Shown: one piece after another, positions 1-64,000 of the stretch
How positions within the stretch are numbered: position 1 is the first letter of the stretch
Layout of the letters: the number at the start of each line of letters is the position of its first letter
NCBI RefSeq assembly: GCF_947494875.1
Contig: NZ_CANLWM010000004.1
Span: forward strand, 124,001-188,000
Source: an uncultured Williamsia sp.
GTDB lineage: Bacteria > Actinomycetota > Actinomycetes > Mycobacteriales > Mycobacteriaceae
Direction of reading: 5' to 3'
DNA: 64,000 bases
The notes under the pieces: generated by a model
Told to the model about the DNA's origin: nothing
The model's database searches: none
Seen by the model: the letters and a program-made list of their open reading frames with translations, nothing else
Position numbers and translations under genes: made by a program

Positions 1-1
1 C

Positions 2-691
2 GACACCGTGTTCGTGCTCCACCTCAACGAGGAGGGCGTGTCGGACACCGAGAACGTCCTCGGCCCACCACAGGTGGCGCAGATCAACGAGCTCCTGGAC
101 GAGGTGCTCGCCTCGGAGGGCCCAGCGGCGCTCGTCACCACCGGTGCGGGGAAGTTCTTCTCCACAGGCCTCGACACCGCCTGGGTTCTCGAACACGTCG
201 ACCAGGTCGACGCGTACACGCAGAGCGTGCAGGAACTCCTCGCGCGGCTGCTGACCTTCCCGATGCCCACCGCGGCCGCGGTGCAGGGTCACGCGTTCGG
301 CGGGGGCGCGCTCGTCGCCATCGCGCACGACCACATCGTCATGCGCGCCGACCGTGGCTACATCTGCATGCCCGGCATCACCATCGGTGCCAGCTATGCG
401 CCGGGGAGTGTGCTGCTCGTCGCCGATCGTCTGCCCGTGCGGCCCGCGCACGAGATGCTCATGACCGGCCGTCGCTACGGCGGAGAGCTCGCACGGGATC
501 TCGGGATCGCCGACGCGGCGGTCGCGGCCGATGAGGTGCTCGCCGCCGCCATCACCTACGGACGAACGCACCAGAACACACGCGGTCGCACGCTGGGCGA
601 GATCAAGTCGTCGCGCTATGCCTCGACCGTCGCCGCATTGCAGGCCACGGTGACCGGAGTCGGCGACCAGGCGGCGATCGCCGGGGACTGA
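2..691 (+). CDS. enoyl-CoA hydratase/isomerase (crotonase) family protein, 5' end cut
   Basis: A crotonase-fold protein, probably acting on acyl-CoA thioesters as a hydratase or double-bond isomerase. The glycine-rich oxyanion-hole stretch GHAFGGGALVAIAHD and the upstream KFFSTGLD strand are visible. The reading frame is open to the window edge (codons for Asp and Thr precede the GTG at base 8), and family members normally have about 10 more residues before the FVLHL strand, so the start lies outside the window. The usual second catalytic acidic residue of hydratases is not obvious, so isomerase or another crotonase activity is equally possible. It converges on the SRPBCC gene, with 3 bases between the stops. 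Confidence 0.8.
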   Translation, partial: DTVFVLHLNEEGVSDTENVLGPPQVAQINELLDEVLASEGPAALVTTGAGKFFSTGLDTAWVLEHVDQVDAYTQSVQELLARLLTFPMPTAAAVQGHAFGGGALVAIAHDHIVMRADRGYICMPGITIGASYAPGSVLLVADRLPVRPAHEMLMTGRRYGGELARDLGIADAAVAADEVLAAAITYGRTHQNTRGRTLGEIKSSRYASTVAALQATVTGVGDQAAIAGD

Positions 692-694
692 CCC

Positions 695-1183
695 TCAGCT
701 CTCGGCGAGGTGCTTCAGGTTCAGCAGTTGTCGTCGGGCCATGACGAGGTCGCCGGCGGACACCAGCGGCGCGACCACACGGCCGCGTGCCATCACGATC
801 TTGAGCAGCAAGCGGGTTGAGTCCTGTTCGGGCAGAACAGCATACGACATGATTGCGCCGGCGATCGAGCCGGTCAGCTCGACGCCCGGTGTCACGGAGA
901 GGATGCGTCCCATCGGTCGTCCGGCGCAGGAGATGAAGTGGTCGCCCACACGAGGTTCGGGTAGCTCGAGAAGGGTTCGGGGCGAGCGTCGCCCGAGGTT
1001 GTCGATCCAGTCGTAGGAGTACGGCGCCACGCGGATCTGCGTGACCCAGGGCCACACGCGCTCCGTCGGTGCGGACACGTTCACGCCTCGCCACGCCTGA
1101 AGGACCGGCTGCTCGACGATGTAGTCGCACGCGAAGCGTCGCCGCACCTCGTAGTCCCGCACTCCCCACCGGTTGCCGATCAT
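695..1183 (-). CDS. SRPBCC/polyketide-cyclase-like protein
   Basis: A 162-residue protein read as a START/Bet v1-like (SRPBCC) fold. It has the family's typical early segment (VNVSAPTERVWPWVTQ), a central PRVGDHF turn and a C-terminal long helix (MARRQLLNLKHLAE). Such proteins bind hydrophobic ligands. No catalytic residues can be named and the substrate is unknown. It is a single gene transcribed toward the crotonase. The assignment rests on pattern and length only. Confidence 0.65.
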   Translation of the reverse strand: MIGNRWGVRDYEVRRRFACDYIVEQPVLQAWRGVNVSAPTERVWPWVTQIRVAPYSYDWIDNLGRRSPRTLLELPEPRVGDHFISCAGRPMGRILSVTPGVELTGSIAGAIMSYAVLPEQDSTRLLLKIVMARGRVVAPLVSAGDLVMARRQLLNLKHLAES

Positions 1184-1311
1184 GACCCGTTCCTACCAGC
1201 GATCGTTCCCAGCCACCTCCCAGCCTCCGGACAGTCGCAACCGAGACACAACGGACATCGTGTGCGACGTACCGACCGGCGTGCGCCGGTCCCCACTCCC
1301 ACGGAGGATCC

Positions 1312-3422
1312 ATGACCACCCTTGTCGACCGGGCGCGCCCGCCCTCCGAGCCGGATCCCGATGGTGGTCGCCATCGGGCCGCCCTCGACGCCTCTCGACC
1401 GTTCCGATCGCGGCTGTTGACACGCGCCCCGCTGCCGATCCTGCTCGTCGTCACCGCGGTGCTCTACCTGTGGAACCTGTCGATGAACGGATACGCCAAC
1501 ACCTTCTACGCCGCGGCCGCACAGGCCGGCGGGAGCAGCTGGAAGGCATGGTTCTTCGGATCGCTCGACGCGCAGAACTTCATCACCGTCGACAAGCCGC
1601 CCGCCTCGCTGTGGGTCACCGGGCTCTCGGTGCGCATCTTCGGCATGAACAGCTGGGCCGTGCTGGTGCCGCAGGCGCTGATGGGTATCGCGGCAGTGGC
1701 GCTGCTGTACGCGACGATCCGTCGGACGATCGCCGACGAGAGACTCGGCACGATCGCCGCGACCATCGCGGGCGCCGTCCTGGCGTTCACTCCCGCCGCG
1801 GCACTGATGTTCCGGTTCAACAACCCCGACGCGCTGCTGGTCCTGCTCATGGTCGGTGCCGGGTACGCCCTGATCCGCGCCGTCACCGCCGGCTCCGGCC
1901 GCTGGCTCGCACTCGTGGGCGTCGCACTGGGATTCGCGTTCCTCACGAAGATGCTGCAGGGCCTTCTGATGCTGCCGGCATTCGGTCTGGCGTACCTCCT
2001 GTTGGCGAACACCGGGTGGGTGCGTCGCCTGGTGCACCTGGCTATGGCGACCGTGTCGCTGGTCGTCGCGGCCGGCTGGTGGGTGCTCGTCGTCGCGCTG
2101 TGGCCCGCCGGATCGCGGCCGTACATCGGTGGGTCGACGAACAACACGGTGATGGATCTGGTGTTGGGCTACAACGGTCTCGGCCGCATCCTCGGTGGCA
2201 GCGGCGGCAATGGCGGCGGCGGCGGAGGAATGGGCCCCAGCAGCGCCCCCGCGGGTTCCAGTTTCGGTGGTGCCGCCGGTCTCGACCGGCTGTTCGGGTC
2301 CGAGATGGGCAACGAGATCTCCTGGCTGCTGCCCGTCGCCCTCTTCGTGCTGGTCTTCGGCGGGTACCTCCTGGTGCGGAATTCATCGTCGTGCGAACGG
2401 CCACACGGCTCGACCGCGGGGAGCAGACCGGTCTCGTGATGTGGGGAGGTTGGCTGCTGGTCACCGGCCTGGTTTTCGCCTTCATGAGCGGCACGATGCA
2501 CCCTTACTACTCGGTGGCTCTGGCCCCGGCGATCGGCGCGCTGGTAGGGCTCGGCGCAGCATTCGCGTGGCGACTCCGGGAGCGTCTCGACGGTCGACTC
2601 GCCATGGCAGCAATGATCGGTCTCGCTGCCGTGTGGGCCATCGTGCTGCTGTCCCGCAACGACTTCGGGCCGGTATGGACCCGATGGGCGATCGGTGCGA
2701 TCGCCGCCCTCAGTGTGGTCGCCGTCGTCGTCGGTGGCGTCCTGAAGTGGAAGAAGGTCGTCGCCACCGCCGCGATCGTCGGTGCCCTCGCCGGGTTCAG
2801 TGCGACCGCTGCGTTCGGGATCGCCACTGCGGCCACCGAGCACACGGGATCAATCCCGACCGCGGTCTCCACGTCGGAGGCATCGGGGATGGGTGGGCCC
2901 GGCGGCGGGATGGGCGGTGGCCCGGGTGGTTCGGGCGGCACCGGTGGGTCCGGTGGGTCTGCCCAGCGCGGTACGCCTCCGGCGGGCGCCGGCGGACAGC
3001 AGGGTTCGTCGGCACAGCAGGGTTCGTCGGCACGGCAGGGCTCTGCTCCCACGCAGTCGGCCGCGAGCCGCGGTGGCGGCATGGGGATGGGCGGAGAAAC
3101 GTCCTCGCAGCTCAATGCGATGCTGAAGTCCACGACCACCACATGGTCCGCGGCCACGAACGGTTCGCAGTCGGCGGCGGAACTAGAGATCGCGAGCGGC
3201 ACATCGGTGATGGCCATCGGCGGTTGGAGTGGTGATCCCACCCCGACTCTCGCGCAATTCATCCAGTACGTGAAGGACGGCAAGATCGCCTACTACATCG
3301 GCAGCGAATCAGGAGGCGGCCCTGGTGGCGGCAGCTCGAGCGCCCAGCAGATCGCCCAGTGGGTCGCGGCGAACTACACCGCGACCACGGTCGGCGGACA
3401 GACGGTCTACGCGCTGACCTGA
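1312..3422 (+). pseudogene. YkcA/YkcB-like GT39-family membrane glycosyltransferase, interrupted by a frameshift
   Basis: The first reading frame (ATG at 1312, ends at 2439) encodes a polytopic ArnT/PMT-like glycosyltransferase: after the first membrane segment comes a periplasmic loop with YANTFYAAAAQA and DKPPASLW, typical of lipid-linked sugar transferases. The rest of the protein continues in another frame from about 2390 (RTATRLDRGEQTG, then the HPYYSVALAPA segment, more membrane helices and the Gly/Gln-rich C-terminal domain) to the stop at 3422. Family members run through both parts, so this is one gene broken at about 2375-2395. Removing 17 bases between two GTGCG copies restores a continuous LLVRTATRLD. 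It is either a real inactivating insertion or an assembly error. The likely role, if intact, is envelope glycosylation. Confidence 0.75.
2997..3050 (+). repeat. 18-bp tandem repeat in the Gly/Gln-rich tail of the glycosyltransferase
   Basis: Two identical 18-base units (2997-3014 and 3015-3032) and one degenerate copy encode QQGSSA repeats in the low-complexity linker before the C-terminal domain. Confidence 0.8.
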
Positions 3423-3510
3423 GGCGGTCGGTTCTGAACAAACACCACACGGTTCCGGTGCCGGTACGTGTCGCTCGCCGACACGGATCGGCACCGGAAT
3501 CGTTGCTGCG

Positions 3511-3924
3511 TCAGGGTTGCCAGAGCATGAGGTCGTTGCGGTCGGTGAAACCACACCGTCGGTACAGGGGGATGGACGCGACGGTGGGGGACAGGAAGAC
3601 CTTCGCGTACCCGCGGTCGGATGCGACGGCGAGCACGTGACGGACCAATGCCTCACCCAGCCCCTCACCTCGTGCGTAGCCGCGCACGTAGAGGTGTCCG
3701 AGGTACCCCCACCGCCCGGCTGCAGCGTCCGAGGGCGACGGCATCCGGGTGTACGCGGTGAGCGCGACCATCCCGACGGCCCCTCCGTCGGCGTCGTGGC
3801 TCGTCCAGACGGTTCGTGTGGGGTCCTCCATCCACGCGCCCACCGCCGCGACGAAGTCGGCGTCCGGGTCGTCGGGCAGGGACCGATCGAGCGTGTGCGC
3901 CCACTCGCAGCGGAGCCGTGCCAC
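3511..3924 (-). CDS. GNAT-family N-acetyltransferase
   Basis: A 137-residue GCN5-related acetyltransferase that would use acetyl-CoA on an unknown amine. The acetyl-CoA-binding motif A is clear (YLGHLYVRGYARGEGLGEAL), followed by motif B (IPLYRRCGF). The GTG start gives VARLRCEWAHTL, which begins within the first helix of the fold. A normal N-terminus, VTIRLA, is encoded just upstream at 3941-3958 in a different frame; dropping one base near 3940 would join it as VTIRLA-STPADVARLRCEW. The gene may therefore be frameshifted or carry a sequencing error. No in-frame start exists further upstream before a stop. Confidence 0.7.
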   Translation of the reverse strand: MARLRCEWAHTLDRSLPDDPDADFVAAVGAWMEDPTRTVWTSHDADGGAVGMVALTAYTRMPSPSDAAAGRWGYLGHLYVRGYARGEGLGEALVRHVLAVASDRGYAKVFLSPTVASIPLYRRCGFTDRNDLMLWQP

Positions 3925-3991
3925 GTCGGCCGGGGTCGACGGCGAGGCGGATGGTCACCGATCGAGGATGCCAGCCGGCACCCGCTGCCTC

Positions 3992-3997
3992 TACCCT
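3992..3997 (+). promoter_or_regulatory. -10 box (TACCCT) for a leaderless transcript
   Basis: TACCCT fits TANNNT and lies 8 nt before the ATG at 4006. The same spacing recurs at many starts in this window, which supports this start. Confidence 0.45.
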
Positions 3998-4005
3998 TCG
4001 ACGGC

Positions 4006-4869
4006 ATGACGGCACGCGGGATGAGCGCGCGGATCGACCTCTCCACCCGACTGTTCTGGCGAGGCGTCGGACGGCCGATCGACCCGACGTCGCCGCATGA
4101 CTGGTGGCTCGCGGCCCCGCACAACCCACCCGGTTCCCAGGGCGACGCATGGCTCGACGCGTTCGCGTCGCAGGGGACGGTCGCCGATCGTCCTCGGGCC
4201 GGACTGTTCGACGACATGTCCGCGCTCAATGGGCCGGGATTCCGCGCCGACGACCTCGACGGCCTGGTGCGCGACTTCTACGAGCAGACGTCGGCCTGGG
4301 CGATGGACGTGTGGTCCCAATGGAATCCGCTGTTCGCGCCCGGCGGTGCGTTCATCACCCGGTACTTCGGGCGACGCGTCCGGCAAATAGCCCTCCCGAC
4401 CTCACCCCTGTCGGTGAGTCGCGGCATGACCAGCGACGTCCGCGTGGTCATCGACGCAGACGACCGTCGCCTCGGCGCAGCCTGGCTCCGCACGCTCGTC
4501 AGCGACGGCAGTCCGGTCTACAGCGGCTTCTACGGCGTGCAGACCCCGCCCGGCGCCGCCGACGGTCAACCGCACGTCCGGGTCGCTTTCCCCCTCGAAT
4601 TGGGGTCGGTCCAGGTGTTCCTGCGGCCGTCGGTGACCGCCGAGGGGGCACTGCGGCTCGTCTCCCGCTCGCGGACGTTCGGTGAGGACGGCGCCTACGT
4701 CTCGGTGCTGCACCGTGGTCGGTGGTTCGCCGCGCGGGCGCCGTTGCGGGAGGAGTTCGTCGTCTACCCCGACGGGGAGTACACCGTCCGCACCGACCAC
4801 CGCCTGGCCGTCGGGCCCCTGACCGCCATGCGATTGCACTACCGATTGGCGCGGGTGGGCGACAGCTGA
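4006..4869 (+). CDS. conserved hypothetical protein, 287 aa
   Basis: I do not recognise a named family. The ATG at 4006 was chosen because a TACCCT -10 box sits 8 nt upstream; ATG 4021 is an alternative. The N-terminal part is helical and Trp-rich (DWWLAAPHN, EQTSAWAMDVWSQWNPLF). The C-terminal half is beta-rich (VYSGFYGVQ, HVRVAFPLELGSVQVFLRP, DGEYTVRTDH) and could be a lipocalin-like or barrel domain. There is no signal peptide or membrane helix, so it is probably cytoplasmic. It runs divergently from the GNAT gene. Function unknown. Confidence 0.6.
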   Translation: MTARGMSARIDLSTRLFWRGVGRPIDPTSPHDWWLAAPHNPPGSQGDAWLDAFASQGTVADRPRAGLFDDMSALNGPGFRADDLDGLVRDFYEQTSAWAMDVWSQWNPLFAPGGAFITRYFGRRVRQIALPTSPLSVSRGMTSDVRVVIDADDRRLGAAWLRTLVSDGSPVYSGFYGVQTPPGAADGQPHVRVAFPLELGSVQVFLRPSVTAEGALRLVSRSRTFGEDGAYVSVLHRGRWFAARAPLREEFVVYPDGEYTVRTDHRLAVGPLTAMRLHYRLARVGDS

Positions 4870-5089
4870 CAGTCACGGGGCCGCACCCGATGAGACACCT
4901 CGCCCACCGTGCTCGGTGTTCGTCTCGCTGGGGCGCTGTCGGTTGCGGATCTGGGGAGAGACCGATGTGCGGGCGTGGACGGGCCCGCGTTGTGTCACAA
5001 CGTGTCCGGGTTGCCTTTCCCTTCGCGGCTCGGGTGGTCCCGTTCTCCACAGCCTGTCGCCGACGCTGGTTCTTGTCGGTGGTCCCGCC

Positions 5090-5095
5090 TATAGT
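5090..5095 (+). promoter_or_regulatory. -10 box (TATAGT) for a leaderless DUF222/HNH transcript
   Basis: TATAGT is followed by 7 nt and then the ATG at 5103, placing the expected transcription start at or next to the start codon. The 230 bases upstream (4870-5089) hold no other feature I can support. Confidence 0.55.
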
Positions 5096-5102
5096 CGAAC
5101 AC

Positions 5103-6764
5103 ATGAGCGAATCGGGGACTCTCGACACCACGGGTGTCGTGGCGTCGCTGGCCGCGGACGAGAAGCACTCCGCCGCTGAGCTGATCGAGATCCTCGCGCA
5201 CTGCCGCTCGATCACCGCCTCGGCCGACTACCGGATGCTGCAGGCGGCGTCGCTCATCCACGACGAGCGGTGCGAGGACCACCTCGTCGCGGTCGCCGAA
5301 CACGACTCCGGGCAACGATCCTCGGTCGACGAGCTGATGGCTGCGGGGATGGATCATCTCGCCGGGCGGGACCCCAGGGCGGGGTTCGGGCCCGACGGGC
5401 TCGAGCGGGCGACCGCCGAGATCGGCGCCGTCCTCAACGTCCCAGCGGCGAAAGCGCGGGAGATCATCGTCGCCGGTGACGTCGCCCGCTACCGGCTGGT
5501 GTTCACCGGGCAGGCCCTGGCGGTGGGGCGGATCGATCTGGCCGGGTTCCTGCTCATCTGCGCCCGCACCAAGCTCGTCGTCGATCCGGATCTGGTGAAG
5601 ATCCTCGACACCCACATCGCCCAGGCCCTGTTCGAGCGGCCACCGCTGTCGCGGGCCCGGCTGGTCGCGATGGTCGACGCGATCGTGGCGATGGTCGACC
5701 CCGACGCCCTGGTCCGGCGCAAGGAACGCGCCGCCGCCGACCGCGACGTGACCATCCGCCCCGACCGGTTCCAGCCCGGCGCCTCGCGGATGTCGGCGTC
5801 GCTGCCGATGGTCGACGCCGCCGCGATCGACGCCCGCCTGACCGCGATGGCAGGCTCGGTCCACACCGGTGACCCCCGCACCCGCGCGCAACGCCGCGCC
5901 GACGCGCTCATCGCCCTCGCCGCCGGACACGACCACCTCATCTGCGGCTGCGACACCTGCACCACAACCGTCGACCCCGATGCCGCTACGCCCGTCGATG
6001 TGGATGTCGACGCGATGGTCGACCTCGACCACGCAGACACACCGGACGATGCGCCTGCGTCAACACCGGCCGGAGACACGCCATCGCCGGCGGCAGCCGA
6101 GCCGCCCGCACCGCAGCCGATCGCCCCGCCGGTGGGTCCGGTGCGGCCGGTGTTCCACATCGTGGTCAACCTGTCGACCCTGCTCGGATTGGATGATCAC
6201 CCCGGCTACCTCGACGGGCGCGGGATCATCGACGCCGACACCATGCGCGCCCTGCTCGCCGACGCCCACCGCGAATTCCTGCGCCGCGACGACCCCGCAC
6301 GAGCCGCCGCCTCAGCCTCGACCTACGTCCCCTCGAAGAAACTCGCCACGCTCATCCGATGCTCGGAGATCTGCTGCACCTTCCCCGGCTGCTCAGCCCC
6401 CGCCTGGAACGTCGACCTCGACCACACCGACCCGTTCGACCACCGCGACCCCGGCCACGGCGGCCAGACCACCCGGGCGAACCTGAAACCCCTGTGCCGG
6501 TTCCACCACCGCACCAAAACCTTCAACCGCGCCTGGCGGGACTACCAATCACCACTCGGTGAGGCGTTCTTCCAGTCCCCCACCGGCCACATGTTCCTCG
6601 GCAACGCCTACACAGCCCTCGACATCTTCCCCGCCCTCGGACCACCCGGGAAACCGGAAAAACACCCGGCGAGAACAACACTCGATCAGCGCCGAGCAAC
6701 AGCCCGCGCCGCACACCAGCGCGCGGTCGAGCGCGCCGAGGAGGCGGACCCGCCACCGTTCTGA
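5103..6764 (+). CDS. DUF222 / HNH-endonuclease (13E12 repeat family) protein
   Basis: A 553-residue protein with an N-terminal DUF222 helical domain (about residues 20-270), an acidic Pro/Asp-rich linker (about 285-345) and a C-terminal HNH nuclease domain. The zinc/HNH pattern is visible: CTFPGCSAP, the catalytic-type VDLDH, then NLKPLCRFHHRTKTF. These are the 13E12 repeat proteins that occur in many copies in Mycobacteriales genomes. Their biological role is not settled; a link to mobile or selfish elements is often proposed. A second, shorter paralogue lies at 54693-55964. A leaderless promoter fits the ATG at 5103. Confidence 0.85.
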   Translation: MSESGTLDTTGVVASLAADEKHSAAELIEILAHCRSITASADYRMLQAASLIHDERCEDHLVAVAEHDSGQRSSVDELMAAGMDHLAGRDPRAGFGPDGLERATAEIGAVLNVPAAKAREIIVAGDVARYRLVFTGQALAVGRIDLAGFLLICARTKLVVDPDLVKILDTHIAQALFERPPLSRARLVAMVDAIVAMVDPDALVRRKERAAADRDVTIRPDRFQPGASRMSASLPMVDAAAIDARLTAMAGSVHTGDPRTRAQRRADALIALAAGHDHLICGCDTCTTTVDPDAATPVDVDVDAMVDLDHADTPDDAPASTPAGDTPSPAAAEPPAPQPIAPPVGPVRPVFHIVVNLSTLLGLDDHPGYLDGRGIIDADTMRALLADAHREFLRRDDPARAAASASTYVPSKKLATLIRCSEICCTFPGCSAPAWNVDLDHTDPFDHRDPGHGGQTTRANLKPLCRFHHRTKTFNRAWRDYQSPLGEAFFQSPTGHMFLGNAYTALDIFPALGPPGKPEKHPARTTLDQRRATARAAHQRAVERAEEADPPPF

Positions 6765-6773
6765 CGGTCGAGA

Positions 6774-7754
6774 TCAGCGTCGGGCGTTGAGGATGACGTC
6801 TCCGATTCCCTCGCCGAGGGGGACGGGGCGGCACGCGCCGGGAAGCGCTGCACCACCGAGGTCCTCGACGACGAGGTTCTGGGCGACCGCGTCGTAGGGC
6901 ATCCGGAAGTGGCCGGTCATGTCGGCGGGGCACCGTTCCTGGATGACGACGTCTCGAGCATTCGGGCCGTGCAGGATGCCGCTGCTCGACGGCTGGATGA
7001 CCTCGTCAACGGCGGTGCGGATGGTCAGGTAGCGCACCCCGGAGACGGTCTCGGTGGGCGTGTTCAACTCTCGCAGGAAGTCCGATCCCACCACCTGCTG
7101 CAGCATCGACGGGTTCACCGGCTTCGGCGAGACCAACTGCGGGACGCCGGGGATGCGCGTCAACAGACCGAGGCCGTAGAAGGTGCTGCCGTGGCTCGGG
7201 GGCGCCAGGCCCACCCAGTGATCGACGACGGGCGCCGCGCCGAGCTCGTCCACCACGTACCTCGCGACGGTCGCGCCCTGGGAGTACCCGACGATGTCGA
7301 CGCGGGCGGCTCTGGTCCATGCGCGCACCCGGTCGACGAACGACCGGACCGCGAGCGCCCCGACCCGGATGTCCTGCGTGCCGAAGGTCGTCGCGCCGAC
7401 CGCACCGCCGTAGTTGATCGCGTAGACGCAGAACCCCTGAGCCGCGAGGGTCGGGGCGAGACCGGAGAAGTCGGCATAGGCGCTCGAGTCGGTGCCGTGC
7501 AACAGCACGACGGGTCGTGGGTGGGATGTCGACGGTCGGCACGCGGGATCGTTGGTCCCGGCGGGCCGGGCGTCGGGATGGTCGACGGCGTACCGCCGCA
7601 CCGCGGAGATCGTGGTGAATGCCGGCGCGTCGGCCATCGGGACCACGGACACCACGCGTCCCGCCGGGGTGGCCGCGGCCGGCACCCCGACGACGCCGAT
7701 CAGGACACCGACCGACACCGCAACCGTCGTCATTGACGTAGCAAACCGTCGCAT
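6774..7754 (-). CDS. secreted triacylglycerol lipase/esterase (alpha/beta hydrolase)
   Basis: A 326-residue alpha/beta hydrolase of the class 2 lipase type. The ATG at 7754 gives an export signal: MRRFATSMTTVAVSVGVLIG followed by AAATPAG. The oxyanion strand PVVLLHGTDSSA and the nucleophile elbow GYSQGATVARY (catalytic Ser) are clear; a late Asp and GHFRMPYD give plausible acid and His partners. It probably hydrolyses lipid or ester substrates outside the cell. It is divergent from pta across 100 bp and converges on the DUF222 gene, with 9 bases between the stops. Confidence 0.85.
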   Translation of the reverse strand: MRRFATSMTTVAVSVGVLIGVVGVPAAATPAGRVVSVVPMADAPAFTTISAVRRYAVDHPDARPAGTNDPACRPSTSHPRPVVLLHGTDSSAYADFSGLAPTLAAQGFCVYAINYGGAVGATTFGTQDIRVGALAVRSFVDRVRAWTRAARVDIVGYSQGATVARYVVDELGAAPVVDHWVGLAPPSHGSTFYGLGLLTRIPGVPQLVSPKPVNPSMLQQVVGSDFLRELNTPTETVSGVRYLTIRTAVDEVIQPSSSGILHGPNARDVVIQERCPADMTGHFRMPYDAVAQNLVVEDLGGAALPGACRPVPLGEGIGDVILNARR

Positions 7755-7841
7755 TGTTTCAGTGAAGACCGCGGTGGCCCTGCCGGTCGAGAGTACGAAC
7801 GACCGATTCGGTGGAGGGCGCGTACCGATCCGGTCACGCCC

Positions 7842-7847
7842 TAGGCT
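7842..7847 (+). promoter_or_regulatory. -10 box (TAGGCT) of pta-ackA
   Basis: TAGGCT is followed by 7 nt and then the ATG at 7855, the leaderless spacing seen repeatedly in this window. Confidence 0.5.
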
Positions 7848-7854
7848 GTGGGCC

Positions 7855-9963
7855 ATGGGCGCAGACAGTCCCGCGGGACCCCCCGGCACGTCGAGCAGCA
7901 TCTACATCGCGTCCCCCGAGGGGGACACCGGCAAGTCGACCATCGCGTTGGGGACGTTGCACCTGCTCGCGGCCACCGGCGGCCGGGTCGGCGTGTTCCG
8001 CCCGATCTCCCGCGCGGCGTCGGGCGAGCGGGACTACATCCTCGAGTTGCTCATGGAACACGACTCGGTCGACCTCTCCTACGACGACTGCATCGGCGTC
8101 ACCTACGAACAGGTCCACGCCGATCCCGAGGCGACGCTGGCCGAGATCGTCGACCGGTTCCACGCCGTCGAGGAGCAGTGCGACTCGATCCTCGTCATCG
8201 GGTCCGACTTCACCGACGTGGCGAGCCCGTCGGAGTTGAGCTTCAACGCGCGCATCGCCGCCAACCTCGGCACCCCGATGCTGCTGGCGCTCAAGGCGGC
8301 CGACCGCTCGCCCGACGAGGTGGTGTCGCTCGCCGAGGTCTGTCTCGCCGAGATCCGAGGGGAACACGCCCAGGCCGTCGCGCTCATCGCCAACCGCTGC
8401 GAGCCCGACGACGTCGACACCATTCGCGAACGGCTCGAGGCCACCGGCCTGCCCGCGTGGGCACTTCCCGAGGACCCGGTACTGGTGGCGCCGACGATGT
8501 CCGAGCTGAAGACCGCGCTGGGCGGAGAGCTGTACAGCGGTGATCCCGAACTGCTCGACCGGGAGGCGCTCAGCGTGATGGTGGGCGGGATGACCGCCGA
8601 GCACATCCTGGAGCGGCTCACCGACGGCGTCGCCGTCATCGCACCCGCCGATCGGTCCGACGTGCTGCTGGCCCTGGTGACGGCCAATGCCGCACAGGGC
8701 TTCCCGAAGCTGTCGGGGATCATCCTCAACGGCGGGATCATGCCCCACCCGATGATCGAGTCGCTGGTGCAGGGCCTGCGCCCGGCGCTGCCGATCATCA
8801 CCTGCGAGCAGGGCACCTACGAGACCGCGCGCACCGCGGCGCTCGCGCGCGGACGCGTCGGGGTCGAGTCGGTTCGCAAGATCGACGCGGCCCTCACCCT
8901 GATGGAGAACCACGTCGACTCCGACAGCCTCCTCGACAAGTTGCGGCTCTCGGCGCCGACGGTCGTCACCCCGCAGATGTTCGAGTACCAGCTCGTCGCC
9001 CGGGCCAAGTCCGACCGCAAGCGGATCGTGCTGCCCGAGGGCACCGACGACCGCATCCTGCGCGCGTCGGGACGTCTGCTGCGTCGCGGTGTCGCCGACC
9101 TCACGCTGCTCGGCAACGTCGACGACGTGCACTCGCGCGCACAGGAACTCGGTATCGACCTGTCCGACGCGCAGGTCATCGACCCGCAGACCTCGGAGCA
9201 TCGTGAGCAGTTCGCCCAGACCTACGCCGACCTGCGTTCCCACAAGGGCGTCAACCTCGACCGCGCACACCAGGTGGTCACCGATGTGTCCTACTTCGGC
9301 ACGCTGATGGTGCACGCCGGGATGGTCGACGGCATGGTGTCCGGGGCGGCGCACACGACGGCCCACACCATCCGGCCGGCGTTCGAGATCGTCAAGACCA
9401 CCGAAGGCGTCTCGACGGTGTCGAGCGTGTTCTTCATGTGCCTCGCCGATCGTGTTCTCGCGTACGGTGACTGCGCCATCGTCCCCGACCCGTCCGCCGA
9501 GCAACTCGCCGACATCGCGATCTCCTCGGCCGCGACGGCCTCGCAGTTCGGCATCGAGCCGCGAGTGGCACTGCTGTCCTACTCGACCGGCGAGTCCGGG
9601 TCCGGTGCGGACGTCGACAAGGTGCGTGAGGCCACCGAACTGGTGCGGGAGCGCGACCCGGATCTGTTGGTGGAGGGCCCCATCCAGTACGACGCGGCAG
9701 TCGAGCCGAGCGTGGCCAAGAGCAAGATGCCCGACTCCGAGGTCGCCGGACGCGCCACCGTCCTCGTGTTCCCGGACCTGAACACCGGCAACAACACCTA
9801 CAAGGCGGTGCAGCGTAGCGCCGGTGCCGTCGCCATCGGGCCGGTCCTGCAAGGGCTGGCCGCCCCCATCAACGACCTGTCGCGCGGTGCGCTGGTCTCC
9901 GACATCGTCAACACCGTGGCCATCACGGCCATCCAGGCGCAGGCACTCGGGGACGCGCAGTGA
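7855..9963 (+). CDS. pta: phosphate acetyltransferase
   Basis: Converts acetyl-CoA and phosphate to acetyl phosphate in the cytoplasm, the first step of the Pta-AckA acetate pathway. At 702 aa it is the long form. The N-terminal P-loop-like domain has [14 protein letters not shown] at about residues 20-33, a DRTGG-type regulatory domain follows, and the C-terminal PTA/PTB catalytic domain starts around [21 protein letters not shown]. The ATG at 7855 is supported by the -10 box and by alignment to the usual N-terminus. Its stop overlaps the ackA start in a GTGA, so the two are co-translated. Confidence 0.95.
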
Positions 9964-11162
9964 CCGACAGGCCCGTGGTCCTGGTGCTCAACGCCGGGTC
10001 GTCGTCCCTCAAGTATCAACTCGTCGAACCGGGTTCGGGTGAGCGGATCGCGACCGGCATCGTCGAACGCATCGGGTCGGACGACGCGTCCGCCCGGCAC
10101 GAGCAGGCGGGCGAGACGGTCGAGTCCCACGGCGCCGTCGCCGACCACAAGGACGCACTGCACACGGCGCTCGATCTGTTCGCGCAGGCGGGCACCGACC
10201 TGCGTTCCACGGACCTCGTCGCCGTCGGCCACCGAGTGGTCCACGGCGGCAGGCGGTTCAGCGAACCCGTCGTCCTCGACGACGAGGCCGTCGCCGCCAT
10301 CGACGACCTCAGCAGCCTGGCCCCGCTACACAATCCCGTCAACCTCGCCGGTGTCCGTGCGATGCGGGAGATCCTGCCCGAGGTGCCCCAGGTCGCCGTC
10401 TTCGACACAGCCTTCTTCCACGACCTTCCAGCGCACGCGGCCACGTATGCCATCGACGACGAGATCGCCCGCCGGTACGACATCCGCCGCTATGGGTTCC
10501 ACGGCACCTCCCACGAGTTCGTGAGCGCCGCGGCTGCGGACTTCCTCGGCCGTCCGGCCTCGGAGGTGAACCTCGTCGTCCTCCACCTGGGCAACGGGGC
10601 ATCCGCGTCGGCGGTGCGTGGCGGCCGGGCGGTCGACACGTCGATGGGACTCACCCCACTCGAGGGGCTCGTGATGGGCACGCGCAGCGGTGATCTCGAC
10701 CCGGCCATCGTCGCCTACCTCGAGCGTGTCGCCGACATGGACGTCGACGCCGTCGACACGATGCTCAACAAGAACGCGGGCCTCAAGGGATTGTGCGGCG
10801 AGAACGACTTCCGGACGATCACCGCTTGGATCGAGGAGGGTGACGAGCGCGCCCGCCTCGCCTACGACGTCTACATCCACCGGCTGCGCCGGTACATCGG
10901 CGCCTACATGGTCGACCTCGGCCGCGTCGACGCCATCGTGTTCACCGCGGGCGTCGGCGAGAACGCGGCGACGGTCCGGGCGGACGCCCTGGCCGGTCTG
11001 GAGGGTTTCGGCATCCGGGTCGACCCGGATGCCAACGCGATCCGCTCCCACGACGCGCGACGCATCTCGCCCGACGACGCGCCCGTCGCCGTCCTGGTCG
11101 TCCCGACCGACGAGGAACTCGCCATCGCGCGCAAGGCACTGGAGCTCGTCCGAGCCGGGTGA
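9960..11162 (+). CDS. ackA: acetate kinase
   Basis: Interconverts acetyl phosphate + ADP and acetate + ATP, closing the Pta-AckA pathway. At 400 aa it is the usual size. ASKHA-fold signatures are present: [12 protein letters not shown] near the N-terminus, VGHRVVHGG, the LHLGNGAS nucleotide-binding segment and the late [15 protein letters not shown]. The GTG start overlaps the pta stop by 4 nt. In M. tuberculosis pknG follows directly; here an 18.6-kb accessory block comes first. It converges on the STAND gene with 12 bases between stops. Confidence 0.95.
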
Positions 11163-11174
11163 GCAGGCGACGGC

Positions 11175-14100
11175 TCAGCAGTCCCCGCCCGACCCGAGGC
11201 CGGCGAGGTACCGAGAACGGTTCTCCGGGCTGATCGGATCCGTCGTCGCGCAGACCCACCGACGCGCCACGGTGTCGTCGACGGTGCGCATGACCACGGA
11301 GCCGACACGGTCGCCTCCGGTCGCGACCACGTTGCCGCGGGTGACCGGGGGCAGGACGAAGTCCGTGTCCGCGGTGTCCGTCCCGGAGACCGTCGGACCT
11401 GCTGTGAGGTGCCCGTCGGCCGTCGCATCGAACAGTCGCATCTGGCGGGTGGAGGTCCCGACGGCCAGTCGACCTGTGCCCACCGTCCCGACGGTGACCG
11501 CGTAGACGGCGGGGATCCTGCTGCTGATGCGTGGCGTCGCGGCGTCGAGACGCCAGGCCGTCAGATCCTCGGCGGCGGTGTAGAGGGTCCGTCCGTCCGG
11601 CGACCATGTCACCCCGCGCAGCGGGCTCGGGTCGGTGAGTGTCGCCAGCATCCGGGGTGCCGCCGGATCGTGGACATCGACGACCCGGGTGGTCTTGTCG
11701 TCGGACGCGATGGCGAGACGGGTGCCGTCGGGGCTGAACGCCACGTCGCGCACCAGGTCCGACAGGCCACCGAGAGAGGGCGACACCCGTCGCGGCGCAT
11801 CCGGGTTCGTGGTGTCCCACAGCACGACCGAGCGATCGGTGTCCCCGGTCGCGAGGAGGCGACCGTCGGGGGAGTAGGCAGAGTGATAGCTGAAGCGGGT
11901 CCCGAGGTCGAGCACTGCCGCGGGCCGGGGGCGACGTGGGTCGGTGGTGTCGAACAGCTGCACGCGCCCGCCGCTGTTGCGTGCTGTCGCCACCTGGCGG
12001 CCGTCGCGGCGCATGGACACTGTCGGGTGGTTGTTGACAACCGCGTCGATGGGGATGCGGGACAGGGTGTTCCCGCTGCGGACGTCACCGAGGGTCAACG
12101 CCATGTCGGTGCCGACGCTCGCGACGAGATCGCCGGTGGCGTCGACGGCGACCCCCGTCACCGCCCCGGAGTGCCGGTGCACGACTGTGCTCGGCAGGGA
12201 CCAGTCGGCGATCGAGCCGTCCGACAGACCGGCGGTCAGGCGGGACCCGTCGGGGCTGAAGGCGATCGTCGAGGACGTCAGAGCCGACTGCTCGGGCGCG
12301 GACTGCAACGACCACACCAGCTGCGGCACGGTCGATCCCGCCACACTCCACACCTTGACGATGCCGTCCTCGCTCGCCGACGCGAGAAGGTCGGAACGCG
12401 GGCCGTAGGCGACCGACCACGAGCCCGCGGTCGTCCCCGGCACGGCGCTCACCACGCGGACGGGTCGCGCGAGGTCCGTGATGTCGAGGACCGTGATGTC
12501 GGGCGAGTCACCGCTGACCGTCATGCGGGTCGCGTCGGCGGAGAAGGCGATGGAGTGCGCGATCGACGAGAACCCCGCCACCGGGGGGCCGATCGACACA
12601 GGCTTCGTGGGATCGGCGGTGTCCCAGAAGCGCACCGTCGCGTCGTCGCCACCGCTGGCGACGATGTGGCGACCCGGGACGAACGCCACCGTCCGGACCG
12701 GTCCCGTGTGTCCCCGCAGCACCGACATCTGCTGCGGCGACCGGGGATCGCCCATCGTGTACAGGGTGACCGTCGAGTCGTCCGACGGTGCGGCCAGGCG
12801 GGTCCCGTCGTCGGAGAACGCGATCACGTAGACCGTGCCGCGGCCCGGCCGCAACACCGCCGTCATCCTCGGGGAGGAGGGATCGCCGATGTCCCAGATC
12901 CGGACGGTACCGTCGCCGCTCGCGGCCGCGACGACCGGCGCGGTGGGGGAGAACGCCACCGAGGTGACGTAGTCGCCGAAGCCCGAGAGCACCGACACCG
13001 TGCGTCGTCGCCCGTCCCGTCCGGTCTCCCAGAGCCGTACCGTCCGGTCTCCCGACGCCGACGCCAGCAGTCGGCCGTCACGGCTGTACCCGAGGTCGTA
13101 CACCGGTCCGTCGTGGCCGGTGAGCACACGAGCCAGCGGTTGGGTGGTCGCGCTCAGCAGGTCTCCGTCGACCGACTGCTCGCCCGGCCATCGATCGTGG
13201 GCGACGAGCCGGAGGCGCTGCGCGAGTGACGGGTCGTGGCCGGCGACGTTCTGGATCTGCGACAGCAGCGCGGCGCGCTGGGCGGCATCCCGCTGACCGC
13301 GCAGCGCCGACGACTGCTGCAGGCCGATGGCGGCGGCGACCGTGGAGACGATCGCGAGCACCACGACGAGGGCGACCGCACCGATCACCACGGTGCGTCG
13401 GCGACGTCCGGCGGCCACCGCACGGTCCAGGAACTCCTGATCGTCGCCGGACAGCAGATGGCGGTACCGCGTCGAGTACGACCGGTGCATCCGCAACGCC
13501 TCGGCGAGCCGTGCCCCGCGGTACAGGAACGACGGATCACGACCCGTCTCCACCCACGCCCGCGCGTCCTCGTCGAGTTGCTGACGGGCGAGATGCGCCG
13601 CGCGGTCCTCCCGCAGCCACCCGGCCAGCCGGGGCCACGCCCGCAGCACGACGTCGTGGACCAGGGTCACGTCATCGGCCGTCACCGTCAACAGCCGTGC
13701 GGCGGCGAGGATCTCGATGACCTCACGGGCCTCTGCGGGGAAGCGTCTGTCGAGATCCTGGTGGGTCAGACGGCCGCGCAGCGGGATGTCACCCGGGCCG
13801 AACACGGTGAGCGCGACCAGAAGTGATCGGGCGACGTCCTGGTGCCCCGCCGCCACGATGTCGTCCCACGCACGCTCGGCGGTGTCACCCAGCGCGGAGG
13901 CGATCCCCCCGGTCTCCCGGTAGGCCGCGACGGTCATCCTCGGCGCGCTGCGCTGCCATGTCGACGCGAGCGCGTGCGCGAGGAGTGGCAGCCGCGCGGG
14001 GGTGTCGCGGCCCTCGTCGTCGTCCAGCTGCGCGACGTCGCACAGCTCCGCGAGCAGGAGGTCCGGCAGCCCACTCTCGATGCGGCCGCCGACAGCTCGC

Positions 14101-14924
14101 ACGGGTCCGGAGATCGCCTCGCGGAGTTCGGCATCGGTCATCGGACCGACGATCACACAGTGTGCACGCCACGCCCGGGCGAGGAGAGGGACCCGGACGC
14201 AGCGATCGAAGAAGTCCGATCGGATCCCGAGCACCACAGGGCGCTCCCGGGCCAGGCGGTCGAGGGTGTCGATCACCGTCGCGCGAGCCGGTGGATCCAG
14301 CGAGAACACCGACTCGAACTGGTCGAGGACGACGAGGCCCGCGGTCGACACCGTCTCGAGGCCGGCGACGCCGTCCGGCGTCAGACGCGCCCGTGACACC
14401 GGTCCCCTCATGGCGGGGGTGCGACCGAGCGCGCGGGTGATCCCGGCACCGAGCAGCGACGACTTCCCTGCGCCCGACACCCCCGTCACGACCACGAGGG
14501 CCGGTCCGTCGGCCCCGGCCGCCGCGGTCACGGTCGACACCAGGTCGTCGATCACGGCGCCGCGCCCGAAGAACATCTCGCTGCGGGAGTCGTCGAACGG
14601 GGCCAGCCCGGGGAACGGGAGGTCGGCGCAGTCGCGGTCCTCGGCGGCGATCTCGGCGGACCAGACCGCCTCCCAGTCGCCGATGGACAGCAGGTCGTCG
14701 ACCCCGCCGGACGCGGCCCGCGCCGTCAACCACACGAGGAGGGGTTCGACGGCCGCGAACGACCGTGGCAGGTGGCGCCCGGTCCGCCAGTCGCTGATGC
14801 GCTGTGCCGACGCCGAACCGCCCGCCCGGGACACCGCGTGCGCGGCCGACCGCAGCGAAGGGCCGCCCGCACGCTCGAACAGGTCGGCGAGATGTGCGCC
14901 GAAGGTCCCGCCCGCCTCGTCCAC
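11175..14924 (-). CDS. STAND NTPase (nSTAND1-type) with membrane helix and WD40 propeller
   Basis: A 1249-residue signalling-type ATPase. Domains in order: a small helical N-terminal region resembling a helix-turn-helix (about 1-65, AQRISDWRTGRHLPRS); the nSTAND1 entry motif FPGLAPFDDSRSEMFFGR (about 104-121); Walker A GVSGAGKSS (148-156); Walker B LVVLDQFESVF (197-207); a helical arm region; one transmembrane helix (about 511-531); then WD40 repeats from about 590 to the end, with GHDGPVYDL and repeated SPDG-type turns. Such proteins use the propeller as a sensor and ATP to switch state, and some act in antiphage defence or transcription control. The target here is unknown. It is divergent from the lanthipeptide precursor, with a shared 180-bp intergenic region. 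Confidence 0.8.
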   Translation of the reverse strand: MDEAGGTFGAHLADLFERAGGPSLRSAAHAVSRAGGSASAQRISDWRTGRHLPRSFAAVEPLLVWLTARAASGGVDDLLSIGDWEAVWSAEIAAEDRDCADLPFPGLAPFDDSRSEMFFGRGAVIDDLVSTVTAAAGADGPALVVVTGVSGAGKSSLLGAGITRALGRTPAMRGPVSRARLTPDGVAGLETVSTAGLVVLDQFESVFSLDPPARATVIDTLDRLARERPVVLGIRSDFFDRCVRVPLLARAWRAHCVIVGPMTDAELREAISGPVRAVGGRIESGLPDLLLAELCDVAQLDDDEGRDTPARLPLLAHALASTWQRSAPRMTVAAYRETGGIASALGDTAERAWDDIVAAGHQDVARSLLVALTVFGPGDIPLRGRLTHQDLDRRFPAEAREVIEILAAARLLTVTADDVTLVHDVVLRAWPRLAGWLREDRAAHLARQQLDEDARAWVETGRDPSFLYRGARLAEALRMHRSYSTRYRHLLSGDDQEFLDRAVAAGRRRRTVVIGAVALVVVLAIVSTVAAAIGLQQSSALRGQRDAAQRAALLSQIQNVAGHDPSLAQRLRLVAHDRWPGEQSVDGDLLSATTQPLARVLTGHDGPVYDLGYSRDGRLLASASGDRTVRLWETGRDGRRRTVSVLSGFGDYVTSVAFSPTAPVVAAASGDGTVRIWDIGDPSSPRMTAVLRPGRGTVYVIAFSDDGTRLAAPSDDSTVTLYTMGDPRSPQQMSVLRGHTGPVRTVAFVPGRHIVASGGDDATVRFWDTADPTKPVSIGPPVAGFSSIAHSIAFSADATRMTVSGDSPDITVLDITDLARPVRVVSAVPGTTAGSWSVAYGPRSDLLASASEDGIVKVWSVAGSTVPQLVWSLQSAPEQSALTSSTIAFSPDGSRLTAGLSDGSIADWSLPSTVVHRHSGAVTGVAVDATGDLVASVGTDMALTLGDVRSGNTLSRIPIDAVVNNHPTVSMRRDGRQVATARNSGGRVQLFDTTDPRRPRPAAVLDLGTRFSYHSAYSPDGRLLATGDTDRSVVLWDTTNPDAPRRVSPSLGGLSDLVRDVAFSPDGTRLAIASDDKTTRVVDVHDPAAPRMLATLTDPSPLRGVTWSPDGRTLYTAAEDLTAWRLDAATPRISSRIPAVYAVTVGTVGTGRLAVGTSTRQMRLFDATADGHLTAGPTVSGTDTADTDFVLPPVTRGNVVATGGDRVGSVVMRTVDDTVARRWVCATTDPISPENRSRYLAGLGSGGDC

Positions 14925-15091
14925 GTCCTGACCGTAGTCGGTGCAGGTCGCGAGGGGTACTTGCTGAGAGTCATTAGGGCTGCGAACTCGCGAACGTCTG
15001 GGATCGCCGTGTGATCGGTACGTGAACGACGGTTGCCACGGTGGTTCCAGGCGAGCGAATCGCCGTCAGGAAGAAGACGACACGCAACACT

Positions 15092-15099
15092 CGAAGGAG
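15092..15099 (+). promoter_or_regulatory. strong ribosome binding site of the lanthipeptide precursor
   Basis: CGAAGGAG/GAAGGAGA lies about 6 nt before the ATG at 15106. It fixes the start and predicts high translation, as expected for a precursor peptide. Confidence 0.75.
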
Positions 15100-15105
15100 A
15101 ACGAC

Positions 15106-15267
15106 ATGTCCGATTTCGATCTGGATGCCACCGTCCGTCACGATGCCGCCGAGGCCCAGCCGCAGATCACCAGCATCTCGCTGTGCACCCCGGGCTGCCA
15201 GACCGGCGCCCTCGCCTGCACCACGCGCAGCTGCAACCCGACCGGCGGGTGCACCATCACCAAGTGA
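15106..15267 (+). CDS. lanA: nisin-like class I lanthipeptide precursor
   Basis: A 53-residue precursor. The leader (1-20, MSDFDLDATVRHDAAEAQPQ) carries the F-D-L-D box that LanB and LanC recognise, and ends in PQ, like subtilin's TPQ cleavage site. The core (21-53, encoded by 15166-15264) begins ITSISLCTPGCQTGAL, identical to nisin residues 1-16 except Gln for Lys at 12. It contains 5 Cys and 11 Ser/Thr. Expected rings: S3-C7 and T8-C11 (the lipid II pyrophosphate cage), T13-C18, then T19 or T20-C23 and T26-C29. The third ring is one residue shorter than in nisin, the hinge is almost absent and the last two rings would not be intertwined. It is followed by a hairpin and the cluster genes. 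The product should be an exported, membrane-active antibiotic against Gram-positive bacteria; activity and ring pattern are inferred. Confidence 0.92.
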   Translation: MSDFDLDATVRHDAAEAQPQITSISLCTPGCQTGALACTTRSCNPTGGCTITK

Positions 15268-15296
15268 TGCCGGTCGCCGACTGATGGTCGGTTCGC

Positions 15297-15345
15297 GGAG
15301 AACGGATGCCGGTGCCCCTCGCGGGCGCCGGCATCCGTCGTCTCC
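15297..15345 (+). terminator. hairpin downstream of lanA (terminator/attenuator or mRNA stabiliser)
   Basis: GGAGAACGGATGCCGGTG and CGCCGGCATCCGTCGTCTCC form a long stem around an 11-nt loop, starting about 30 nt after the lanA stop. No U-run follows, so partial read-through to the ABC genes is likely. Such hairpins commonly set a high precursor-to-enzyme ratio. Confidence 0.65.
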
Positions 15346-15376
15346 GCCGCAGGAATCCCCGCGATCCTGCCCCTGA

Positions 15377-15394
15377 ATCCCCCCACGGGGGGAT
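15377..15394. promoter_or_regulatory. perfect inverted repeat upstream of the immunity ABC genes
   Basis: ATCCCCCC-AC-GGGGGGAT is an 8-2-8 perfect dyad 35 nt before the ABC start. It could be an operator or a second small hairpin; the regulator is unknown. Confidence 0.4.
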
Positions 15395-15428
15395 GTCCCC
15401 GACAGCCCTCGCCGAGAGGATCGATGTC

Positions 15429-16193
15429 ATGAACGAGACGACCACACACCACATGACGAGACACCACGAGACACGGCCCCCCGTGATCGCGATGGACCAC
15501 GTCCGCGCGACCTTCGGTCGGCGCACCGTCGTGGAGGACGTGTCGCTGCACGTCCGTCGCGGGACGGTCTACGGCCTGCTGGGTCCCAACGGCGCGGGCA
15601 AGTCCACGACGTTGTCGATGCTGGTGGGGCTCGTCGCGCCGGCCGCAGGCGACGTCACCCTGTTCGGGAAGCGCTGGGAGCGATCGTCACTCGCGCGTGT
15701 CGGCGCGTCGATCAACGGCCCGGCCTTCTACCCGCACCTCTCCGGCCGTGCCAACGTGCGCATCCACGCCGACGTCCTCGGACTCGACGGAGACGCCGTC
15801 GACGCGGCGCTGGGCGAGGTCGGGCTGCTCGATGCCGCGCGCGCGAAGGCCGGCAGGTACTCGACCGGCATGAAGAGCCGCCTCGCGACGGCGATCGCCA
15901 TCGTCGGGAATCCCGAGCTGGTGGTTCTCGACGAGCCGCAGAACGGCCTCGACCCCGCCGGGATCCGGTACATGCGGGGGCTGATGCGGCGGATCGCCGA
16001 CTCCGGGTCGACTGTCCTCTTCAGCAGCCACCTGCTGACGGAGGTCGCCGAGACCGCCGACGACATCGGCTGCATCGTCGCCGGTCGGACACGGTTCGAG
16101 GGCCCGCTGGCGGACTTCGCCCCGAACGGTGACGTCGAGCGTGCGTACTTCGGGCTGTTCGACGACGCCCGGTCGTGGGAGCAGGCGTCGTGA
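15429..16193 (+). CDS. ABC transporter ATP-binding protein (LanF-like immunity/export)
   Basis: A 254-residue ATPase of the BcrA/LanF type, expected to drive removal of the lanthipeptide from the membrane as self-protection. Walker A GPNGAGKST (52-60), a degenerate signature STGMKSRL and Walker B LVVLDEP are present. The usual Q/E-loop residue appears to be Asn (ASINGPAFYPHL), whereas immunity LanF proteins typically have Glu and other ABC ATPases Gln. The ATG at 15429 has GAGAGGA 8 nt upstream. Its stop overlaps the permease start as GTGA, so the two form one unit. The His-rich N-terminus (HHMTRHHE) is unusual. Confidence 0.88.
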   Translation: MNETTTHHMTRHHETRPPVIAMDHVRATFGRRTVVEDVSLHVRRGTVYGLLGPNGAGKSTTLSMLVGLVAPAAGDVTLFGKRWERSSLARVGASINGPAFYPHLSGRANVRIHADVLGLDGDAVDAALGEVGLLDAARAKAGRYSTGMKSRLATAIAIVGNPELVVLDEPQNGLDPAGIRYMRGLMRRIADSGSTVLFSSHLLTEVAETADDIGCIVAGRTRFEGPLADFAPNGDVERAYFGLFDDARSWEQAS

Positions 16194-17704
16194 GCGCGCC
16201 GAGTGTCGCGACCGCTCGTCGGTCGACGCGACCTGCCCCGACCTCGTCCGCCTCGCTCGGCCGGTATCTGCGCGCCCAGGCCCGGATCTGGCTGCGGCCG
16301 AGGCTGTTCGCCGTCCCCGCCGCTGTCGTCGCTTTCATGGTGATCACCTGCGGCGTGCAGTTCAGCACCGGCCGCCACGGCGTCGACGACGCCCTCGGCT
16401 TCCTCAACCTCTGGGTCGTCGCCGCCGGACCGCTCCTGACCGCGGTGTTCGTCGCCCACCTCGCCCACATCGACCGCGCAGCGCGTGCCGGCGGACTACC
16501 CCTGCGCGGTGTCGGAGCCCGCGACCGCATCGTCGGCCGCGCCGTGGTGGCGGTGGCGGGCGGTGCCGTCATCCAGCTCGCCGCGCTCGGGGTGTGGTCG
16601 CTGCTGACGATCCTCGCCGGCGACGACGTGCCGGTCGGGTCGACCATCGCCACCGCCGCGGGCCTCGTCGCCGCCGTGGTGGTGTCCGGGCTGTGGTTCA
16701 CCGTCGCCCTCGCGATCGCGGGCCTCGTCGCGCCGATCGCCGGTCCGGGCCTGGTCGCGATCGGGACCGTGGTGACCGGTGTCGCGTTCGCCGAGTCGCC
16801 CCTGTGGCGGGTCGTCCCGACCACCTGGCCCATGCGATCGGTGCTCGACACGATCGGCACCCACGTCAACGGCACCTCGCTGGACGGCGCGTCACTCCCC
16901 GTCGGACCGATCCCGTTCGTCGGGTCCGTCGTCGTCGCGGCGCTGCTGATCGTGGTGGCGGTCGTCGCGTCCAAGGCTCGGCGACCTGCCGTCGGTACCG
17001 GTGCGTCGTCAGCCGCGCCACGACCGACGACGGCATCCGTTCGTCACACTGGTTCCACCCGCGCTCCGGGGGTGCGCTTCACCACGGTGCTCGCGATGGT
17101 TCGCGGCCCCGCGGTCCCGGTCCTCGCCGTGCTGTCCGTCGCCCTCGTGGCGGTGCTGCTGCGCTGGCGGTCGGTGTCCGACGCCGCCGAGGTGTTCGCG
17201 CTGATCGTCCTGCCCCTGGGAGCGACGACGGTTGCCGCACTCTGGGTTCCGCGTGTACGCACGGGCGCCCGCGCGCTCGCCGGCCGCCCCCCGCGTCCCG
17301 AGTCCGTGGGACTGCGACTCGTGCTCGCGATGGATCTCGTGGTCGTCCTCGTCGTCGCCGCCGTGGCCGCGGTGCTCGTCCACTCCGGCGGTGCGGTCGG
17401 GCCCGTGCTGCGGGCGGCAGGTGTCTTCGTGGTGGTCGGGGCCATGCTGGTGGCGGTCGAGACACTGCTCGCCGTCTGGGCGGGGTCCGTCGTCGCGGTG
17501 GCCGTGGGCGTGATCGGCACCGTGTTCGGCACGTTGGTCGGCGGGACGTCGATGTACTCGGGTGTGGGGCTGCTGGTCCCGTTCGCCTGGGCCGCACACC
17601 CTGCGGATGCGTCGGCCGGGGTGACAACCGGTGCGGCGGTGGTGATCGCGGTGCTCGCCTCGACCGTGGCGGCGCGTCGGCTCTACCGCGTGCGTCGCCG
17701 CTGA
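16190..17704 (+). CDS. ABC-2 type permease, double-length (possible fused LanE-LanG)
   Basis: A 504-residue polytopic membrane protein with about 12 hydrophobic segments in two halves, separated by a Pro/Thr/Arg-rich linker near residues 265-290. Immunity systems usually have two permeases of about 250 residues (LanE, LanG), so this looks like a fusion of both. It pairs with the ATPase that precedes it through a 4-nt GTGA overlap. It probably forms the membrane channel of the self-protection exporter. The exact family is not certain because such permeases diverge quickly. Confidence 0.8.
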   Translation: MSAPSVATARRSTRPAPTSSASLGRYLRAQARIWLRPRLFAVPAAVVAFMVITCGVQFSTGRHGVDDALGFLNLWVVAAGPLLTAVFVAHLAHIDRAARAGGLPLRGVGARDRIVGRAVVAVAGGAVIQLAALGVWSLLTILAGDDVPVGSTIATAAGLVAAVVVSGLWFTVALAIAGLVAPIAGPGLVAIGTVVTGVAFAESPLWRVVPTTWPMRSVLDTIGTHVNGTSLDGASLPVGPIPFVGSVVVAALLIVVAVVASKARRPAVGTGASSAAPRPTTASVRHTGSTRAPGVRFTTVLAMVRGPAVPVLAVLSVALVAVLLRWRSVSDAAEVFALIVLPLGATTVAALWVPRVRTGARALAGRPPRPESVGLRLVLAMDLVVVLVVAAVAAVLVHSGGAVGPVLRAAGVFVVVGAMLVAVETLLAVWAGSVVAVAVGVIGTVFGTLVGGTSMYSGVGLLVPFAWAAHPADASAGVTTGAAVVIAVLASTVAARRLYRVRRR

Positions 17705-17754
17705 GGCCGCGCCGCCGCCCGGCGGCAGCCGTCCGCTCTGGGAGACTGACCCGC

Positions 17755-18876
17755 GTGAGGCGCATCCCCTGGACCGACGGGCTGCTCGGCGTGGCGGCCG
17801 TCGCCGCCGCGGCCGTCGGATGGGTCGCGGCGGTGGCGGGCGACCGCGGTGCCCATGGCTGTGTCGCCGCCGCCTGTTTCACGGCGGCGGCGTTCGCGGT
17901 CCCCGTCCGCCGAACCGCGCTCTGGCCCTCGGCGGCGGCGACCGCCCTCGCGTTCGCGGTTCTCGGCGCGACAGGATCGGCGAGCGCCCTCGGCGTCTTC
18001 CCGCTCATCCTGTGTGTCCCGCTCACCGTCAGCGCCGTCACCGGACACGCCGAGCACCGGTGGCAGGGACGCGCGGTGCTGGTGGTCGCCTGCCTCGCGA
18101 CCCCGCTGAGTCCGGCCGTCTCCATCTCCGCCAGCCGGCCCTTCGCGATCGGACTCCACGTCGCGGTGCTCCTCGCCGTGCACCTGTGGTCGAGCCGACG
18201 GCGACTCCAGCGTGAGGTCACCGCCGCCGAGCAGGCGCGTGCCGTCGAACTCGCCACACTCACCGAACGGCAACGCATCGCGGCCGATCTGCACGACGGG
18301 CTCGGCCACGCGCTCACCGCGATCCGCGCGAAGGCGTCCACGTCGGTCGCTCTGGCCCGGACCCGTCCGGAGACGGCGACCGAGGCCCTGACGGTCATCT
18401 CCGACCTCTCCCGGGAGTCCCTCGTCGAGCTGCGACGCGCGGTCGGCGAGATCTCCGGTACCGCGTCGGGGTTCACGGACTCGCCGGCACAGATCCTCGA
18501 CCGCGCGCGGCGGATCGGACGGGAGGTCCGGTGCACGACACCGTCCGGGACGACCGTCGAGGACGTCGACGCGTCGCTCGCCGACGACGTCCGCGCCACC
18601 GTCCGACGCGTCCTGCAGGAGGCGATCACCAACGCCGTCCGGCACGCACCGCCCGATGCACCGGTCGACGTGGACGTCACCGTCGACGACGACGCTCGGA
18701 CCATGACACTGCGGGTGCACAACATCGTCGCCACCGGCGCGACACCGCCCGGCGCCGGACACGGCTGCGACACGATGCGTCGGCGCGCGGCGGACGTCGG
18801 CGGACGCTGCACCGTGGGACCCGACGGCGACGGGTGGACCGTGACGCTCGAGGTGCCCGTCGGGCGTCGGTCATGA
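17755..18876 (+). CDS. sensor histidine kinase (NarL/LiaS type)
   Basis: A 373-residue kinase with about four or five N-terminal membrane helices, a short coiled linker, the HisKA_3 phospho-acceptor box ([17 protein letters not shown]) and an HATPase domain with the N-box [13 protein letters not shown]. The GTG at 17755 was chosen because it immediately precedes the first membrane helix. The sensor part is almost entirely in the membrane, as in kinases that detect envelope stress or membrane-active peptides, so sensing the lanthipeptide or its damage is a fair inference. Its stop overlaps the response regulator start as ATGA. Confidence 0.85.
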
Positions 18877-19499
18877 CCATCCGTGTCGCGGTCGTCGACG
18901 ACCAGGAGGTCATCCGCGACGCCTTCGCCGACTACCTCGACGCCGAGGACGACATCGACGTCGTCGGTCGCCTCGGGGACGGGCGCGCTGTCGTCGACCT
19001 CGCCGGGTCCACCCCGCTCGACGTCGTCGTGATGGACATCCGCATGCCCGTCATGTCCGGGGTGGAGGCGACCAAGCTGCTGATGACCCGCGACGACCCA
19101 CCCAAGGTGCTCATCCTGACGACCTTCGACGTCGACACCTACGTCGAGCTCGCGATCGGGTACGGCGCCCGGGGGTTCCTCCTGAAGGACGCCGAGCCCG
19201 AGGACCTGCTGGCCGCGGTCCGCGAGGTCGCCCGCGGCGGGATGGTGCTCGCGGACCGAGCGGCTGAGCACGTGACCTCCGCCCTGCGGCCCGCCGCCCG
19301 CGTCGACCCCCGCGTGCAGGCGCTCTCACCGCGCGAGGTCGAGGTGCTCGAGTTGATCGGCGCGGGCCTGTCGAACCGCGAGATCGCCGACCATCTCTTC
19401 GTCGCCGAGTCGACGGTCAAGACCCACGTGCGGGCGCTCCTCACCAAGCTCGACTGCCGCGATCGCGTCGCCCTCGTCCGCGTCGCACTCGGCGGCTGA
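18873..19499 (+). CDS. LuxR/NarL-family response regulator
   Basis: A 208-residue regulator with an N-terminal receiver domain (acidic pair in VVDDQE, phospho-acceptor D55 in VVVMDIRMP) and a C-terminal LuxR-type helix-turn-helix ([20 protein letters not shown], then [10 protein letters not shown]). It is the partner of the kinase it overlaps. It likely controls the precursor, immunity or SARP promoters in the cluster. A strong hairpin 24 nt after its stop ends this transcription unit. Confidence 0.9.
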
Positions 19500-19522
19500 C
19501 CGACGCGCCCCCGGGTCCGCCA

Positions 19523-19550
19523 GGTCCGGACACCGTCCGGTGTCCGGACC
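19523..19550 (+). terminator. 12-bp perfect inverted repeat after the response regulator gene
   Basis: GGTCCGGACACC-GTCC-GGTGTCCGGACC is a perfect 12-4-12 dyad, 24 nt after the response regulator stop and about 120 nt before the next start. It is most likely a terminator; an operator for the downstream SARP-lanBC operon is also possible. Confidence 0.6.
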
Positions 19551-19671
19551 GGACACTTTCTCACCCGTCCTGACCTGCGACGACATCGTCGCACCCGAGA
19601 GCGCAACGGACGGACGGCCCTAGCGTCGATCCCGTTGTCCGATCACACGACGATCACATCGGGAGGCACAG

Positions 19672-20211
19672 GTGGACGATCTCCGCGCCGCACCACCGCC
19701 GGCGTCAGCGGTGGAGGTACAGGTCCTGGGCAAGCAGATCGTGAACGGGCTCCCGGTGCGGTCCACCCGCCCGCTGGAGTTCGTCACCGCGCTCGCGTGG
19801 GGTGGTGGCGAGGCCAGCCTCACCACGCTGCGCACGACGCTGTTCGGCGGTTGCGCCGGCCGGTCCGCCGTCGCCACGCTCGCCTACCGCGCCCGGCGGA
19901 TGGGGGTGGAGACGGTCTTCGACCGCTACCGCGACAGCTACCGGCTCACCGGTCGGGTCACCGTCGACGTGCTCGAGATGATGGCGGCCCTCCGCGACGG
20001 CGACCACCGACTCGCGATCTGGCTGTACGAGGGCCCCTACCTGCCCGCCAGCCGCACGCCGATGGCCACCCGGGTGCGCGAGATCCTCCGACGCCGGGTC
20101 CGCGAGGCGACCGACACCGTCGACCCCGATCTCCGCGACCGGTACGTGGCACGTTTTCGCGACCTCCTCGACGTCGAGCCGATGAACGCCCTCGACGAGT
20201 TGGTCGGGTGA
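19672..20211 (+). CDS. compact SARP-like transcriptional regulator
   Basis: A 179-residue protein whose first 100 residues read as the winged-helix DNA-binding domain of SARP/OmpR-type activators: VQVLGKQIVNGLPV, then the recognition-helix region (AVATLAYRARRMGV) and the wing (YRDSYRLTGRVTVDVLEMM). The rest is a short helical remnant of the bacterial transcriptional activator domain; full SARPs are 250 residues or more. The GTG start has GGGAGG about 7 nt upstream. It heads the unit running into the oxidoreductase, lanB and lanC with 4-nt spacing or overlaps, so it may be a pathway-specific activator. The family call is by pattern. Confidence 0.6.
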   Translation: MDDLRAAPPPASAVEVQVLGKQIVNGLPVRSTRPLEFVTALAWGGGEASLTTLRTTLFGGCAGRSAVATLAYRARRMGVETVFDRYRDSYRLTGRVTVDVLEMMAALRDGDHRLAIWLYEGPYLPASRTPMATRVREILRRRVREATDTVDPDLRDRYVARFRDLLDVEPMNALDELVG

Positions 20212-20215
20212 CGAC

Positions 20216-21187
20216 ATGACCCTGCTGTCCGTCGTCGCCCCCTCGGTTCCCGCGCACCCCCGCGAGTGGGATGCCACGGCAACGCTGATCCGCTCGACGA
20301 GCATGCACCGCCTCTGGGTGGGCCAGTCCTACGGTCTCGACTCGACGGCGATGCTCGCCCGTCTCGCCGGACGTGGGCTCGCCGTGCCGTGTGGATCGTC
20401 GGTGATGGTGGCCGGTCTCACCGACCCGCGGCGCGCCGCGGGTGAGGCCCGGAGCATCGCCGCGATGACCGGCCACCCCTTCCTCCACGGGATCGGGCCC
20501 GGCAGCCGCGCGGTCCAGCACCGCCTGCGACCCGACGAGCCGGCGATGCGTCTCGACGACCTGCGCCGGTACGTCGAGACACTCCGCACCGAACTCGACC
20601 CGACCCGCCCCGGGCTCCTCGAACCGATCGCGACGCCACCCGTCCACGTCGGATTGGGGGTCCTGCGACCGCGGGCCGCGGCCCTCGCCGGCGAGATCGC
20701 CGACGCCTGGCTCAGCTGGATGGCACCGGCGACCTACCTCGCCGAGACGATCGTCCCCACCGTCCACGCCGCGGCGGCATCACATCGACGTCCCGCGCCC
20801 CACGGGATGGCGATGGTCGCCGTCGGCGTCGACCGACCCGGTCGCGACCGATGGGCGATGGCGCATCTGGCCGTCGGCGGACACATCCGTCAGCCCCACT
20901 ACCGCGACGCGGTCCGCCGGTCGGGCATCCAGATCCACGACGACTACGAGCGCACCATCGCCTCGCTGCTGCGTCACCGCCTGTTCGTGTACGGCACCGC
21001 GGACGAGATCGCCGACCACCTCCACGAGACGTACGGCGCGGCAGGGGTCGACGAGATCGCGCTGATGACGATCGCCACCACGAACCTGTACGGCGCGGAC
21101 GCGACGTACGAGGACCTCGCCGACATCGAGGCCGCATTTGCGCACCGCTCCAGCACATCTCACGTAGAACGGAGGGCACACGCATGA
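20216..21187 (+). CDS. luciferase-like (LLM) flavin/F420-dependent oxidoreductase, putative lanthipeptide tailoring enzyme
   Basis: A 323-residue TIM-barrel LLM-class protein. Visible family segments are GSSVMVAGLTDPRRAAGEA (strand 3 region), HGIGPGS (cofactor phosphate loop) and PPVHVGLGVLRPRAAALAGE. The cofactor cannot be told from sequence by eye: FMN or F420 are both possible, and Mycobacteriales make F420. It lies between the regulator and lanB and shares an ATGA overlap with lanB, so it belongs to the pathway. One known precedent is the F420H2-dependent dehydroalanine reductase LxmJ of the lexapeptide cluster, which makes D-Ala from Dha. A similar role (D-Ala or D-Abu in the product) is inferred; oxidation of a side chain is an alternative. 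Confidence 0.75.
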   Translation: MTLLSVVAPSVPAHPREWDATATLIRSTSMHRLWVGQSYGLDSTAMLARLAGRGLAVPCGSSVMVAGLTDPRRAAGEARSIAAMTGHPFLHGIGPGSRAVQHRLRPDEPAMRLDDLRRYVETLRTELDPTRPGLLEPIATPPVHVGLGVLRPRAAALAGEIADAWLSWMAPATYLAETIVPTVHAAAASHRRPAPHGMAMVAVGVDRPGRDRWAMAHLAVGGHIRQPHYRDAVRRSGIQIHDDYERTIASLLRHRLFVYGTADEIADHLHETYGAAGVDEIALMTIATTNLYGADATYEDLADIEAAFAHRSSTSHVERRAHA

Positions 21188-24111
21188 CCAGCGACCGACA
21201 CCGTCCACCGATCGTCCCGAGGGTCGCGGTCCGTGCCGCGGTGCTGCCGGTGTCCACCTATCCGGGGGATGTCGGGGCCGACGGCGACGACACGGACGCC
21301 GTGATCGCCGACATCCGACGGCTGTGGGCGCAACCCGGGGTGCCGGCCGCGATCGAGGTCGCGAGTGAGCCGCTCGCCGCCGCATGCCGCGCCATCGTCT
21401 CCGGCGACGAGCGGGACCGGAAGCGGTGCCGACGCGCGCGACGGAGCCTCGTGTCCTACCGGATCCGAGCGGCGACACGGGCGACACCCTTCGGGGTCTT
21501 CGCCGGTGTCGGGATGACCGACCTGACCGACCGTGGTCGATCAACGGGTGATCTCGGCACCACCGTGCTCGACGTCCCGGCGTCGCGCGCGATCATCCGG
21601 CCGTCCAGCGCCACCCGTCGCGCCGCGCTCGAGGCCACACTCGCAGACGAGGACACCGCGTTCGTGGTGAACCCCAGTGTCACCCGGCGTGACGACCGAC
21701 TGGCCGTCCGCCTCCCACGATCGGGGTCCCGGAGCAGTGTCACGGTCCGGGCGACTCCTCCGGTGAGTGTGGTCGTCGATGCCGCCGAGAAGCCGCGGTG
21801 CCGGGGCGACCTGGTCCGCGAGGTGGCCGTCGCGTTCCCGGACGTCGACGAGACGATCGTCGACCGGTTCGTGACCGAGCTCGTCGACACAGAGATCCTG
21901 GTCCCCGCCCACGGTCTGTCGTCGTACGACGTCCCCGCGGTCGGCGATCGTCCCTGCGACGCGACGCTCCGGCTGCCCCTGGGCGCCGCCACCGCCGAGA
22001 TCCGCAGGCGCCGGGCGACGTCGGGGAGCGCCGACGCCCGCAACGTCGCGCTGTGCGACACGGAGATCGGCCTTCGCGGGGCGCTACCCCGACAGCTGGT
22101 CGACGCCGCGCCGGACGTCCTCGACACCCTCCTGCGGGTCTCGATCGTGCCGAGCGCGTTCGCGGCCGTGACCGACCACACCGTCCGCTTCGCCGAACGG
22201 TTCGGACGCGCCGTCGTCCCGCTGTCCGTCGTGGCCGATCCGTACGAGGGGATCGGGATCCCCTCGGCCGACCGTGCACCGGCTCCCGTCGACGAGGAGC
22301 TGTCACGGCGGCGGACGGACCTGCGCGCGATGCTGATCGAGAGGGCGCGGCGGTCGGGAACGTCCTCGATCGCGATCACCGACGACGATGTCGCGGACCT
22401 CCCGCCCGCGGGTGAGGTCGTCGCGTCGTACGACATGTTCCTCCAGCTGGAGTCCCGGGACGGCACGACGGTCCCGGTGCTGAGTCCGGTCTCCACGAAC
22501 TTCCCGGGCGGCCGCGCGATGGGACGGTTCACGACGACGGTGACCGGCGCGCTCGACCACGTCCGTGACCTCGCAGCCGACGAGATCGCCGCCTACGCCG
22601 AGCTCGGGGACCCGCCGGTCATGGCCGAGATCGACCACGTGCACGGGCGGGACGCGATCAACGACGTCGGCGCCGCGCGGCCCGTCCACGACGCGGTGCT
22701 CGGCACGAATGTGCCGGCGGCAGAGGGTCGTCGGGCATTGTCCCTCGACGACGTGCACGTGGCCCTGGACGGCTCGGACCTCCGGTTGGTGCTGGCCGAC
22801 GGCACGCCGCTGGAGTTCCGCCAGGTCAGCATGGTCGCACCGGAATCCCGGCCTGATCTGGTGCGGATGCTCGACGATCTGACCTGGGACGGGTCGGCGC
22901 GACCGTTCTTCTCGTGGGGCACCGTGGAGGACACGACCGCGTGGCTCCCCGAGGTGACCCGCAGTGGCGTCGTCGTCGCGCGACAGCGGTGGCGCCACGT
23001 CGGGCCGCCGCGACCGTCCGCGGACGACGTCGCGCGCTGGTGTGCCGATGCGGGTGTGGCCCGTCACGTCTACTGCGGCACGTTCGACAACAAGCTGCTC
23101 CTGGACACCACGAACCCGGTGCACAGGGAGCTCATCGCGGAGCGTCTGGCGGCCGGTGACACATGGCTACAGGCGGCGCCGACGCCCGAGGACGCGGCCG
23201 TGCTGCCGGACACCGCCGGCGCCCGGCACGCCGCCGAGGTCGTCGTCACGGTGCGGACGACACCGTCGCGCGGCGCCACCGTCTGCCGAGACCCCCTGTA
23301 CGACGATGCCGTCTCCTCGCGCCGCCGGATCACGATCGGTGGCGAGTGGCTCTACCTCGCGGTCGCGACGGACCTCGACCACCAGCCCGCTGTGCTCGCC
23401 GCGGTCGCCGACGCCGTCGGGGACACGCCCTGGTACTTCGTCCGCTACCACGACGGTGCCGGCAACGACCGACTCCGCCTGCGCGTCCGCGCATGGGTGG
23501 GCGACTGCCGTCCGCTGTTCACCGCGCTCGACGACCTGCGGTCCCGGGGGCTCGTCGGAGACGTCACCGCCCCGACACACCACCTCGAGTTCGAGCGGTA
23601 CGGCGGTCCGTCGTCGACCGACGTCCATCAGCAGGCGTTCTGCCGGGAGACCAGGGCCCTGCTCCCCGTGCTCGACCGGCTCCGTGCGGAGCCGACCGAC
23701 GCAGTGATCCGCGCGGACCTGCCGACACCGGCCGCGATGGTGGTGCGCTGGCTGACCTCCGTGTGCGACGACCGAGATCACGCACACGCGGTCCTGGCGG
23801 TGGGTGTCGACGGGTACGAGCACGAGCTCGGCGACCGGGTCCATCGGATCCGCAAGGCGGTCCGCTCGGTCGGACACCTCGACCCGGACGTCGACGACGA
23901 GCACGTCGTCGCGATCGGGTCGGCGCTCACCGAGTTCTGGGACCACCACCGACAGAGCGGCGAGGTCGCGACCGGCCCCGAGGTGCTGCAGAGCGCGCTG
24001 CACCTGTTCTGCAACCGACTGGGCCTCACCCGGTCCGACGAGTACGCGGCACTCCTGATGTGCCGGGACAGATTCCGACGAGACGAGCGAGAGGCGACGA
24101 CAGACCGATGA
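21184..24111 (+). CDS. lanB: class I lanthipeptide dehydratase, full length
   Basis: A 975-residue LanB. These enzymes use glutamyl-tRNA to glutamylate Ser/Thr of the precursor core and then eliminate glutamate to give Dha/Dhb. The N-terminal glutamylation domain has the family motif YRIRAATRATPFGVFAGVG at about 92-110. The C-terminal elimination (SpaB_C) domain begins near residue 720 (WLYLAVATDL) and contains WYFVRYHDGAGNDRLRLRV. Both domains are in one chain, as in NisB, unlike split thiopeptide systems. The ATG at 21184 overlaps the LLM gene; the stop abuts lanC. It should act in a complex with LanC at the membrane, guided by the FDLD leader box. Confidence 0.93.
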   Translation: MTSDRHRPPIVPRVAVRAAVLPVSTYPGDVGADGDDTDAVIADIRRLWAQPGVPAAIEVASEPLAAACRAIVSGDERDRKRCRRARRSLVSYRIRAATRATPFGVFAGVGMTDLTDRGRSTGDLGTTVLDVPASRAIIRPSSATRRAALEATLADEDTAFVVNPSVTRRDDRLAVRLPRSGSRSSVTVRATPPVSVVVDAAEKPRCRGDLVREVAVAFPDVDETIVDRFVTELVDTEILVPAHGLSSYDVPAVGDRPCDATLRLPLGAATAEIRRRRATSGSADARNVALCDTEIGLRGALPRQLVDAAPDVLDTLLRVSIVPSAFAAVTDHTVRFAERFGRAVVPLSVVADPYEGIGIPSADRAPAPVDEELSRRRTDLRAMLIERARRSGTSSIAITDDDVADLPPAGEVVASYDMFLQLESRDGTTVPVLSPVSTNFPGGRAMGRFTTTVTGALDHVRDLAADEIAAYAELGDPPVMAEIDHVHGRDAINDVGAARPVHDAVLGTNVPAAEGRRALSLDDVHVALDGSDLRLVLADGTPLEFRQVSMVAPESRPDLVRMLDDLTWDGSARPFFSWGTVEDTTAWLPEVTRSGVVVARQRWRHVGPPRPSADDVARWCADAGVARHVYCGTFDNKLLLDTTNPVHRELIAERLAAGDTWLQAAPTPEDAAVLPDTAGARHAAEVVVTVRTTPSRGATVCRDPLYDDAVSSRRRITIGGEWLYLAVATDLDHQPAVLAAVADAVGDTPWYFVRYHDGAGNDRLRLRVRAWVGDCRPLFTALDDLRSRGLVGDVTAPTHHLEFERYGGPSSTDVHQQAFCRETRALLPVLDRLRAEPTDAVIRADLPTPAAMVVRWLTSVCDDRDHAHAVLAVGVDGYEHELGDRVHRIRKAVRSVGHLDPDVDDEHVVAIGSALTEFWDHHRQSGEVATGPEVLQSALHLFCNRLGLTRSDEYAALLMCRDRFRRDEREATTDR

Positions 24112-25430
24112 CCACGCTCCTGCACGACCCCGCGCAGTCCGGCACACCCTCGGGCGACGACCCCGTCGCGCTCGGGTGGCGCATCCTGCACCGGTGCATC
24201 GACGACGCGCCGTGGCCCGACCGTCCGCACCCAATCGACCACCGCTTCGACGTCGCGTGGGACCCGATGTCCGTCGGCTACGGCGATCTCGGTGTCGCGC
24301 TGGTCTGCTCGGCCGCAGATCAGCGCGATCCCGACGGCGGGTGGGACACCGCAGCGCACCGTCACGTCGTCGAGGCGGTCCGACGCTACTCCCAGACCCG
24401 GGACCTGACCGTCGGCTTGTTCTCCGGCGTCGCCGCCCTCGCGTTCACCCTGCGGTGCCTGTCGCGAGACGGTGAGCGCTACCGCGGTGCCATCGCCGAC
24501 GTGGACGCGGAGTTGGTCCGGCGGACGAGATCGCTGCTGGCCGCGGTCGATCCCGCATCGGGGGTCGGGACGGCCGACTACGACGTCATCTCCGGGCTGG
24601 CCGGCGTCATGACCTATGCGATGACCACCGACGCCGTGTCGGACCCGGCCGTGTACCGGCTCACCGGCGACATCCGCGACAGACTCACCGACCTGGCCCT
24701 GGCCACCGGTGACGTCGGCGGGTTCTGGACACCCGGTGGCCGGGTCTCCGACATCGATGCCGTGGACCGCGACAACCTCTGGGCCGGCTACCTGAACCTC
24801 GGGTTCGCGCACGGGATCGCCGGTGTGGTGTCCGTCCTCGGTCAGTGCGTCGACCGTGGGCTCGGCGGGACGCGGACCCGTGGGGCCGTGGACCACCTCG
24901 TCGACATCCTCGAGCGCAGCGCTCGCACGGTCGACACGATCGACGTCCCCTACCACCTGTCGCTCGCGGTGCACCGCCGCGACGGACTGACCCGCGAGGC
25001 ACGGAGCAATGCCGAACTCAGCCGGTATGCCTGGTGTTACGGGAACCCCGGCGTCGCACTGGCCCTGTCGAACAGCGACCACTGCAGGTCCACCCGGCGC
25101 GGACTCGTCGACGACCTCGACAACGCCGACGACCGCACGGCGGCGCAGCGCGTCGTCGACAACCCCTCCCTCTGTCACGGCAGCGCCGGACTCCTCCTGA
25201 TGGACCGATGGGTCCACGGTCGCAGTGGGTCGCCGTGGCTCGCCGAGACGATCGGGCACCACGACGAGGGAGCACGACTCCTGCTGCGGAACAGGCAACT
25301 CGGCGTCGACCACCTCGACAGCCCCGGCTTCCTCGACGGTGCCGGGGGAGCGGCGGTCGCCCTCGTCGCCCAGGACGGCAACCCCGAACCCCACTGCCTC
25401 CGCGCTCTCTCCGGACGGTGGTCGGCGTGA
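24108..25430 (+). CDS. lanC: lanthipeptide cyclase
   Basis: A 440-residue LanC, the zinc enzyme that adds Cys thiols to Dha/Dhb to form lanthionine and methyllanthionine rings. The zinc ligands are visible: C310 (AWCYGNPG) and C356-H357 (SLCHGSAG). The toroid GxxHG-type motif is FAHGIAG around 233-239. The length is normal. The ATG at 24108 overlaps the lanB stop and its own stop overlaps the next ABC gene as GTGA. It should form the five rings predicted for the precursor. Confidence 0.93.
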   Translation: MTTLLHDPAQSGTPSGDDPVALGWRILHRCIDDAPWPDRPHPIDHRFDVAWDPMSVGYGDLGVALVCSAADQRDPDGGWDTAAHRHVVEAVRRYSQTRDLTVGLFSGVAALAFTLRCLSRDGERYRGAIADVDAELVRRTRSLLAAVDPASGVGTADYDVISGLAGVMTYAMTTDAVSDPAVYRLTGDIRDRLTDLALATGDVGGFWTPGGRVSDIDAVDRDNLWAGYLNLGFAHGIAGVVSVLGQCVDRGLGGTRTRGAVDHLVDILERSARTVDTIDVPYHLSLAVHRRDGLTREARSNAELSRYAWCYGNPGVALALSNSDHCRSTRRGLVDDLDNADDRTAAQRVVDNPSLCHGSAGLLLMDRWVHGRSGSPWLAETIGHHDEGARLLLRNRQLGVDHLDSPGFLDGAGGAAVALVAQDGNPEPHCLRALSGRWSA

Positions 25431-26383
25431 GCATCCTCGAGAACACCCGCACCGGGACGACCCGCCCCGTCGCGGCGACACCCGCCTCTGCCGTCAGCGT
25501 CGAGGACGCGGTGGTGACCTTCGGCCGCACAACGGTTCTCGGGCCGGTCTCGCTCGATCTGCCGGCCGGATCCACAGTCGCGGTGCTGGGTCACAACGGT
25601 GCCGGCAAGACCACACTCCTGCGGCTGATGGCGGGGATCGTCGTTCCCGTGGCGGGATCGGTACGCGTGGCCGGTGTCGACCCCACCCGCAGATGGCGAC
25701 AGGTGGCGCGCGTGGTGGGCTCCAGCTTCTACCCCGAGCGCGCGTTCTACTTCCGGCTGAGCGTGGCGGCGAACCTCGAGTACTTCCAGTCGCTGCAGAA
25801 GGTCTTCGGGCGACGCGCCCGCGACGAACGCGATCGCCTGCTCCGCCAGGTCGGTCTCGCCGACATCGCCGACCGCAAGTTCATGGAGCTGTCACTGGGG
25901 CAACGCAAACGCGTGGGGTTGGCCAAGGCGATGATCGGCGACCCGGAGGTCGTCCTGCTCGACGAACCGCTGGCCAATCTCGACGACGAGGGCCGGGCCG
26001 TCGTCTCCTCGGTCGTGACCGACCGCGCCCGACAGGGACGGACCACCGTCTTCACCACCCACCAGATGGGAGACGTCCGGGACGCCGTCACCGACGTCGT
26101 CCGGGTCGCGCACGGATCGCTGGTGCACGAACGCATCTCGGATGCGGAGGACAGCGTGCCCTGTCGTCGCATCGAGGTGCGGGGCGGTCCGCGCGCCGGA
26201 TGTGACCTGTCCGGGGTGTCCGCGATCTATCGGACCACCACGGATGGCGACCGCATCCGGCTGACGGTCCCCGTCGACGTCCGGATGTCGACGGTGCTCG
26301 CCCAGGTCGAGGAGGCCGGCGTCGCCGTCGCCTCGGTGTGGGAGGGCGAACACCTCTCCGACCACGAGGAGCAGATCGCATGA
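25427..26383 (+). CDS. ABC transporter ATP-binding protein, second lanthipeptide exporter/immunity system
   Basis: A 318-residue ATPase with Walker A GHNGAGKTT, signature LSLGQRKRVGLAK and Walker B VVLLDEP. The N-terminal extension (about 25 residues, Thr/Ala-rich) and C-terminal regulatory tail are longer than in the first ATPase of the cluster. It belongs to the ABC-2/DrrA type, not the peptidase-containing or six-helix-fused LanT type. It is translationally coupled to lanC upstream and to its permease downstream. The likely job is peptide export or a second layer of self-protection; the sequence cannot separate these. Confidence 0.85.
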   Translation: MSILENTRTGTTRPVAATPASAVSVEDAVVTFGRTTVLGPVSLDLPAGSTVAVLGHNGAGKTTLLRLMAGIVVPVAGSVRVAGVDPTRRWRQVARVVGSSFYPERAFYFRLSVAANLEYFQSLQKVFGRRARDERDRLLRQVGLADIADRKFMELSLGQRKRVGLAKAMIGDPEVVLLDEPLANLDDEGRAVVSSVVTDRARQGRTTVFTTHQMGDVRDAVTDVVRVAHGSLVHERISDAEDSVPCRRIEVRGGPRAGCDLSGVSAIYRTTTDGDRIRLTVPVDVRMSTVLAQVEEAGVAVASVWEGEHLSDHEEQIA

Positions 26384-27198
26384 GTGTCACCGTGTTCCAC
26401 GAGTACCGCGCGTTCGTCCGCAAGGAGGTCGCCGAACGACGCACCTACCGCACCGCCGTGCTGCTGGGGGTGGTGTCGTCGCTCGTCGCCCTGGGACAGT
26501 TCGCCTTCCTCGGGGTGTTCCTCCGCGACGGTGGCACCCTGCCCGGCATGCAGGAGTACGGCGGCAGCGTCGCGGCGTTCCTCATCTCGGGTACCGCGTT
26601 CAGCGGATTCGTCATGGTCTCCCTCCACGGCCTCACCCAGTCGATCCAGGCCGAACAGGTCGCCGGCACGCTGGAGGCGGTGGCCGGCTCGGCTGTCGGT
26701 CTCCTGCGCGTCATGATGTTCGGCGCGGTCACCGCGATGATCGGGACGTTCGCCGGGTCCGCCCTCATGCTCGTGTTCTTCTCGGCCGTCCTGGGTTTCC
26801 CCCTCTCCGTCGACCCGTTGTCGCTCGGGTTCGCGCTCACCGCGACCGTCGTCTGCCTCGGTGGTTTCGGGATGGCCGGATGCGGGATCGTGCTCGTCAC
26901 CAAGAAGGGGGACCCCGTCTCCTGGCTCGTGTTCACCACCATGACGCTGCTATCGGGGATCCTCTACCCGACCTCGGTCCTCCCCGGGTGGTTGCAGGAG
27001 GTGGCGCACCTGCTCCCGACCACCGTCGCGCTCGACCTCGTCCGCAGGTCCCTGCTCGCCGGCGCCACGCTGTCGGGGACGGCGGGCGGTTCCACCGTCC
27101 TGCTCGCCTGGACCGCGGTGAGCGTCCCCGTCGGTGCGGCCGTGCTGGTGTGGGGTCTGCGCGCCACCCGACTCCGCGGCTCGCTGGCGCAGTTCTGA
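26380..27198 (+). CDS. ABC-2 type permease, partner of the preceding ATPase
   Basis: A 272-residue membrane protein with six hydrophobic segments (for example TAVLLGVVSSLVALGQFAFL near the N-terminus) and the usual late ABC-2 pattern LLSGILYPTSVLPGWLQ. The ATG at 26380 overlaps the ATPase stop. It is the last gene of the regulator-oxidoreductase-lanB-lanC-ABC unit. No protease gene follows. Confidence 0.85.
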   Translation: MSVTVFHEYRAFVRKEVAERRTYRTAVLLGVVSSLVALGQFAFLGVFLRDGGTLPGMQEYGGSVAAFLISGTAFSGFVMVSLHGLTQSIQAEQVAGTLEAVAGSAVGLLRVMMFGAVTAMIGTFAGSALMLVFFSAVLGFPLSVDPLSLGFALTATVVCLGGFGMAGCGIVLVTKKGDPVSWLVFTTMTLLSGILYPTSVLPGWLQEVAHLLPTTVALDLVRRSLLAGATLSGTAGGSTVLLAWTAVSVPVGAAVLVWGLRATRLRGSLAQF

Positions 27199-27391
27199 TC
27201 ACGGCGAGCGCCGTCCGTCACCGGCGGGAATAGCGCTCGTCCGCGGCGAGGTTGACCCGGACACCGCGGGGTACTCCGTGACGGCCTGCGTCTGTTCGCA
27301 GAATCGACAGCGGTCGACGTCGGCGGTGGTAGAGATGAGATGAGCGGCCCGTCCGTTCATCGTGGAAAGCGCAACCGAGGAAAGGCACACC

Positions 27392-27640
27392 ATGGCACTG
27401 GACGACAACGACATCACCACCTCGAGCGCGGGCGGCGAAGGCCCGGCAGACGGCGGCTCGAACCCGGGCGGTCACGACGGCGGCGCCGACGGTACCGCGA
27501 ACACGGGCGAGGGCCCGGCCGACGGCGGCTCGAACCCCGACGGCCACGACGGCGGCGCCGACGGCACCGCGGGCGAGGGCCCGGCCGATGGTGGCTCCAA
27601 CCCGAACGGGCACGACGGCGGCGCCGACGGCACCGCCTGA
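27392..27640 (+). CDS. small Gly/Asp-rich triple-repeat peptide, putative modified-peptide precursor
   Basis: An 82-residue acidic peptide: a 14-residue leader-like start (MALDDNDITTSSAG) and three copies of a 22-residue unit, GEGPADGGSNPxGHDGGADG plus TA, at residues 15-36, 39-60 and 61-82. Only x (G, D, N) varies. Each unit has one His (28, 52, 74) and no Cys or aromatic residues. A good ribosome site (GAGGAAAGG) lies 6 nt before the ATG. The JmjC/cupin gene starts 28 nt after the stop, so they are probably one operon. I know no function. Near-perfect repeats with a single possible target residue beside a hydroxylase look like a multi-core substrate; an unmodified structural peptide is the alternative. 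Confidence 0.75.
   Translation: MALDDNDITTSSAGGEGPADGGSNPGGHDGGADGTANTGEGPADGGSNPDGHDGGADGTAGEGPADGGSNPNGHDGGADGTA
27434..27637 (+). repeat. three 66-bp coding repeats of the small peptide
   Basis: Units at 27434-27499, 27506-27571 and 27572-27637, with a 6-nt spacer between the first two. Synonymous differences between copies (for example GGCCCGGCAGAC and GGCCCGGCCGAC) suggest the protein sequence is being kept, not a recent duplication. Confidence 0.85.
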
Positions 27641-27668
27641 CCGCACCGCGCGACACGAGAGCTGAGAC

Positions 27669-28895
27669 ATGCAGAGGTCGGACACCCTGAGCCGGTGCGT
27701 CGCCGTCGATCCCGCGACGTTCGGCAGTCGTCACTGGGGTGTCCGGCCTCTTCTCAGTCGATCCGCGGAGCTGCCTCGTGACTTCGCCGACCTGCTGTCG
27801 ACGGAGACCGTCGACGAGTTGCTCGCCGAACGCGGCGTGCGTGCGCCGTTCATCCGGATGGCCAAGAACGGGTCGCTGCTGGCTCGCGAGGAGTTCCTGT
27901 CACCGGCGGGTGTGGGCGCCGAGATCGGCGACCAGGTCGATTCGGCCAAGGCGCTGGCCGCGTTCGCCGACGGCGCATCGATCGTGTTGCAGGGCCTCCA
28001 CCGGTTGTGGCCACCGATCATCGACTTCGTCCGCGGACTCGTCGACGATCTCGGGCATCCGGTCCAGGCCAACGCCTACATCACACCGCCCGGTAGCCGT
28101 GGGTTCGACTCGCACCACGACGTGCACGATGTCTTCGTGCTCCAGATCGCCGGCCACAAGCACTGGACGATCCACGAGCCGGTCGTCGAGGCGCCGCTGG
28201 CGTCGCAGCCGTGGACCGACCACCGGCAGGCGATCACCGACCGCGTCGCCGAGACGCCCCACATCGACACGACGCTGGCCCCTGGCGACGCGCTGTACCT
28301 TCCGCGCGGCTGGTTGCACAGCGCCCGCACGACCGACGAGACGTCGATCCACCTGACGATCGGCGTGCCCGCGCTGACCCGCGTGGACGTGGTCCGCGCC
28401 GCGGTCGCGCGCGTCGCCGAGTCGGTGACCGAGCTCCGGTCGTCGTTGCCCCTCGGCATCGACCCCACCGACCACGCGACCCTCGAAGCCGAGGCGACGA
28501 AGGCACTCCTCGCCTTCGCCGACGAACTCCGCGACCGCGCCCACGAGTGGGGTGACGGTGTGGCGACCGACCTGACGCGCGAACTGGCCTCGCGGACACG
28601 CCCGGCCGCGGTCCGCCCGCTGGCCATGCTCGACGCCATGGCGAACCCCGAAGCCCAGCGGGTGCGCCTGCGGCACGGACTCATCGCGACCGTCTCCGAC
28701 GACGCCGACCGTGTTCATCTGCATCTGACCGGTCGCACGATCTCGTTCCCCGCGTCCTGTTCGGCGGCGGTCCACCACCTCGTCGACGGCGCCGATGCGG
28801 ATGTCACCTCCCTGCCCGGGCTCGACGACGCCGACTCGACGGTGCTCATCCGGCGGCTCCTGCGAGAGGCCGTCCTCGTGCCGGTCGCGCGGTGA
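27669..28895 (+). CDS. JmjC/cupin-4 family Fe(II)/2-oxoglutarate-type oxygenase
   Basis: A 408-residue protein resembling the ribosomal-oxygenase group (YcfD, NO66, MINA53). The iron triad is present: H149 and D151 in FDSHHDVHDVFVLQ (compare YcfD's PHLDQYDVF) and H217 in YLPRGWLHSAR. The region after the JmjC barrel (about 235-400) fits the dimerisation and winged-helix parts of this group. Known relatives hydroxylate Arg or His of ribosomal proteins. Here the gene sits right behind the His-containing repeat peptide and overlaps the next gene as GTGA, so a dedicated peptide substrate is plausible. Hydroxylation of the repeat His, Asn or Asp is inferred. Confidence 0.85.
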   Translation: MQRSDTLSRCVAVDPATFGSRHWGVRPLLSRSAELPRDFADLLSTETVDELLAERGVRAPFIRMAKNGSLLAREEFLSPAGVGAEIGDQVDSAKALAAFADGASIVLQGLHRLWPPIIDFVRGLVDDLGHPVQANAYITPPGSRGFDSHHDVHDVFVLQIAGHKHWTIHEPVVEAPLASQPWTDHRQAITDRVAETPHIDTTLAPGDALYLPRGWLHSARTTDETSIHLTIGVPALTRVDVVRAAVARVAESVTELRSSLPLGIDPTDHATLEAEATKALLAFADELRDRAHEWGDGVATDLTRELASRTRPAAVRPLAMLDAMANPEAQRVRLRHGLIATVSDDADRVHLHLTGRTISFPASCSAAVHHLVDGADADVTSLPGLDDADSTVLIRRLLREAVLVPVAR

Positions 28896-29791
28896 CCCGT
28901 CCCGCCCGGCTCGTCCCTCCCTGCAGTGATCGGTCGCTGTCGATCGACGAACCCATGTTCGCCACGGCATCCGCGGGCCGATCGTGGCTGATGCTCGAGC
29001 TCTGCGGGCCGTGGGGCCCGTCGGCGTTCCTCGAGTCCCCGAACATCGTCGACCCCGCGCTCGGTCTGGCCATCGTGCGCCGCGCCGAGGCCGCCTCCAT
29101 GCGCATCGTCGCGATCCGCAAACACGGTCGACGACCCGACGTGAAGCGGTGGCGGTGGTTCATCGCCCGCTCCGACCTCGACGCGTCGTCACTCGTGGGT
29201 GGTGAGGTCGACGGGCCCGACGCCTACCTGGACATCCCGCTCGACGGGGACGGAGAGGCGGCGGTCGACGGTCCGCTCGTCGCCATCTGCTCGCACGGCA
29301 AGCACGACGTCTGCTGCGCTGTCCGGGGACGGGGCGCAGCCGCTGCGCTCGATGCTGCCTATCACGAGAACACCTGGGAATGTTCGCATCTCGGCGGGGA
29401 CCGGTTCGCCGCCACCATGCTGGTCCTCCCCGAGGGACTGGCCTACGGTCGCGTCGACGGCACCGACCCGGTGGAGATCATCCGGCGCCACGAGGACGGG
29501 CGCATCACGGGGTCACACTTCCGCGGCCGCACGAGCCTCAGCCACGAGGTGCAGGCCGCGCAGCACTTCGCCCGGCAGAACGCCGGCGACGACAGGATCG
29601 ACGCCTGGCGCCCGCTCGGGGAGCACTCCGAGGACGGGGTCACCCGCGTCATCCTCGAGGCCGAGGACCAGCGCCGTCTCGTCGTGACCGTGCGGGCCTA
29701 CCTCTCGGCGGACTCGGTCATGACGATGTGCCGATCGACGATGCCGGGCAGCGTCCGCCGCTTCGTCTGCGACTCGATTCGCTGGGCCTGA
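28892..29791 (+). CDS. sucrase/ferredoxin-like (Suc_Fer-like) thioredoxin-fold [2Fe-2S] protein
   Basis: A 299-residue protein of the Suc_Fer-like family. Cys residues suited to an iron-sulfur centre occur in ICSHGKHDVCCAVRG and WECSHLGGDRFAATML, the family hallmark. The GTG start overlaps the oxygenase stop, so the two are co-translated. It could feed electrons to, or keep reduced, the iron of the oxygenase; that link is inferred from position only. It converges on pknG with 12 bases between stops. Confidence 0.8.
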   Translation: MTRPARLVPPCSDRSLSIDEPMFATASAGRSWLMLELCGPWGPSAFLESPNIVDPALGLAIVRRAEAASMRIVAIRKHGRRPDVKRWRWFIARSDLDASSLVGGEVDGPDAYLDIPLDGDGEAAVDGPLVAICSHGKHDVCCAVRGRGAAAALDAAYHENTWECSHLGGDRFAATMLVLPEGLAYGRVDGTDPVEIIRRHEDGRITGSHFRGRTSLSHEVQAAQHFARQNAGDDRIDAWRPLGEHSEDGVTRVILEAEDQRRLVVTVRAYLSADSVMTMCRSTMPGSVRRFVCDSIRWA

Positions 29792-29803
29792 CACCCCACC
29801 GCG

Positions 29804-33217
<3,414 letters not shown>

Positions 33218-33221
<4 letters not shown>

Positions 33222-34636
33222 CGGTACTCCCGGATACGCGGGATCATGCCGAGCACCGTCATCACGGCGGCGATCACCGCGAGCACCAATGCGCCCGTGC
33301 CGGCGTAGCCGATGACGACGCGGGCGGTGTTGATGTCGTCGCGGAACGTGGTGCGGGTGGAGCGGATGCCGTCGATGAGCGATTCGTCGAGCGCGGTGTA
33401 GGCGGCCGCGGCCCCGTTCGGCGCCGACCCGACCGCCATGGACGTCGCGCCGGAGATGTCACCGACCGACGACATGTCTGTCGCGGCCTGGTGGGCGTCG
33501 CGCCACGAGGCCAGCGCGGCCTGCGCGCGGCCGACGATCGTCCGGTCGGAGTCGTCGCCCACACGGTCACGGTAGTCGTCCAGGGCCGTCTCGATCTGCG
33601 CGAAGGCGCCGCCGACCCGCTTCTGCAGCGCGTCCTGGTCGCCACGCCGTGCCAGCGACAACGTCTCCAGGGAGCGGGCCTGCTGGGCGAGGATGCGCGC
33701 CGAGGTGAGCTCCTGCAGGGGCTGGGCGCCGCGCCGCTCGGCCGTGTCGACCGACGACACCGACAGCAACGACCCGACGAGCACCCACACGATCGCGATG
33801 ACCGTGACCACGATCGCCGCGACGAGCCCGAGGTTGAAGCGACGACGGGTGCGGCGTGACAGGTAGCGGTGCGTGGCCATCAGGGCGATCAGCACCACCG
33901 CGAGAGTGGTGTAGACGACCCACGGTGGGTCGGTGAAACGGTTCTGCGGGTCCGCGAGCGCCGCGGTCCGGGCGCTGTAGAGGCGTTCCCCCGCGGGCAG
34001 GATCGTCGTCTGCATGAGGTTCGACGCCTCGCCGAGGTACGCCGATCCGACCGGGTTCCCCAACCGGTTGTTGGTCCGGGCGGACTCGATGAGCCCGGTG
34101 TAGACCGGCAACTCCTCCGCCAGTGTCCCCAGGTCGGAGCGCACGGCGTCGTTCTCCGCCGCCGTGCCGCCCGCTGCCTCGATGAGCGCGCGCGACGCGG
34201 TCGCGATCGCGGTGGCGTAGCGGTCCCGCAGCGCGGCCGGTTCGAGGCCACCGGAGATGAACGCGGCGTTCGCCGCGGCGTCGGCGATCGAGAGGTTGCT
34301 GTAGAGGATCTGTGACGACTCGGCGATCGGCTCGGTGTCGGTGATGGTCTGCTGCAGCGCGGCGGTGCGCGCGTCGAGCGACACCGACGCGTACCAGCCG
34401 CTGACGAGGGTCACCAGGACCAGCAGGGCGGTGATGAGCAGCAGACGGCCGGGTGTGGTCCCGGCGAGTCGTCGTGCGCTCGACAGCGGGGACCGGGCCT
34501 GCTCGCGCGCCAGGGTGAGCAACTCGCGACGTTCGTCGCGGGTGAGACGCGGTGTCCGGCCGCCGCGCCGCGGCGTGAGGTGGTCGTCGCCGCCACGGGT
34601 GAGCCGGGAGCGCAGGAACGCCGCGTCGCCGGTCAC
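33218..34636 (-). CDS. glnX: membrane signal-transfer protein of the PknG pathway
   Basis: A 472-residue protein with four membrane helices: one at about 63-82, two in the middle separated by a short cytoplasmic loop (VVYTTLAVVLIALMATHRYL and AAIVVTVIAIVWVLVGSLL) and one at the C-terminus. Two large helical extracytoplasmic domains, reminiscent of chemoreceptor sensor bundles, lie between them. The GTG at 34636 was chosen for its AAGAGG site 8 nt upstream; GTG 34681 is possible. GlnX links periplasmic GlnH to PknG. It heads the operon; the mutT3 gene runs divergently. Confidence 0.88.
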
Positions 34637-34783
34637 TACCGGTACCTCTTTCGTCGCCTCACCACCGCCGCCGGGTCGCACGTGCGGTTGTGGTCGACTC
34701 TAAACCCGCGCGGGGTCGTTACCGTGGGTTCGCGGGGCCGCCGGCAGTCGGCGGCCCGGCGATGTCGAGGAGGCCCGGGGAGC

Positions 34784-35251
34784 GTGCGCGGAGACGGAGA
34801 CGGCTGGGTGTTCGACGGCGGGGCCCGGTACTGGGGTCTCCACGGTGCCGCGGGACTGCTGCTGCGCGCGCCCGTCGAGGACGGCGGACGCGCCGTGCTG
34901 CTCCAGCACCGTGCGTTGTGGTCGCACCAGGGCGGGACGTGGGCCCTGCCCGGCGGGGCACGCGACTCCCACGAGACCGCTGTCGACACGGCGGTCCGCG
35001 AGGCGGGGGAGGAGGCGGGGATCGTGCCCGCCGCGCTGACCGTCCGTGGCGAGGTGGTCACCCACACCGCGGCCGGCGGATGGACCTACACGACGGTGAT
35101 CGCCGAGGTCCCCGAACCGCTGTCGACGGTCGCGAACGTCGAGTCGACGGAGTTGCGCTGGGTCGGCGAGGACACCGTCGACAGCCTGCCCCTGCACCCC
35201 GCCTTCGCCCGCGCGTGGCCGACGCTGAGAGAGCACCTGCGGTCGCTCTGA
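34784..35251 (+). CDS. mutT3: NUDIX hydrolase, MutT3-like
   Basis: A 155-residue Nudix enzyme, probably hydrolysing oxidised or non-canonical nucleoside triphosphates. The Nudix box is complete: GGARDSHETAVDTAVREAGE followed by EAGI. The N-terminus VRGDGDGWVF and the block LLQHRALWSHQGGTW closely resemble M. tuberculosis MutT3 as I remember it, and the position next to glnX agrees. The GTG at 34784 has GAGGAGG about 12 nt upstream. The protein ends soon after the Nudix fold. Confidence 0.9.
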   Translation: MRGDGDGWVFDGGARYWGLHGAAGLLLRAPVEDGGRAVLLQHRALWSHQGGTWALPGGARDSHETAVDTAVREAGEEAGIVPAALTVRGEVVTHTAAGGWTYTTVIAEVPEPLSTVANVESTELRWVGEDTVDSLPLHPAFARAWPTLREHLRSL

Positions 35252-35350
35252 CGCCTGCATGGGGCGCGCGCCGCGCAGAATAGGACGCCGGGCCGCACAC
35301 TGCCGGGCTGTTTCGGCGGTGTTCGCGCGATCGGGCGACGCGAGAAGTTG

Positions 35351-35376
35351 TTTCGCGCAACGTACATTGCGTGAAA
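35351..35376. promoter_or_regulatory. 26-bp operator-like inverted repeat before the large surface protein
   Basis: TTTCGCGCAA-CGTACA-TTGCGTGAAA: 9 of 10 arm positions pair. It overlaps the -35 region of the promoter whose -10 is at 35392-35397, as expected for a repressor of the TetR or MarR kind. Confidence 0.6.
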
Positions 35377-35391
35377 TCGTCGGTCTCCGTT

Positions 35392-35397
35392 TATGAT
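35392..35397 (+). promoter_or_regulatory. -10 box (TATGAT) of the large surface protein gene
   Basis: TATGAT with TTGCGT 19 nt upstream (35367-35372). Its position rules out the ATG at 35393 as start and favours 35450 or 35510. The rest of 35252-35509 shows no other feature. Confidence 0.5.
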
Positions 35398-35509
35398 TCG
35401 CGGGAGTCCCGGCAAGTCGTTCTCGTCCAGTGGTGCAGAAGCGCGCGTGATGTCCGATGCGAGGCCCGGGTGGTGCGCCGCGTCGCGCTGCGAGAACGGA
35501 TCACGGGTC

Positions 35510-38500
35510 GTGAGTGCTCATCGGGTACGGAATCGGGCGAAGGCAAAGGCGCGTGCGGCGAAGTCGGCGCGGCGGTCGCGGGAGCGCCGCATGGGCGCGA
35601 CGCAGAAGCACTCGATGACAGTGTGGATGCGATCGGGCGCCGCTGCCGTCGGGGTCGGGGCCGCACTGTTCGCCGGACAGGGCGTCGCCGTCGCCGACAC
35701 CACCGGCGCCGACGAGTCGACGTCGTCGGCCTCGGCCGAGACATCCGCGGAGCCGTCGGCACGTCCCACGGTCGGCGAGGGCGGTGGGCCGTCCTCCACC
35801 TCGCCCTCGTCCGTCCCGTCGATCGGGCCCACGACCACGGCAACGCCGACGCCCGCCGCGGATTCGTCCGACGACGAGGCCTCTCCCGCGGAACCCGAGA
35901 CGACGGCACCCCGTACAGGCTCGACGACGACGCTGCCCGCGACGACATCGCTCACGACGACGCCGCCTGTCACGACATCGGCCGCGACGCTGCCGCCCGC
36001 GACGACGTCGTCCTCGACCCCGGTCTCGCTGCCGGCCACGACCGCACGCTCGACCGCGTCGACCGCCGGCGGGGATCCCGCGACGACGCAGACACCCTCC
36101 TCGGGACCAGCGTTGCCGGCCGTCCCGCCGGCATCGGGGGCCGGCTCCCCGAACCGCATCGTCGCCCCGGCCGCGCTCCGCGTCCCCGCACCGAGCGTGT
36201 CCTCGGCGCCGGCATCGACGTTGGCGGCCGTCGGTCTGACGATCCTGGGATTGCCGGTCGCCTCGACCACCACCGGACTTCCCGTCGCCCCGGCGCCGAT
36301 CGCCAACCCGATCGGTGATCTCCTCGCGGCGATCTTCCGTCGCATCCAGTCGGTGTTCGCCCCCTACCGCACCGGGCAGACATCGCCCACGGTCGTCGAT
36401 CCCTCCACCGGCGTGGTCACGGGAAGCGCCCAGTTCACGAGCCCGCTCTGGCTCCCGCAGTGGTACACGGTCACCACATCGGTCTCCGGCGTCGTCACCG
36501 TCGGACGCGACGGCCGGTTCGTCTACACCCCGACCGACACCGCACGCCACGACGCCGCCACGTCGACGGGCCGCCGCACCGACACGGTCACGGTCACCGC
36601 GCACAACTGGTTCTCGCGAAGTGCGATCACCGTCACCGTGCCGATCGTGCCGGCGAACGCAGCGCCGGTCGTCGGCCAGGTCGTCGTGGGTACCCCCGGC
36701 ACGAACGGTGTGGTCACAGGGTCGGTGACCGTCACCGACGGTGACAGGGACTCGATCACCTACGCCGCCTCCACCCCCGGGAAGGGCAGCGTCGTCATGT
36801 CCACCGGCGGTGGCTTCACCTACACACCGTCCGCCGGGGTCGCCCACGCAGGTCCGACCACCGACAGTTTCGTGGTGACCGCCGACGACGGACACGGCGG
36901 TTCAGCATCCGTGTCGGTCGTCGTGCCGGTGGCGCAGCAGAACGCGGCGCCGGTCCGCGACGGTCAGACCACGGTGGGCGCACCCGGAGCCGACGGTGTG
37001 GTCAGGGGGAATGTCGTCGTCCGCGACGCCGACGGTGACACGGTCACCTACACCCCGTCGACGACGGTTCTCGGTGGCCAGGTCACGGTCACCCCGACCG
37101 GCCAGTTCACCTACACGCCGACAGCCACCGCCCGTCACGGCGCCGCCGCTCCCACCGGTCCGACCAGCGATTCGTTCACCATCACCGTCACCGACGGGTT
37201 CGGCGGTTCACTGACCATCCCGGTGTCCGTCGTCGTCGCACCGGCGAACGCCGCTCCGGTGGCCGGACAGGTCTCGGTCACACAGCCCGCCGTGGACGGC
37301 ACCGTGACAGGGACGGTCCGTGCCTCCGACGTCGACCTCGACACCGTCACGTTCGGCCCGGGCACGATCACCACCGCCCGCGGGGGGCAGGTCACGATGA
37401 CGTCGGGGGGTGCCTTCGTCTACACCCCGTCGTCGCAGGCACGCCACGACGCGGCCGCGCCCGGCGGCGCCACCGTCGACTCGTTCACCGTGACCGCGGA
37501 CGACGGGCACGGCGGAACGATCACCGTCGACGTGTCGGTACCCATCAGCCCGCTCAACCGCGCGCCGGTTCTCGGAACCGGTGGCGTCGTGTACGACCCC
37601 ATCTCCGCCGACGGCAGCACCACCGGTCGCATCGACATCACCGACCCGGACGGCGACCCCCTCACCTACACGGCCACGACGACCACCGGCGGCACGGTCT
37701 CCATCGACGACACCGGCAGGTTCGTCTACCGCCCGAGCGCAGCGGACATGCACGCCGCGGCCGCGGGCGTGTTCCGGAGCCAGGTCTTCACGGTCACCGT
37801 CGCGGACGGCCACGGGGGGACGCAGGACTTCTCTCTTGTCGCAGGCATCGTCCCGGCGAACACGCAGCCGACCCCGGACCCGGTCACCGGCGGGTACACC
37901 CGCACCTCGTTCGACACCTCGACCAGCGTCACCACCGGAGCCGTGTCCGCCGTGGACGCCGACGGCGACACACTCACCTACTCGGCCGGGAACACCGTCA
38001 AGGGAGCGGTTGTGGTCGACGCCCGTACCGGGGCGTTCACCTACACCCCGACGGCGCAGGCCCGTCACTCCGCAGCATCGGGCGCGATCGGCACAGACAG
38101 CGACACCGTCTCGATCACGGTGACGGACGGTCACGGGGGGACCACGACGATCCCGGTGGTCGTCCAGATCCTGGGCGTCAACACCGACCCGACGCCGACT
38201 CCGCCCGAGGTCGCCGTACCCGACACGACCACCGGTGTCGTCACCGGCACGCTCTCCGCGTCCGACGCGAACAACGACTCCCTCACCTGGCGGCTCACCA
38301 CGCCCCCCACCACAGGAATCGTGACGGTCGGCGCGAACGGGACGTTCGTCTTCACCCCGACCGACGCGGCACGAGCCGCAGCCGGTTCGGGGGGCTCCAC
38401 CAGCGACACCTTCGTCGCGACGGCCGACGACGGGCACGGTGGCTCCGTTGCGGTCACGGTCACCGTCACGATCGCACCGCCGGCCAACGTGATGCCGATC

Positions 38501-40090
38501 GCCGTCGCGGACACGGTCTCCGTCACCGCCGGAACTCCCGCAGTCGTCAACCCGTTGGCGAACGATCGGGATCCCGACGGTCAGCTCGTCCCGTCGACGG
38601 TCACAATCGTCTCGGGGCCGTCGCACGGAGCGGCGGTCGTGAACTCGCAGACGGGTCAGATCACCTACACGGCCGATCGGCAGACAGGTGCGAGCAGCGA
38701 CTCCTTCACCTACACCGTCAGCGACAACCGCGGCGGGCGTAGCGCGGTCACGACCATGACGGTCACCATCGCTCCCGCACCGGCGAATTCGGCTCCGATG
38801 GCGAACGTCTCGCCACCGTCACCGAACATCGCGACCGGCGTGGTGACGGGCTCGCTCGGCTACACCGACAGCGACGGTGACGCGGTGGTCGGCTACACCA
38901 TCACCCAGCCCGACAACGGGGTGGTCACCGTCGACACCGCAACCGGCAAGTACACCTACACCCCCACCACTCGCCCCGCCTTCGGGTCTCCGGCGGGCCA
39001 GACCACCTTCATGGTCACCGCGACCGACAGCCGCGGCGCGGTCAGCGCCCCTACCACGGTCGTCGTCACCGTCTACGCGGCGCGACTGACCGGGATCGGC
39101 CCCGCCGGAACCGGACTCGCCACGCGCACCCAGACCGGTGTCAGCCCGCTGGGGAGTCGGTACGTCATCACGAACGTCAGGTCGTCTCCAGGGAGCACGA
39201 TCACCTTCTTCGACGCTGCCGGGGCCGTCACCCGGACGGTCGCCTGGGACGCACAGATCAACGACATCTCCTGGTACGTCGCCTATGACGGCACCGAGGT
39301 GGGGTTCCTGGCCACCAGCAGGGGCACCGCACTGCTGCAACTGCAGGACGCGTTCGGGCACTCTGCGTACGTTCCGTTCCAGACCACCGACTACGGCTAC
39401 ACCGACAGTGACTATCTGTACTCGTGGGACGTGTTCTCAGCGGCGCCGATCGTTGCACTGAAGCGCGTGAGCAACCCGGGAGGGTACGGCGACGCGCAGC
39501 CGCAACGGGGTGGGTCGTCGGAAACCGCCCCGAGGACGTTCCTGACACCGGTCAGCGGGCTCGTGGGGTATCAGCTGGTCGCCGGCTCCGCTGACGGCAA
39601 GTACGTCTACGTCGCGCAACCCGATGCCGGGGGCGTCGTCGCGCTGGAGGGGTTGACGCCGAAAGCGGTCATCCCCACCCCGAACGACCTGGCCGCGGCG
39701 ATCGAGACGAGCGCCGATGGTTCGCGTGTCTACGTGGCCACTTACCTCGGGAAGTTGCTCGTCGTCGACACGAAGACCAATTCGGTGTTGTCGACCGTCG
39801 AGCTGGGGACCACGATCCCTCATTCCGTCGCAGTGTCACCGGACGGCACGCGTGTTTACATCGCCAGTTACGGGAGTTACAGCGCACAGGACCTCTGGCT
39901 CCCGACCGACCCCGGCAGCGTCATCGCCGTCGACACTGCGACCAACGCAGTGGTCTCGGTGGTGGCCGCCGGATACCGGACGACGGGTGTCGATGTCTCC
40001 CCTGACGGCAACCACCTGTGGATCACCAACGACGACGCCGATCGGACGGTGATGGTCGTGGACACCGCGTCGCTGGAGCCGCGGGTCTGA
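35510..40090 (+). CDS. very large secreted repeat protein with VCBS/cadherin-like domains and YVTN propeller
   Basis: About 1526 residues from the GTG at 35510 (ATG 35450 is possible). A very basic N-terminus (NRAKAKARAAKSARRSRERR) and the hydrophobic segment AAAVGVGAALFAGQGVAVA form an export signal of the kind seen on mycobacterial Ig-like/VCBS proteins. A Ser/Thr/Pro-rich low-complexity stretch follows to about residue 260. Then come nine repeats of about 90-110 residues, most starting N-x-x-P and ending DGHGG before a beta strand, typical of VCBS/cadherin-like domains. A beta-propeller-like region with YVTN-type repeats (SADGSRVYVATYLGKLLVVD, SPDGTRVYIAS) ends the protein. It probably forms a stalk at the cell surface for adhesion or cell-cell contact. 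It interrupts the mutT3-thiE neighbourhood. Confidence 0.82.
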   Translation: MSAHRVRNRAKAKARAAKSARRSRERRMGATQKHSMTVWMRSGAAAVGVGAALFAGQGVAVADTTGADESTSSASAETSAEPSARPTVGEGGGPSSTSPSSVPSIGPTTTATPTPAADSSDDEASPAEPETTAPRTGSTTTLPATTSLTTTPPVTTSAATLPPATTSSSTPVSLPATTARSTASTAGGDPATTQTPSSGPALPAVPPASGAGSPNRIVAPAALRVPAPSVSSAPASTLAAVGLTILGLPVASTTTGLPVAPAPIANPIGDLLAAIFRRIQSVFAPYRTGQTSPTVVDPSTGVVTGSAQFTSPLWLPQWYTVTTSVSGVVTVGRDGRFVYTPTDTARHDAATSTGRRTDTVTVTAHNWFSRSAITVTVPIVPANAAPVVGQVVVGTPGTNGVVTGSVTVTDGDRDSITYAASTPGKGSVVMSTGGGFTYTPSAGVAHAGPTTDSFVVTADDGHGGSASVSVVVPVAQQNAAPVRDGQTTVGAPGADGVVRGNVVVRDADGDTVTYTPSTTVLGGQVTVTPTGQFTYTPTATARHGAAAPTGPTSDSFTITVTDGFGGSLTIPVSVVVAPANAAPVAGQVSVTQPAVDGTVTGTVRASDVDLDTVTFGPGTITTARGGQVTMTSGGAFVYTPSSQARHDAAAPGGATVDSFTVTADDGHGGTITVDVSVPISPLNRAPVLGTGGVVYDPISADGSTTGRIDITDPDGDPLTYTATTTTGGTVSIDDTGRFVYRPSAADMHAAAAGVFRSQVFTVTVADGHGGTQDFSLVAGIVPANTQPTPDPVTGGYTRTSFDTSTSVTTGAVSAVDADGDTLTYSAGNTVKGAVVVDARTGAFTYTPTAQARHSAASGAIGTDSDTVSITVTDGHGGTTTIPVVVQILGVNTDPTPTPPEVAVPDTTTGVVTGTLSASDANNDSLTWRLTTPPTTGIVTVGANGTFVFTPTDAARAAAGSGGSTSDTFVATADDGHGGSVAVTVTVTIAPPANVMPIAVADTVSVTAGTPAVVNPLANDRDPDGQLVPSTVTIVSGPSHGAAVVNSQTGQITYTADRQTGASSDSFTYTVSDNRGGRSAVTTMTVTIAPAPANSAPMANVSPPSPNIATGVVTGSLGYTDSDGDAVVGYTITQPDNGVVTVDTATGKYTYTPTTRPAFGSPAGQTTFMVTATDSRGAVSAPTTVVVTVYAARLTGIGPAGTGLATRTQTGVSPLGSRYVITNVRSSPGSTITFFDAAGAVTRTVAWDAQINDISWYVAYDGTEVGFLATSRGTALLQLQDAFGHSAYVPFQTTDYGYTDSDYLYSWDVFSAAPIVALKRVSNPGGYGDAQPQRGGSSETAPRTFLTPVSGLVGYQLVAGSADGKYVYVAQPDAGGVVALEGLTPKAVIPTPNDLAAAIETSADGSRVYVATYLGKLLVVDTKTNSVLSTVELGTTIPHSVAVSPDGTRVYIASYGSYSAQDLWLPTDPGSVIAVDTATNAVVSVVAAGYRTTGVDVSPDGNHLWITNDDADRTVMVVDTASLEPRV
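36656..39090 (+). repeat. eight tandem ~300-bp coding repeats of VCBS/cadherin-like domains
   Basis: Each unit starts with N-A-A-P-V or a variant and, in most, ends with D-G-H-G-G followed by a strand. The units have diverged in DNA, so this is an old expansion. A first, more divergent unit precedes them at about 36390-36655. Confidence 0.7.
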
Positions 40091-40096
40091 CGCGGG

Positions 40097-40558
40097 TCAG
40101 GCCGCGCGATCGAGCGCGTTGAGCAGGGCGACGACACCCGCGCGGTCGGCGGCGTCGTCGATCCCGAGGCCCCAGGCGCGACGGCCGTCGCACTCGACCT
40201 CGACGAGCATGACCGTCTGCGTCCCGACCCGCTGCTGGTGCAGTCCGGTGATCTCGACGCAGGTGCCGGTCGCGTGCAACATCGCGGTGGCCGCGGCGAG
40301 CGGACCGGTCGTCGACTCACGCAGGGACCAGATGCGGTCGCCGGCGGCGATCGTCGCGTGGTACTCGGTGAGGTCGTTGCGGGCGGGTGTCGCGTGCCAA
40401 CTGCCGAGGCGGATGCCCGCGCCGGGTGCGTATGCCTCGAGGAACGACTCCCAGGTCAGGGAGTCGGCGTCGGCGCGGACGGCTCGCGGCAGGAGCCCGG
40501 GGAAGTGCGCGGACGCGCAGGGAGCGGTGGTGGACCGGTGGTCCAGGAGTGTGGTCAT
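40097..40558 (-). CDS. stand-alone LeuA (2-isopropylmalate synthase) regulatory-domain protein
   Basis: A 153-residue protein that matches only the C-terminal allosteric (LeuA_dimer) domain of 2-isopropylmalate synthase: ATIAAGDRIWSLRESTTGPL, the central GTCVEITGLHQQRVG, then VEVECDGRRAWGLGIDDA. The catalytic TIM barrel is absent. In LeuA this domain binds leucine for feedback inhibition, so the protein may bind leucine or another small acid, or modulate LeuA by pairing with it. A leader-peptide gene with Leu-Val-Val codons and hairpins lies 94 bp upstream, implying control by branched-chain amino acids. Confidence 0.75.
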   Translation of the reverse strand: MTTLLDHRSTTAPCASAHFPGLLPRAVRADADSLTWESFLEAYAPGAGIRLGSWHATPARNDLTEYHATIAAGDRIWSLRESTTGPLAAATAMLHATGTCVEITGLHQQRVGTQTVMLVEVECDGRRAWGLGIDDAADRAGVVALLNALDRAA

Positions 40559-40622
40559 GACGGTGGTCTTCTGTCATCGCGCCGCGGCGCGGAAGAGGGT
40601 GACCGAGAGAGAAGAGCGCGCT

Positions 40623-40648
40623 GACGACCCGCAGACGGGGGGTCGGTC
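40623..40648 (-). terminator. attenuator-type hairpin upstream of the LeuA-domain gene
   Basis: In the minus-strand mRNA, GACCGACCC pairs with GGGTCGTC across a 9-nt loop. The segment GCGGGGTC at the end of the leader peptide gene could instead pair with GACCCC of this stem, giving mutually exclusive structures as in amino-acid attenuators. Confidence 0.5.
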
Positions 40649-40651
40649 GGA

Positions 40652-40693
40652 TCAGACCCCGCTGCGGCGGGCTACTACGAGTGCGCGTGTCAT
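40652..40693 (-). CDS. 13-residue leader peptide (MTRALVVARRSGV)
   Basis: A short open frame with consecutive Leu-Val-Val codons (CTC GTA GTA). It starts a few bases after a TAGGCT -10 box and is followed by competing hairpins before the LeuA-domain gene. The layout resembles actinobacterial ilvB/leuA leader peptides, where ribosome stalling at branched-chain codons prevents termination. Confidence 0.65.
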   Translation of the reverse strand: MTRALVVARRSGV

Positions 40694-40700
40694 GGTGCGA

Positions 40701-41390
40701 TCAGCCTAGACCCGAGCCCTCGCCGTCGGCAAGCACGATCTGTCGCAGTCGTCGGGCTGCGGCCTCGGGATCGTCCGCCGCCGTGATCGCCCGGACCACG
40801 ACGATCCGGCGGGCGCCCCGGTCGCGGACGATGGGCGTCCGGTCGGCGTCGACGCCGCCGATCGCGAACCAGGGCAGCCGACGGTCGGTGTCGGCGGCGT
40901 GCGCGACGAGATCGAGGCCGGCGGCGGCGCGGCCCGGTTTCGTCGGCGTCGCCCAGCACGGTCCGACACAGAAGTAGTCGATGTCCGGGTCGGCGTCGGC
41001 GGCGTCGGCCTGGACCGCGTCGTGGGTCGATCGTCCGATGACCGTGTCGGGCCCGACGATCGCGCGTGCCGCCGCGGGCGGCAGGTCGTCCTGTCCGAGG
41101 TGCAGTACGTCGGCGCCCGCGGCGGCGGCGATGTCGGCGCGGTCGTTGACGGCGAGGAGCGCGCCGTGGCGGTCCACGACCTCGCGCATGGTCGCGAGGA
41201 TGTCGAGCTCCTGCCGGGCCTCGAGCGCGCCGAACTCCCGCTCGCCGGCAGATCCTTTGTCCCGCAACTGCACGATGTCTACACCGCCGCTCAGAGCGGC
41301 GTCGAGGAAGTCGACGAGGTCCCCGCGCTCGCGGCGCCCGTCGGTGCACAGGTAGAGCCGGGCGTCGTCGAGTCGTGTGCGGAGGTCCAC
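40701..41390 (-). CDS. thiE: thiamin-phosphate synthase
   Basis: A 229-residue ThiE that joins the pyrimidine (HMP-PP) and thiazole phosphates to form thiamin phosphate. TIM-barrel signatures are present: [49 protein letters not shown] and the phosphate-binding IGGV. The GTG at 41390 gives the usual length. It is divergent from thiO across a 156-bp region that holds the thiO TPP riboswitch; thiE itself shows no riboswitch. Confidence 0.92.
40703..40708 (-). promoter_or_regulatory. -10 box (TAGGCT) of the leader peptide transcript
   Basis: TAGGCT on the minus strand ends 9 nt before the leader ATG at 40693. It overlaps the thiE stop codon. Confidence 0.5.
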
Positions 41391-41423
41391 GGTCAGCCAC
41401 CGTAGTGGCCGATCGTCGGCGAG

Positions 41424-41429
41424 TAGGCT
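41424..41429 (+). promoter_or_regulatory. -10 box (TAGGCT) of the thiO-thiS-thiG operon
   Basis: TAGGCT lies 13 nt before the first conserved riboswitch helix, the right distance for a transcript starting around 41436. Confidence 0.5.
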
Positions 41430-41441
41430 GGCGAACCGACA

Positions 41442-41534
41442 CACACGGGGGCTCGGGGAACGGCCGGGCTGAGATCGCGACACCATCCGTCGCCGACCGT
41501 CACACCTGATCCGGGTAATGCCGGCGAAGGAAGG
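41442..41534 (+). promoter_or_regulatory. TPP riboswitch (THI element) of thiOSG
   Basis: Conserved THI-box blocks appear in order: CACGGGGGCTC, GGGCTGAGATCGC, ACACCTGATCCGGGTAATGC and CGGCGAAGGAAGG. The closing strand contains the GAAGGAAGG ribosome site of thiO, 12 nt before its ATG, so TPP binding most likely blocks translation. Confidence 0.95.
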
Positions 41535-41546
41535 TTCTCCACCACC

Positions 41547-42610
41547 ATGGGTCTCTCCGCACCGCCCCGGACGCTCGCCGTCGTAGGAGGCGGTGTCGTC
41601 GGGTCCGCGATCGCCTGGCGCGCGGTGCTCGCCGGCTGGCAGACCATGCTCGTCGACGACGGTCGCGCCGCCTCGGGGTCGCAGGTGGCCGCCGGGATGC
41701 TCGGTGTGGTCGGTGAGGCCCGCATCGGTGACGACGACGCGTTCGCCCTCACCGTCGACGCCGCGTCGCGGTGGTCGGGATTCGCCGACGACCTCGACGC
41801 TCCCGACGTCCGCGTTGCGCGCGACACGCTGTTCGTCGGGGCCGACCGGTCGGACCTCGCGGAGCTCACCGCGGTGGGCGAGTGGTGTTCGGCGCGGTCG
41901 GTGTCCGTCGAGCCGATCGCATCCCGCGAGTTGCGTTCGTGCGCACCGGGTCTCGGAGGGATCCGGCGCGGTGTGCTCGCGTCCGGTGAGGGTGCTGTCG
42001 ACAACCGGGAGGTCCTGCGCGCGTTGTCGCGTGCCTGCGCCGCCGCAGGTGTCCGCACGTGCCGCCGTCCGGTGGGCGCGCTGTCGGAGCTGGACGCCGA
42101 CCAGATCGTCGTCGCCACCGGTGCCTGGCTTCCCGCCCTGGTTCCCGACGCCCCCGTGCGGATCGAGAAAGGCGAGGTACTCCGGTTGCGTCGCACCCCG
42201 ACCGCGCCCGCGCCCCCGTCGGTCGTCGTGCGGGCGCGCTGGCACGGACGACAGGTCTACGTGGTGCCGCGTCCCGACGGGGTCGTCGTCGGCGCGACGC
42301 AGTACGAGGTGTCCGACCGCGACGACACCGCGCCCCGCGCGGGTGGCGTCGCCGATCTCCTGCGCGATGCCGCCGACCTGATGCCCGGCCTCGCCGAGTA
42401 CCGCCTCGAGGAGGTCGGGGCCGGTTTCCGCCCGCTCACCCCCGACGGGCTGCCGATGATCGGTCGGCTCGACGCGCGGACGGTCGTCGCCGCCGGACAC
42501 GGTCGCGGCGGCATCCTGCTGGCGCCCCTGACCGCCGACCTGGTCCTGGGCGCCCTCGCTGACCGACCCGACGAGCGCTGGTCCCCTGTCCTCGATCCCG
42601 GGAGGTTCGC

Positions 42611-42614
<4 letters not shown>
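41547..42614 (+). CDS. thiO: glycine oxidase, FAD-dependent
   Basis: A 355-residue DAO-family flavoenzyme that oxidises glycine to the iminoglycine used in thiazole synthesis. The N-terminal FAD motif [15 protein letters not shown], the [10 protein letters not shown] segment and the C-terminal [14 protein letters not shown] are typical. The ATG is 12 nt after the riboswitch. Its stop overlaps the thiS start (ATGA), so the thiazole genes are coupled. Confidence 0.93.
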
Positions 42615-43586
<972 letters not shown>

Positions 43587-43642
43587 TCCCGCGGACCCGG
43601 TGTCCATCCTTTCGTCCGATGCAGGGGTGGGCGACCGGCTGG

Positions 43643-43648
43643 CATAGT
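43643..43648 (+). promoter_or_regulatory. -10 box (CATAGT) for a leaderless ABC transporter transcript
   Basis: CATAGT is followed by 7 nt and the GTG at 43656. Confidence 0.4.
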
Positions 43649-43655
43649 CGCGGCT

Positions 43656-44585
43656 GTGATCAGCGTGCAAGGACTCACCAAGACGTACGGGAGCACCCGT
43701 GCCGTCGACAACCTCACCTTCGAGGTGAAGCCGGGGATGGTCACCGGCTTCCTCGGGCCGAACGGCGCGGGCAAGTCGACGACGATGCGGATGATCCTCG
43801 GCCTCGACAACCCCACCTCGGGCACCGCGACCGTCAACGGCAAGCCGTACCGCGAGCTGGACGACCCGCTGCGGCAGGTCGGCGCTCTGCTCGACGCGAA
43901 GTGGGTGCACCCGAACAGGTCCGCCCGCTCACATCTGCGGTGGATGGCCGCGGCCAGCGGCATCGGCACCCAACGCGTCGACCAGGTCCTCGCCGACGTG
44001 GGACTCACCGAGGTCGCCGGCAAGCGCGCCGGTGGGTTCTCCCTCGGCATGTCCCAGCGGCTCGGTCTGGCGGGCGCCCTCCTCGGCGATCCCGGTGTCC
44101 TGCTGTTCGACGAGCCGGTCAACGGGCTCGATCCCGAGGGCATCGTCTGGATCCGCAAGTTCATGAAAGCGCTGGCCGCACAGGGCCGAACGGTGTTGGT
44201 GTCAAGTCACCTGCTGACCGAGATGTCGCTCACGGCCGATCACCTCATCGTCATCGGCAAGGGCCGTCTCATGGCCGACTGCTCCGTCGCGGAGTTCACC
44301 AGTCAGGCGCAGCGCACCGTCAGCGTCCGCAGTCCCCAACTGCAGGAACTGCATCGGGTCCTCGAGGCGGAGGGCCTGCGACCGGCCCCGAAGTCCGACG
44401 GGTCCCCGGTGATGACCGTCCCCGACGTGACCACCGATCGTGTCGGTGAACTCGCCGCGGCGAACAACATCGTCCTGCACGAACTCTCGGGCAGCGTCGC
44501 GTCGCTCGAGGAGGTCTTCATGTCGTTGACCGCCGACCAGGTCCAGTACTCGGGCTCCACCGGCCTCCAGGGAGGTGCACGATGA
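43656..44585 (+). CDS. ABC transporter ATP-binding protein
   Basis: A 309-residue ATPase of the drug/lipid exporter (BcrA/DrrA) type. Walker A GPNGAGKST, signature FSLGMSQRLGLAG and Walker B VLLFDEP are clear. The C-terminal extension of about 90 residues is common in this group. It is coupled to the permease by an ATGA overlap. The substrate is unknown. This pair occupies the place between thiG and thiD where M. tuberculosis has unrelated genes. Confidence 0.88.
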   Translation: MISVQGLTKTYGSTRAVDNLTFEVKPGMVTGFLGPNGAGKSTTMRMILGLDNPTSGTATVNGKPYRELDDPLRQVGALLDAKWVHPNRSARSHLRWMAAASGIGTQRVDQVLADVGLTEVAGKRAGGFSLGMSQRLGLAGALLGDPGVLLFDEPVNGLDPEGIVWIRKFMKALAAQGRTVLVSSHLLTEMSLTADHLIVIGKGRLMADCSVAEFTSQAQRTVSVRSPQLQELHRVLEAEGLRPAPKSDGSPVMTVPDVTTDRVGELAAANNIVLHELSGSVASLEEVFMSLTADQVQYSGSTGLQGGAR

Positions 44586-45352
44586 TCAGCCACGCCATCG
44601 ACGCAGAACGCATCAAGCTGCTCAGCACCCGCTCGCCCTACTGGTGCGTCGGCATCGTCGTCGTCCTGGGCATCCTCATATCGATCCTGATCGGGGTCCT
44701 GTCCTCGAGCACGGCCACGTCCGACGCCTCGGATCTCCGGGACCCGTCGTTCTTCGCGATCGGGGTGTCCCAGATCGGCGTGCTCGTCCTGATGATCATG
44801 GCGGTCCTCGCCGTGACCAGCGAGTTCCGGTTCGGCACCATCCGCACCACGTTCCAGGCCATCCCGCGACGCGAGATGGTGCTGGGCGCCAAAGCGATCG
44901 TGTACGGCGGCCTGGCCGGCGTCGTCACGCTCATCCTGAGTGTCGTGACGATCGTGCTCGGCACCTCCCTCGCCGGCGACGCGGGATCGGCCATCGATCT
45001 GGGTGGCGGCGACGCCGTCCGGCAGTACTGGGGGATACCCGTCTACGCGATCCTCTGCGTGCTCATCGGACTCGGCGTCGGTGCGCTGGTCCGTCAGACC
45101 GCCGGTGCGATCGTCATCCTCCTCATCTGGTCGCTGGCCATCGAGACCATCCTGTCGTCCATCCCGAAGGTGAAGGCCGTCGCGCCGTACCTGCCGTTCA
45201 ACAACTCGGCGCACTTCCTCTCCGGCGACACGACGAACACGGGTGGCATCGACTACCCCTGGGGCCCCTACGGGTCGCTGCTGTACTTCGCGCTGTGGGC
45301 GATCGTCATCTTCACCGCGGGGATCGCGTTGACCCAGCGGCGCGACGCCTGA
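44582..45352 (+). CDS. ABC-2 type permease
   Basis: A 256-residue membrane protein with six helices, including an N-terminal anchor (WCVGIVVVLGILISILIGVL) and the central LVLMIMAVLAVTSEFRFGTIR typical of ABC-2 exporters. It is the membrane partner of the preceding ATPase. Confidence 0.88.
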   Translation: MISHAIDAERIKLLSTRSPYWCVGIVVVLGILISILIGVLSSSTATSDASDLRDPSFFAIGVSQIGVLVLMIMAVLAVTSEFRFGTIRTTFQAIPRREMVLGAKAIVYGGLAGVVTLILSVVTIVLGTSLAGDAGSAIDLGGGDAVRQYWGIPVYAILCVLIGLGVGALVRQTAGAIVILLIWSLAIETILSSIPKVKAVAPYLPFNNSAHFLSGDTTNTGGIDYPWGPYGSLLYFALWAIVIFTAGIALTQRRDA

Positions 45353-45393
45353 CCGAGGTCCGGCGGGGCCGTCCGAGGCCGGTGCGGTCGGCG

Positions 45394-45399
45394 TAGATT
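45394..45399 (+). promoter_or_regulatory. -10 box (TAGATT) for leaderless thiD
   Basis: TAGATT is followed by 7 nt and the GTG at 45407. No riboswitch is visible before thiD. Confidence 0.55.
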
Positions 45400-45406
45400 C
45401 ACGGGC

Positions 45407-46252
45407 GTGGAACTGTTGCCGACCGCCCCTCTCGGACAGACGCCCGTCCGCGCGATGACCATCGCCGGCACCGACTCCGGCGGCGGTGCCGGTGTCGCCG
45501 CCGATCTGCGCACCATGGCCCTCACGGGCGTCCACGGCTGCGTCGCCGTCACCGCCGTGACCGTCCAGAACACGCTCGGTGTGACGGGCGTGCACACCAT
45601 CCCGCCGGAGACCGTCGCCGCCCAGATCCGTGTCGTCGCAGACGACATCGGGCTGAATGCCGTGAAGACCGGGATGCTCGCGACCGGTGAGATCATCGAC
45701 GCCATCGTCGACGTGGCCGCCGAGGTCGGCATCGGCCGCGACCGACCGATCCCGCTCGTCATCGACCCCGTGTGCGCGTCCATGCACGGCGACCGCCTGC
45801 TCGCCGTGGAGGCCATGAGCGCACTGCGCGAACGCCTCATACCGATCGCGACCGTCGTCACCCCCAACCTCGACGAGGTCGTCCTCATCACCGGGATCGA
45901 GGTCGTCGACGACGAGACCCAACGTGCAGCGGCCGTGGCCCTGCACGAGATGGGTGCGCAGTGGGCGATCGTGAAAGGTGGGCATCTCCGGTCGAGCCCG
46001 CGATCGTCCGACCTGCTGTACGACGGAACGGATTTCGTCCGCCTCGACTACGAACGGATCGACACCCCGCACGACCACGGTGCCGGCGACACCCTCGCGT
46101 CGGCGATGACCAGTGCTCTGGCGCACGGGATGTCGGTGCCCGACGCCGCCCGGTTCGCCAAGGGGTGGGTCAGCGAGTCGATCCGCTGGTCCTATCCCCT
46201 CGGCGCCGGCCATGGGCCGGTCAACCCGCTCTGGCGGGTCGCGCGGGACTGA
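45407..46252 (+). CDS. thiD: hydroxymethylpyrimidine/phosphomethylpyrimidine kinase
   Basis: A 281-residue ribokinase-fold enzyme that phosphorylates HMP and HMP-P to HMP-PP, the pyrimidine substrate of ThiE. Signatures are TIAGTDSGGGAGVAADL, the substrate-binding region KTGMLA and the anion-hole/catalytic HDHGAGDTLASAM. It converges on thiC with 25 bases between the stops. Confidence 0.93.
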   Translation: MELLPTAPLGQTPVRAMTIAGTDSGGGAGVAADLRTMALTGVHGCVAVTAVTVQNTLGVTGVHTIPPETVAAQIRVVADDIGLNAVKTGMLATGEIIDAIVDVAAEVGIGRDRPIPLVIDPVCASMHGDRLLAVEAMSALRERLIPIATVVTPNLDEVVLITGIEVVDDETQRAAAVALHEMGAQWAIVKGGHLRSSPRSSDLLYDGTDFVRLDYERIDTPHDHGAGDTLASAMTSALAHGMSVPDAARFAKGWVSESIRWSYPLGAGHGPVNPLWRVARD

Positions 46253-46277
46253 TCCCGAGGCGACCCGCCCTCGGCGC

Positions 46278-48021
<1,744 letters not shown>

Positions 48022-48198
48022 GGAAGGTGTGCAGTTGTGGCGGGGACGTCGATCAGCCCCGCCGATGAGCGTACGCGTCGACCGGGAACCGGGAGGGCAC
48101 CTCGTGCGTCTGATGGATGTGGGGGGTCGCGACCGCCCTGTGACCCACCCCAGAGCATCCGACTCGAAGTGGTCACGAATGACCGAACAGTTCCGTAA

Positions 48199-48218
48199 CT
48201 ACGCCTACGTAGGCGTAG
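48199..48218. promoter_or_regulatory. 20-bp perfect palindrome at the promoter of the small acetyltransferase gene
   Basis: CTACGCCTAC-GTAGGCGTAG is a perfect dyad. A -10-like TATTGT lies at 48226-48231, so the palindrome covers the -35 region. A repressor or activator dimer is the likely ligand. The thiC riboswitch and this site account for the 348-bp gap between genes. Confidence 0.6.
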
Positions 48219-48275
48219 CACGCGATATTGTGACCACTGTCACATCGAATGCGAAGGATTCCGAAGGAGGTGGCG

Positions 48276-48620
48276 ATGCACGTCAGGCGGAAGAAGAAGC
48301 CCGAGCAGTCGGCGCAGTCCATCCTGCAACAGTTGTCCGAGGTCAGGCACAACGCCGAGCGCGATCGGTTCGAGTTGTACGTCGCCGGCGACCTCGTCGG
48401 GGTGCTGGGCTACTCGGTGGAGGACGTCGGCGGCCAGCAGGTCGTCACCGTCCTGCACACGGTCCTCTACGACGAGTTCACCGGCCACGGGCTCGCGTCC
48501 CGACTGACGACCGGGGTCCTGCAGTACGTCGTCGACACCGGTGCGAAGGTCCGCCCCGTCTGCACGTTCACCCGGCACTTCCTCACGACCCATCCGGCCT
48601 ACGCCGCCGTCGCCGTCTGA
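48276..48620 (+). CDS. small YjdJ-type GNAT acetyltransferase
   Basis: A 114-residue minimal GNAT of the kind with a single acetyl-CoA core: ELYVAGDLVGVLGYSVE, then HTVLYDEFTGHGLASRLTTG (CoA loop) and the C-terminal VCTFTRHFLTTHPAY. The ATG at 48276 has GAAGGAGG 6 nt upstream. The substrate is unknown; some relatives act on free or bound polyamines or amines. Confidence 0.82.
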   Translation: MHVRRKKKPEQSAQSILQQLSEVRHNAERDRFELYVAGDLVGVLGYSVEDVGGQQVVTVLHTVLYDEFTGHGLASRLTTGVLQYVVDTGAKVRPVCTFTRHFLTTHPAYAAVAV

Positions 48621-48717
48621 CCGGACGCCCACACTGCTGGGCGCAGCGACGGTGACGCCGGAGTGGACCTGGCTGGGAGGGCGTCCGCAGGCTGCCCGGG
48701 TCGGAGGCAGGCCGTCG

Positions 48718-48723
48718 TAGGGT
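48718..48723 (+). promoter_or_regulatory. -10 box (TAGGGT) for a leaderless transcript
   Basis: TAGGGT is followed by 6 nt and the ATG at 48730. Confidence 0.45.
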
Positions 48724-48729
48724 GAGGCG

Positions 48730-49182
48730 ATGACCGATTCCACCGCAGTCGACACGGTGACGCAGCAGGTCGCCGTCGTCGATGATTTCCTTCGTGCTCT
48801 CGCCGATGGTGATCTCGACACCGCCGCAGCTCTTCTCGACGACGACCTGCTCTATCAGAACGTGGGGTTGCCCAGCATCCGTGGCGGGCGCCGGACGATC
48901 GCCCTGTTTCGTCGGATGTTGCGTGCAGGACGGTTCGACGTGGTCGTCCACCGCGCGAGCGGTGACGGGGCGGGGATCGTCCTCAACGAGCGAACCGATC
49001 TTCTCGCCGTCGGCCCGTTCGTGCTGACCTTCTGGGTCTGCGGCGTCTTCGAGGTCCGCGACGGTCGGATCATTCTGTGGCGCGACTACTTCGACTTCCT
49101 GACGATGCTCACCGCGACCTGTCGTGCTCTTGTCGGGGTCGTGGTGCCGGGGCTGCGGCCGCAACTCTCTCGCGCGCGATGA
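48730..49182 (+). CDS. limonene-1,2-epoxide hydrolase-like / SnoaL-fold protein
   Basis: A 150-residue NTF2-fold protein. The late segment FWVCGVFEVRDGRIILWRDY followed by FDF matches the limonene-epoxide-hydrolase group, which includes the Arg-Asp pair used to open epoxides. Hydrolysis of a lipid or steroid epoxide is plausible. It could also be a non-catalytic SnoaL-like binding protein. Confidence 0.75.
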   Translation: MTDSTAVDTVTQQVAVVDDFLRALADGDLDTAAALLDDDLLYQNVGLPSIRGGRRTIALFRRMLRAGRFDVVVHRASGDGAGIVLNERTDLLAVGPFVLTFWVCGVFEVRDGRIILWRDYFDFLTMLTATCRALVGVVVPGLRPQLSRAR

Positions 49183-49216
49183 GGATCCAGTCAGCGGGCA
49201 TGACGGCCGGTCGGCG

Positions 49217-50011
49217 TCAGTCGAGGTCGACGACGACAGGCGCGTGGTCGCTGGCGCCCTTGCCCTTTCGCTCCTGTCGATCGATCGCCGCGTGAGTCAC
49301 CCGCGCGGCGAGAGCCGGTGAGCAGAGGGTGAAGTCGATGCGCATGCCCTCGCGGCGAGCGAACCGCAGCTGCGTGTAGTCCCAGTACGTGAACTCGCCC
49401 GGCGTGAACGGACGGACGACGTCGCTGTATCCGGCGTCGACGACGGCCTGGAACGCGGCGCGCTCCGGGCCCGACGTGTGCGTCTTGTCGGCGAAATACT
49501 CGGTGTCCCAGACGTCGTCGTCGGTCGGTGCGATGTTCCAGTCACCCGTCAGCGCGATCTGCGCCTCCGGGTCGTCGGCGAGCCACGCGCGTCCCGCAGC
49601 GTGCAGCGCGGCCAGCCACTCGAGCTTGTAGGTGTAGTGCGGGTCGTCGAGCGCGCGCCCGTTCGGCACGTACAGGCTCCAGACCCGGACACCTCCGCAC
49701 GTCGCGCCGATCGCGCGTGCCTCCTGCGCGGGTGCGGTCTCCGCGTCGCGGGCCCACCCGGGTTGTCCGGGGAAGCCGATGGCGACGTCCTCGAGCCCGA
49801 CCCGCGACGCGATCGCCACGCCGTTCCATTGGTTCAGCCCGACGGTCGCGACGTCGTATCCCGCGGCCAGGAACGTCATCGTCGGGAACTGGTCGTCGGA
49901 GCACTTGGTCTCCTGCATCGCGAGCACGTCGACGTCGGACCGTGCGAGCCAGTCGGCGACGCGTTCCGCCCGCGCCCGGATGGAGTTCACGTTCCACGTC
50001 GCGATGCGCAT
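49217..50011 (-). CDS. xthA: exodeoxyribonuclease III
   Basis: A 264-residue endonuclease/exonuclease/phosphatase-fold enzyme for base-excision repair (AP-site cleavage and 3' end cleaning). Signatures: MRIATWNVNSIRARAERV, the metal-binding Glu in MQETKC, SLYVPNG, TGDWNIAP and the final GASDHAPV. The ATG at 50011 begins at the first strand of the fold and sits 8 nt after a TACCCT -10 box. Confidence 0.94.
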   Translation of the reverse strand: MRIATWNVNSIRARAERVADWLARSDVDVLAMQETKCSDDQFPTMTFLAAGYDVATVGLNQWNGVAIASRVGLEDVAIGFPGQPGWARDAETAPAQEARAIGATCGGVRVWSLYVPNGRALDDPHYTYKLEWLAALHAAGRAWLADDPEAQIALTGDWNIAPTDDDVWDTEYFADKTHTSGPERAAFQAVVDAGYSDVVRPFTPGEFTYWDYTQLRFARREGMRIDFTLCSPALAARVTHAAIDRQERKGKGASDHAPVVVDLD

Positions 50012-50019
50012 GCCGACCG

Positions 50020-50025
50020 AGGGTA
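50020..50025 (-). promoter_or_regulatory. -10 box (TACCCT) for leaderless xthA
   Basis: On the minus strand TACCCT is followed by 8 nt and the ATG at 50011. Confidence 0.45.
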
Positions 50026-50097
50026 GTTGCCCGCTCCGGTGGACAGGTCCGAGGTGTCGGTCGTAGCGTTCGGGGAACCACCACGATCGGGAGGGCC

Positions 50098-50379
50098 ATG
50101 CCGCTGTACGTGTTCCGCTGCGCGGCGTGCCCCGACGTCGACCGCGCGTTCTCGATGGCCGCGGTTCCCGACGAGATCGACTGCGCGACATGCGGTGCGC
50201 CCGCCCGTCGGGTCATCACCACCGTCGCGACGGGTGCGGATCCCGGCACCACCCGACTCCTCGACGCGACGCGAGCGACCGCTGATCGGCCCGCAGTGGT
50301 GTCGGCGATACCCGGCCGCACCGCGCCGGTCCGTCGCGTCACCACCGATCCCCGGCATCGACGGTTGCCGCGGCCCTGA
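50098..50379 (+). CDS. fmdB: FmdB-type zinc-ribbon regulatory protein
   Basis: A 93-residue protein beginning MPLYVFRCAAC, with a second pair CATCG, the FmdB/CxxC_CxxC zinc ribbon. It lies 36 nt before the formamidase gene, the fmdB-fmdA pairing known in other bacteria, where FmdB is thought to regulate the amidase. GGGAGG is 5 nt before the ATG. The second half is basic and probably disordered. Confidence 0.85.
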   Translation: MPLYVFRCAACPDVDRAFSMAAVPDEIDCATCGAPARRVITTVATGADPGTTRLLDATRATADRPAVVSAIPGRTAPVRRVTTDPRHRRLPRP

Positions 50380-50415
50380 GTCCGCCCCCGAGTCCACCGA
50401 CCGACAGGAGTCACC

Positions 50416-51669
50416 ATGCCCGAGTTGATCTTCCCGCTGGACTCGACGAAGTCCTTCACCGATCAGCAGAAGGTGGGGCACAACCGTTGGCACCCCGACA
50501 TCCCCGCTGCGGTGACGGTCAAGCCCGGCGACGAGTTCCGGGTGCACTGCCGGGAGTGGTTCGACGGGGCGATCGTGAACGACGACTCGGCCGACGACAT
50601 CCGCGACGCCCCGCTCGACGGCGTCCATGTGCTGTCGGGGCCGATCGCGGTCGAGGGCGCGAAGCCCGGTGACCTGCTGATCGTCGACATCCTGGACCTC
50701 GGGCCGATCCCTCAGGAGGACTCGGGACCGCTCGCCGGCCAGGGCTGGGGATACACCGGGATCTTCCCGACCCGCAACGGCGGTGGCTTCCTCACCGAGC
50801 AGTTCCCCGACGCCTACAAGGCGATCTGGGACTTCAGTGGTCAGCGATGCACCTCACGGCACGTCCCGCACGTCGAGTTCACCGGCATCGTCCACCCCGG
50901 ACTGATGGGCACCGCGCCGTCGAAGGATCTGCTGTCGACGTGGAACACCCGGGAGGCGGCGCTCATCGCGACCGACCCGGATCGGGTGCCGCCGCTGGCG
51001 CTCCCGCCGCTGCCGAAGGACGCGATCCTGGGCACCCTGACCGGCGACGCGTTCGACGCTGCGGCTGCAGAGGCCGCACGGACGGCACCGCCTCGCGAGA
51101 ACGGCGGCAACCAGGACATCAAGAACCTCACCAAGGGAAGCCGCATCTTCTACCCGGTGTTCGTCGACGGCGCGAACCTCTCGGTCGGCGACCTGCACTT
51201 CTCACAGGGCGACGGCGAGATCACCTTCTGCGGCGCCATCGAGATGGGCGGGTTCATCGATCTGCGCGTCGAGATCATCCCCGACGGGATGAGCACCTAC
51301 GGCGTGAGCGAGAACGCGATCTTCATGCCGGGCACCACCGACCCGCAGTTCTCGGAGTGGCTGGCGTTCTCCGGAACGTCGGTGACCCTCGACGGTGAAC
51401 AGCGCTACCTCGACTCACATCTCGCCTATCAGCGGGCATGTCTGCACGCCATCGACTACCTCACGAAGTTCGGCTACGCACCCGAGCAGGCGTACCTCCT
51501 GCTGGGTGCCGCGCCGATCGAGGGCCGGTTGTCGGGCGTCGTCGACATCCCCAACGCCTGTGCCACCGTGTACCTGCCGACGGCGATCTTCGACTTCCCC
51601 GTGACGCCCACCGCCGCAGGCCCCGTCACGATCGACCCGGGGATCGGGGCGCCGCACTCGAGCTTCTGA
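50416..51669 (+). CDS. fmdA: formamidase (FmdA/AmdA family)
   Basis: A 417-residue acetamidase/formamidase-family enzyme that hydrolyses formamide or short amides to ammonia and the acid. Signatures are the N-terminal HNRWHPDIPA, the substrate region VEFTGIVHPGLMGTAPS and the C-terminal ERG-like LGAAPIEGRLSGVVDIPNAC. The length is normal. AGGAG lies 7 nt before the ATG. With fmdB it forms a nitrogen-scavenging unit. Confidence 0.93.
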   Translation: MPELIFPLDSTKSFTDQQKVGHNRWHPDIPAAVTVKPGDEFRVHCREWFDGAIVNDDSADDIRDAPLDGVHVLSGPIAVEGAKPGDLLIVDILDLGPIPQEDSGPLAGQGWGYTGIFPTRNGGGFLTEQFPDAYKAIWDFSGQRCTSRHVPHVEFTGIVHPGLMGTAPSKDLLSTWNTREAALIATDPDRVPPLALPPLPKDAILGTLTGDAFDAAAAEAARTAPPRENGGNQDIKNLTKGSRIFYPVFVDGANLSVGDLHFSQGDGEITFCGAIEMGGFIDLRVEIIPDGMSTYGVSENAIFMPGTTDPQFSEWLAFSGTSVTLDGEQRYLDSHLAYQRACLHAIDYLTKFGYAPEQAYLLLGAAPIEGRLSGVVDIPNACATVYLPTAIFDFPVTPTAAGPVTIDPGIGAPHSSF

Positions 51670-51682
51670 TGCCGCGGGGCCT

Positions 51683-52225
51683 CTAGCGCGACGGCGCCAG
51701 GATGTAACTCATCCCCGGTGTGTTCGTCGTCCACCACCATCGGGTGCTGAACGGTCCGCCGGGGCCGTTCATGTCCCAGATGTGCACGGCCACACCGGTG
51801 CGCGTCGGGACCACGCGATCGACCCAGCCCACGTGGCCGTAGGGGCTGGCGCCCTGCACACCGGGTTGGAACACGACCATCGAGTTCGGTTGCGGCCGCA
51901 GCGATGTGGACCAGCCGGTCGCTCGGGCGTTGCGGTACCAGTCTTTCGCGTTGCCGGCGAGCGCGGCGTAGCGGCCGCTGAAGGCGCGGAACCTCTGCAT
52001 CGCGCCCCACGTGCACTGGCCGGGCATTCCGGTGTTGTAGCCGATGGTCTGGCCCACGGCACGGGGTGCGGGTGCCGCCGCCGCGACCCCGGGAGCGATG
52101 GGGGCGACGGATGCGGGGACGACAGCACTCGCCCCGCCGATGAGCGCGGTCGCAGCAAGGGCGACCACTGCCGCGCGTCCTGACCTCAGGCCCGCGCGAT
52201 GAAGGATCGGTAACACGCAGGACAC
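51683..52225 (-). CDS. secreted CHAP-domain amidase/peptidase
   Basis: About 180 residues from the GTG at 52225 (GTG or ATG starts up to 52267 are possible). The signal peptide runs through AAVVALAATALIGGASAVV and ends near VAAAAPAP. The CHAP domain has the catalytic Cys in GMPGQCTWGA and the His in GHVGWVD. CHAP enzymes cut peptidoglycan stem peptides or cross-bridges. It may be translated with the preceding membrane-anchored gene, whose stop lies 4 nt upstream of this start. Confidence 0.82.
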   Translation of the reverse strand: MSCVLPILHRAGLRSGRAAVVALAATALIGGASAVVPASVAPIAPGVAAAAPAPRAVGQTIGYNTGMPGQCTWGAMQRFRAFSGRYAALAGNAKDWYRNARATGWSTSLRPQPNSMVVFQPGVQGASPYGHVGWVDRVVPTRTGVAVHIWDMNGPGGPFSTRWWWTTNTPGMSYILAPSR

Positions 52226-52229
52226 GATC

Positions 52230-52661
52230 TCATCTCGGCGGGCCGGGCGCACCCTTTCCCGCATCACCGGGTCCGCCGTTCCCGTTTTTGCCGGGTTTGT
52301 CCTGCTTGTCCTGCTTCTTCTGCTGGCCGGGCGGGGTCGCCGGCGCCGCGGGAGCAGGTGCCTGCTGCGTCGCGGTGGTCGTCTGATCGGTGGTGGTGTC
52401 GTCGGTCGTCGTCGTGGTCGTCTCGTCGGGGGTGGTCGTGTCGACAGTGCTCGTCACCGTGGTCGTGCCGGCGGGGGTCGGGGTGTCGTCGCCGCGGCAG
52501 GACACCCCGATCGACAGGACGATCACGATCAATGCCAGCAACGCCGCGACGGCGACCAGGATCCGCGTCCGGCGACGCCTCTCGTCGTTGGGAGGCCCGG
52601 GTTCCGGCGGTCCGGGCTCGGGCGGTCCCGGATCCATGGGCGGAGGCATGCGCAGCGTCAT
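52230..52661 (-). CDS. membrane-anchored Thr/Pro/Lys-rich protein
   Basis: A 143-residue protein: Pro-rich cytoplasmic start with repeated PGPPEP, basic stop RRRRTR, one membrane helix (ILVAVAALLALIVIVLSIGV), then a Thr-rich and a Gln/Lys/Gly-rich outside tail, all low complexity. It is probably a cell-envelope protein; function unknown. It is adjacent to the CHAP gene in the same direction. Confidence 0.7.
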   Translation of the reverse strand: MTLRMPPPMDPGPPEPGPPEPGPPNDERRRRTRILVAVAALLALIVIVLSIGVSCRGDDTPTPAGTTTVTSTVDTTTPDETTTTTTDDTTTDQTTTATQQAPAPAAPATPPGQQKKQDKQDKPGKNGNGGPGDAGKGAPGPPR

Positions 52662-52668
52662 CGACGTC

Positions 52669-52674
52669 AGGTTA
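52669..52674 (-). promoter_or_regulatory. -10 box (TAACCT) for a leaderless transcript
   Basis: On the minus strand TAACCT is followed by 7 nt and the ATG at 52661. Confidence 0.5.
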
Positions 52675-53103
52675 CGACGAGGGTCCGGCCCCGCTCGCCC
52701 GGCCGGCGTCGTCCAACCGACGGAGTGCGTCGTCCCAGTCGGGCCGGACGCCGGCCCGTTCCTCCCAGAACACGAAGGTGGCGTCTGAGGTACGACCGCG
52801 GAATGCGGCCATCACAGAGGCGTGCGGTTCGGATGTGACCATCTCGGTCACCGCACCGCGGTCACGCCAGGTGCTCAGCGTGAAGAAGGTCCGTCGGAGT
52901 GGCCGGGCGACCAGCGAGACCCCGATGGCACCGTCGGATTGACGCACCTGTTTGTGGATGCGGAGCGCGGCAAGAAAGAACGCGGGGACCGCGCGATACG
53001 ACGACACCTCGAGCCGCGAGGCCATCACGACGACGTCTCCCTCGATGGAGGCTGCCTGTCGTGGTCCGGGCGTCCACGGAAGAGTCGGCGTGGTGCACCT
53101 CAC
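52672..53103 (-). CDS. antibiotic-monooxygenase-fold (DUF3291-like) protein
   Basis: A 143-residue protein (an internal ATG at 53025 would give 117). The pattern VPAFFLAALRIHKQVRQSDGAIG, then TFFTLSTWRDRGAV and a final VFWEERAG fits the dimeric alpha/beta ABM-like fold used by DUF3291 and related mono-oxygenase-like proteins. No catalytic residues can be assigned. A nested palindromic site sits just upstream. Confidence 0.6.
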   Translation of the reverse strand: MRCTTPTLPWTPGPRQAASIEGDVVVMASRLEVSSYRAVPAFFLAALRIHKQVRQSDGAIGVSLVARPLRRTFFTLSTWRDRGAVTEMVTSEPHASVMAAFRGRTSDATFVFWEERAGVRPDWDDALRRLDDAGRASGAGPSS

Positions 53104-53123
53104 TGGGTTTCGCGACGACGCTT

Positions 53124-53159
53124 CTGTAGTACGTCGTTCTATAGAACAGTGTTCTACAG
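53124..53159. promoter_or_regulatory. nested palindromes upstream of the DUF3291-like gene
   Basis: A 36-bp imperfect dyad from CTGTAG to CTACAG is centred on the perfect 12-mer GTTCTATAGAAC (53135-53146). TATAGA inside it could be the -10 of the minus-strand gene, so a regulator here would control it directly. Confidence 0.5.
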
Positions 53160-53669
53160 ATCCGGCGGCGTCGCAAGGTCTGTTTGGACCCGTAGAGCGC
53201 GCAGGCGTACGTCGTGGTCGTCGGGAACGGCTGCGGCGTTGACGAGACGAAGCGGGCCGGAGTAGTGCGGGGTGAACCAGTGCGGATACCGGGTCGGCAT
53301 GAGTCGACGTCGTTGCACTAGGCAGCTGCGTGAGAGCAGGTGGACCGAGCCTCTCGGTTCCGTCAGGAAATCGAGCTGCGAATAGCGGTCCCAGAACAGG
53401 CAGCCGTGAAGCTCGACGATGCCCGGTCTGTGATCACCGCGGAGCATCGTCTGGAAACCGCCGTCGAACTCGGCGACCCACTCGGTGTGGTCGCCGTGTA
53501 GCCTCGGCTCCACACGGGCTGTGACCCGCGTGCAGATCTCCGTAGGGACCGGAGACTCGCAGACCTCGCTCGAGGCATCGAGCCAGAACGTGGTCGGCGA
53601 GAAGACGTCGCCGGCCACGGGTGGGTGCGGGAACGGCTCCAGATCCTCTAGCAACCAGAGTTCGGTCAC
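53154..53669 (-). CDS. hypothetical protein, 171 aa
   Basis: I do not recognise the family. The GTG at 53669 overlaps the stop of the preceding gene (GTGA), so the two are translated together. It is rich in Trp, His and charged residues (VTELWLLEDLEPFPHPP, FDGGFQTMLRGDHRPG) with no signal peptide or membrane helix. Base composition here looks less GC-rich than the rest of the window. Confidence 0.55.
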   Translation of the reverse strand: MTELWLLEDLEPFPHPPVAGDVFSPTTFWLDASSEVCESPVPTEICTRVTARVEPRLHGDHTEWVAEFDGGFQTMLRGDHRPGIVELHGCLFWDRYSQLDFLTEPRGSVHLLSRSCLVQRRRLMPTRYPHWFTPHYSGPLRLVNAAAVPDDHDVRLRALRVQTDLATPPDL

Positions 53670-54466
53670 GAATCCTCGTCGAGGACCAGGACGACGAACA
53701 GGCTGTCGCGGACGTCTTCCGCCGGCGTTCCCGCCGCAATCGGTGCAGGCATCATCAGACCGCAGTCGTCGATCATCCGGACGATCTGCGCCACGCTGAC
53801 CTGAGTGGCGATCCCGGTGACGACGCCTCGGTCGACGACAGCTGCCCCACTGACCTCGACAGCGGGGTCGTCGAGGTTGATCGTGACACGCGCATGGCGA
53901 GCGGGGACCGTCGCTCCGAAACATCTCGCGGGGGCGGTGATGTGCAGCGTTCGACGCGACCGTTCCGCCTGTCGTCGAAACTCGAGGACCTCGTGGATGG
54001 TCGGCTCGAGAAGAACGAGATCGTCCAGAGTCACGTGGACACATCCCGGTTCGTACCTCAGCCCGTCTGAGTCGACGATCGGCGCCGGAAATCTCTCCAC
54101 CGCATCCACCGTCCGTCGGAGTCGTGGCGAGCCATGTTCTGGCGGTCCGACGAAGTCCTGAACAAGAGCAGAGACGACTCCAGACGCTTGCACACCGGGT
54201 ACGCCATCACGGTGCCACGAGATCCAGACGCTGACGTCTCGGAGAAAGTCGAACTCGTCGTCACATGCCCACAGTGCTGTCCCACCGTCGACGGCCACGA
54301 GATTGCGATCGGCATCCCATTCGACGGGTGCGACCGAGGCGACTTGGTCGGCAGGGTAGGCGAACAGGGCGCCGGACAGAACCTCACCTACGACCGGAGC
54401 GCTTCTGCAGCAGCCATATTCGAACGGAGCGATCTGAACGGTGAGGGAAGGGGAGCGAGACGTCAC
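53666..54466 (-). CDS. hypothetical protein, possibly DUF6578-like
   Basis: A 266-residue protein from the GTG at 54466. The N-terminal FEYGCCRSAPVVGE resembles the YGCC-G-pF-VG opening of DUF6578 proteins of actinomycetes; this is a weak match from memory. A second half contains VHVTLDDLVLLEPTIHEV and VVTGIATQVSVAQIVRMIDD. No known function. It is coupled to the following unknown gene. The start is uncertain; ATG-type starts further upstream are in less protein-like sequence. The 226 bases between this gene and the DUF222/HNH start hold two copies of GCCCACTCGAC but nothing else I can name. Confidence 0.5.
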   Translation of the reverse strand: MTSRSPSLTVQIAPFEYGCCRSAPVVGEVLSGALFAYPADQVASVAPVEWDADRNLVAVDGGTALWACDDEFDFLRDVSVWISWHRDGVPGVQASGVVSALVQDFVGPPEHGSPRLRRTVDAVERFPAPIVDSDGLRYEPGCVHVTLDDLVLLEPTIHEVLEFRRQAERSRRTLHITAPARCFGATVPARHARVTINLDDPAVEVSGAAVVDRGVVTGIATQVSVAQIVRMIDDCGLMMPAPIAAGTPAEDVRDSLFVVLVLDEDS

Positions 54467-54692
54467 ATGACCACCGGACAGTCGACGAACCGACGCGCGA
54501 AGGCCTCGGGTTCCGGTGCACCTATGGCAAAGATACGTCCGATTCGACTCAGGGGGAAGAGTGATTGTCTGGAGCTGCCCACTCGACCTCCCCAACCGCC
54601 CACTCGACGGGTTGGTGTGGAAGTGAATCGAGTTGTGTACAAACCACTTTCGTCGCCGGGAGTTGTCGGACCCCTCATGTACACATGTACCC

Positions 54693-55964
54693 ATGACGAG
54701 GGCGGGCACCATCGACGCGCGGGACGCGCTGCGTGATGTGATGGCTGTGCTCGCCCACCTTCCCGCTGCCGGTGATGAAGCCGAGGCGGTTGATCGGATC
54801 TCCCTGATGGAGTCGATCAAATGGGCCTGTGCCGCGGGGCAGGCCGCCGACACTCTGCGGTTGCAGGAGTTGCGGTCCGCCGCCGAGGCCGAGCGTGGCG
54901 TGCCAGTCGAGAGACGGTGCCGCGGACTGTCAGCGGAGGTGGCGTTGGCGCGGCGAGTCTCCGGGAACGCCGGTGGCCGGCATCTCGGGTTCGCCCGCGC
55001 GATGGGCGAGATGCCCAACACCTTCGCTCGCCTGCGCGACGGCTCGTTGTCGGAGTGGCGGGCGACGATCCTGGTCCGCGAGACCGGCTACCTCCAGGTC
55101 GAGGATCGGCGCGTCATCGATCACGCACTGTGTTCCGACCCGGCCACGCTCGACGGGGTCGGTGACCGCGCTCTGGAGGCGTTGGCCAAGCAGATCGCCT
55201 ACCAGCGTGACCCACACGCCGTCGTCGATCGCAACGCATCCGCGCCGAAGGACCGTCGCGTCACGATGCGGCCGAAACCCGATGCGATGGTGCAGCTCTC
55301 CGCGCTACTACCGATGAAGGCCGGGATCGCCGCCTACGCCGCGATCAAGCAACACGCGGACGGCCTCGTCGGCGACGGTGACCGCAGCCACGCCCAGATC
55401 ATGGCCGACACCGTGATCGAACGCCTCACCGGCAAAGCCCGCGCCGAAGACGTGGCCATCTCCGTCGACGTCGTCCTCAGCGCCGAGGTGCTCACCGGTG
55501 GATCCGACGCCGCGGCGGAGGTCCCCGGCTATGGCGTCGTCCCGGCCGACACCGCCAGAGACCTGATCACCGATGCCCTCGACGCCGACGCCCTGGTCAC
55601 GCTGCGGCGCTTGTTCGCTTCGCCGGCGAGCGGGGCGCTGGTTGCCATGGAGTCGAAGGCCCGGATCTTTCCGTCCGGTCTGCGCCGGTTCATCACCCGG
55701 CGGGATGTGTCGTGTCGGTTCCCGTACTGCGATGCCCCGATCGTCGAGATCGACCACGCCCACCCCCACCACGACGGCGGTGCGACGGACGCCCTGAACG
55801 GGCTGGGGGAGTGTCGGACGCACAACCGGCAGAAAGAGAGCCCCGGCTGGCAGGTCGCGACCGCGATCGACGACGACGGCACCCACGACGCGCTCATCCG
55901 AACACCGACCGGTCACGAACACCGATCCCGAGCACCGGCCGGGGCGGATCAGGCCGCCGCGTGA
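54693..55964 (+). CDS. DUF222 / HNH-endonuclease (13E12 repeat family) protein
   Basis: A 423-residue second member of the 13E12 family in this window, lacking the long acidic linker of the first (5103-6764). DUF222 fills the first 300 residues; the HNH part is CRFPYCDAPIVEIDHAHPHH followed by LGECRTHNRQKES. The ATG at 54693 is preceded by the small palindrome GTACACATGTAC. It overlaps the convergent ApbE-like gene by 16 bp at the 3' ends. Confidence 0.85.
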   Translation: MTRAGTIDARDALRDVMAVLAHLPAAGDEAEAVDRISLMESIKWACAAGQAADTLRLQELRSAAEAERGVPVERRCRGLSAEVALARRVSGNAGGRHLGFARAMGEMPNTFARLRDGSLSEWRATILVRETGYLQVEDRRVIDHALCSDPATLDGVGDRALEALAKQIAYQRDPHAVVDRNASAPKDRRVTMRPKPDAMVQLSALLPMKAGIAAYAAIKQHADGLVGDGDRSHAQIMADTVIERLTGKARAEDVAISVDVVLSAEVLTGGSDAAAEVPGYGVVPADTARDLITDALDADALVTLRRLFASPASGALVAMESKARIFPSGLRRFITRRDVSCRFPYCDAPIVEIDHAHPHHDGGATDALNGLGECRTHNRQKESPGWQVATAIDDDGTHDALIRTPTGHEHRSRAPAGADQAAA

Positions 55965-56791
55965 GGCGCGTGCGCGTGCGAGGTACGGACGACGTGCATG
56001 TCCTCCGCCTCGGCCCATGCCTGCGCGCGTGCAGGATCCACGTGAGCGAGTATCGCAGCGGCGTGGGCTGTTCCGGCGTCGCCCGCCACCACTGTGGCGA
56101 CTGCGAGGTCGGTGTGCGGTCGCGGTTCGAACGGACCGCGGGGGAGGCCGGCGACGTCCGCGGCGGAGACAACCGCGCAGGCCGACCCGTCATGGATCTC
56201 CGTCGCCGACGGCGTCCCGGCGTCGAGAACCCACCCGCCGAGCGGCGGGTGGCCCGCCGTCGCGCTCACAGTGCCGACGGTGACCATCACGCCACACTGG
56301 AGACGGTCGGCGATGCGATGAGCGGCATGGTCGGCGAGAAAGGCGCGGCCCGTCGACATCAGCTCGAGACGCACGTCCACCGGGACCTCCAGTATCCCCC
56401 CGCCCAGGCGCGGTCGATGCCACACGGGGACCACCTGATCGGTGGTGACGACGATGGGTGCTGAGCCGTCCGCCCGGAACCGCATCCGCGTCAGGAACCG
56501 GTCGTCGGGAACCGCACTGCGACGGACCGATTCGGTGGCCCCGTCGGTGATGTCGGCGAAGTGCAGCGCGCGGGTCACGATCTGTTCCAGGATCGCGCTC
56601 ACGAGGACAGGCGTGCCGGCCGCGACGTCGATCGCGTGGATCTCCGAACCGGGGTCGGTGCGGTCCACGGTCAACGCGACGTTGTGCGCGTGCCGCGCGA
56701 GCTCCCTCGCCGCGGAGTCGAGCGAGGCGGGCTCGGTGACCGACACCGCGATGTCGGTTCCGAGACCGGTGAGATGTGCGGTGGCGATCAT
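55949..56791 (-). CDS. ApbE-like FAD:protein FMN transferase family protein
   Basis: A 280-residue protein with an ApbE-like arrangement: an early helix with conserved Asp/Ser pattern (VDRTDPGSEIHAID), VSAILEQIVTRALHFADITDGAT and a later STGRAFLADHAAHRIAD. ApbE enzymes attach FMN to Thr of flavoproteins such as NqrC or fumarate reductases. The usual NAGGD glycine motif is replaced by CGVMVTVGTV, so the transferase may be altered or inactive. The ATG at 56791 has AGGAG 7 nt upstream. No flavoprotein partner is nearby. Confidence 0.65.
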   Translation of the reverse strand: MIATAHLTGLGTDIAVSVTEPASLDSAARELARHAHNVALTVDRTDPGSEIHAIDVAAGTPVLVSAILEQIVTRALHFADITDGATESVRRSAVPDDRFLTRMRFRADGSAPIVVTTDQVVPVWHRPRLGGGILEVPVDVRLELMSTGRAFLADHAAHRIADRLQCGVMVTVGTVSATAGHPPLGGWVLDAGTPSATEIHDGSACAVVSAADVAGLPRGPFEPRPHTDLAVATVVAGDAGTAHAAAILAHVDPARAQAWAEAEDMHVVRTSHAHAPHAAA

Positions 56792-56888
56792 GGCGGGCTC
56801 CTGGGGGTTGCGGTTCGTGTGACGACCACGGTGATCCGCGAACCTGGACGCCGACTGTGAGCCGACCGAGAAGCGCATGTGACCCCGA

Positions 56889-57863
56889 TCAGAGGGTGCG
56901 GTAGCCGTACCCGTGGTGCCGCACGAAGCCGAGGCGGCGGTACAACCGGATCGCGGCGGTGTTGTCCTGCTCCACCTGGAGGTAGACGCGATCGCACCCG
57001 CCGTCCCTGGCGGCCTGCATGAGGGCAACTATCACCGCGGCACCGACCCCCCGGCCCCGGTGGTCGGGATGCGTCCAGAGGCAGGACAACCCGAGCCATG
57101 TCGGGGCGGCGTCCGCGGACCGGGTGATCGCGCCTCGTCCCGTCGCGACGAGCGTCCCGTCGACCACCACCGACGCGAACAGGAGCGTTCCGTCGACGAC
57201 CGCGCGCAGGACCTCGGCGGCGACCGCGGGATCGACGACCTCGTCGCGGTGCCCGATCACCGTGGCGAGCCACTGATCTGACGGCGTGGCCGAGACCTCG
57301 ACCGCGACAGCCGGATCGCGACGACCGAGCCGGATGTCCCGCGTCATCACCGCCACGCGCACGCCGGCGGAACCCTCGGGCACGGCGCCCACGGGGAGGA
57401 CACGGTCGACGGCCGCGATGGTGGTGGGCAGTCCCTGGTCGTCGTACCACCGCCGGATCACCGACAGCGTCGCGACGTCAGCGGTCACCCCGAAGGCCAG
57501 GGGCACGGCCGAATTCGCACGACGCGACCATCCCCCGCCCGCGCGCAGCAGCCATCCGTCGACGGTGGCCCGATCCGTCCCCGGCCATCCGTGGGCGGCC
57601 GCGGTCTCCAACTCGCGGATCTCGCTGGTGCGCACCGCCCGATCGGGCAGGACGCGCACAGCGACGACGAGGTCGCGCGGGATGACGATCCGATCGCCGT
57701 CGCGCTCGACCACGACGGCGTCGGCGCCGGCGGACACCAGGGTCCCCGTCACGTCGGAGCGCGTCGCGGAGGGATCGCGGCGCCAGTCACCCGGCGCGCC
57801 GTCGCCTTTCGCGAACCGGACGACCACCCGGTCGCCGGGCGCGCCGTCGACGGGCGAGGTCAC
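56889..57863 (-). CDS. GNAT-family N-acetyltransferase, Rv0428c-like
   Basis: A 324-residue protein with an N-terminal SH3-like strand region (about 1-70, [31 protein letters not shown]) and a C-terminal GNAT domain ([17 protein letters not shown], then [22 protein letters not shown]). It fits the gene between xthA and def in M. tuberculosis. Its start overlaps the def stop (ATGA), so it is co-translated with peptide deformylase; N-terminal protein acetylation is an appealing but unproven role. Confidence 0.85.
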
Positions 57864-58480
57864 TCGTCGGTGTCGTCGGGGTCATCGTGACCGAACGGGT
57901 CGGGATCCTCACCCGGCGTCCATGTCAGACCCGGTGTGCCCCAGCCGTTGCGCTTGATGGCCTTCTTCGCCGCCCGCGCGTTGCGACCGACGAGCACGTC
58001 GACGTACAGCTTCCCGTCGAGGTGGCCGGTCTCGTGCTGGAGCATCCGTGCGAAGAAGCCCGTGCCCTCGACGACGATCTCGGCGCCGGTCCGGTCGACA
58101 CCGGTGACGCGGGCCCAGTCGGCGCGACCGGTCGGGAACTGCTCGCCGGGCACCGACAGGCAACCCTCGTCGTCGTCCTCGGGGTCCGGCATGGTCTCGG
58201 GGATCTCGGACGTCTCGAGGACCGGGTTGATCACCTCGCCGCGGCGACGTGTCGAGGCACGCGTCTCGCCGGAGGGGCAGTCGTAGACGAAGAATCGCCG
58301 CCCGACACCGACCTGGTTGGCCGCGAGGCCGACGCCGTGCGCGGCGTCCATCGTCTCGTACATGTCGTCGATCAGGGCGACCACGTCGGCGGGCGGACGG
58401 CCGTCGGCGTCGAGTTCCACCGGTGCGGTGGGCTCGTGCAGCACCGGCTCGCCGACGATGCAGATCGGGAGAATCGCCAT
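57860..58480 (-). CDS. def: peptide deformylase
   Basis: A 206-residue metalloenzyme that removes the formyl group from new proteins. All three motifs are intact: [10 protein letters not shown] (50-59), EGCLSVP with metal ligand C107, and QHETGHLDG with H149, catalytic E150 and H153. An acidic C-terminal tail ([15 protein letters not shown]) is added. A leaderless promoter fits the ATG at 58480. Confidence 0.95.
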
Positions 58481-58487
58481 GCGGGGG

Positions 58488-58493
58488 AGATTA
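58488..58493 (-). promoter_or_regulatory. -10 box (TAATCT) for leaderless def
   Basis: On the minus strand TAATCT is followed by 7 nt and the ATG at 58480. Confidence 0.55.
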
Positions 58494-58647
58494 CTCGGCA
58501 CATCCGGTGCGTTCGTCCGGCACGGCGCACCCGCGAATCGGCGCGCGACCGTGCTTAGATGACTCACGAAACACATCGGTGTAACTCGGTCGGGACAGAC
58601 GTGTCGCGCACCCGGTGTGTCCGCAGTGTGTACCTCGAGGGAGCGAG

Positions 58648-59046
58648 ATGGACGGCGCAACCGCGCGTAGCCAGAAGGGGTCGGCAGGCGAGCCCTCCCC
58701 CGCCGACACGACCACACCCCAGAGTCCCGGCGGTCAGCCGGTCGGAACGAACGCAGACGGTCATCAGGTCGACGCCAACGTCGTCGGTCCGGACGGACTG
58801 ACCCGCCGCGAACACGACATCCTCGCCTTCGAGCGCCAATGGTGGAAGTACGCCGGCGCGAAGGAAGAGGCCATCAAGGAACTCTTCGGCCTGTCGGCGA
58901 CGCGGTACTACCAGGTGCTCAACGCCCTCGTCGACCGTCCGGAGGCGCTCGCCGTCGACCCGATGCTCGTGAAGCGACTGCGACGTCTGCGGGCGAGCCG
59001 CCAGAAGGCGCGGGCCGCGCGCCGTCTCGGCTTCGAGATCACCTGA
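58648..59046 (+). CDS. DUF3263 DNA-binding-like protein (Rv0430-like)
   Basis: A 132-residue protein with a disordered Gly/Pro/Thr-rich start and a C-terminal DUF3263 helical domain ([20 protein letters not shown], then [17 protein letters not shown]), which has a helix-turn-helix look. GAGGGAG lies 4 nt before the ATG at 58648. It is divergent from def, as in M. tuberculosis. Confidence 0.85.
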
Positions 59047-59055
59047 CTCTCTTTG

Positions 59056-59061
59056 TAGAGT
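59056..59061 (+). promoter_or_regulatory. -10 box (TAGAGT) deciding the LytR_C gene start
   Basis: TAGAGT is followed by 7 nt and a GTG at 59069, so that GTG is preferred over the GTG at 59060, which overlaps the box. Confidence 0.55.
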
Positions 59062-59068
59062 GGCGCCC

Positions 59069-59602
59069 GTGACGACCCCGGACCGCGACTCCAACCGCCT
59101 GCCGCTACGGGCCGGCGCGATGCTGTTGCTGGCGGTGGCCATCGTGTTCGTCGGTCTGGGCTGGCACTCCGCCGCGAGGTCCGACAGCAGCCCGGAAGCC
59201 CAGCTGCAGGCGGCCGCGGCGTCCGAGTCGGCGTCGCCCAGCACCACTGCGGCGCCGTCCTCCTCGTCGACGAGCCCGTCCACGTCCGGTACCGCCGGCG
59301 CGGCAGGGGAGAGCGGTGCGTCCGCGTCGAGCCCGCTGGTGTGCGTCTACAACGCGGGGACCATCACCGGCCTCGCCGTCGAGGTGACCGACGCACTCAA
59401 GGCCAAGGGCTACCGCACCAGCGCCCCGGGCAACCTGTCGACGTCGAGCATCACCGAGAACACCGTGTTCTACACGGCGTCTCAGCGCGCACAGGCCCAG
59501 CAGATCGCCGACGATCTCGACGGCGGCGCCAGCATCGACGCCCGTCCCTCGGCGTTCACGCAGTGCCGCGGCGGGATCGCGGTCGTCGTCCTCACGCGCT
59601 AG
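59069..59602 (+). CDS. LytR_C-domain membrane protein (Rv0431/VirR-like)
   Basis: A 177-residue protein: one N-terminal membrane helix (AGAMLLLAVAIVFVGLGW), a Ser/Thr/Ala-rich linker and a C-terminal LytR_C domain (VCVYNAGTITGLAVEVTDAL, later VFYTASQRAQAQQIADDL). The M. tuberculosis counterpart, VirR, affects envelope stability and vesicle release. The domain faces the outside. It follows the DUF3263 gene in the conserved order. Confidence 0.85.
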   Translation: MTTPDRDSNRLPLRAGAMLLLAVAIVFVGLGWHSAARSDSSPEAQLQAAAASESASPSTTAAPSSSSTSPSTSGTAGAAGESGASASSPLVCVYNAGTITGLAVEVTDALKAKGYRTSAPGNLSTSSITENTVFYTASQRAQAQQIADDLDGGASIDARPSAFTQCRGGIAVVVLTR

Positions 59603-59695
59603 GTCGGTGACCGGTCGCCCTCATCCCGACCGATATGATCGCCGGGACACAACCGGCCAGGCCCGGCGCCTGCACGCGAGGGAGAAACACCAGCG

Positions 59696-60412
59696 ATGAC
59701 GTTCCAGCCGACCCACCGCCGCACCGCTCGTCGCGTCACCGCGGCCCTGGCCTCGGCCGCAGCCGTGGGCGCCGTCCTCGCCGCCTGCAGCCCGGGGGAG
59801 GAGCCCACGTCGACGCCGGGCACCACCCCCGCGGTCATCACCGGTGACCAGGCCCCCGGCGGCCTGGGTGAGGGCGAGTCGGGCAACGGTGCCGGCGGTT
59901 CGACGTCGGCGCAGTCCGGGTCGGGTTCGGAGCTCACCGCCTCGCTCATCTCGCCGTCGGGCACCCCGGTCGGCACCGCGACGTTCACCAGCTCCGGGTC
60001 GAACGCCGTCCGCGTCGACGTCACCGTCACCAGCGGCGTCACCCCGGGATTCCACGGCATGCACATCCACGCCGTCGGCAAGTGCGAGAACAACAGCACC
60101 GCCCCGACCGGCGGCGCCCCCGGCGCGTTCCTCTCCGCGGGCGGTCACCTGCAGGTCGACGGCCGCACCGGACACCCCGCCAGCGGCGACCTCGTCTCCA
60201 TCCAGGTCGACCAGAACGGCCGCGGTGAGACGGTGACGACCACCGACGCCGTGACGCTGAGCGACATCACCGGCAAGGCGATCATCATCCATTCCGGTCC
60301 CGACAACTTCGCGAACATCCCGAGCCGCTACGCGCCGGCCCCCGACAGCGAGACCCTCGCCACGGGTGACGCCGGGTCGCGGGTGGCCTGCGGGGTCATC
60401 GAGCAGGGGTGA
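59696..60412 (+). CDS. sodC: Cu/Zn superoxide dismutase lipoprotein
   Basis: A 238-residue exported enzyme that removes superoxide at the cell surface. The signal peptide ends in a lipobox VLAAC (C31). The copper ligands [11 protein letters not shown] and the later [13 protein letters not shown] and [10 protein letters not shown] are present. A Gly/Ser linker joins anchor and domain. GAGGGAG is about 12 nt before the ATG. Its stop overlaps the next start (GTGA). Confidence 0.94.
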
Positions 60413-61578
60413 CCGTCTCACCCGCCCAGGACGGCCATCCGGTGGTGCGGGAACCCATCGACTTCAGCGGGTCACCGACCCCGACGATCGGGGTGGAGTG
60501 GGAGTTCGCCCTCGTCGACAAGGTGACGGGTGAGCTGTCCAACTCGGCGGCCGCGCTGTTCGAGAAGGTCGTCGCCCACGACGATCCCGCCCTGCAGCAG
60601 CGGGTGCACCGAGAACTGCTGCGCAACACCGTCGAACTGGTGACCGGGGTGTGCACCACCACCGGCCAGGCCGTCGACGACCTGCGGGGGACCCTGCGCG
60701 TCGTCTCGGGGATGGCCGAGGAGATCGGAGTCGACCTGTTCGGCGCCGGGACGCACCCGTACGGCGAGTGGTCGACGCAGCAACTCACCGAGTCGCCGCG
60801 ATACGCCGAACTGATCGAGCGCACGCAGTGGTGGGGCCGGCAGATGCTCATCTGGGGCGTGCACGTGCACGTCGGCATCGACCGCCGCGAGAAGGTGCTG
60901 CCGATCGTCAACGCGCTGTTGGCGTTCTACCCGCACCTGCTGGCGCTGTCGGCGTCGTCGCCGATGTGGTCGGGGACAGACACGGGGTACGCGAGCAACC
61001 GCGCGATGATGTTCCAACAGTTGCCCACCGCGGGGCTGCCGTTCCAGTTCGCCACATGGGAGCAGTTCGAAGCGTTCGTGGCCGACCAGAAGACCACCGG
61101 CATCATCGACGACATCAACGAGGTCCGCTGGGACATCCGGCCGTCGCCACGCCTGGGGACGGTGGAGGTCCGGGTCTGCGACGGCGTCTCCTCGCTGGCC
61201 GAGCTCGGCGCGATCGTCGCGCTGATCCATTGCCTCGTCGTCGATCTCGACGAGCAGTTCACGGCCGGCACACTGCCGCGCGAGATGGCGCCGTGGCTCG
61301 TGCAGGAGAACAAATGGCGTGCAGCGCGATACGGACTCGACGCGGTCATCATCACCGACGCCGACTGCTCCGAGCGTCTCGTCACCGACGACCTCGCCGA
61401 CATCCTCACCCGTCTCGCCCCGACGGCCGCCCGGCTCGGGTGCTCCGACGAGTTGGCCTCGGTGTGGTCGATCGTGACGGGCAAGGCGTCGTACCAACGT
61501 CAGCGCGCGGTGCTCGAACGCACCGGCAGCATGTTCGACGTGGTCGCCGCGGTCGTCGCCGAACTCGACCGCGACTGA
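60409..61578 (+). CDS. ybdK: carboxylate-amine ligase, YbdK/GCS2 family
   Basis: A 389-residue member of the GCS2 family (Rv0433-like). [18 protein letters not shown] is the conserved metal-site start; [13 protein letters not shown] and [18 protein letters not shown] follow. Relatives have weak glutamate-cysteine ligase activity; since this lineage uses mycothiol, glutathione synthesis is unlikely and the true substrate is unknown. It is co-translated with sodC. Confidence 0.9.
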
Positions 61579-61590
61579 CGCGTCGGTCGC

Positions 61591-62850
61591 TCAGGACGGG
61601 CGCAGCGCCTGCTGTTCGAGGTCGAGGGCGAGCAGCGCGATGTGTGCGCGCGAGATGCCCTCGGGCAGAGCGAGATCGATACCCGTCGTCTGTGTGATCC
61701 GGCGGAGCCGGTAGTCGACGGTGTTCGGGTGGATGTGCATCCGCCGACCCGTGCCCTTGCGGTTGAGCCCCGTCTCGAGGTGCACGCGCAGCGTCTCGAG
61801 CAGCTCCGGGTGGTTCTCCAGCGGCGCGAGGGTGGCGGCGAGGTGGTCGCGCGCCGGGCCGGGGCGCGTGATCTGGTACTCGATGAGCAGATCCTGCATC
61901 TGGTACAGACCCGGCGGACGGCGGATGGCCCGCACCAGGTCCATCAGCTCGTGCGTCTCCTCGCTGAGCGTCGGGATGGTGTCGGTGGGGCCCATCGCCT
62001 GGGTGGCGATGATGGGCGCCTCCGCCGTCGCACTGATCTCTTCGAGCAGGGCGGGCGTCAGCCGCGGCATGTCGGCGTCGGCCGGGATCAGGACGGTTCC
62101 ACCCCGGTTCGACAGCAGCGTCAGCGCGCGGCCGTTGAAGATCGACCCGATGGTCGACTGCACGCGGCGGAGCTTGCGACGGGCAGCGATCTTGGTGTTC
62201 ACCCGCGGGTCGAGCTCGTCGGGGTGCGGCGCGATCGCCATCGACACGACCTGGTAGTTCTGCGCCACCGGCAGGCCGGTCTGCCGCGCGACCGCGGACG
62301 CGGTGTGACCGGCGAGCAGCGCCGACATCAGCGTCTGCGTGGCGGAGTGGTGCTGCCCGGCGACGAGGTGGTGCTCCTCGACGTACGCCGTCGAGACTGC
62401 CACGGTGAAGCTGTCCAGCAGACCCATGACCAGTCGGAACGCCGGGATCAGCTCGGAGAAGTCGTCCTGGGAGGCCTGTGCGGCGATGAGGTCGAAGCCG
62501 ACCTTGATGCCCTCGTGGTAGGTGTGGATGATCGTGTCGAGCGGGACGCCCTCGCGGGCCCACTGCGCCGCCGACTCCCGCAGATAGGCGAGCTGTGCCT
62601 CGTCGGGCAGTGTCCCCTGGTCGAGCACCTCGACGGCCATGCGCAGGCAGGTCTGCGTGACCGCGGTGACGTCGCCGTGCAACTGCTCGCCCGGCAGTGT
62701 GTGGCAGGGCGCGACGTTGTCGGCGAAGTGCCCGACCATCTGCGCTGCGAGCTTGTTGATGTCCGCGAGGGATCGGGATGCGGGTCGGCCCGCGACCGTG
62801 ATGGTCAGACCCGTGTTGCGCGAATCCTCGGCGCCGCTGTTCGACGTCAT
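61591..62850 (-). CDS. PucR/CdaR-type transcriptional regulator
   Basis: A 419-residue regulator. The N-terminal two-thirds is a sensor region without a clear family (GVPLDTIIHTYHEGIKVGFD, EEHHLVAGQHHS) resembling RsbRD/GGDEF-like parts of PucR proteins; the C-terminus is the HTH_30 domain (GRRMHIHPNTVDYRLRRITQ). The ATG at 62850 has GGGAGGG about 9 nt upstream. The ligand and targets are unknown. It is convergent with ybdK. Confidence 0.83.
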   Translation of the reverse strand: MTSNSGAEDSRNTGLTITVAGRPASRSLADINKLAAQMVGHFADNVAPCHTLPGEQLHGDVTAVTQTCLRMAVEVLDQGTLPDEAQLAYLRESAAQWAREGVPLDTIIHTYHEGIKVGFDLIAAQASQDDFSELIPAFRLVMGLLDSFTVAVSTAYVEEHHLVAGQHHSATQTLMSALLAGHTASAVARQTGLPVAQNYQVVSMAIAPHPDELDPRVNTKIAARRKLRRVQSTIGSIFNGRALTLLSNRGGTVLIPADADMPRLTPALLEEISATAEAPIIATQAMGPTDTIPTLSEETHELMDLVRAIRRPPGLYQMQDLLIEYQITRPGPARDHLAATLAPLENHPELLETLRVHLETGLNRKGTGRRMHIHPNTVDYRLRRITQTTGIDLALPEGISRAHIALLALDLEQQALRPS

Positions 62851-62998
62851 GTGATGACCCTCCCCGGTCGTTCGCCGTCGCTCATCCCCCACAGCGTGTT
62901 GCGACGGTGCTGTGACGTGAACCATATCCGATGCGAACGACAGGGCAAAGCGACCATTCGCACACAAAACAGTCGACGTCGGCTGGACACCAGGCGCC

Positions 62999-63322
62999 TC
63001 AGGTGTCAGAGCCGCGCGGGGACGGCTCGTCGAAGTCGGCGATCCGCTGCTCCTGGTAGGCGAGCCGGCCGATGCGATGGGCGACCACCGGGGCCGTGAT
63101 CAGTGCGAACAGCCCGGACAGCACCAGCATGCCGAAGTCGACGCTGCCCGACAGTCGGATCATCGCGGCGATCAGGACGAGGAGCAGGCCGAACGTCTGC
63201 GGTTTCGTCGTGGCGTGCATGCGGGTGAGGGTGTCGGGGAAGCGCAGGACGCCGATCGCCGCGGTCAGTGCCAGCAGCGAACCGAGCAGGACGAGCACGG
63301 CGACGACGATGTCGGTGATCAT
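62999..63322 (-). CDS. mnhG: cation/proton antiporter subunit G
   Basis: A 107-residue subunit of the multisubunit Na+/H+ (Mrp/Mnh) antiporter with three membrane helices. IGVLRFPDTLTRMHATTKPQ is the family hallmark. Its ATG overlaps the subunit F stop (ATGA). Confidence 0.93.
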   Translation of the reverse strand: MITDIVVAVLVLLGSLLALTAAIGVLRFPDTLTRMHATTKPQTFGLLLVLIAAMIRLSGSVDFGMLVLSGLFALITAPVVAHRIGRLAYQEQRIADFDEPSPRGSDT

Positions 63323-63762
63323 GGGCGTCCCCTGTCGGTCTCGGTGTTCCTGTTCTTCTTCTCCGGGTCCCCGTCCGCCTCGTCCAGGGCGCTGTCGGCG
63401 TGGCCGGCGGCGGTGATGTCGACGTCGACGTCCGTCCCCGCGACCGTGTCGGGCCCCAGGCTGGAGGCGTACGAGGTCTCCTCGCGCGGCGGCAGGACGC
63501 GCACGACGTTGTCGCGTACGCGGAAGCGGGCGATGGCCGCCGACCCGACGAAGCTCAGCAGGGCCAGCGCAACGACGCCGGGCACGACGGTCGAGTCGAG
63601 GCTGTAGGCCGCCCACCCGGCGAGGCTGCACATCGACAGGGCGATGAGCGTGTCGAGCGCGACGAGGCGATCGAGGGTGTTGGGTCCGGCGAGGACGCGC
63701 ACCATCGTGATCGCCGCGGCGGCGAGCAACATCGCCGCGGCCGCGATCCAGACGACCATCAT
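63319..63762 (-). CDS. mnhF: cation/proton antiporter subunit F with C-terminal extension
   Basis: A 147-residue subunit F: three membrane helices with RVLAGPNTLDRLVALD, the family signature. Typical subunits are about 90 residues; here about 55 acidic, hydrophilic residues follow the helices and would lie in the cytoplasm. It overlaps subunits E and G. Confidence 0.9.
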   Translation of the reverse strand: MMVVWIAAAAMLLAAAAITMVRVLAGPNTLDRLVALDTLIALSMCSLAGWAAYSLDSTVVPGVVALALLSFVGSAAIARFRVRDNVVRVLPPREETSYASSLGPDTVAGTDVDVDITAAGHADSALDEADGDPEKKNRNTETDRGRP

Positions 63763-64000
63763 CGGCGTGCACCTCCGGCGGGCGGCGTCGGCAACGGACG
63801 GTGGAACTCGTCGTCGATGCCGTGGTACGGGCTCGGGTGCCATTCGCTGTCGCGTTCGAAGGCGCGCACGAACAGTCTCTCCACCCGGGCCATCTGGGCA
63901 TGGAAGTCGCGGACCTTCTTCTCCGACGACACGTCGATCAGATGGACGTACAGCAGCCGTCGTCGGTGGTCGATCTCGACGACCATCGTGCCGGGCACCA
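63759..64000 (-). CDS. mnhE: cation/proton antiporter subunit E, C-terminal part (cut by window edge)
   Basis: The last 80 or so residues of subunit E: VPGTMVVEIDHRRRLLYVHLID is the conserved cytoplasmic part that follows the membrane helices, and a basic tail completes it. The start lies beyond base 64000. The order E-F-G with 4-nt overlaps matches mrp operons. Confidence 0.88.
   Translation of the reverse strand, partial: VPGTMVVEIDHRRRLLYVHLIDVSSEKKVRDFHAQMARVERLFVRAFERDSEWHPSPYHGIDDEFHRPLPTPPAGGARR

Follow-up and report, generated by a model that had tools for sequence, protein, structure and literature searches.

A class I lanthipeptide gene cluster with a nisin-like precursor and a LanJC-like reductase gene directly before lanB was found in the window (the whole stretch of 64,000 nucleotides of Williamsia sp. 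DNA that was analysed, with a G+C content of 70.4%, from a genome of 4.77 Mb). In the reading that we consider probable, the cluster is carried on an acquired block and its product is an antibiotic of nisin type whose rings D and E are separate and in which D-Ala or D-Abu would arise through the reductase. The reductase, which the preliminary description left unmentioned, is in our view the most distinctive part of the cluster. The features are listed in Table 1.

Table 1. Cluster genes, repeats and block of the Williamsia sp. window (positions are those of the window; bit scores are profile matches)
Feature	Position	Strand	Evidence or content
Block of ~16.1 kb	11163..27238		between acetate kinase gene (ends 11162) and small repeat-protein/JmjC-cupin pair
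nSTAND1 NTPase with WD40 propeller	11175..14924	-	Pfam nSTAND1 283.9, WD40 194.6 bits; left edge of block
Candidate operator before lanA	14999..15027	+	TGTGA-like repeats, 11-bp period, around CGTGTGATCG
Class I cluster	15106-27198	+	lanA, LanFEG-like ABC pair, two-component system, small regulator, reductase, LanB, LanC, second ABC pair
lanA	15106..15267	+	20-aa leader (FDLD box, PQ end) and 33-residue nisin-like core
LanF-like ABC ATPase (immunity candidate)	15429..16193	+	best match TIGR03740 galliderm_ABC 218.1 bits, below cut-off 309.75
LanE/G-like permease, 504 aa	16190..17704	+	TIGR03732 MutE/EpiE 44.9 bits, residues 39-259, below cut-off 145.2
Histidine kinase, HisKA_3 type	17755..18876 (start codon is a choice)	+	Pfam HisKA_3 60.2, HATPase_c 32.9 bits
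Response regulator, LuxR-type DNA-binding domain	18873..19499	+	Pfam Response_reg 81.2, GerE 67.8 bits
Second, inverted repeat pair before regulator gene	19641..19658	-	0 mismatches to TGTGATCNNNNTGTGATC
Small regulator-like protein, 179 aa	19672..20211	+	homologue in 6/6 clusters by alignment
LanJC-like luciferase-family reductase	20216..21187	+	Pfam Bac_luciferase PF00296 59.1 bits (cut-off 27.9)
LanB dehydratase, 975 aa	21184..24111	+	Lant_dehydr_N 257.8, Lant_dehydr_C 73.8 bits (PF04738, PF14028)
LanC cyclase, 440 aa	24108..25430	+	Pfam LANC_like PF05147 117.1 bits
Second ABC ATPase, exporter candidate	25427..26383	+	drrA 139.5 bits, below cut-off; 4-bp overlap with lanC
Permease beside second ATPase	26380..27198	+	drrB 27.2 bits, far below cut-off

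The lanA frame encodes a 53-residue precursor of the nisin/gallidermin family, MSDFDLDATVRHDAAEAQPQITSISLCTPGCQTGALACTTRSCNPTGGCTITK before the stop codon, and a Shine-Dalgarno-like GGAG is found upstream of its start codon. The precursor scores 50.6 bits against the NCBIfam profile TIGR03731 (cut-off 29.3) and 25.7 bits against Pfam Gallidermin (cut-off 21), and its leader, with FDLD at residues 4-7, matches the FDLD family NF038155 at 30.6 bits (cut-off 20). As these three models are above their cut-offs and the motif SxxxCTPGC occurs a single time when the window is read in six frames (127,996 positions), the match is not due to chance. The nisin-like precursor read at this place in the preliminary description is thus confirmed, with the LanB, LanC and transporter genes downstream on the same strand, and its membership of the class I nisin family is supported by the curated models. 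A precursor search of the whole genome returned the window's own lanA at 2.7e-32 and two more rows, with E values of 0.27 and 0.95, which were taken as noise. When the core was aligned to that of nisin A, 15 of the first 16 residues were identical, the exception being Lys12, replaced by Gln, just as had been described; overall, the two cores agree in 17 of the 34 aligned columns (50.0% identity, 64.7% similarity). Translation also bore out the described count of 5 Cys and 11 Ser/Thr in the 33-residue core, which has TITK at its C-terminus. The calculated neutral monoisotopic mass of the unmodified core is 3258.518; eight dehydrations (18.011 each) would lower it to 3114.43, and each reduction would add 2.016.

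The precursor was compared within a set of six that comprises the window's own, that of G807, a genome of another genus of the same family, and those of the Streptomyces loci L011, L012, L013 and L014. The G807 precursor (ITSKSLCTPGCPTGALGCFTQNCDPTNGCTITK), from 401 sampled family genomes, is 70% identical to that of the window; the four Streptomyces loci were found by a scan of genome contigs, and their precursors are 57-61% identical to it. Part of the earlier account of the leader held, namely the FDLD box; the PQ end is present but common to two of the six relatives only (the window and G807), the invariant feature being Pro at -2. In the core, residues 1-11 are invariant in all six precursors, position 4 excepted, and the invariant residues include T2, S3, S5, C7, T8, C11, C18, T20, C23, T26 and C29, position 13 being either Thr or Ser. 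This invariance of residues 1-11 and the presence of a LanFEG-like pair, although the latter scores below cut-off, argue against a morphogenetic or signalling lanthipeptide, of which class I examples such as SapT exist among actinomycetes, and such a role in place of an antibiotic one seems very unlikely.

The core of G807 lacks T19 and S22 yet has T20 and T26, and since the latter two are invariant in the six precursors, T20-C23 and T26-C29 are likely rings. The simplest predicted ring map is S3-C7, T8-C11, T13-C18, T20-C23 and T26-C29, which would leave T2 and S5 as dehydro residues outside the rings; larger crossed rings may be present in the lanA product. Judged by the Cys spacing and the conserved donors T20 and T26, the D and E rings are probably separate, which agrees with the preliminary description, as do a ring C that is one residue shorter (T13-C18) and a hinge that is almost absent.

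The eleven genes from lanA through the last permease are all open frames, with 4-bp overlaps at 6 of the 10 junctions, and those for the regulator, reductase, LanB, LanC, ABC ATPase and permease form a tight run with 4-bp overlaps or 4-bp gaps. By sequence, the best PDB match of LanB is 5ehk (E 1.2e-27; lantibiotic dehydratase in the record), which we take to be MibB, followed by 9g04 and by NisB (E 9.7e-9). LanC was aligned to NisC (E 4.3e-17) across the AWCYG and CHG zinc-ligand stretches, whose residues presumably make up a Cys-Cys-His zinc site; the Cys-Cys-His triad of LanC is described in PMC11672506. The LanE/G-like permease gave no Pfam match. The permease beside the second ATPase was examined by NCBIfam only, and its homologues in G807 and L012 match Pfam ABC2_membrane. 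No LanP, NisT-type or LanD gene is present among the genes of 15106-27198 (Pfam, NCBIfam), and in lacking the first two the cluster differs from the nisin family. Because three S8 peptidases are encoded outside the cluster in the same genome, removal of the leader by a host protease is possible, and the subtilin leader is indeed removed in this way. Clustered LanP and NisT genes are usual but not obligatory, the V. porci nisin-like cluster having no protease gene (PMC12506125). Seven genes separate lanA from lanC in the window, and actinobacterial nisin-like precursors have been found more than seven genes away from lanC (PMC7268733). The gene set is real, and for precursor, dehydration and cyclisation it appears complete.

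The same arrangement recurs in the relatives. A luciferase-family reductase gene directly precedes lanB in all six clusters of this precursor type, and the order regulator, reductase, lanB is kept in all of them, lanB being recognised by frame length alone in L011, L013 and L014. In these three loci the regulator and the reductase were assigned by alignment and lanB was inferred from frames of 1034-1056 aa in the same place, whereas in the window, G807 and L012 the reductase, LanB, LanC and the ABC ATPase were all checked against Pfam. The layout of G807 consists of lanA followed by an ABC ATPase gene and a 537-aa frame, with the remaining genes on the opposite strand. In the window, the reductase gene overlaps lanB by 4 bp.

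The best NCBIfam match of the reductase is TIGR03564, at scores below the cut-off of 234.25 in three members (77.9 bits in the window, 111.7 in L012 and 92.7 in G807). PF00296/TIGR03564 is given for the luciferase-like daptide reductase in PMC10036551, which also reports that five L-Ser become Ala in a cluster encoding a LanKC/LanJC pair. The name LanJC was proposed for birimositide, the masses of which fit a conversion of Ser to D-Ala (PMC7268733); LxmJ performs the step from Dha to D-Ala in lexapeptide with F420H2 (PMC8498797); and sprOR, tied to the same reaction, has orthologues in canonical lanthipeptide clusters, 124/462 (PMC7794033). Within its own genome the cluster reductase stands apart, with 504.4 bits as against 46.9 for the best other LLM. 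Its nearest relatives on plasmids lie near RiPP genes in 11 of the 11 records examined, one per organism of 36 matching (the 19 others of the 30 listed are further records of the same species). Four of these contexts are of daptide type, four of class V type with LxmK, one LanB-LanC, one LanM and one weaker, that of S. clavuligerus, where the one RiPP-type neighbour is of the HopA1 family. The LanB-LanC neighbourhood, on S. atratus plasmid NZ_CP108284.1 (L061), contains the LanJC-like gene and an S8 peptidase gene.

In a tree of 23 LLM rows, midpoint-rooted and with long branches that include that of the window (0.94), the 18 RiPP-associated rows are separated from 5 others with a support of 99/98; these five outsiders are from one genus and two of them are partial, the context of G002 was assigned by gene order, and the published LanJC sequences were left out. 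The six nisin-type rows form one group, whose support of 93/94 is under the mark of 95/80 given by the tool. The reductase shares its Pfam family with the LanJC-type enzymes of birimositide, LxmJ, sprOR and the daptides, and groups with LLMs associated with daptides, class V and LanM; it is likened to these enzymes by family, context and tree. Whereas they adjoin LanM, class V or LanKC dehydratases, that of the window adjoins LanB in a cluster with a nisin-type precursor. A close homologue (274 bits) is found in the same genus on contig 11 of G002 (L050, 10957-16344), and the genes that follow it resemble annotated daptide clusters (L052 and L053) by order and by eye.

A sequence search of the PDB with the reductase gave no match at 0.001. 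An AlphaFold model from 5 sequences (mean pLDDT 76.2, pTM 0.81) was compared by Foldseek, and the best match was the F420-dependent alcohol dehydrogenase 1rhc; 8 of the top 10 PDB matches are F420-type, FGD1 being among them as we take it, and 2 of 10 are not. The fold match KvPepI is a reductase of the pepstatin pathway, and FMN monooxygenases are found further down the list. CofH of the F420 pathway is encoded in the genome (528.7 bits). The enzyme might have another task in the making of a nisin-type lantibiotic, such as FMN-dependent oxidation of the peptide or action on a small-molecule substrate. The Pfam family bears the name monooxygenase, the two top matches outside the F420 type and the FMN monooxygenases point the same way, and TIGR03564 stays below its cut-off. 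This alternative seems unlikely to us, as the plasmid relatives examined all lie near RiPP genes, several of them of types for which the conversion of Dha to D-Ala is reported or proposed, and as most of the top fold matches are F420-type in a genome with CofH. On the basis of its family, RiPP contexts, tree, F420-type folds, CofH and the published LanJC cases, the enzyme is therefore read as a LanJC that would act on unbridged dehydro residues. Nisin keeps Dhb2 and Dha5 without any reductase, so the conservation of T2 and S5 does not in itself make them its targets.

A conserved repeat precedes lanA. The sequence CGTGTGATCG recurs unchanged before lanA in all six clusters and is followed by an invariant CA...T; GTGTGATCG begins 97-112 nt upstream of the lanA start codon in the six. 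The second repeat site, sought within 2 mismatches, is found in the window only and is absent from the five relatives, and L013 has no repeat pair within 2 mismatches. With a repeat-pair pattern drawn from the cluster sites themselves and at most 1 mismatch allowed, the whole genome gave 4 matches at 3 places, two of which are in the cluster, and the reversed control gave none; a looser form, with up to 3 mismatches, was found 11 times in the window against 25.0 expected by chance and thus shows no excess. The third place, far from the cluster (contig 2 of G000, 278153-278181, L064), is a triple operator-like repeat upstream of an ORF named amidase-like by eye. Because of this third place, use of the repeat may not be confined to the cluster, and a cell-wall regulator, for example MtrA, was considered as a protein that might bind it. 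The 179-aa regulator and three homologues gave no Pfam match at E<=1. By eye it appears SARP-like, and SARP-like control is our assumption, prompted by the 11-bp spacing of the repeats.

The cluster lies in a block that is missing at the same site in two genomes of the same genus, G005 and G001. Between the protein matches to the genes on either side there are 474 bp in G005 and 462 bp in G001, and by blastn the flanks of G005 align to positions 9753-11162 of the window and resume at 27239, and those of G001 align to 9652-11150 and then from 27250. The acetate kinase flank matches the ackA model at 455.6 bits. The flanking pair is on different contigs in G002, G003 and G006 and more than 1 Mb apart in G004, and the cupin flank was not found in G007 at 1e-10. 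In base composition the block is unremarkable. The block may represent a gain here or a loss in the relatives, acquisition being the likelier because of its patchy spread. The precursor was found in one of the eight genomes of the genus, the window's own, as might be expected of a decayed, silent block; such decay is highly improbable in view of the eleven open frames with their overlapping junctions and of the conservation of the module and its upstream repeat in another genus and in Streptomyces.

Just beyond the block, an 82-aa protein (27392-27640) with three near-identical repeats GEGPADGGSNPxGHDGGADGTA is encoded directly before a JmjC/cupin-like gene (27669-28895), and G001 and G005 retain both genes at the empty site. 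The protein gave no NCBIfam match; by eye, it is perhaps a multi-core peptide with a hydroxylase.

In samples wider than the genus, TIGR03731 matched in 7 of 397 genomes of the order sample, namely the window's own, five with NAI-107/planosporicin-like precursors (L005-L009) and L010, judged to be chance. Model A1 matched in 5 of 394 genomes of the class sample (the window's own, L021, L022 and L023 judged to be chance, and L024) and in 7 of 401 of the family sample (the window's own, the true relative G807, the planosporicin-like G1034, L027, L029 and L030 judged to be chance, and L028); the samples have genomes in common and each is taken from a larger group, and the counts are not prevalence figures. 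The NAI-107/planosporicin-like precursors, VTSVSLCTPGCTSPGGGSNCSFCC for example, are those of L005-L009 (5 of 397 order genomes) and L026/L033 (G1034), labels that are our own assumption. Carriage of the precursor by plasmids was rejected, with no match in 72,556 plasmid records, and carriage by viruses likewise, none of 30 pattern stretches in viral contigs being confirmed. Near-identical DNA in plasmids covers only ~1% of the cluster, in response-regulator stretches.

Microbisporicin (NAI-107) and planosporicin are class I peptides of actinobacteria in which rings A and B resemble those of nisin; their type has a C-terminal Cys pair and a LanD decarboxylase. The NAI-107-type cores L005-L009 end in CSFCC or CSHCC, whereas that of the window ends in TITK; with this end and with no flavoprotein decarboxylase (LanD) among the cluster genes, a peptide of the NAI-107/planosporicin type was ruled out. 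With nisin, subtilin and gallidermin the cluster shares the FDLD leader, the core ITSISLCTPGC, LanB, LanC and, at scores below cut-off, LanFEG-like ABC genes. It differs from them in its probably separate rings D and E, its shorter ring C, the LanJC-like reductase and a LuxR-type response regulator, that of nisin being of NisR type. Interlocked D and E rings are typical of nisin A and subtilin but are not obligatory, as rombocin lacks ring E (PMC12506125).

The preliminary description knew of no described nisin-type peptide from Gordonia-like bacteria; that no such peptide had been described is not supported. Nisin-like clusters were reported in 35 Actinomycetota genomes, among them that of Tsukamurella paurometabola DSM 43341, whose core shows 58% similarity to nisin A; C. 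freiburgense and flavucin of Corynebacterium lipophiloflavum are named as nisin-like cases, and the core of Nocardia vaccinii (nisin Novac) was active when expressed in Lactococcus (PMC12506125). Further actinobacterial cases are given in PMC7268733, which also notes that class I clusters can hold genes of LanJA and LanJB type, at a time when D-amino acids had been observed in class II alone. Neither nisin-type genes from such bacteria nor LanJ genes near class I clusters are therefore new as such (PMC12506125, PMC7268733). The precursors of nisin Novac and of the T. paurometabola cluster are likewise of nisin type; no mention of a reductase for them was met in PMC12506125, the main text of which does not mention Streptomyces. 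That the peptide is already catalogued, as the T. paurometabola one of Hourigan et al. 2025, is a possibility that we hold to be real but rather doubtful; it concerns novelty and is compatible with the reading as a nisin-type antibiotic. The nisin-like cluster in DSM 43341 speaks for it, and the identity of 50.0% and similarity of 64.7% to nisin A calculated here, against the published 58% (the methods may differ), and a reductase of which no mention was met there speak against it. In the literature covered, mostly open papers with supplements outside its scope, no nisin-type peptide with a luciferase-like reductase was met; nor was the overall design, a reductase before lanB together with a nisin-type precursor and a conserved repeat before lanA.

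From the observed genes we infer the following pathway. The small regulator would act on the 11-bp repeats and turn on lanA. LanB would dehydrate Ser and Thr with glutamyl-tRNA, and LanC would close five (methyl)lanthionine rings (A, S3-C7; B, T8-C11; C, T13-C18; D, T20-C23; E, T26-C29), of which A and B would form the lipid II pyrophosphate cage and D and E would stay separate, not interlocked. The LanJC-like reductase, probably with F420H2, would turn at least one unbridged dehydro residue into D-Abu or D-Ala, Dhb2 and Dha5 being the first candidate targets. One ABC pair may export the peptide, the LanFEG-like pair may protect the producer, and a host protease would cut the leader after PQ. 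Dha5 is a weak point of nisin stability. On a further reading our judgement is evenly divided: the cluster would belong to a distinct actinobacterial nisin-type branch, with a LanJC-type F420 reductase acting on the LanB product, D-Ala and D-Abu in place of the reactive Dha5 and Dhb2, a non-interlocked D/E tail, and a regulator of its own working through 11-bp operators.

As the design is shared with a second genus of the family (G807) and with four Streptomyces loci, it seems to mark a lasting branch among nisin-type peptides and not a one-off. If the free dehydro residues are reduced, this branch would offer a natural test of what they contribute to pore formation and to the binding of lipid II, and it could provide a reductase compatible with LanB for peptide engineering.
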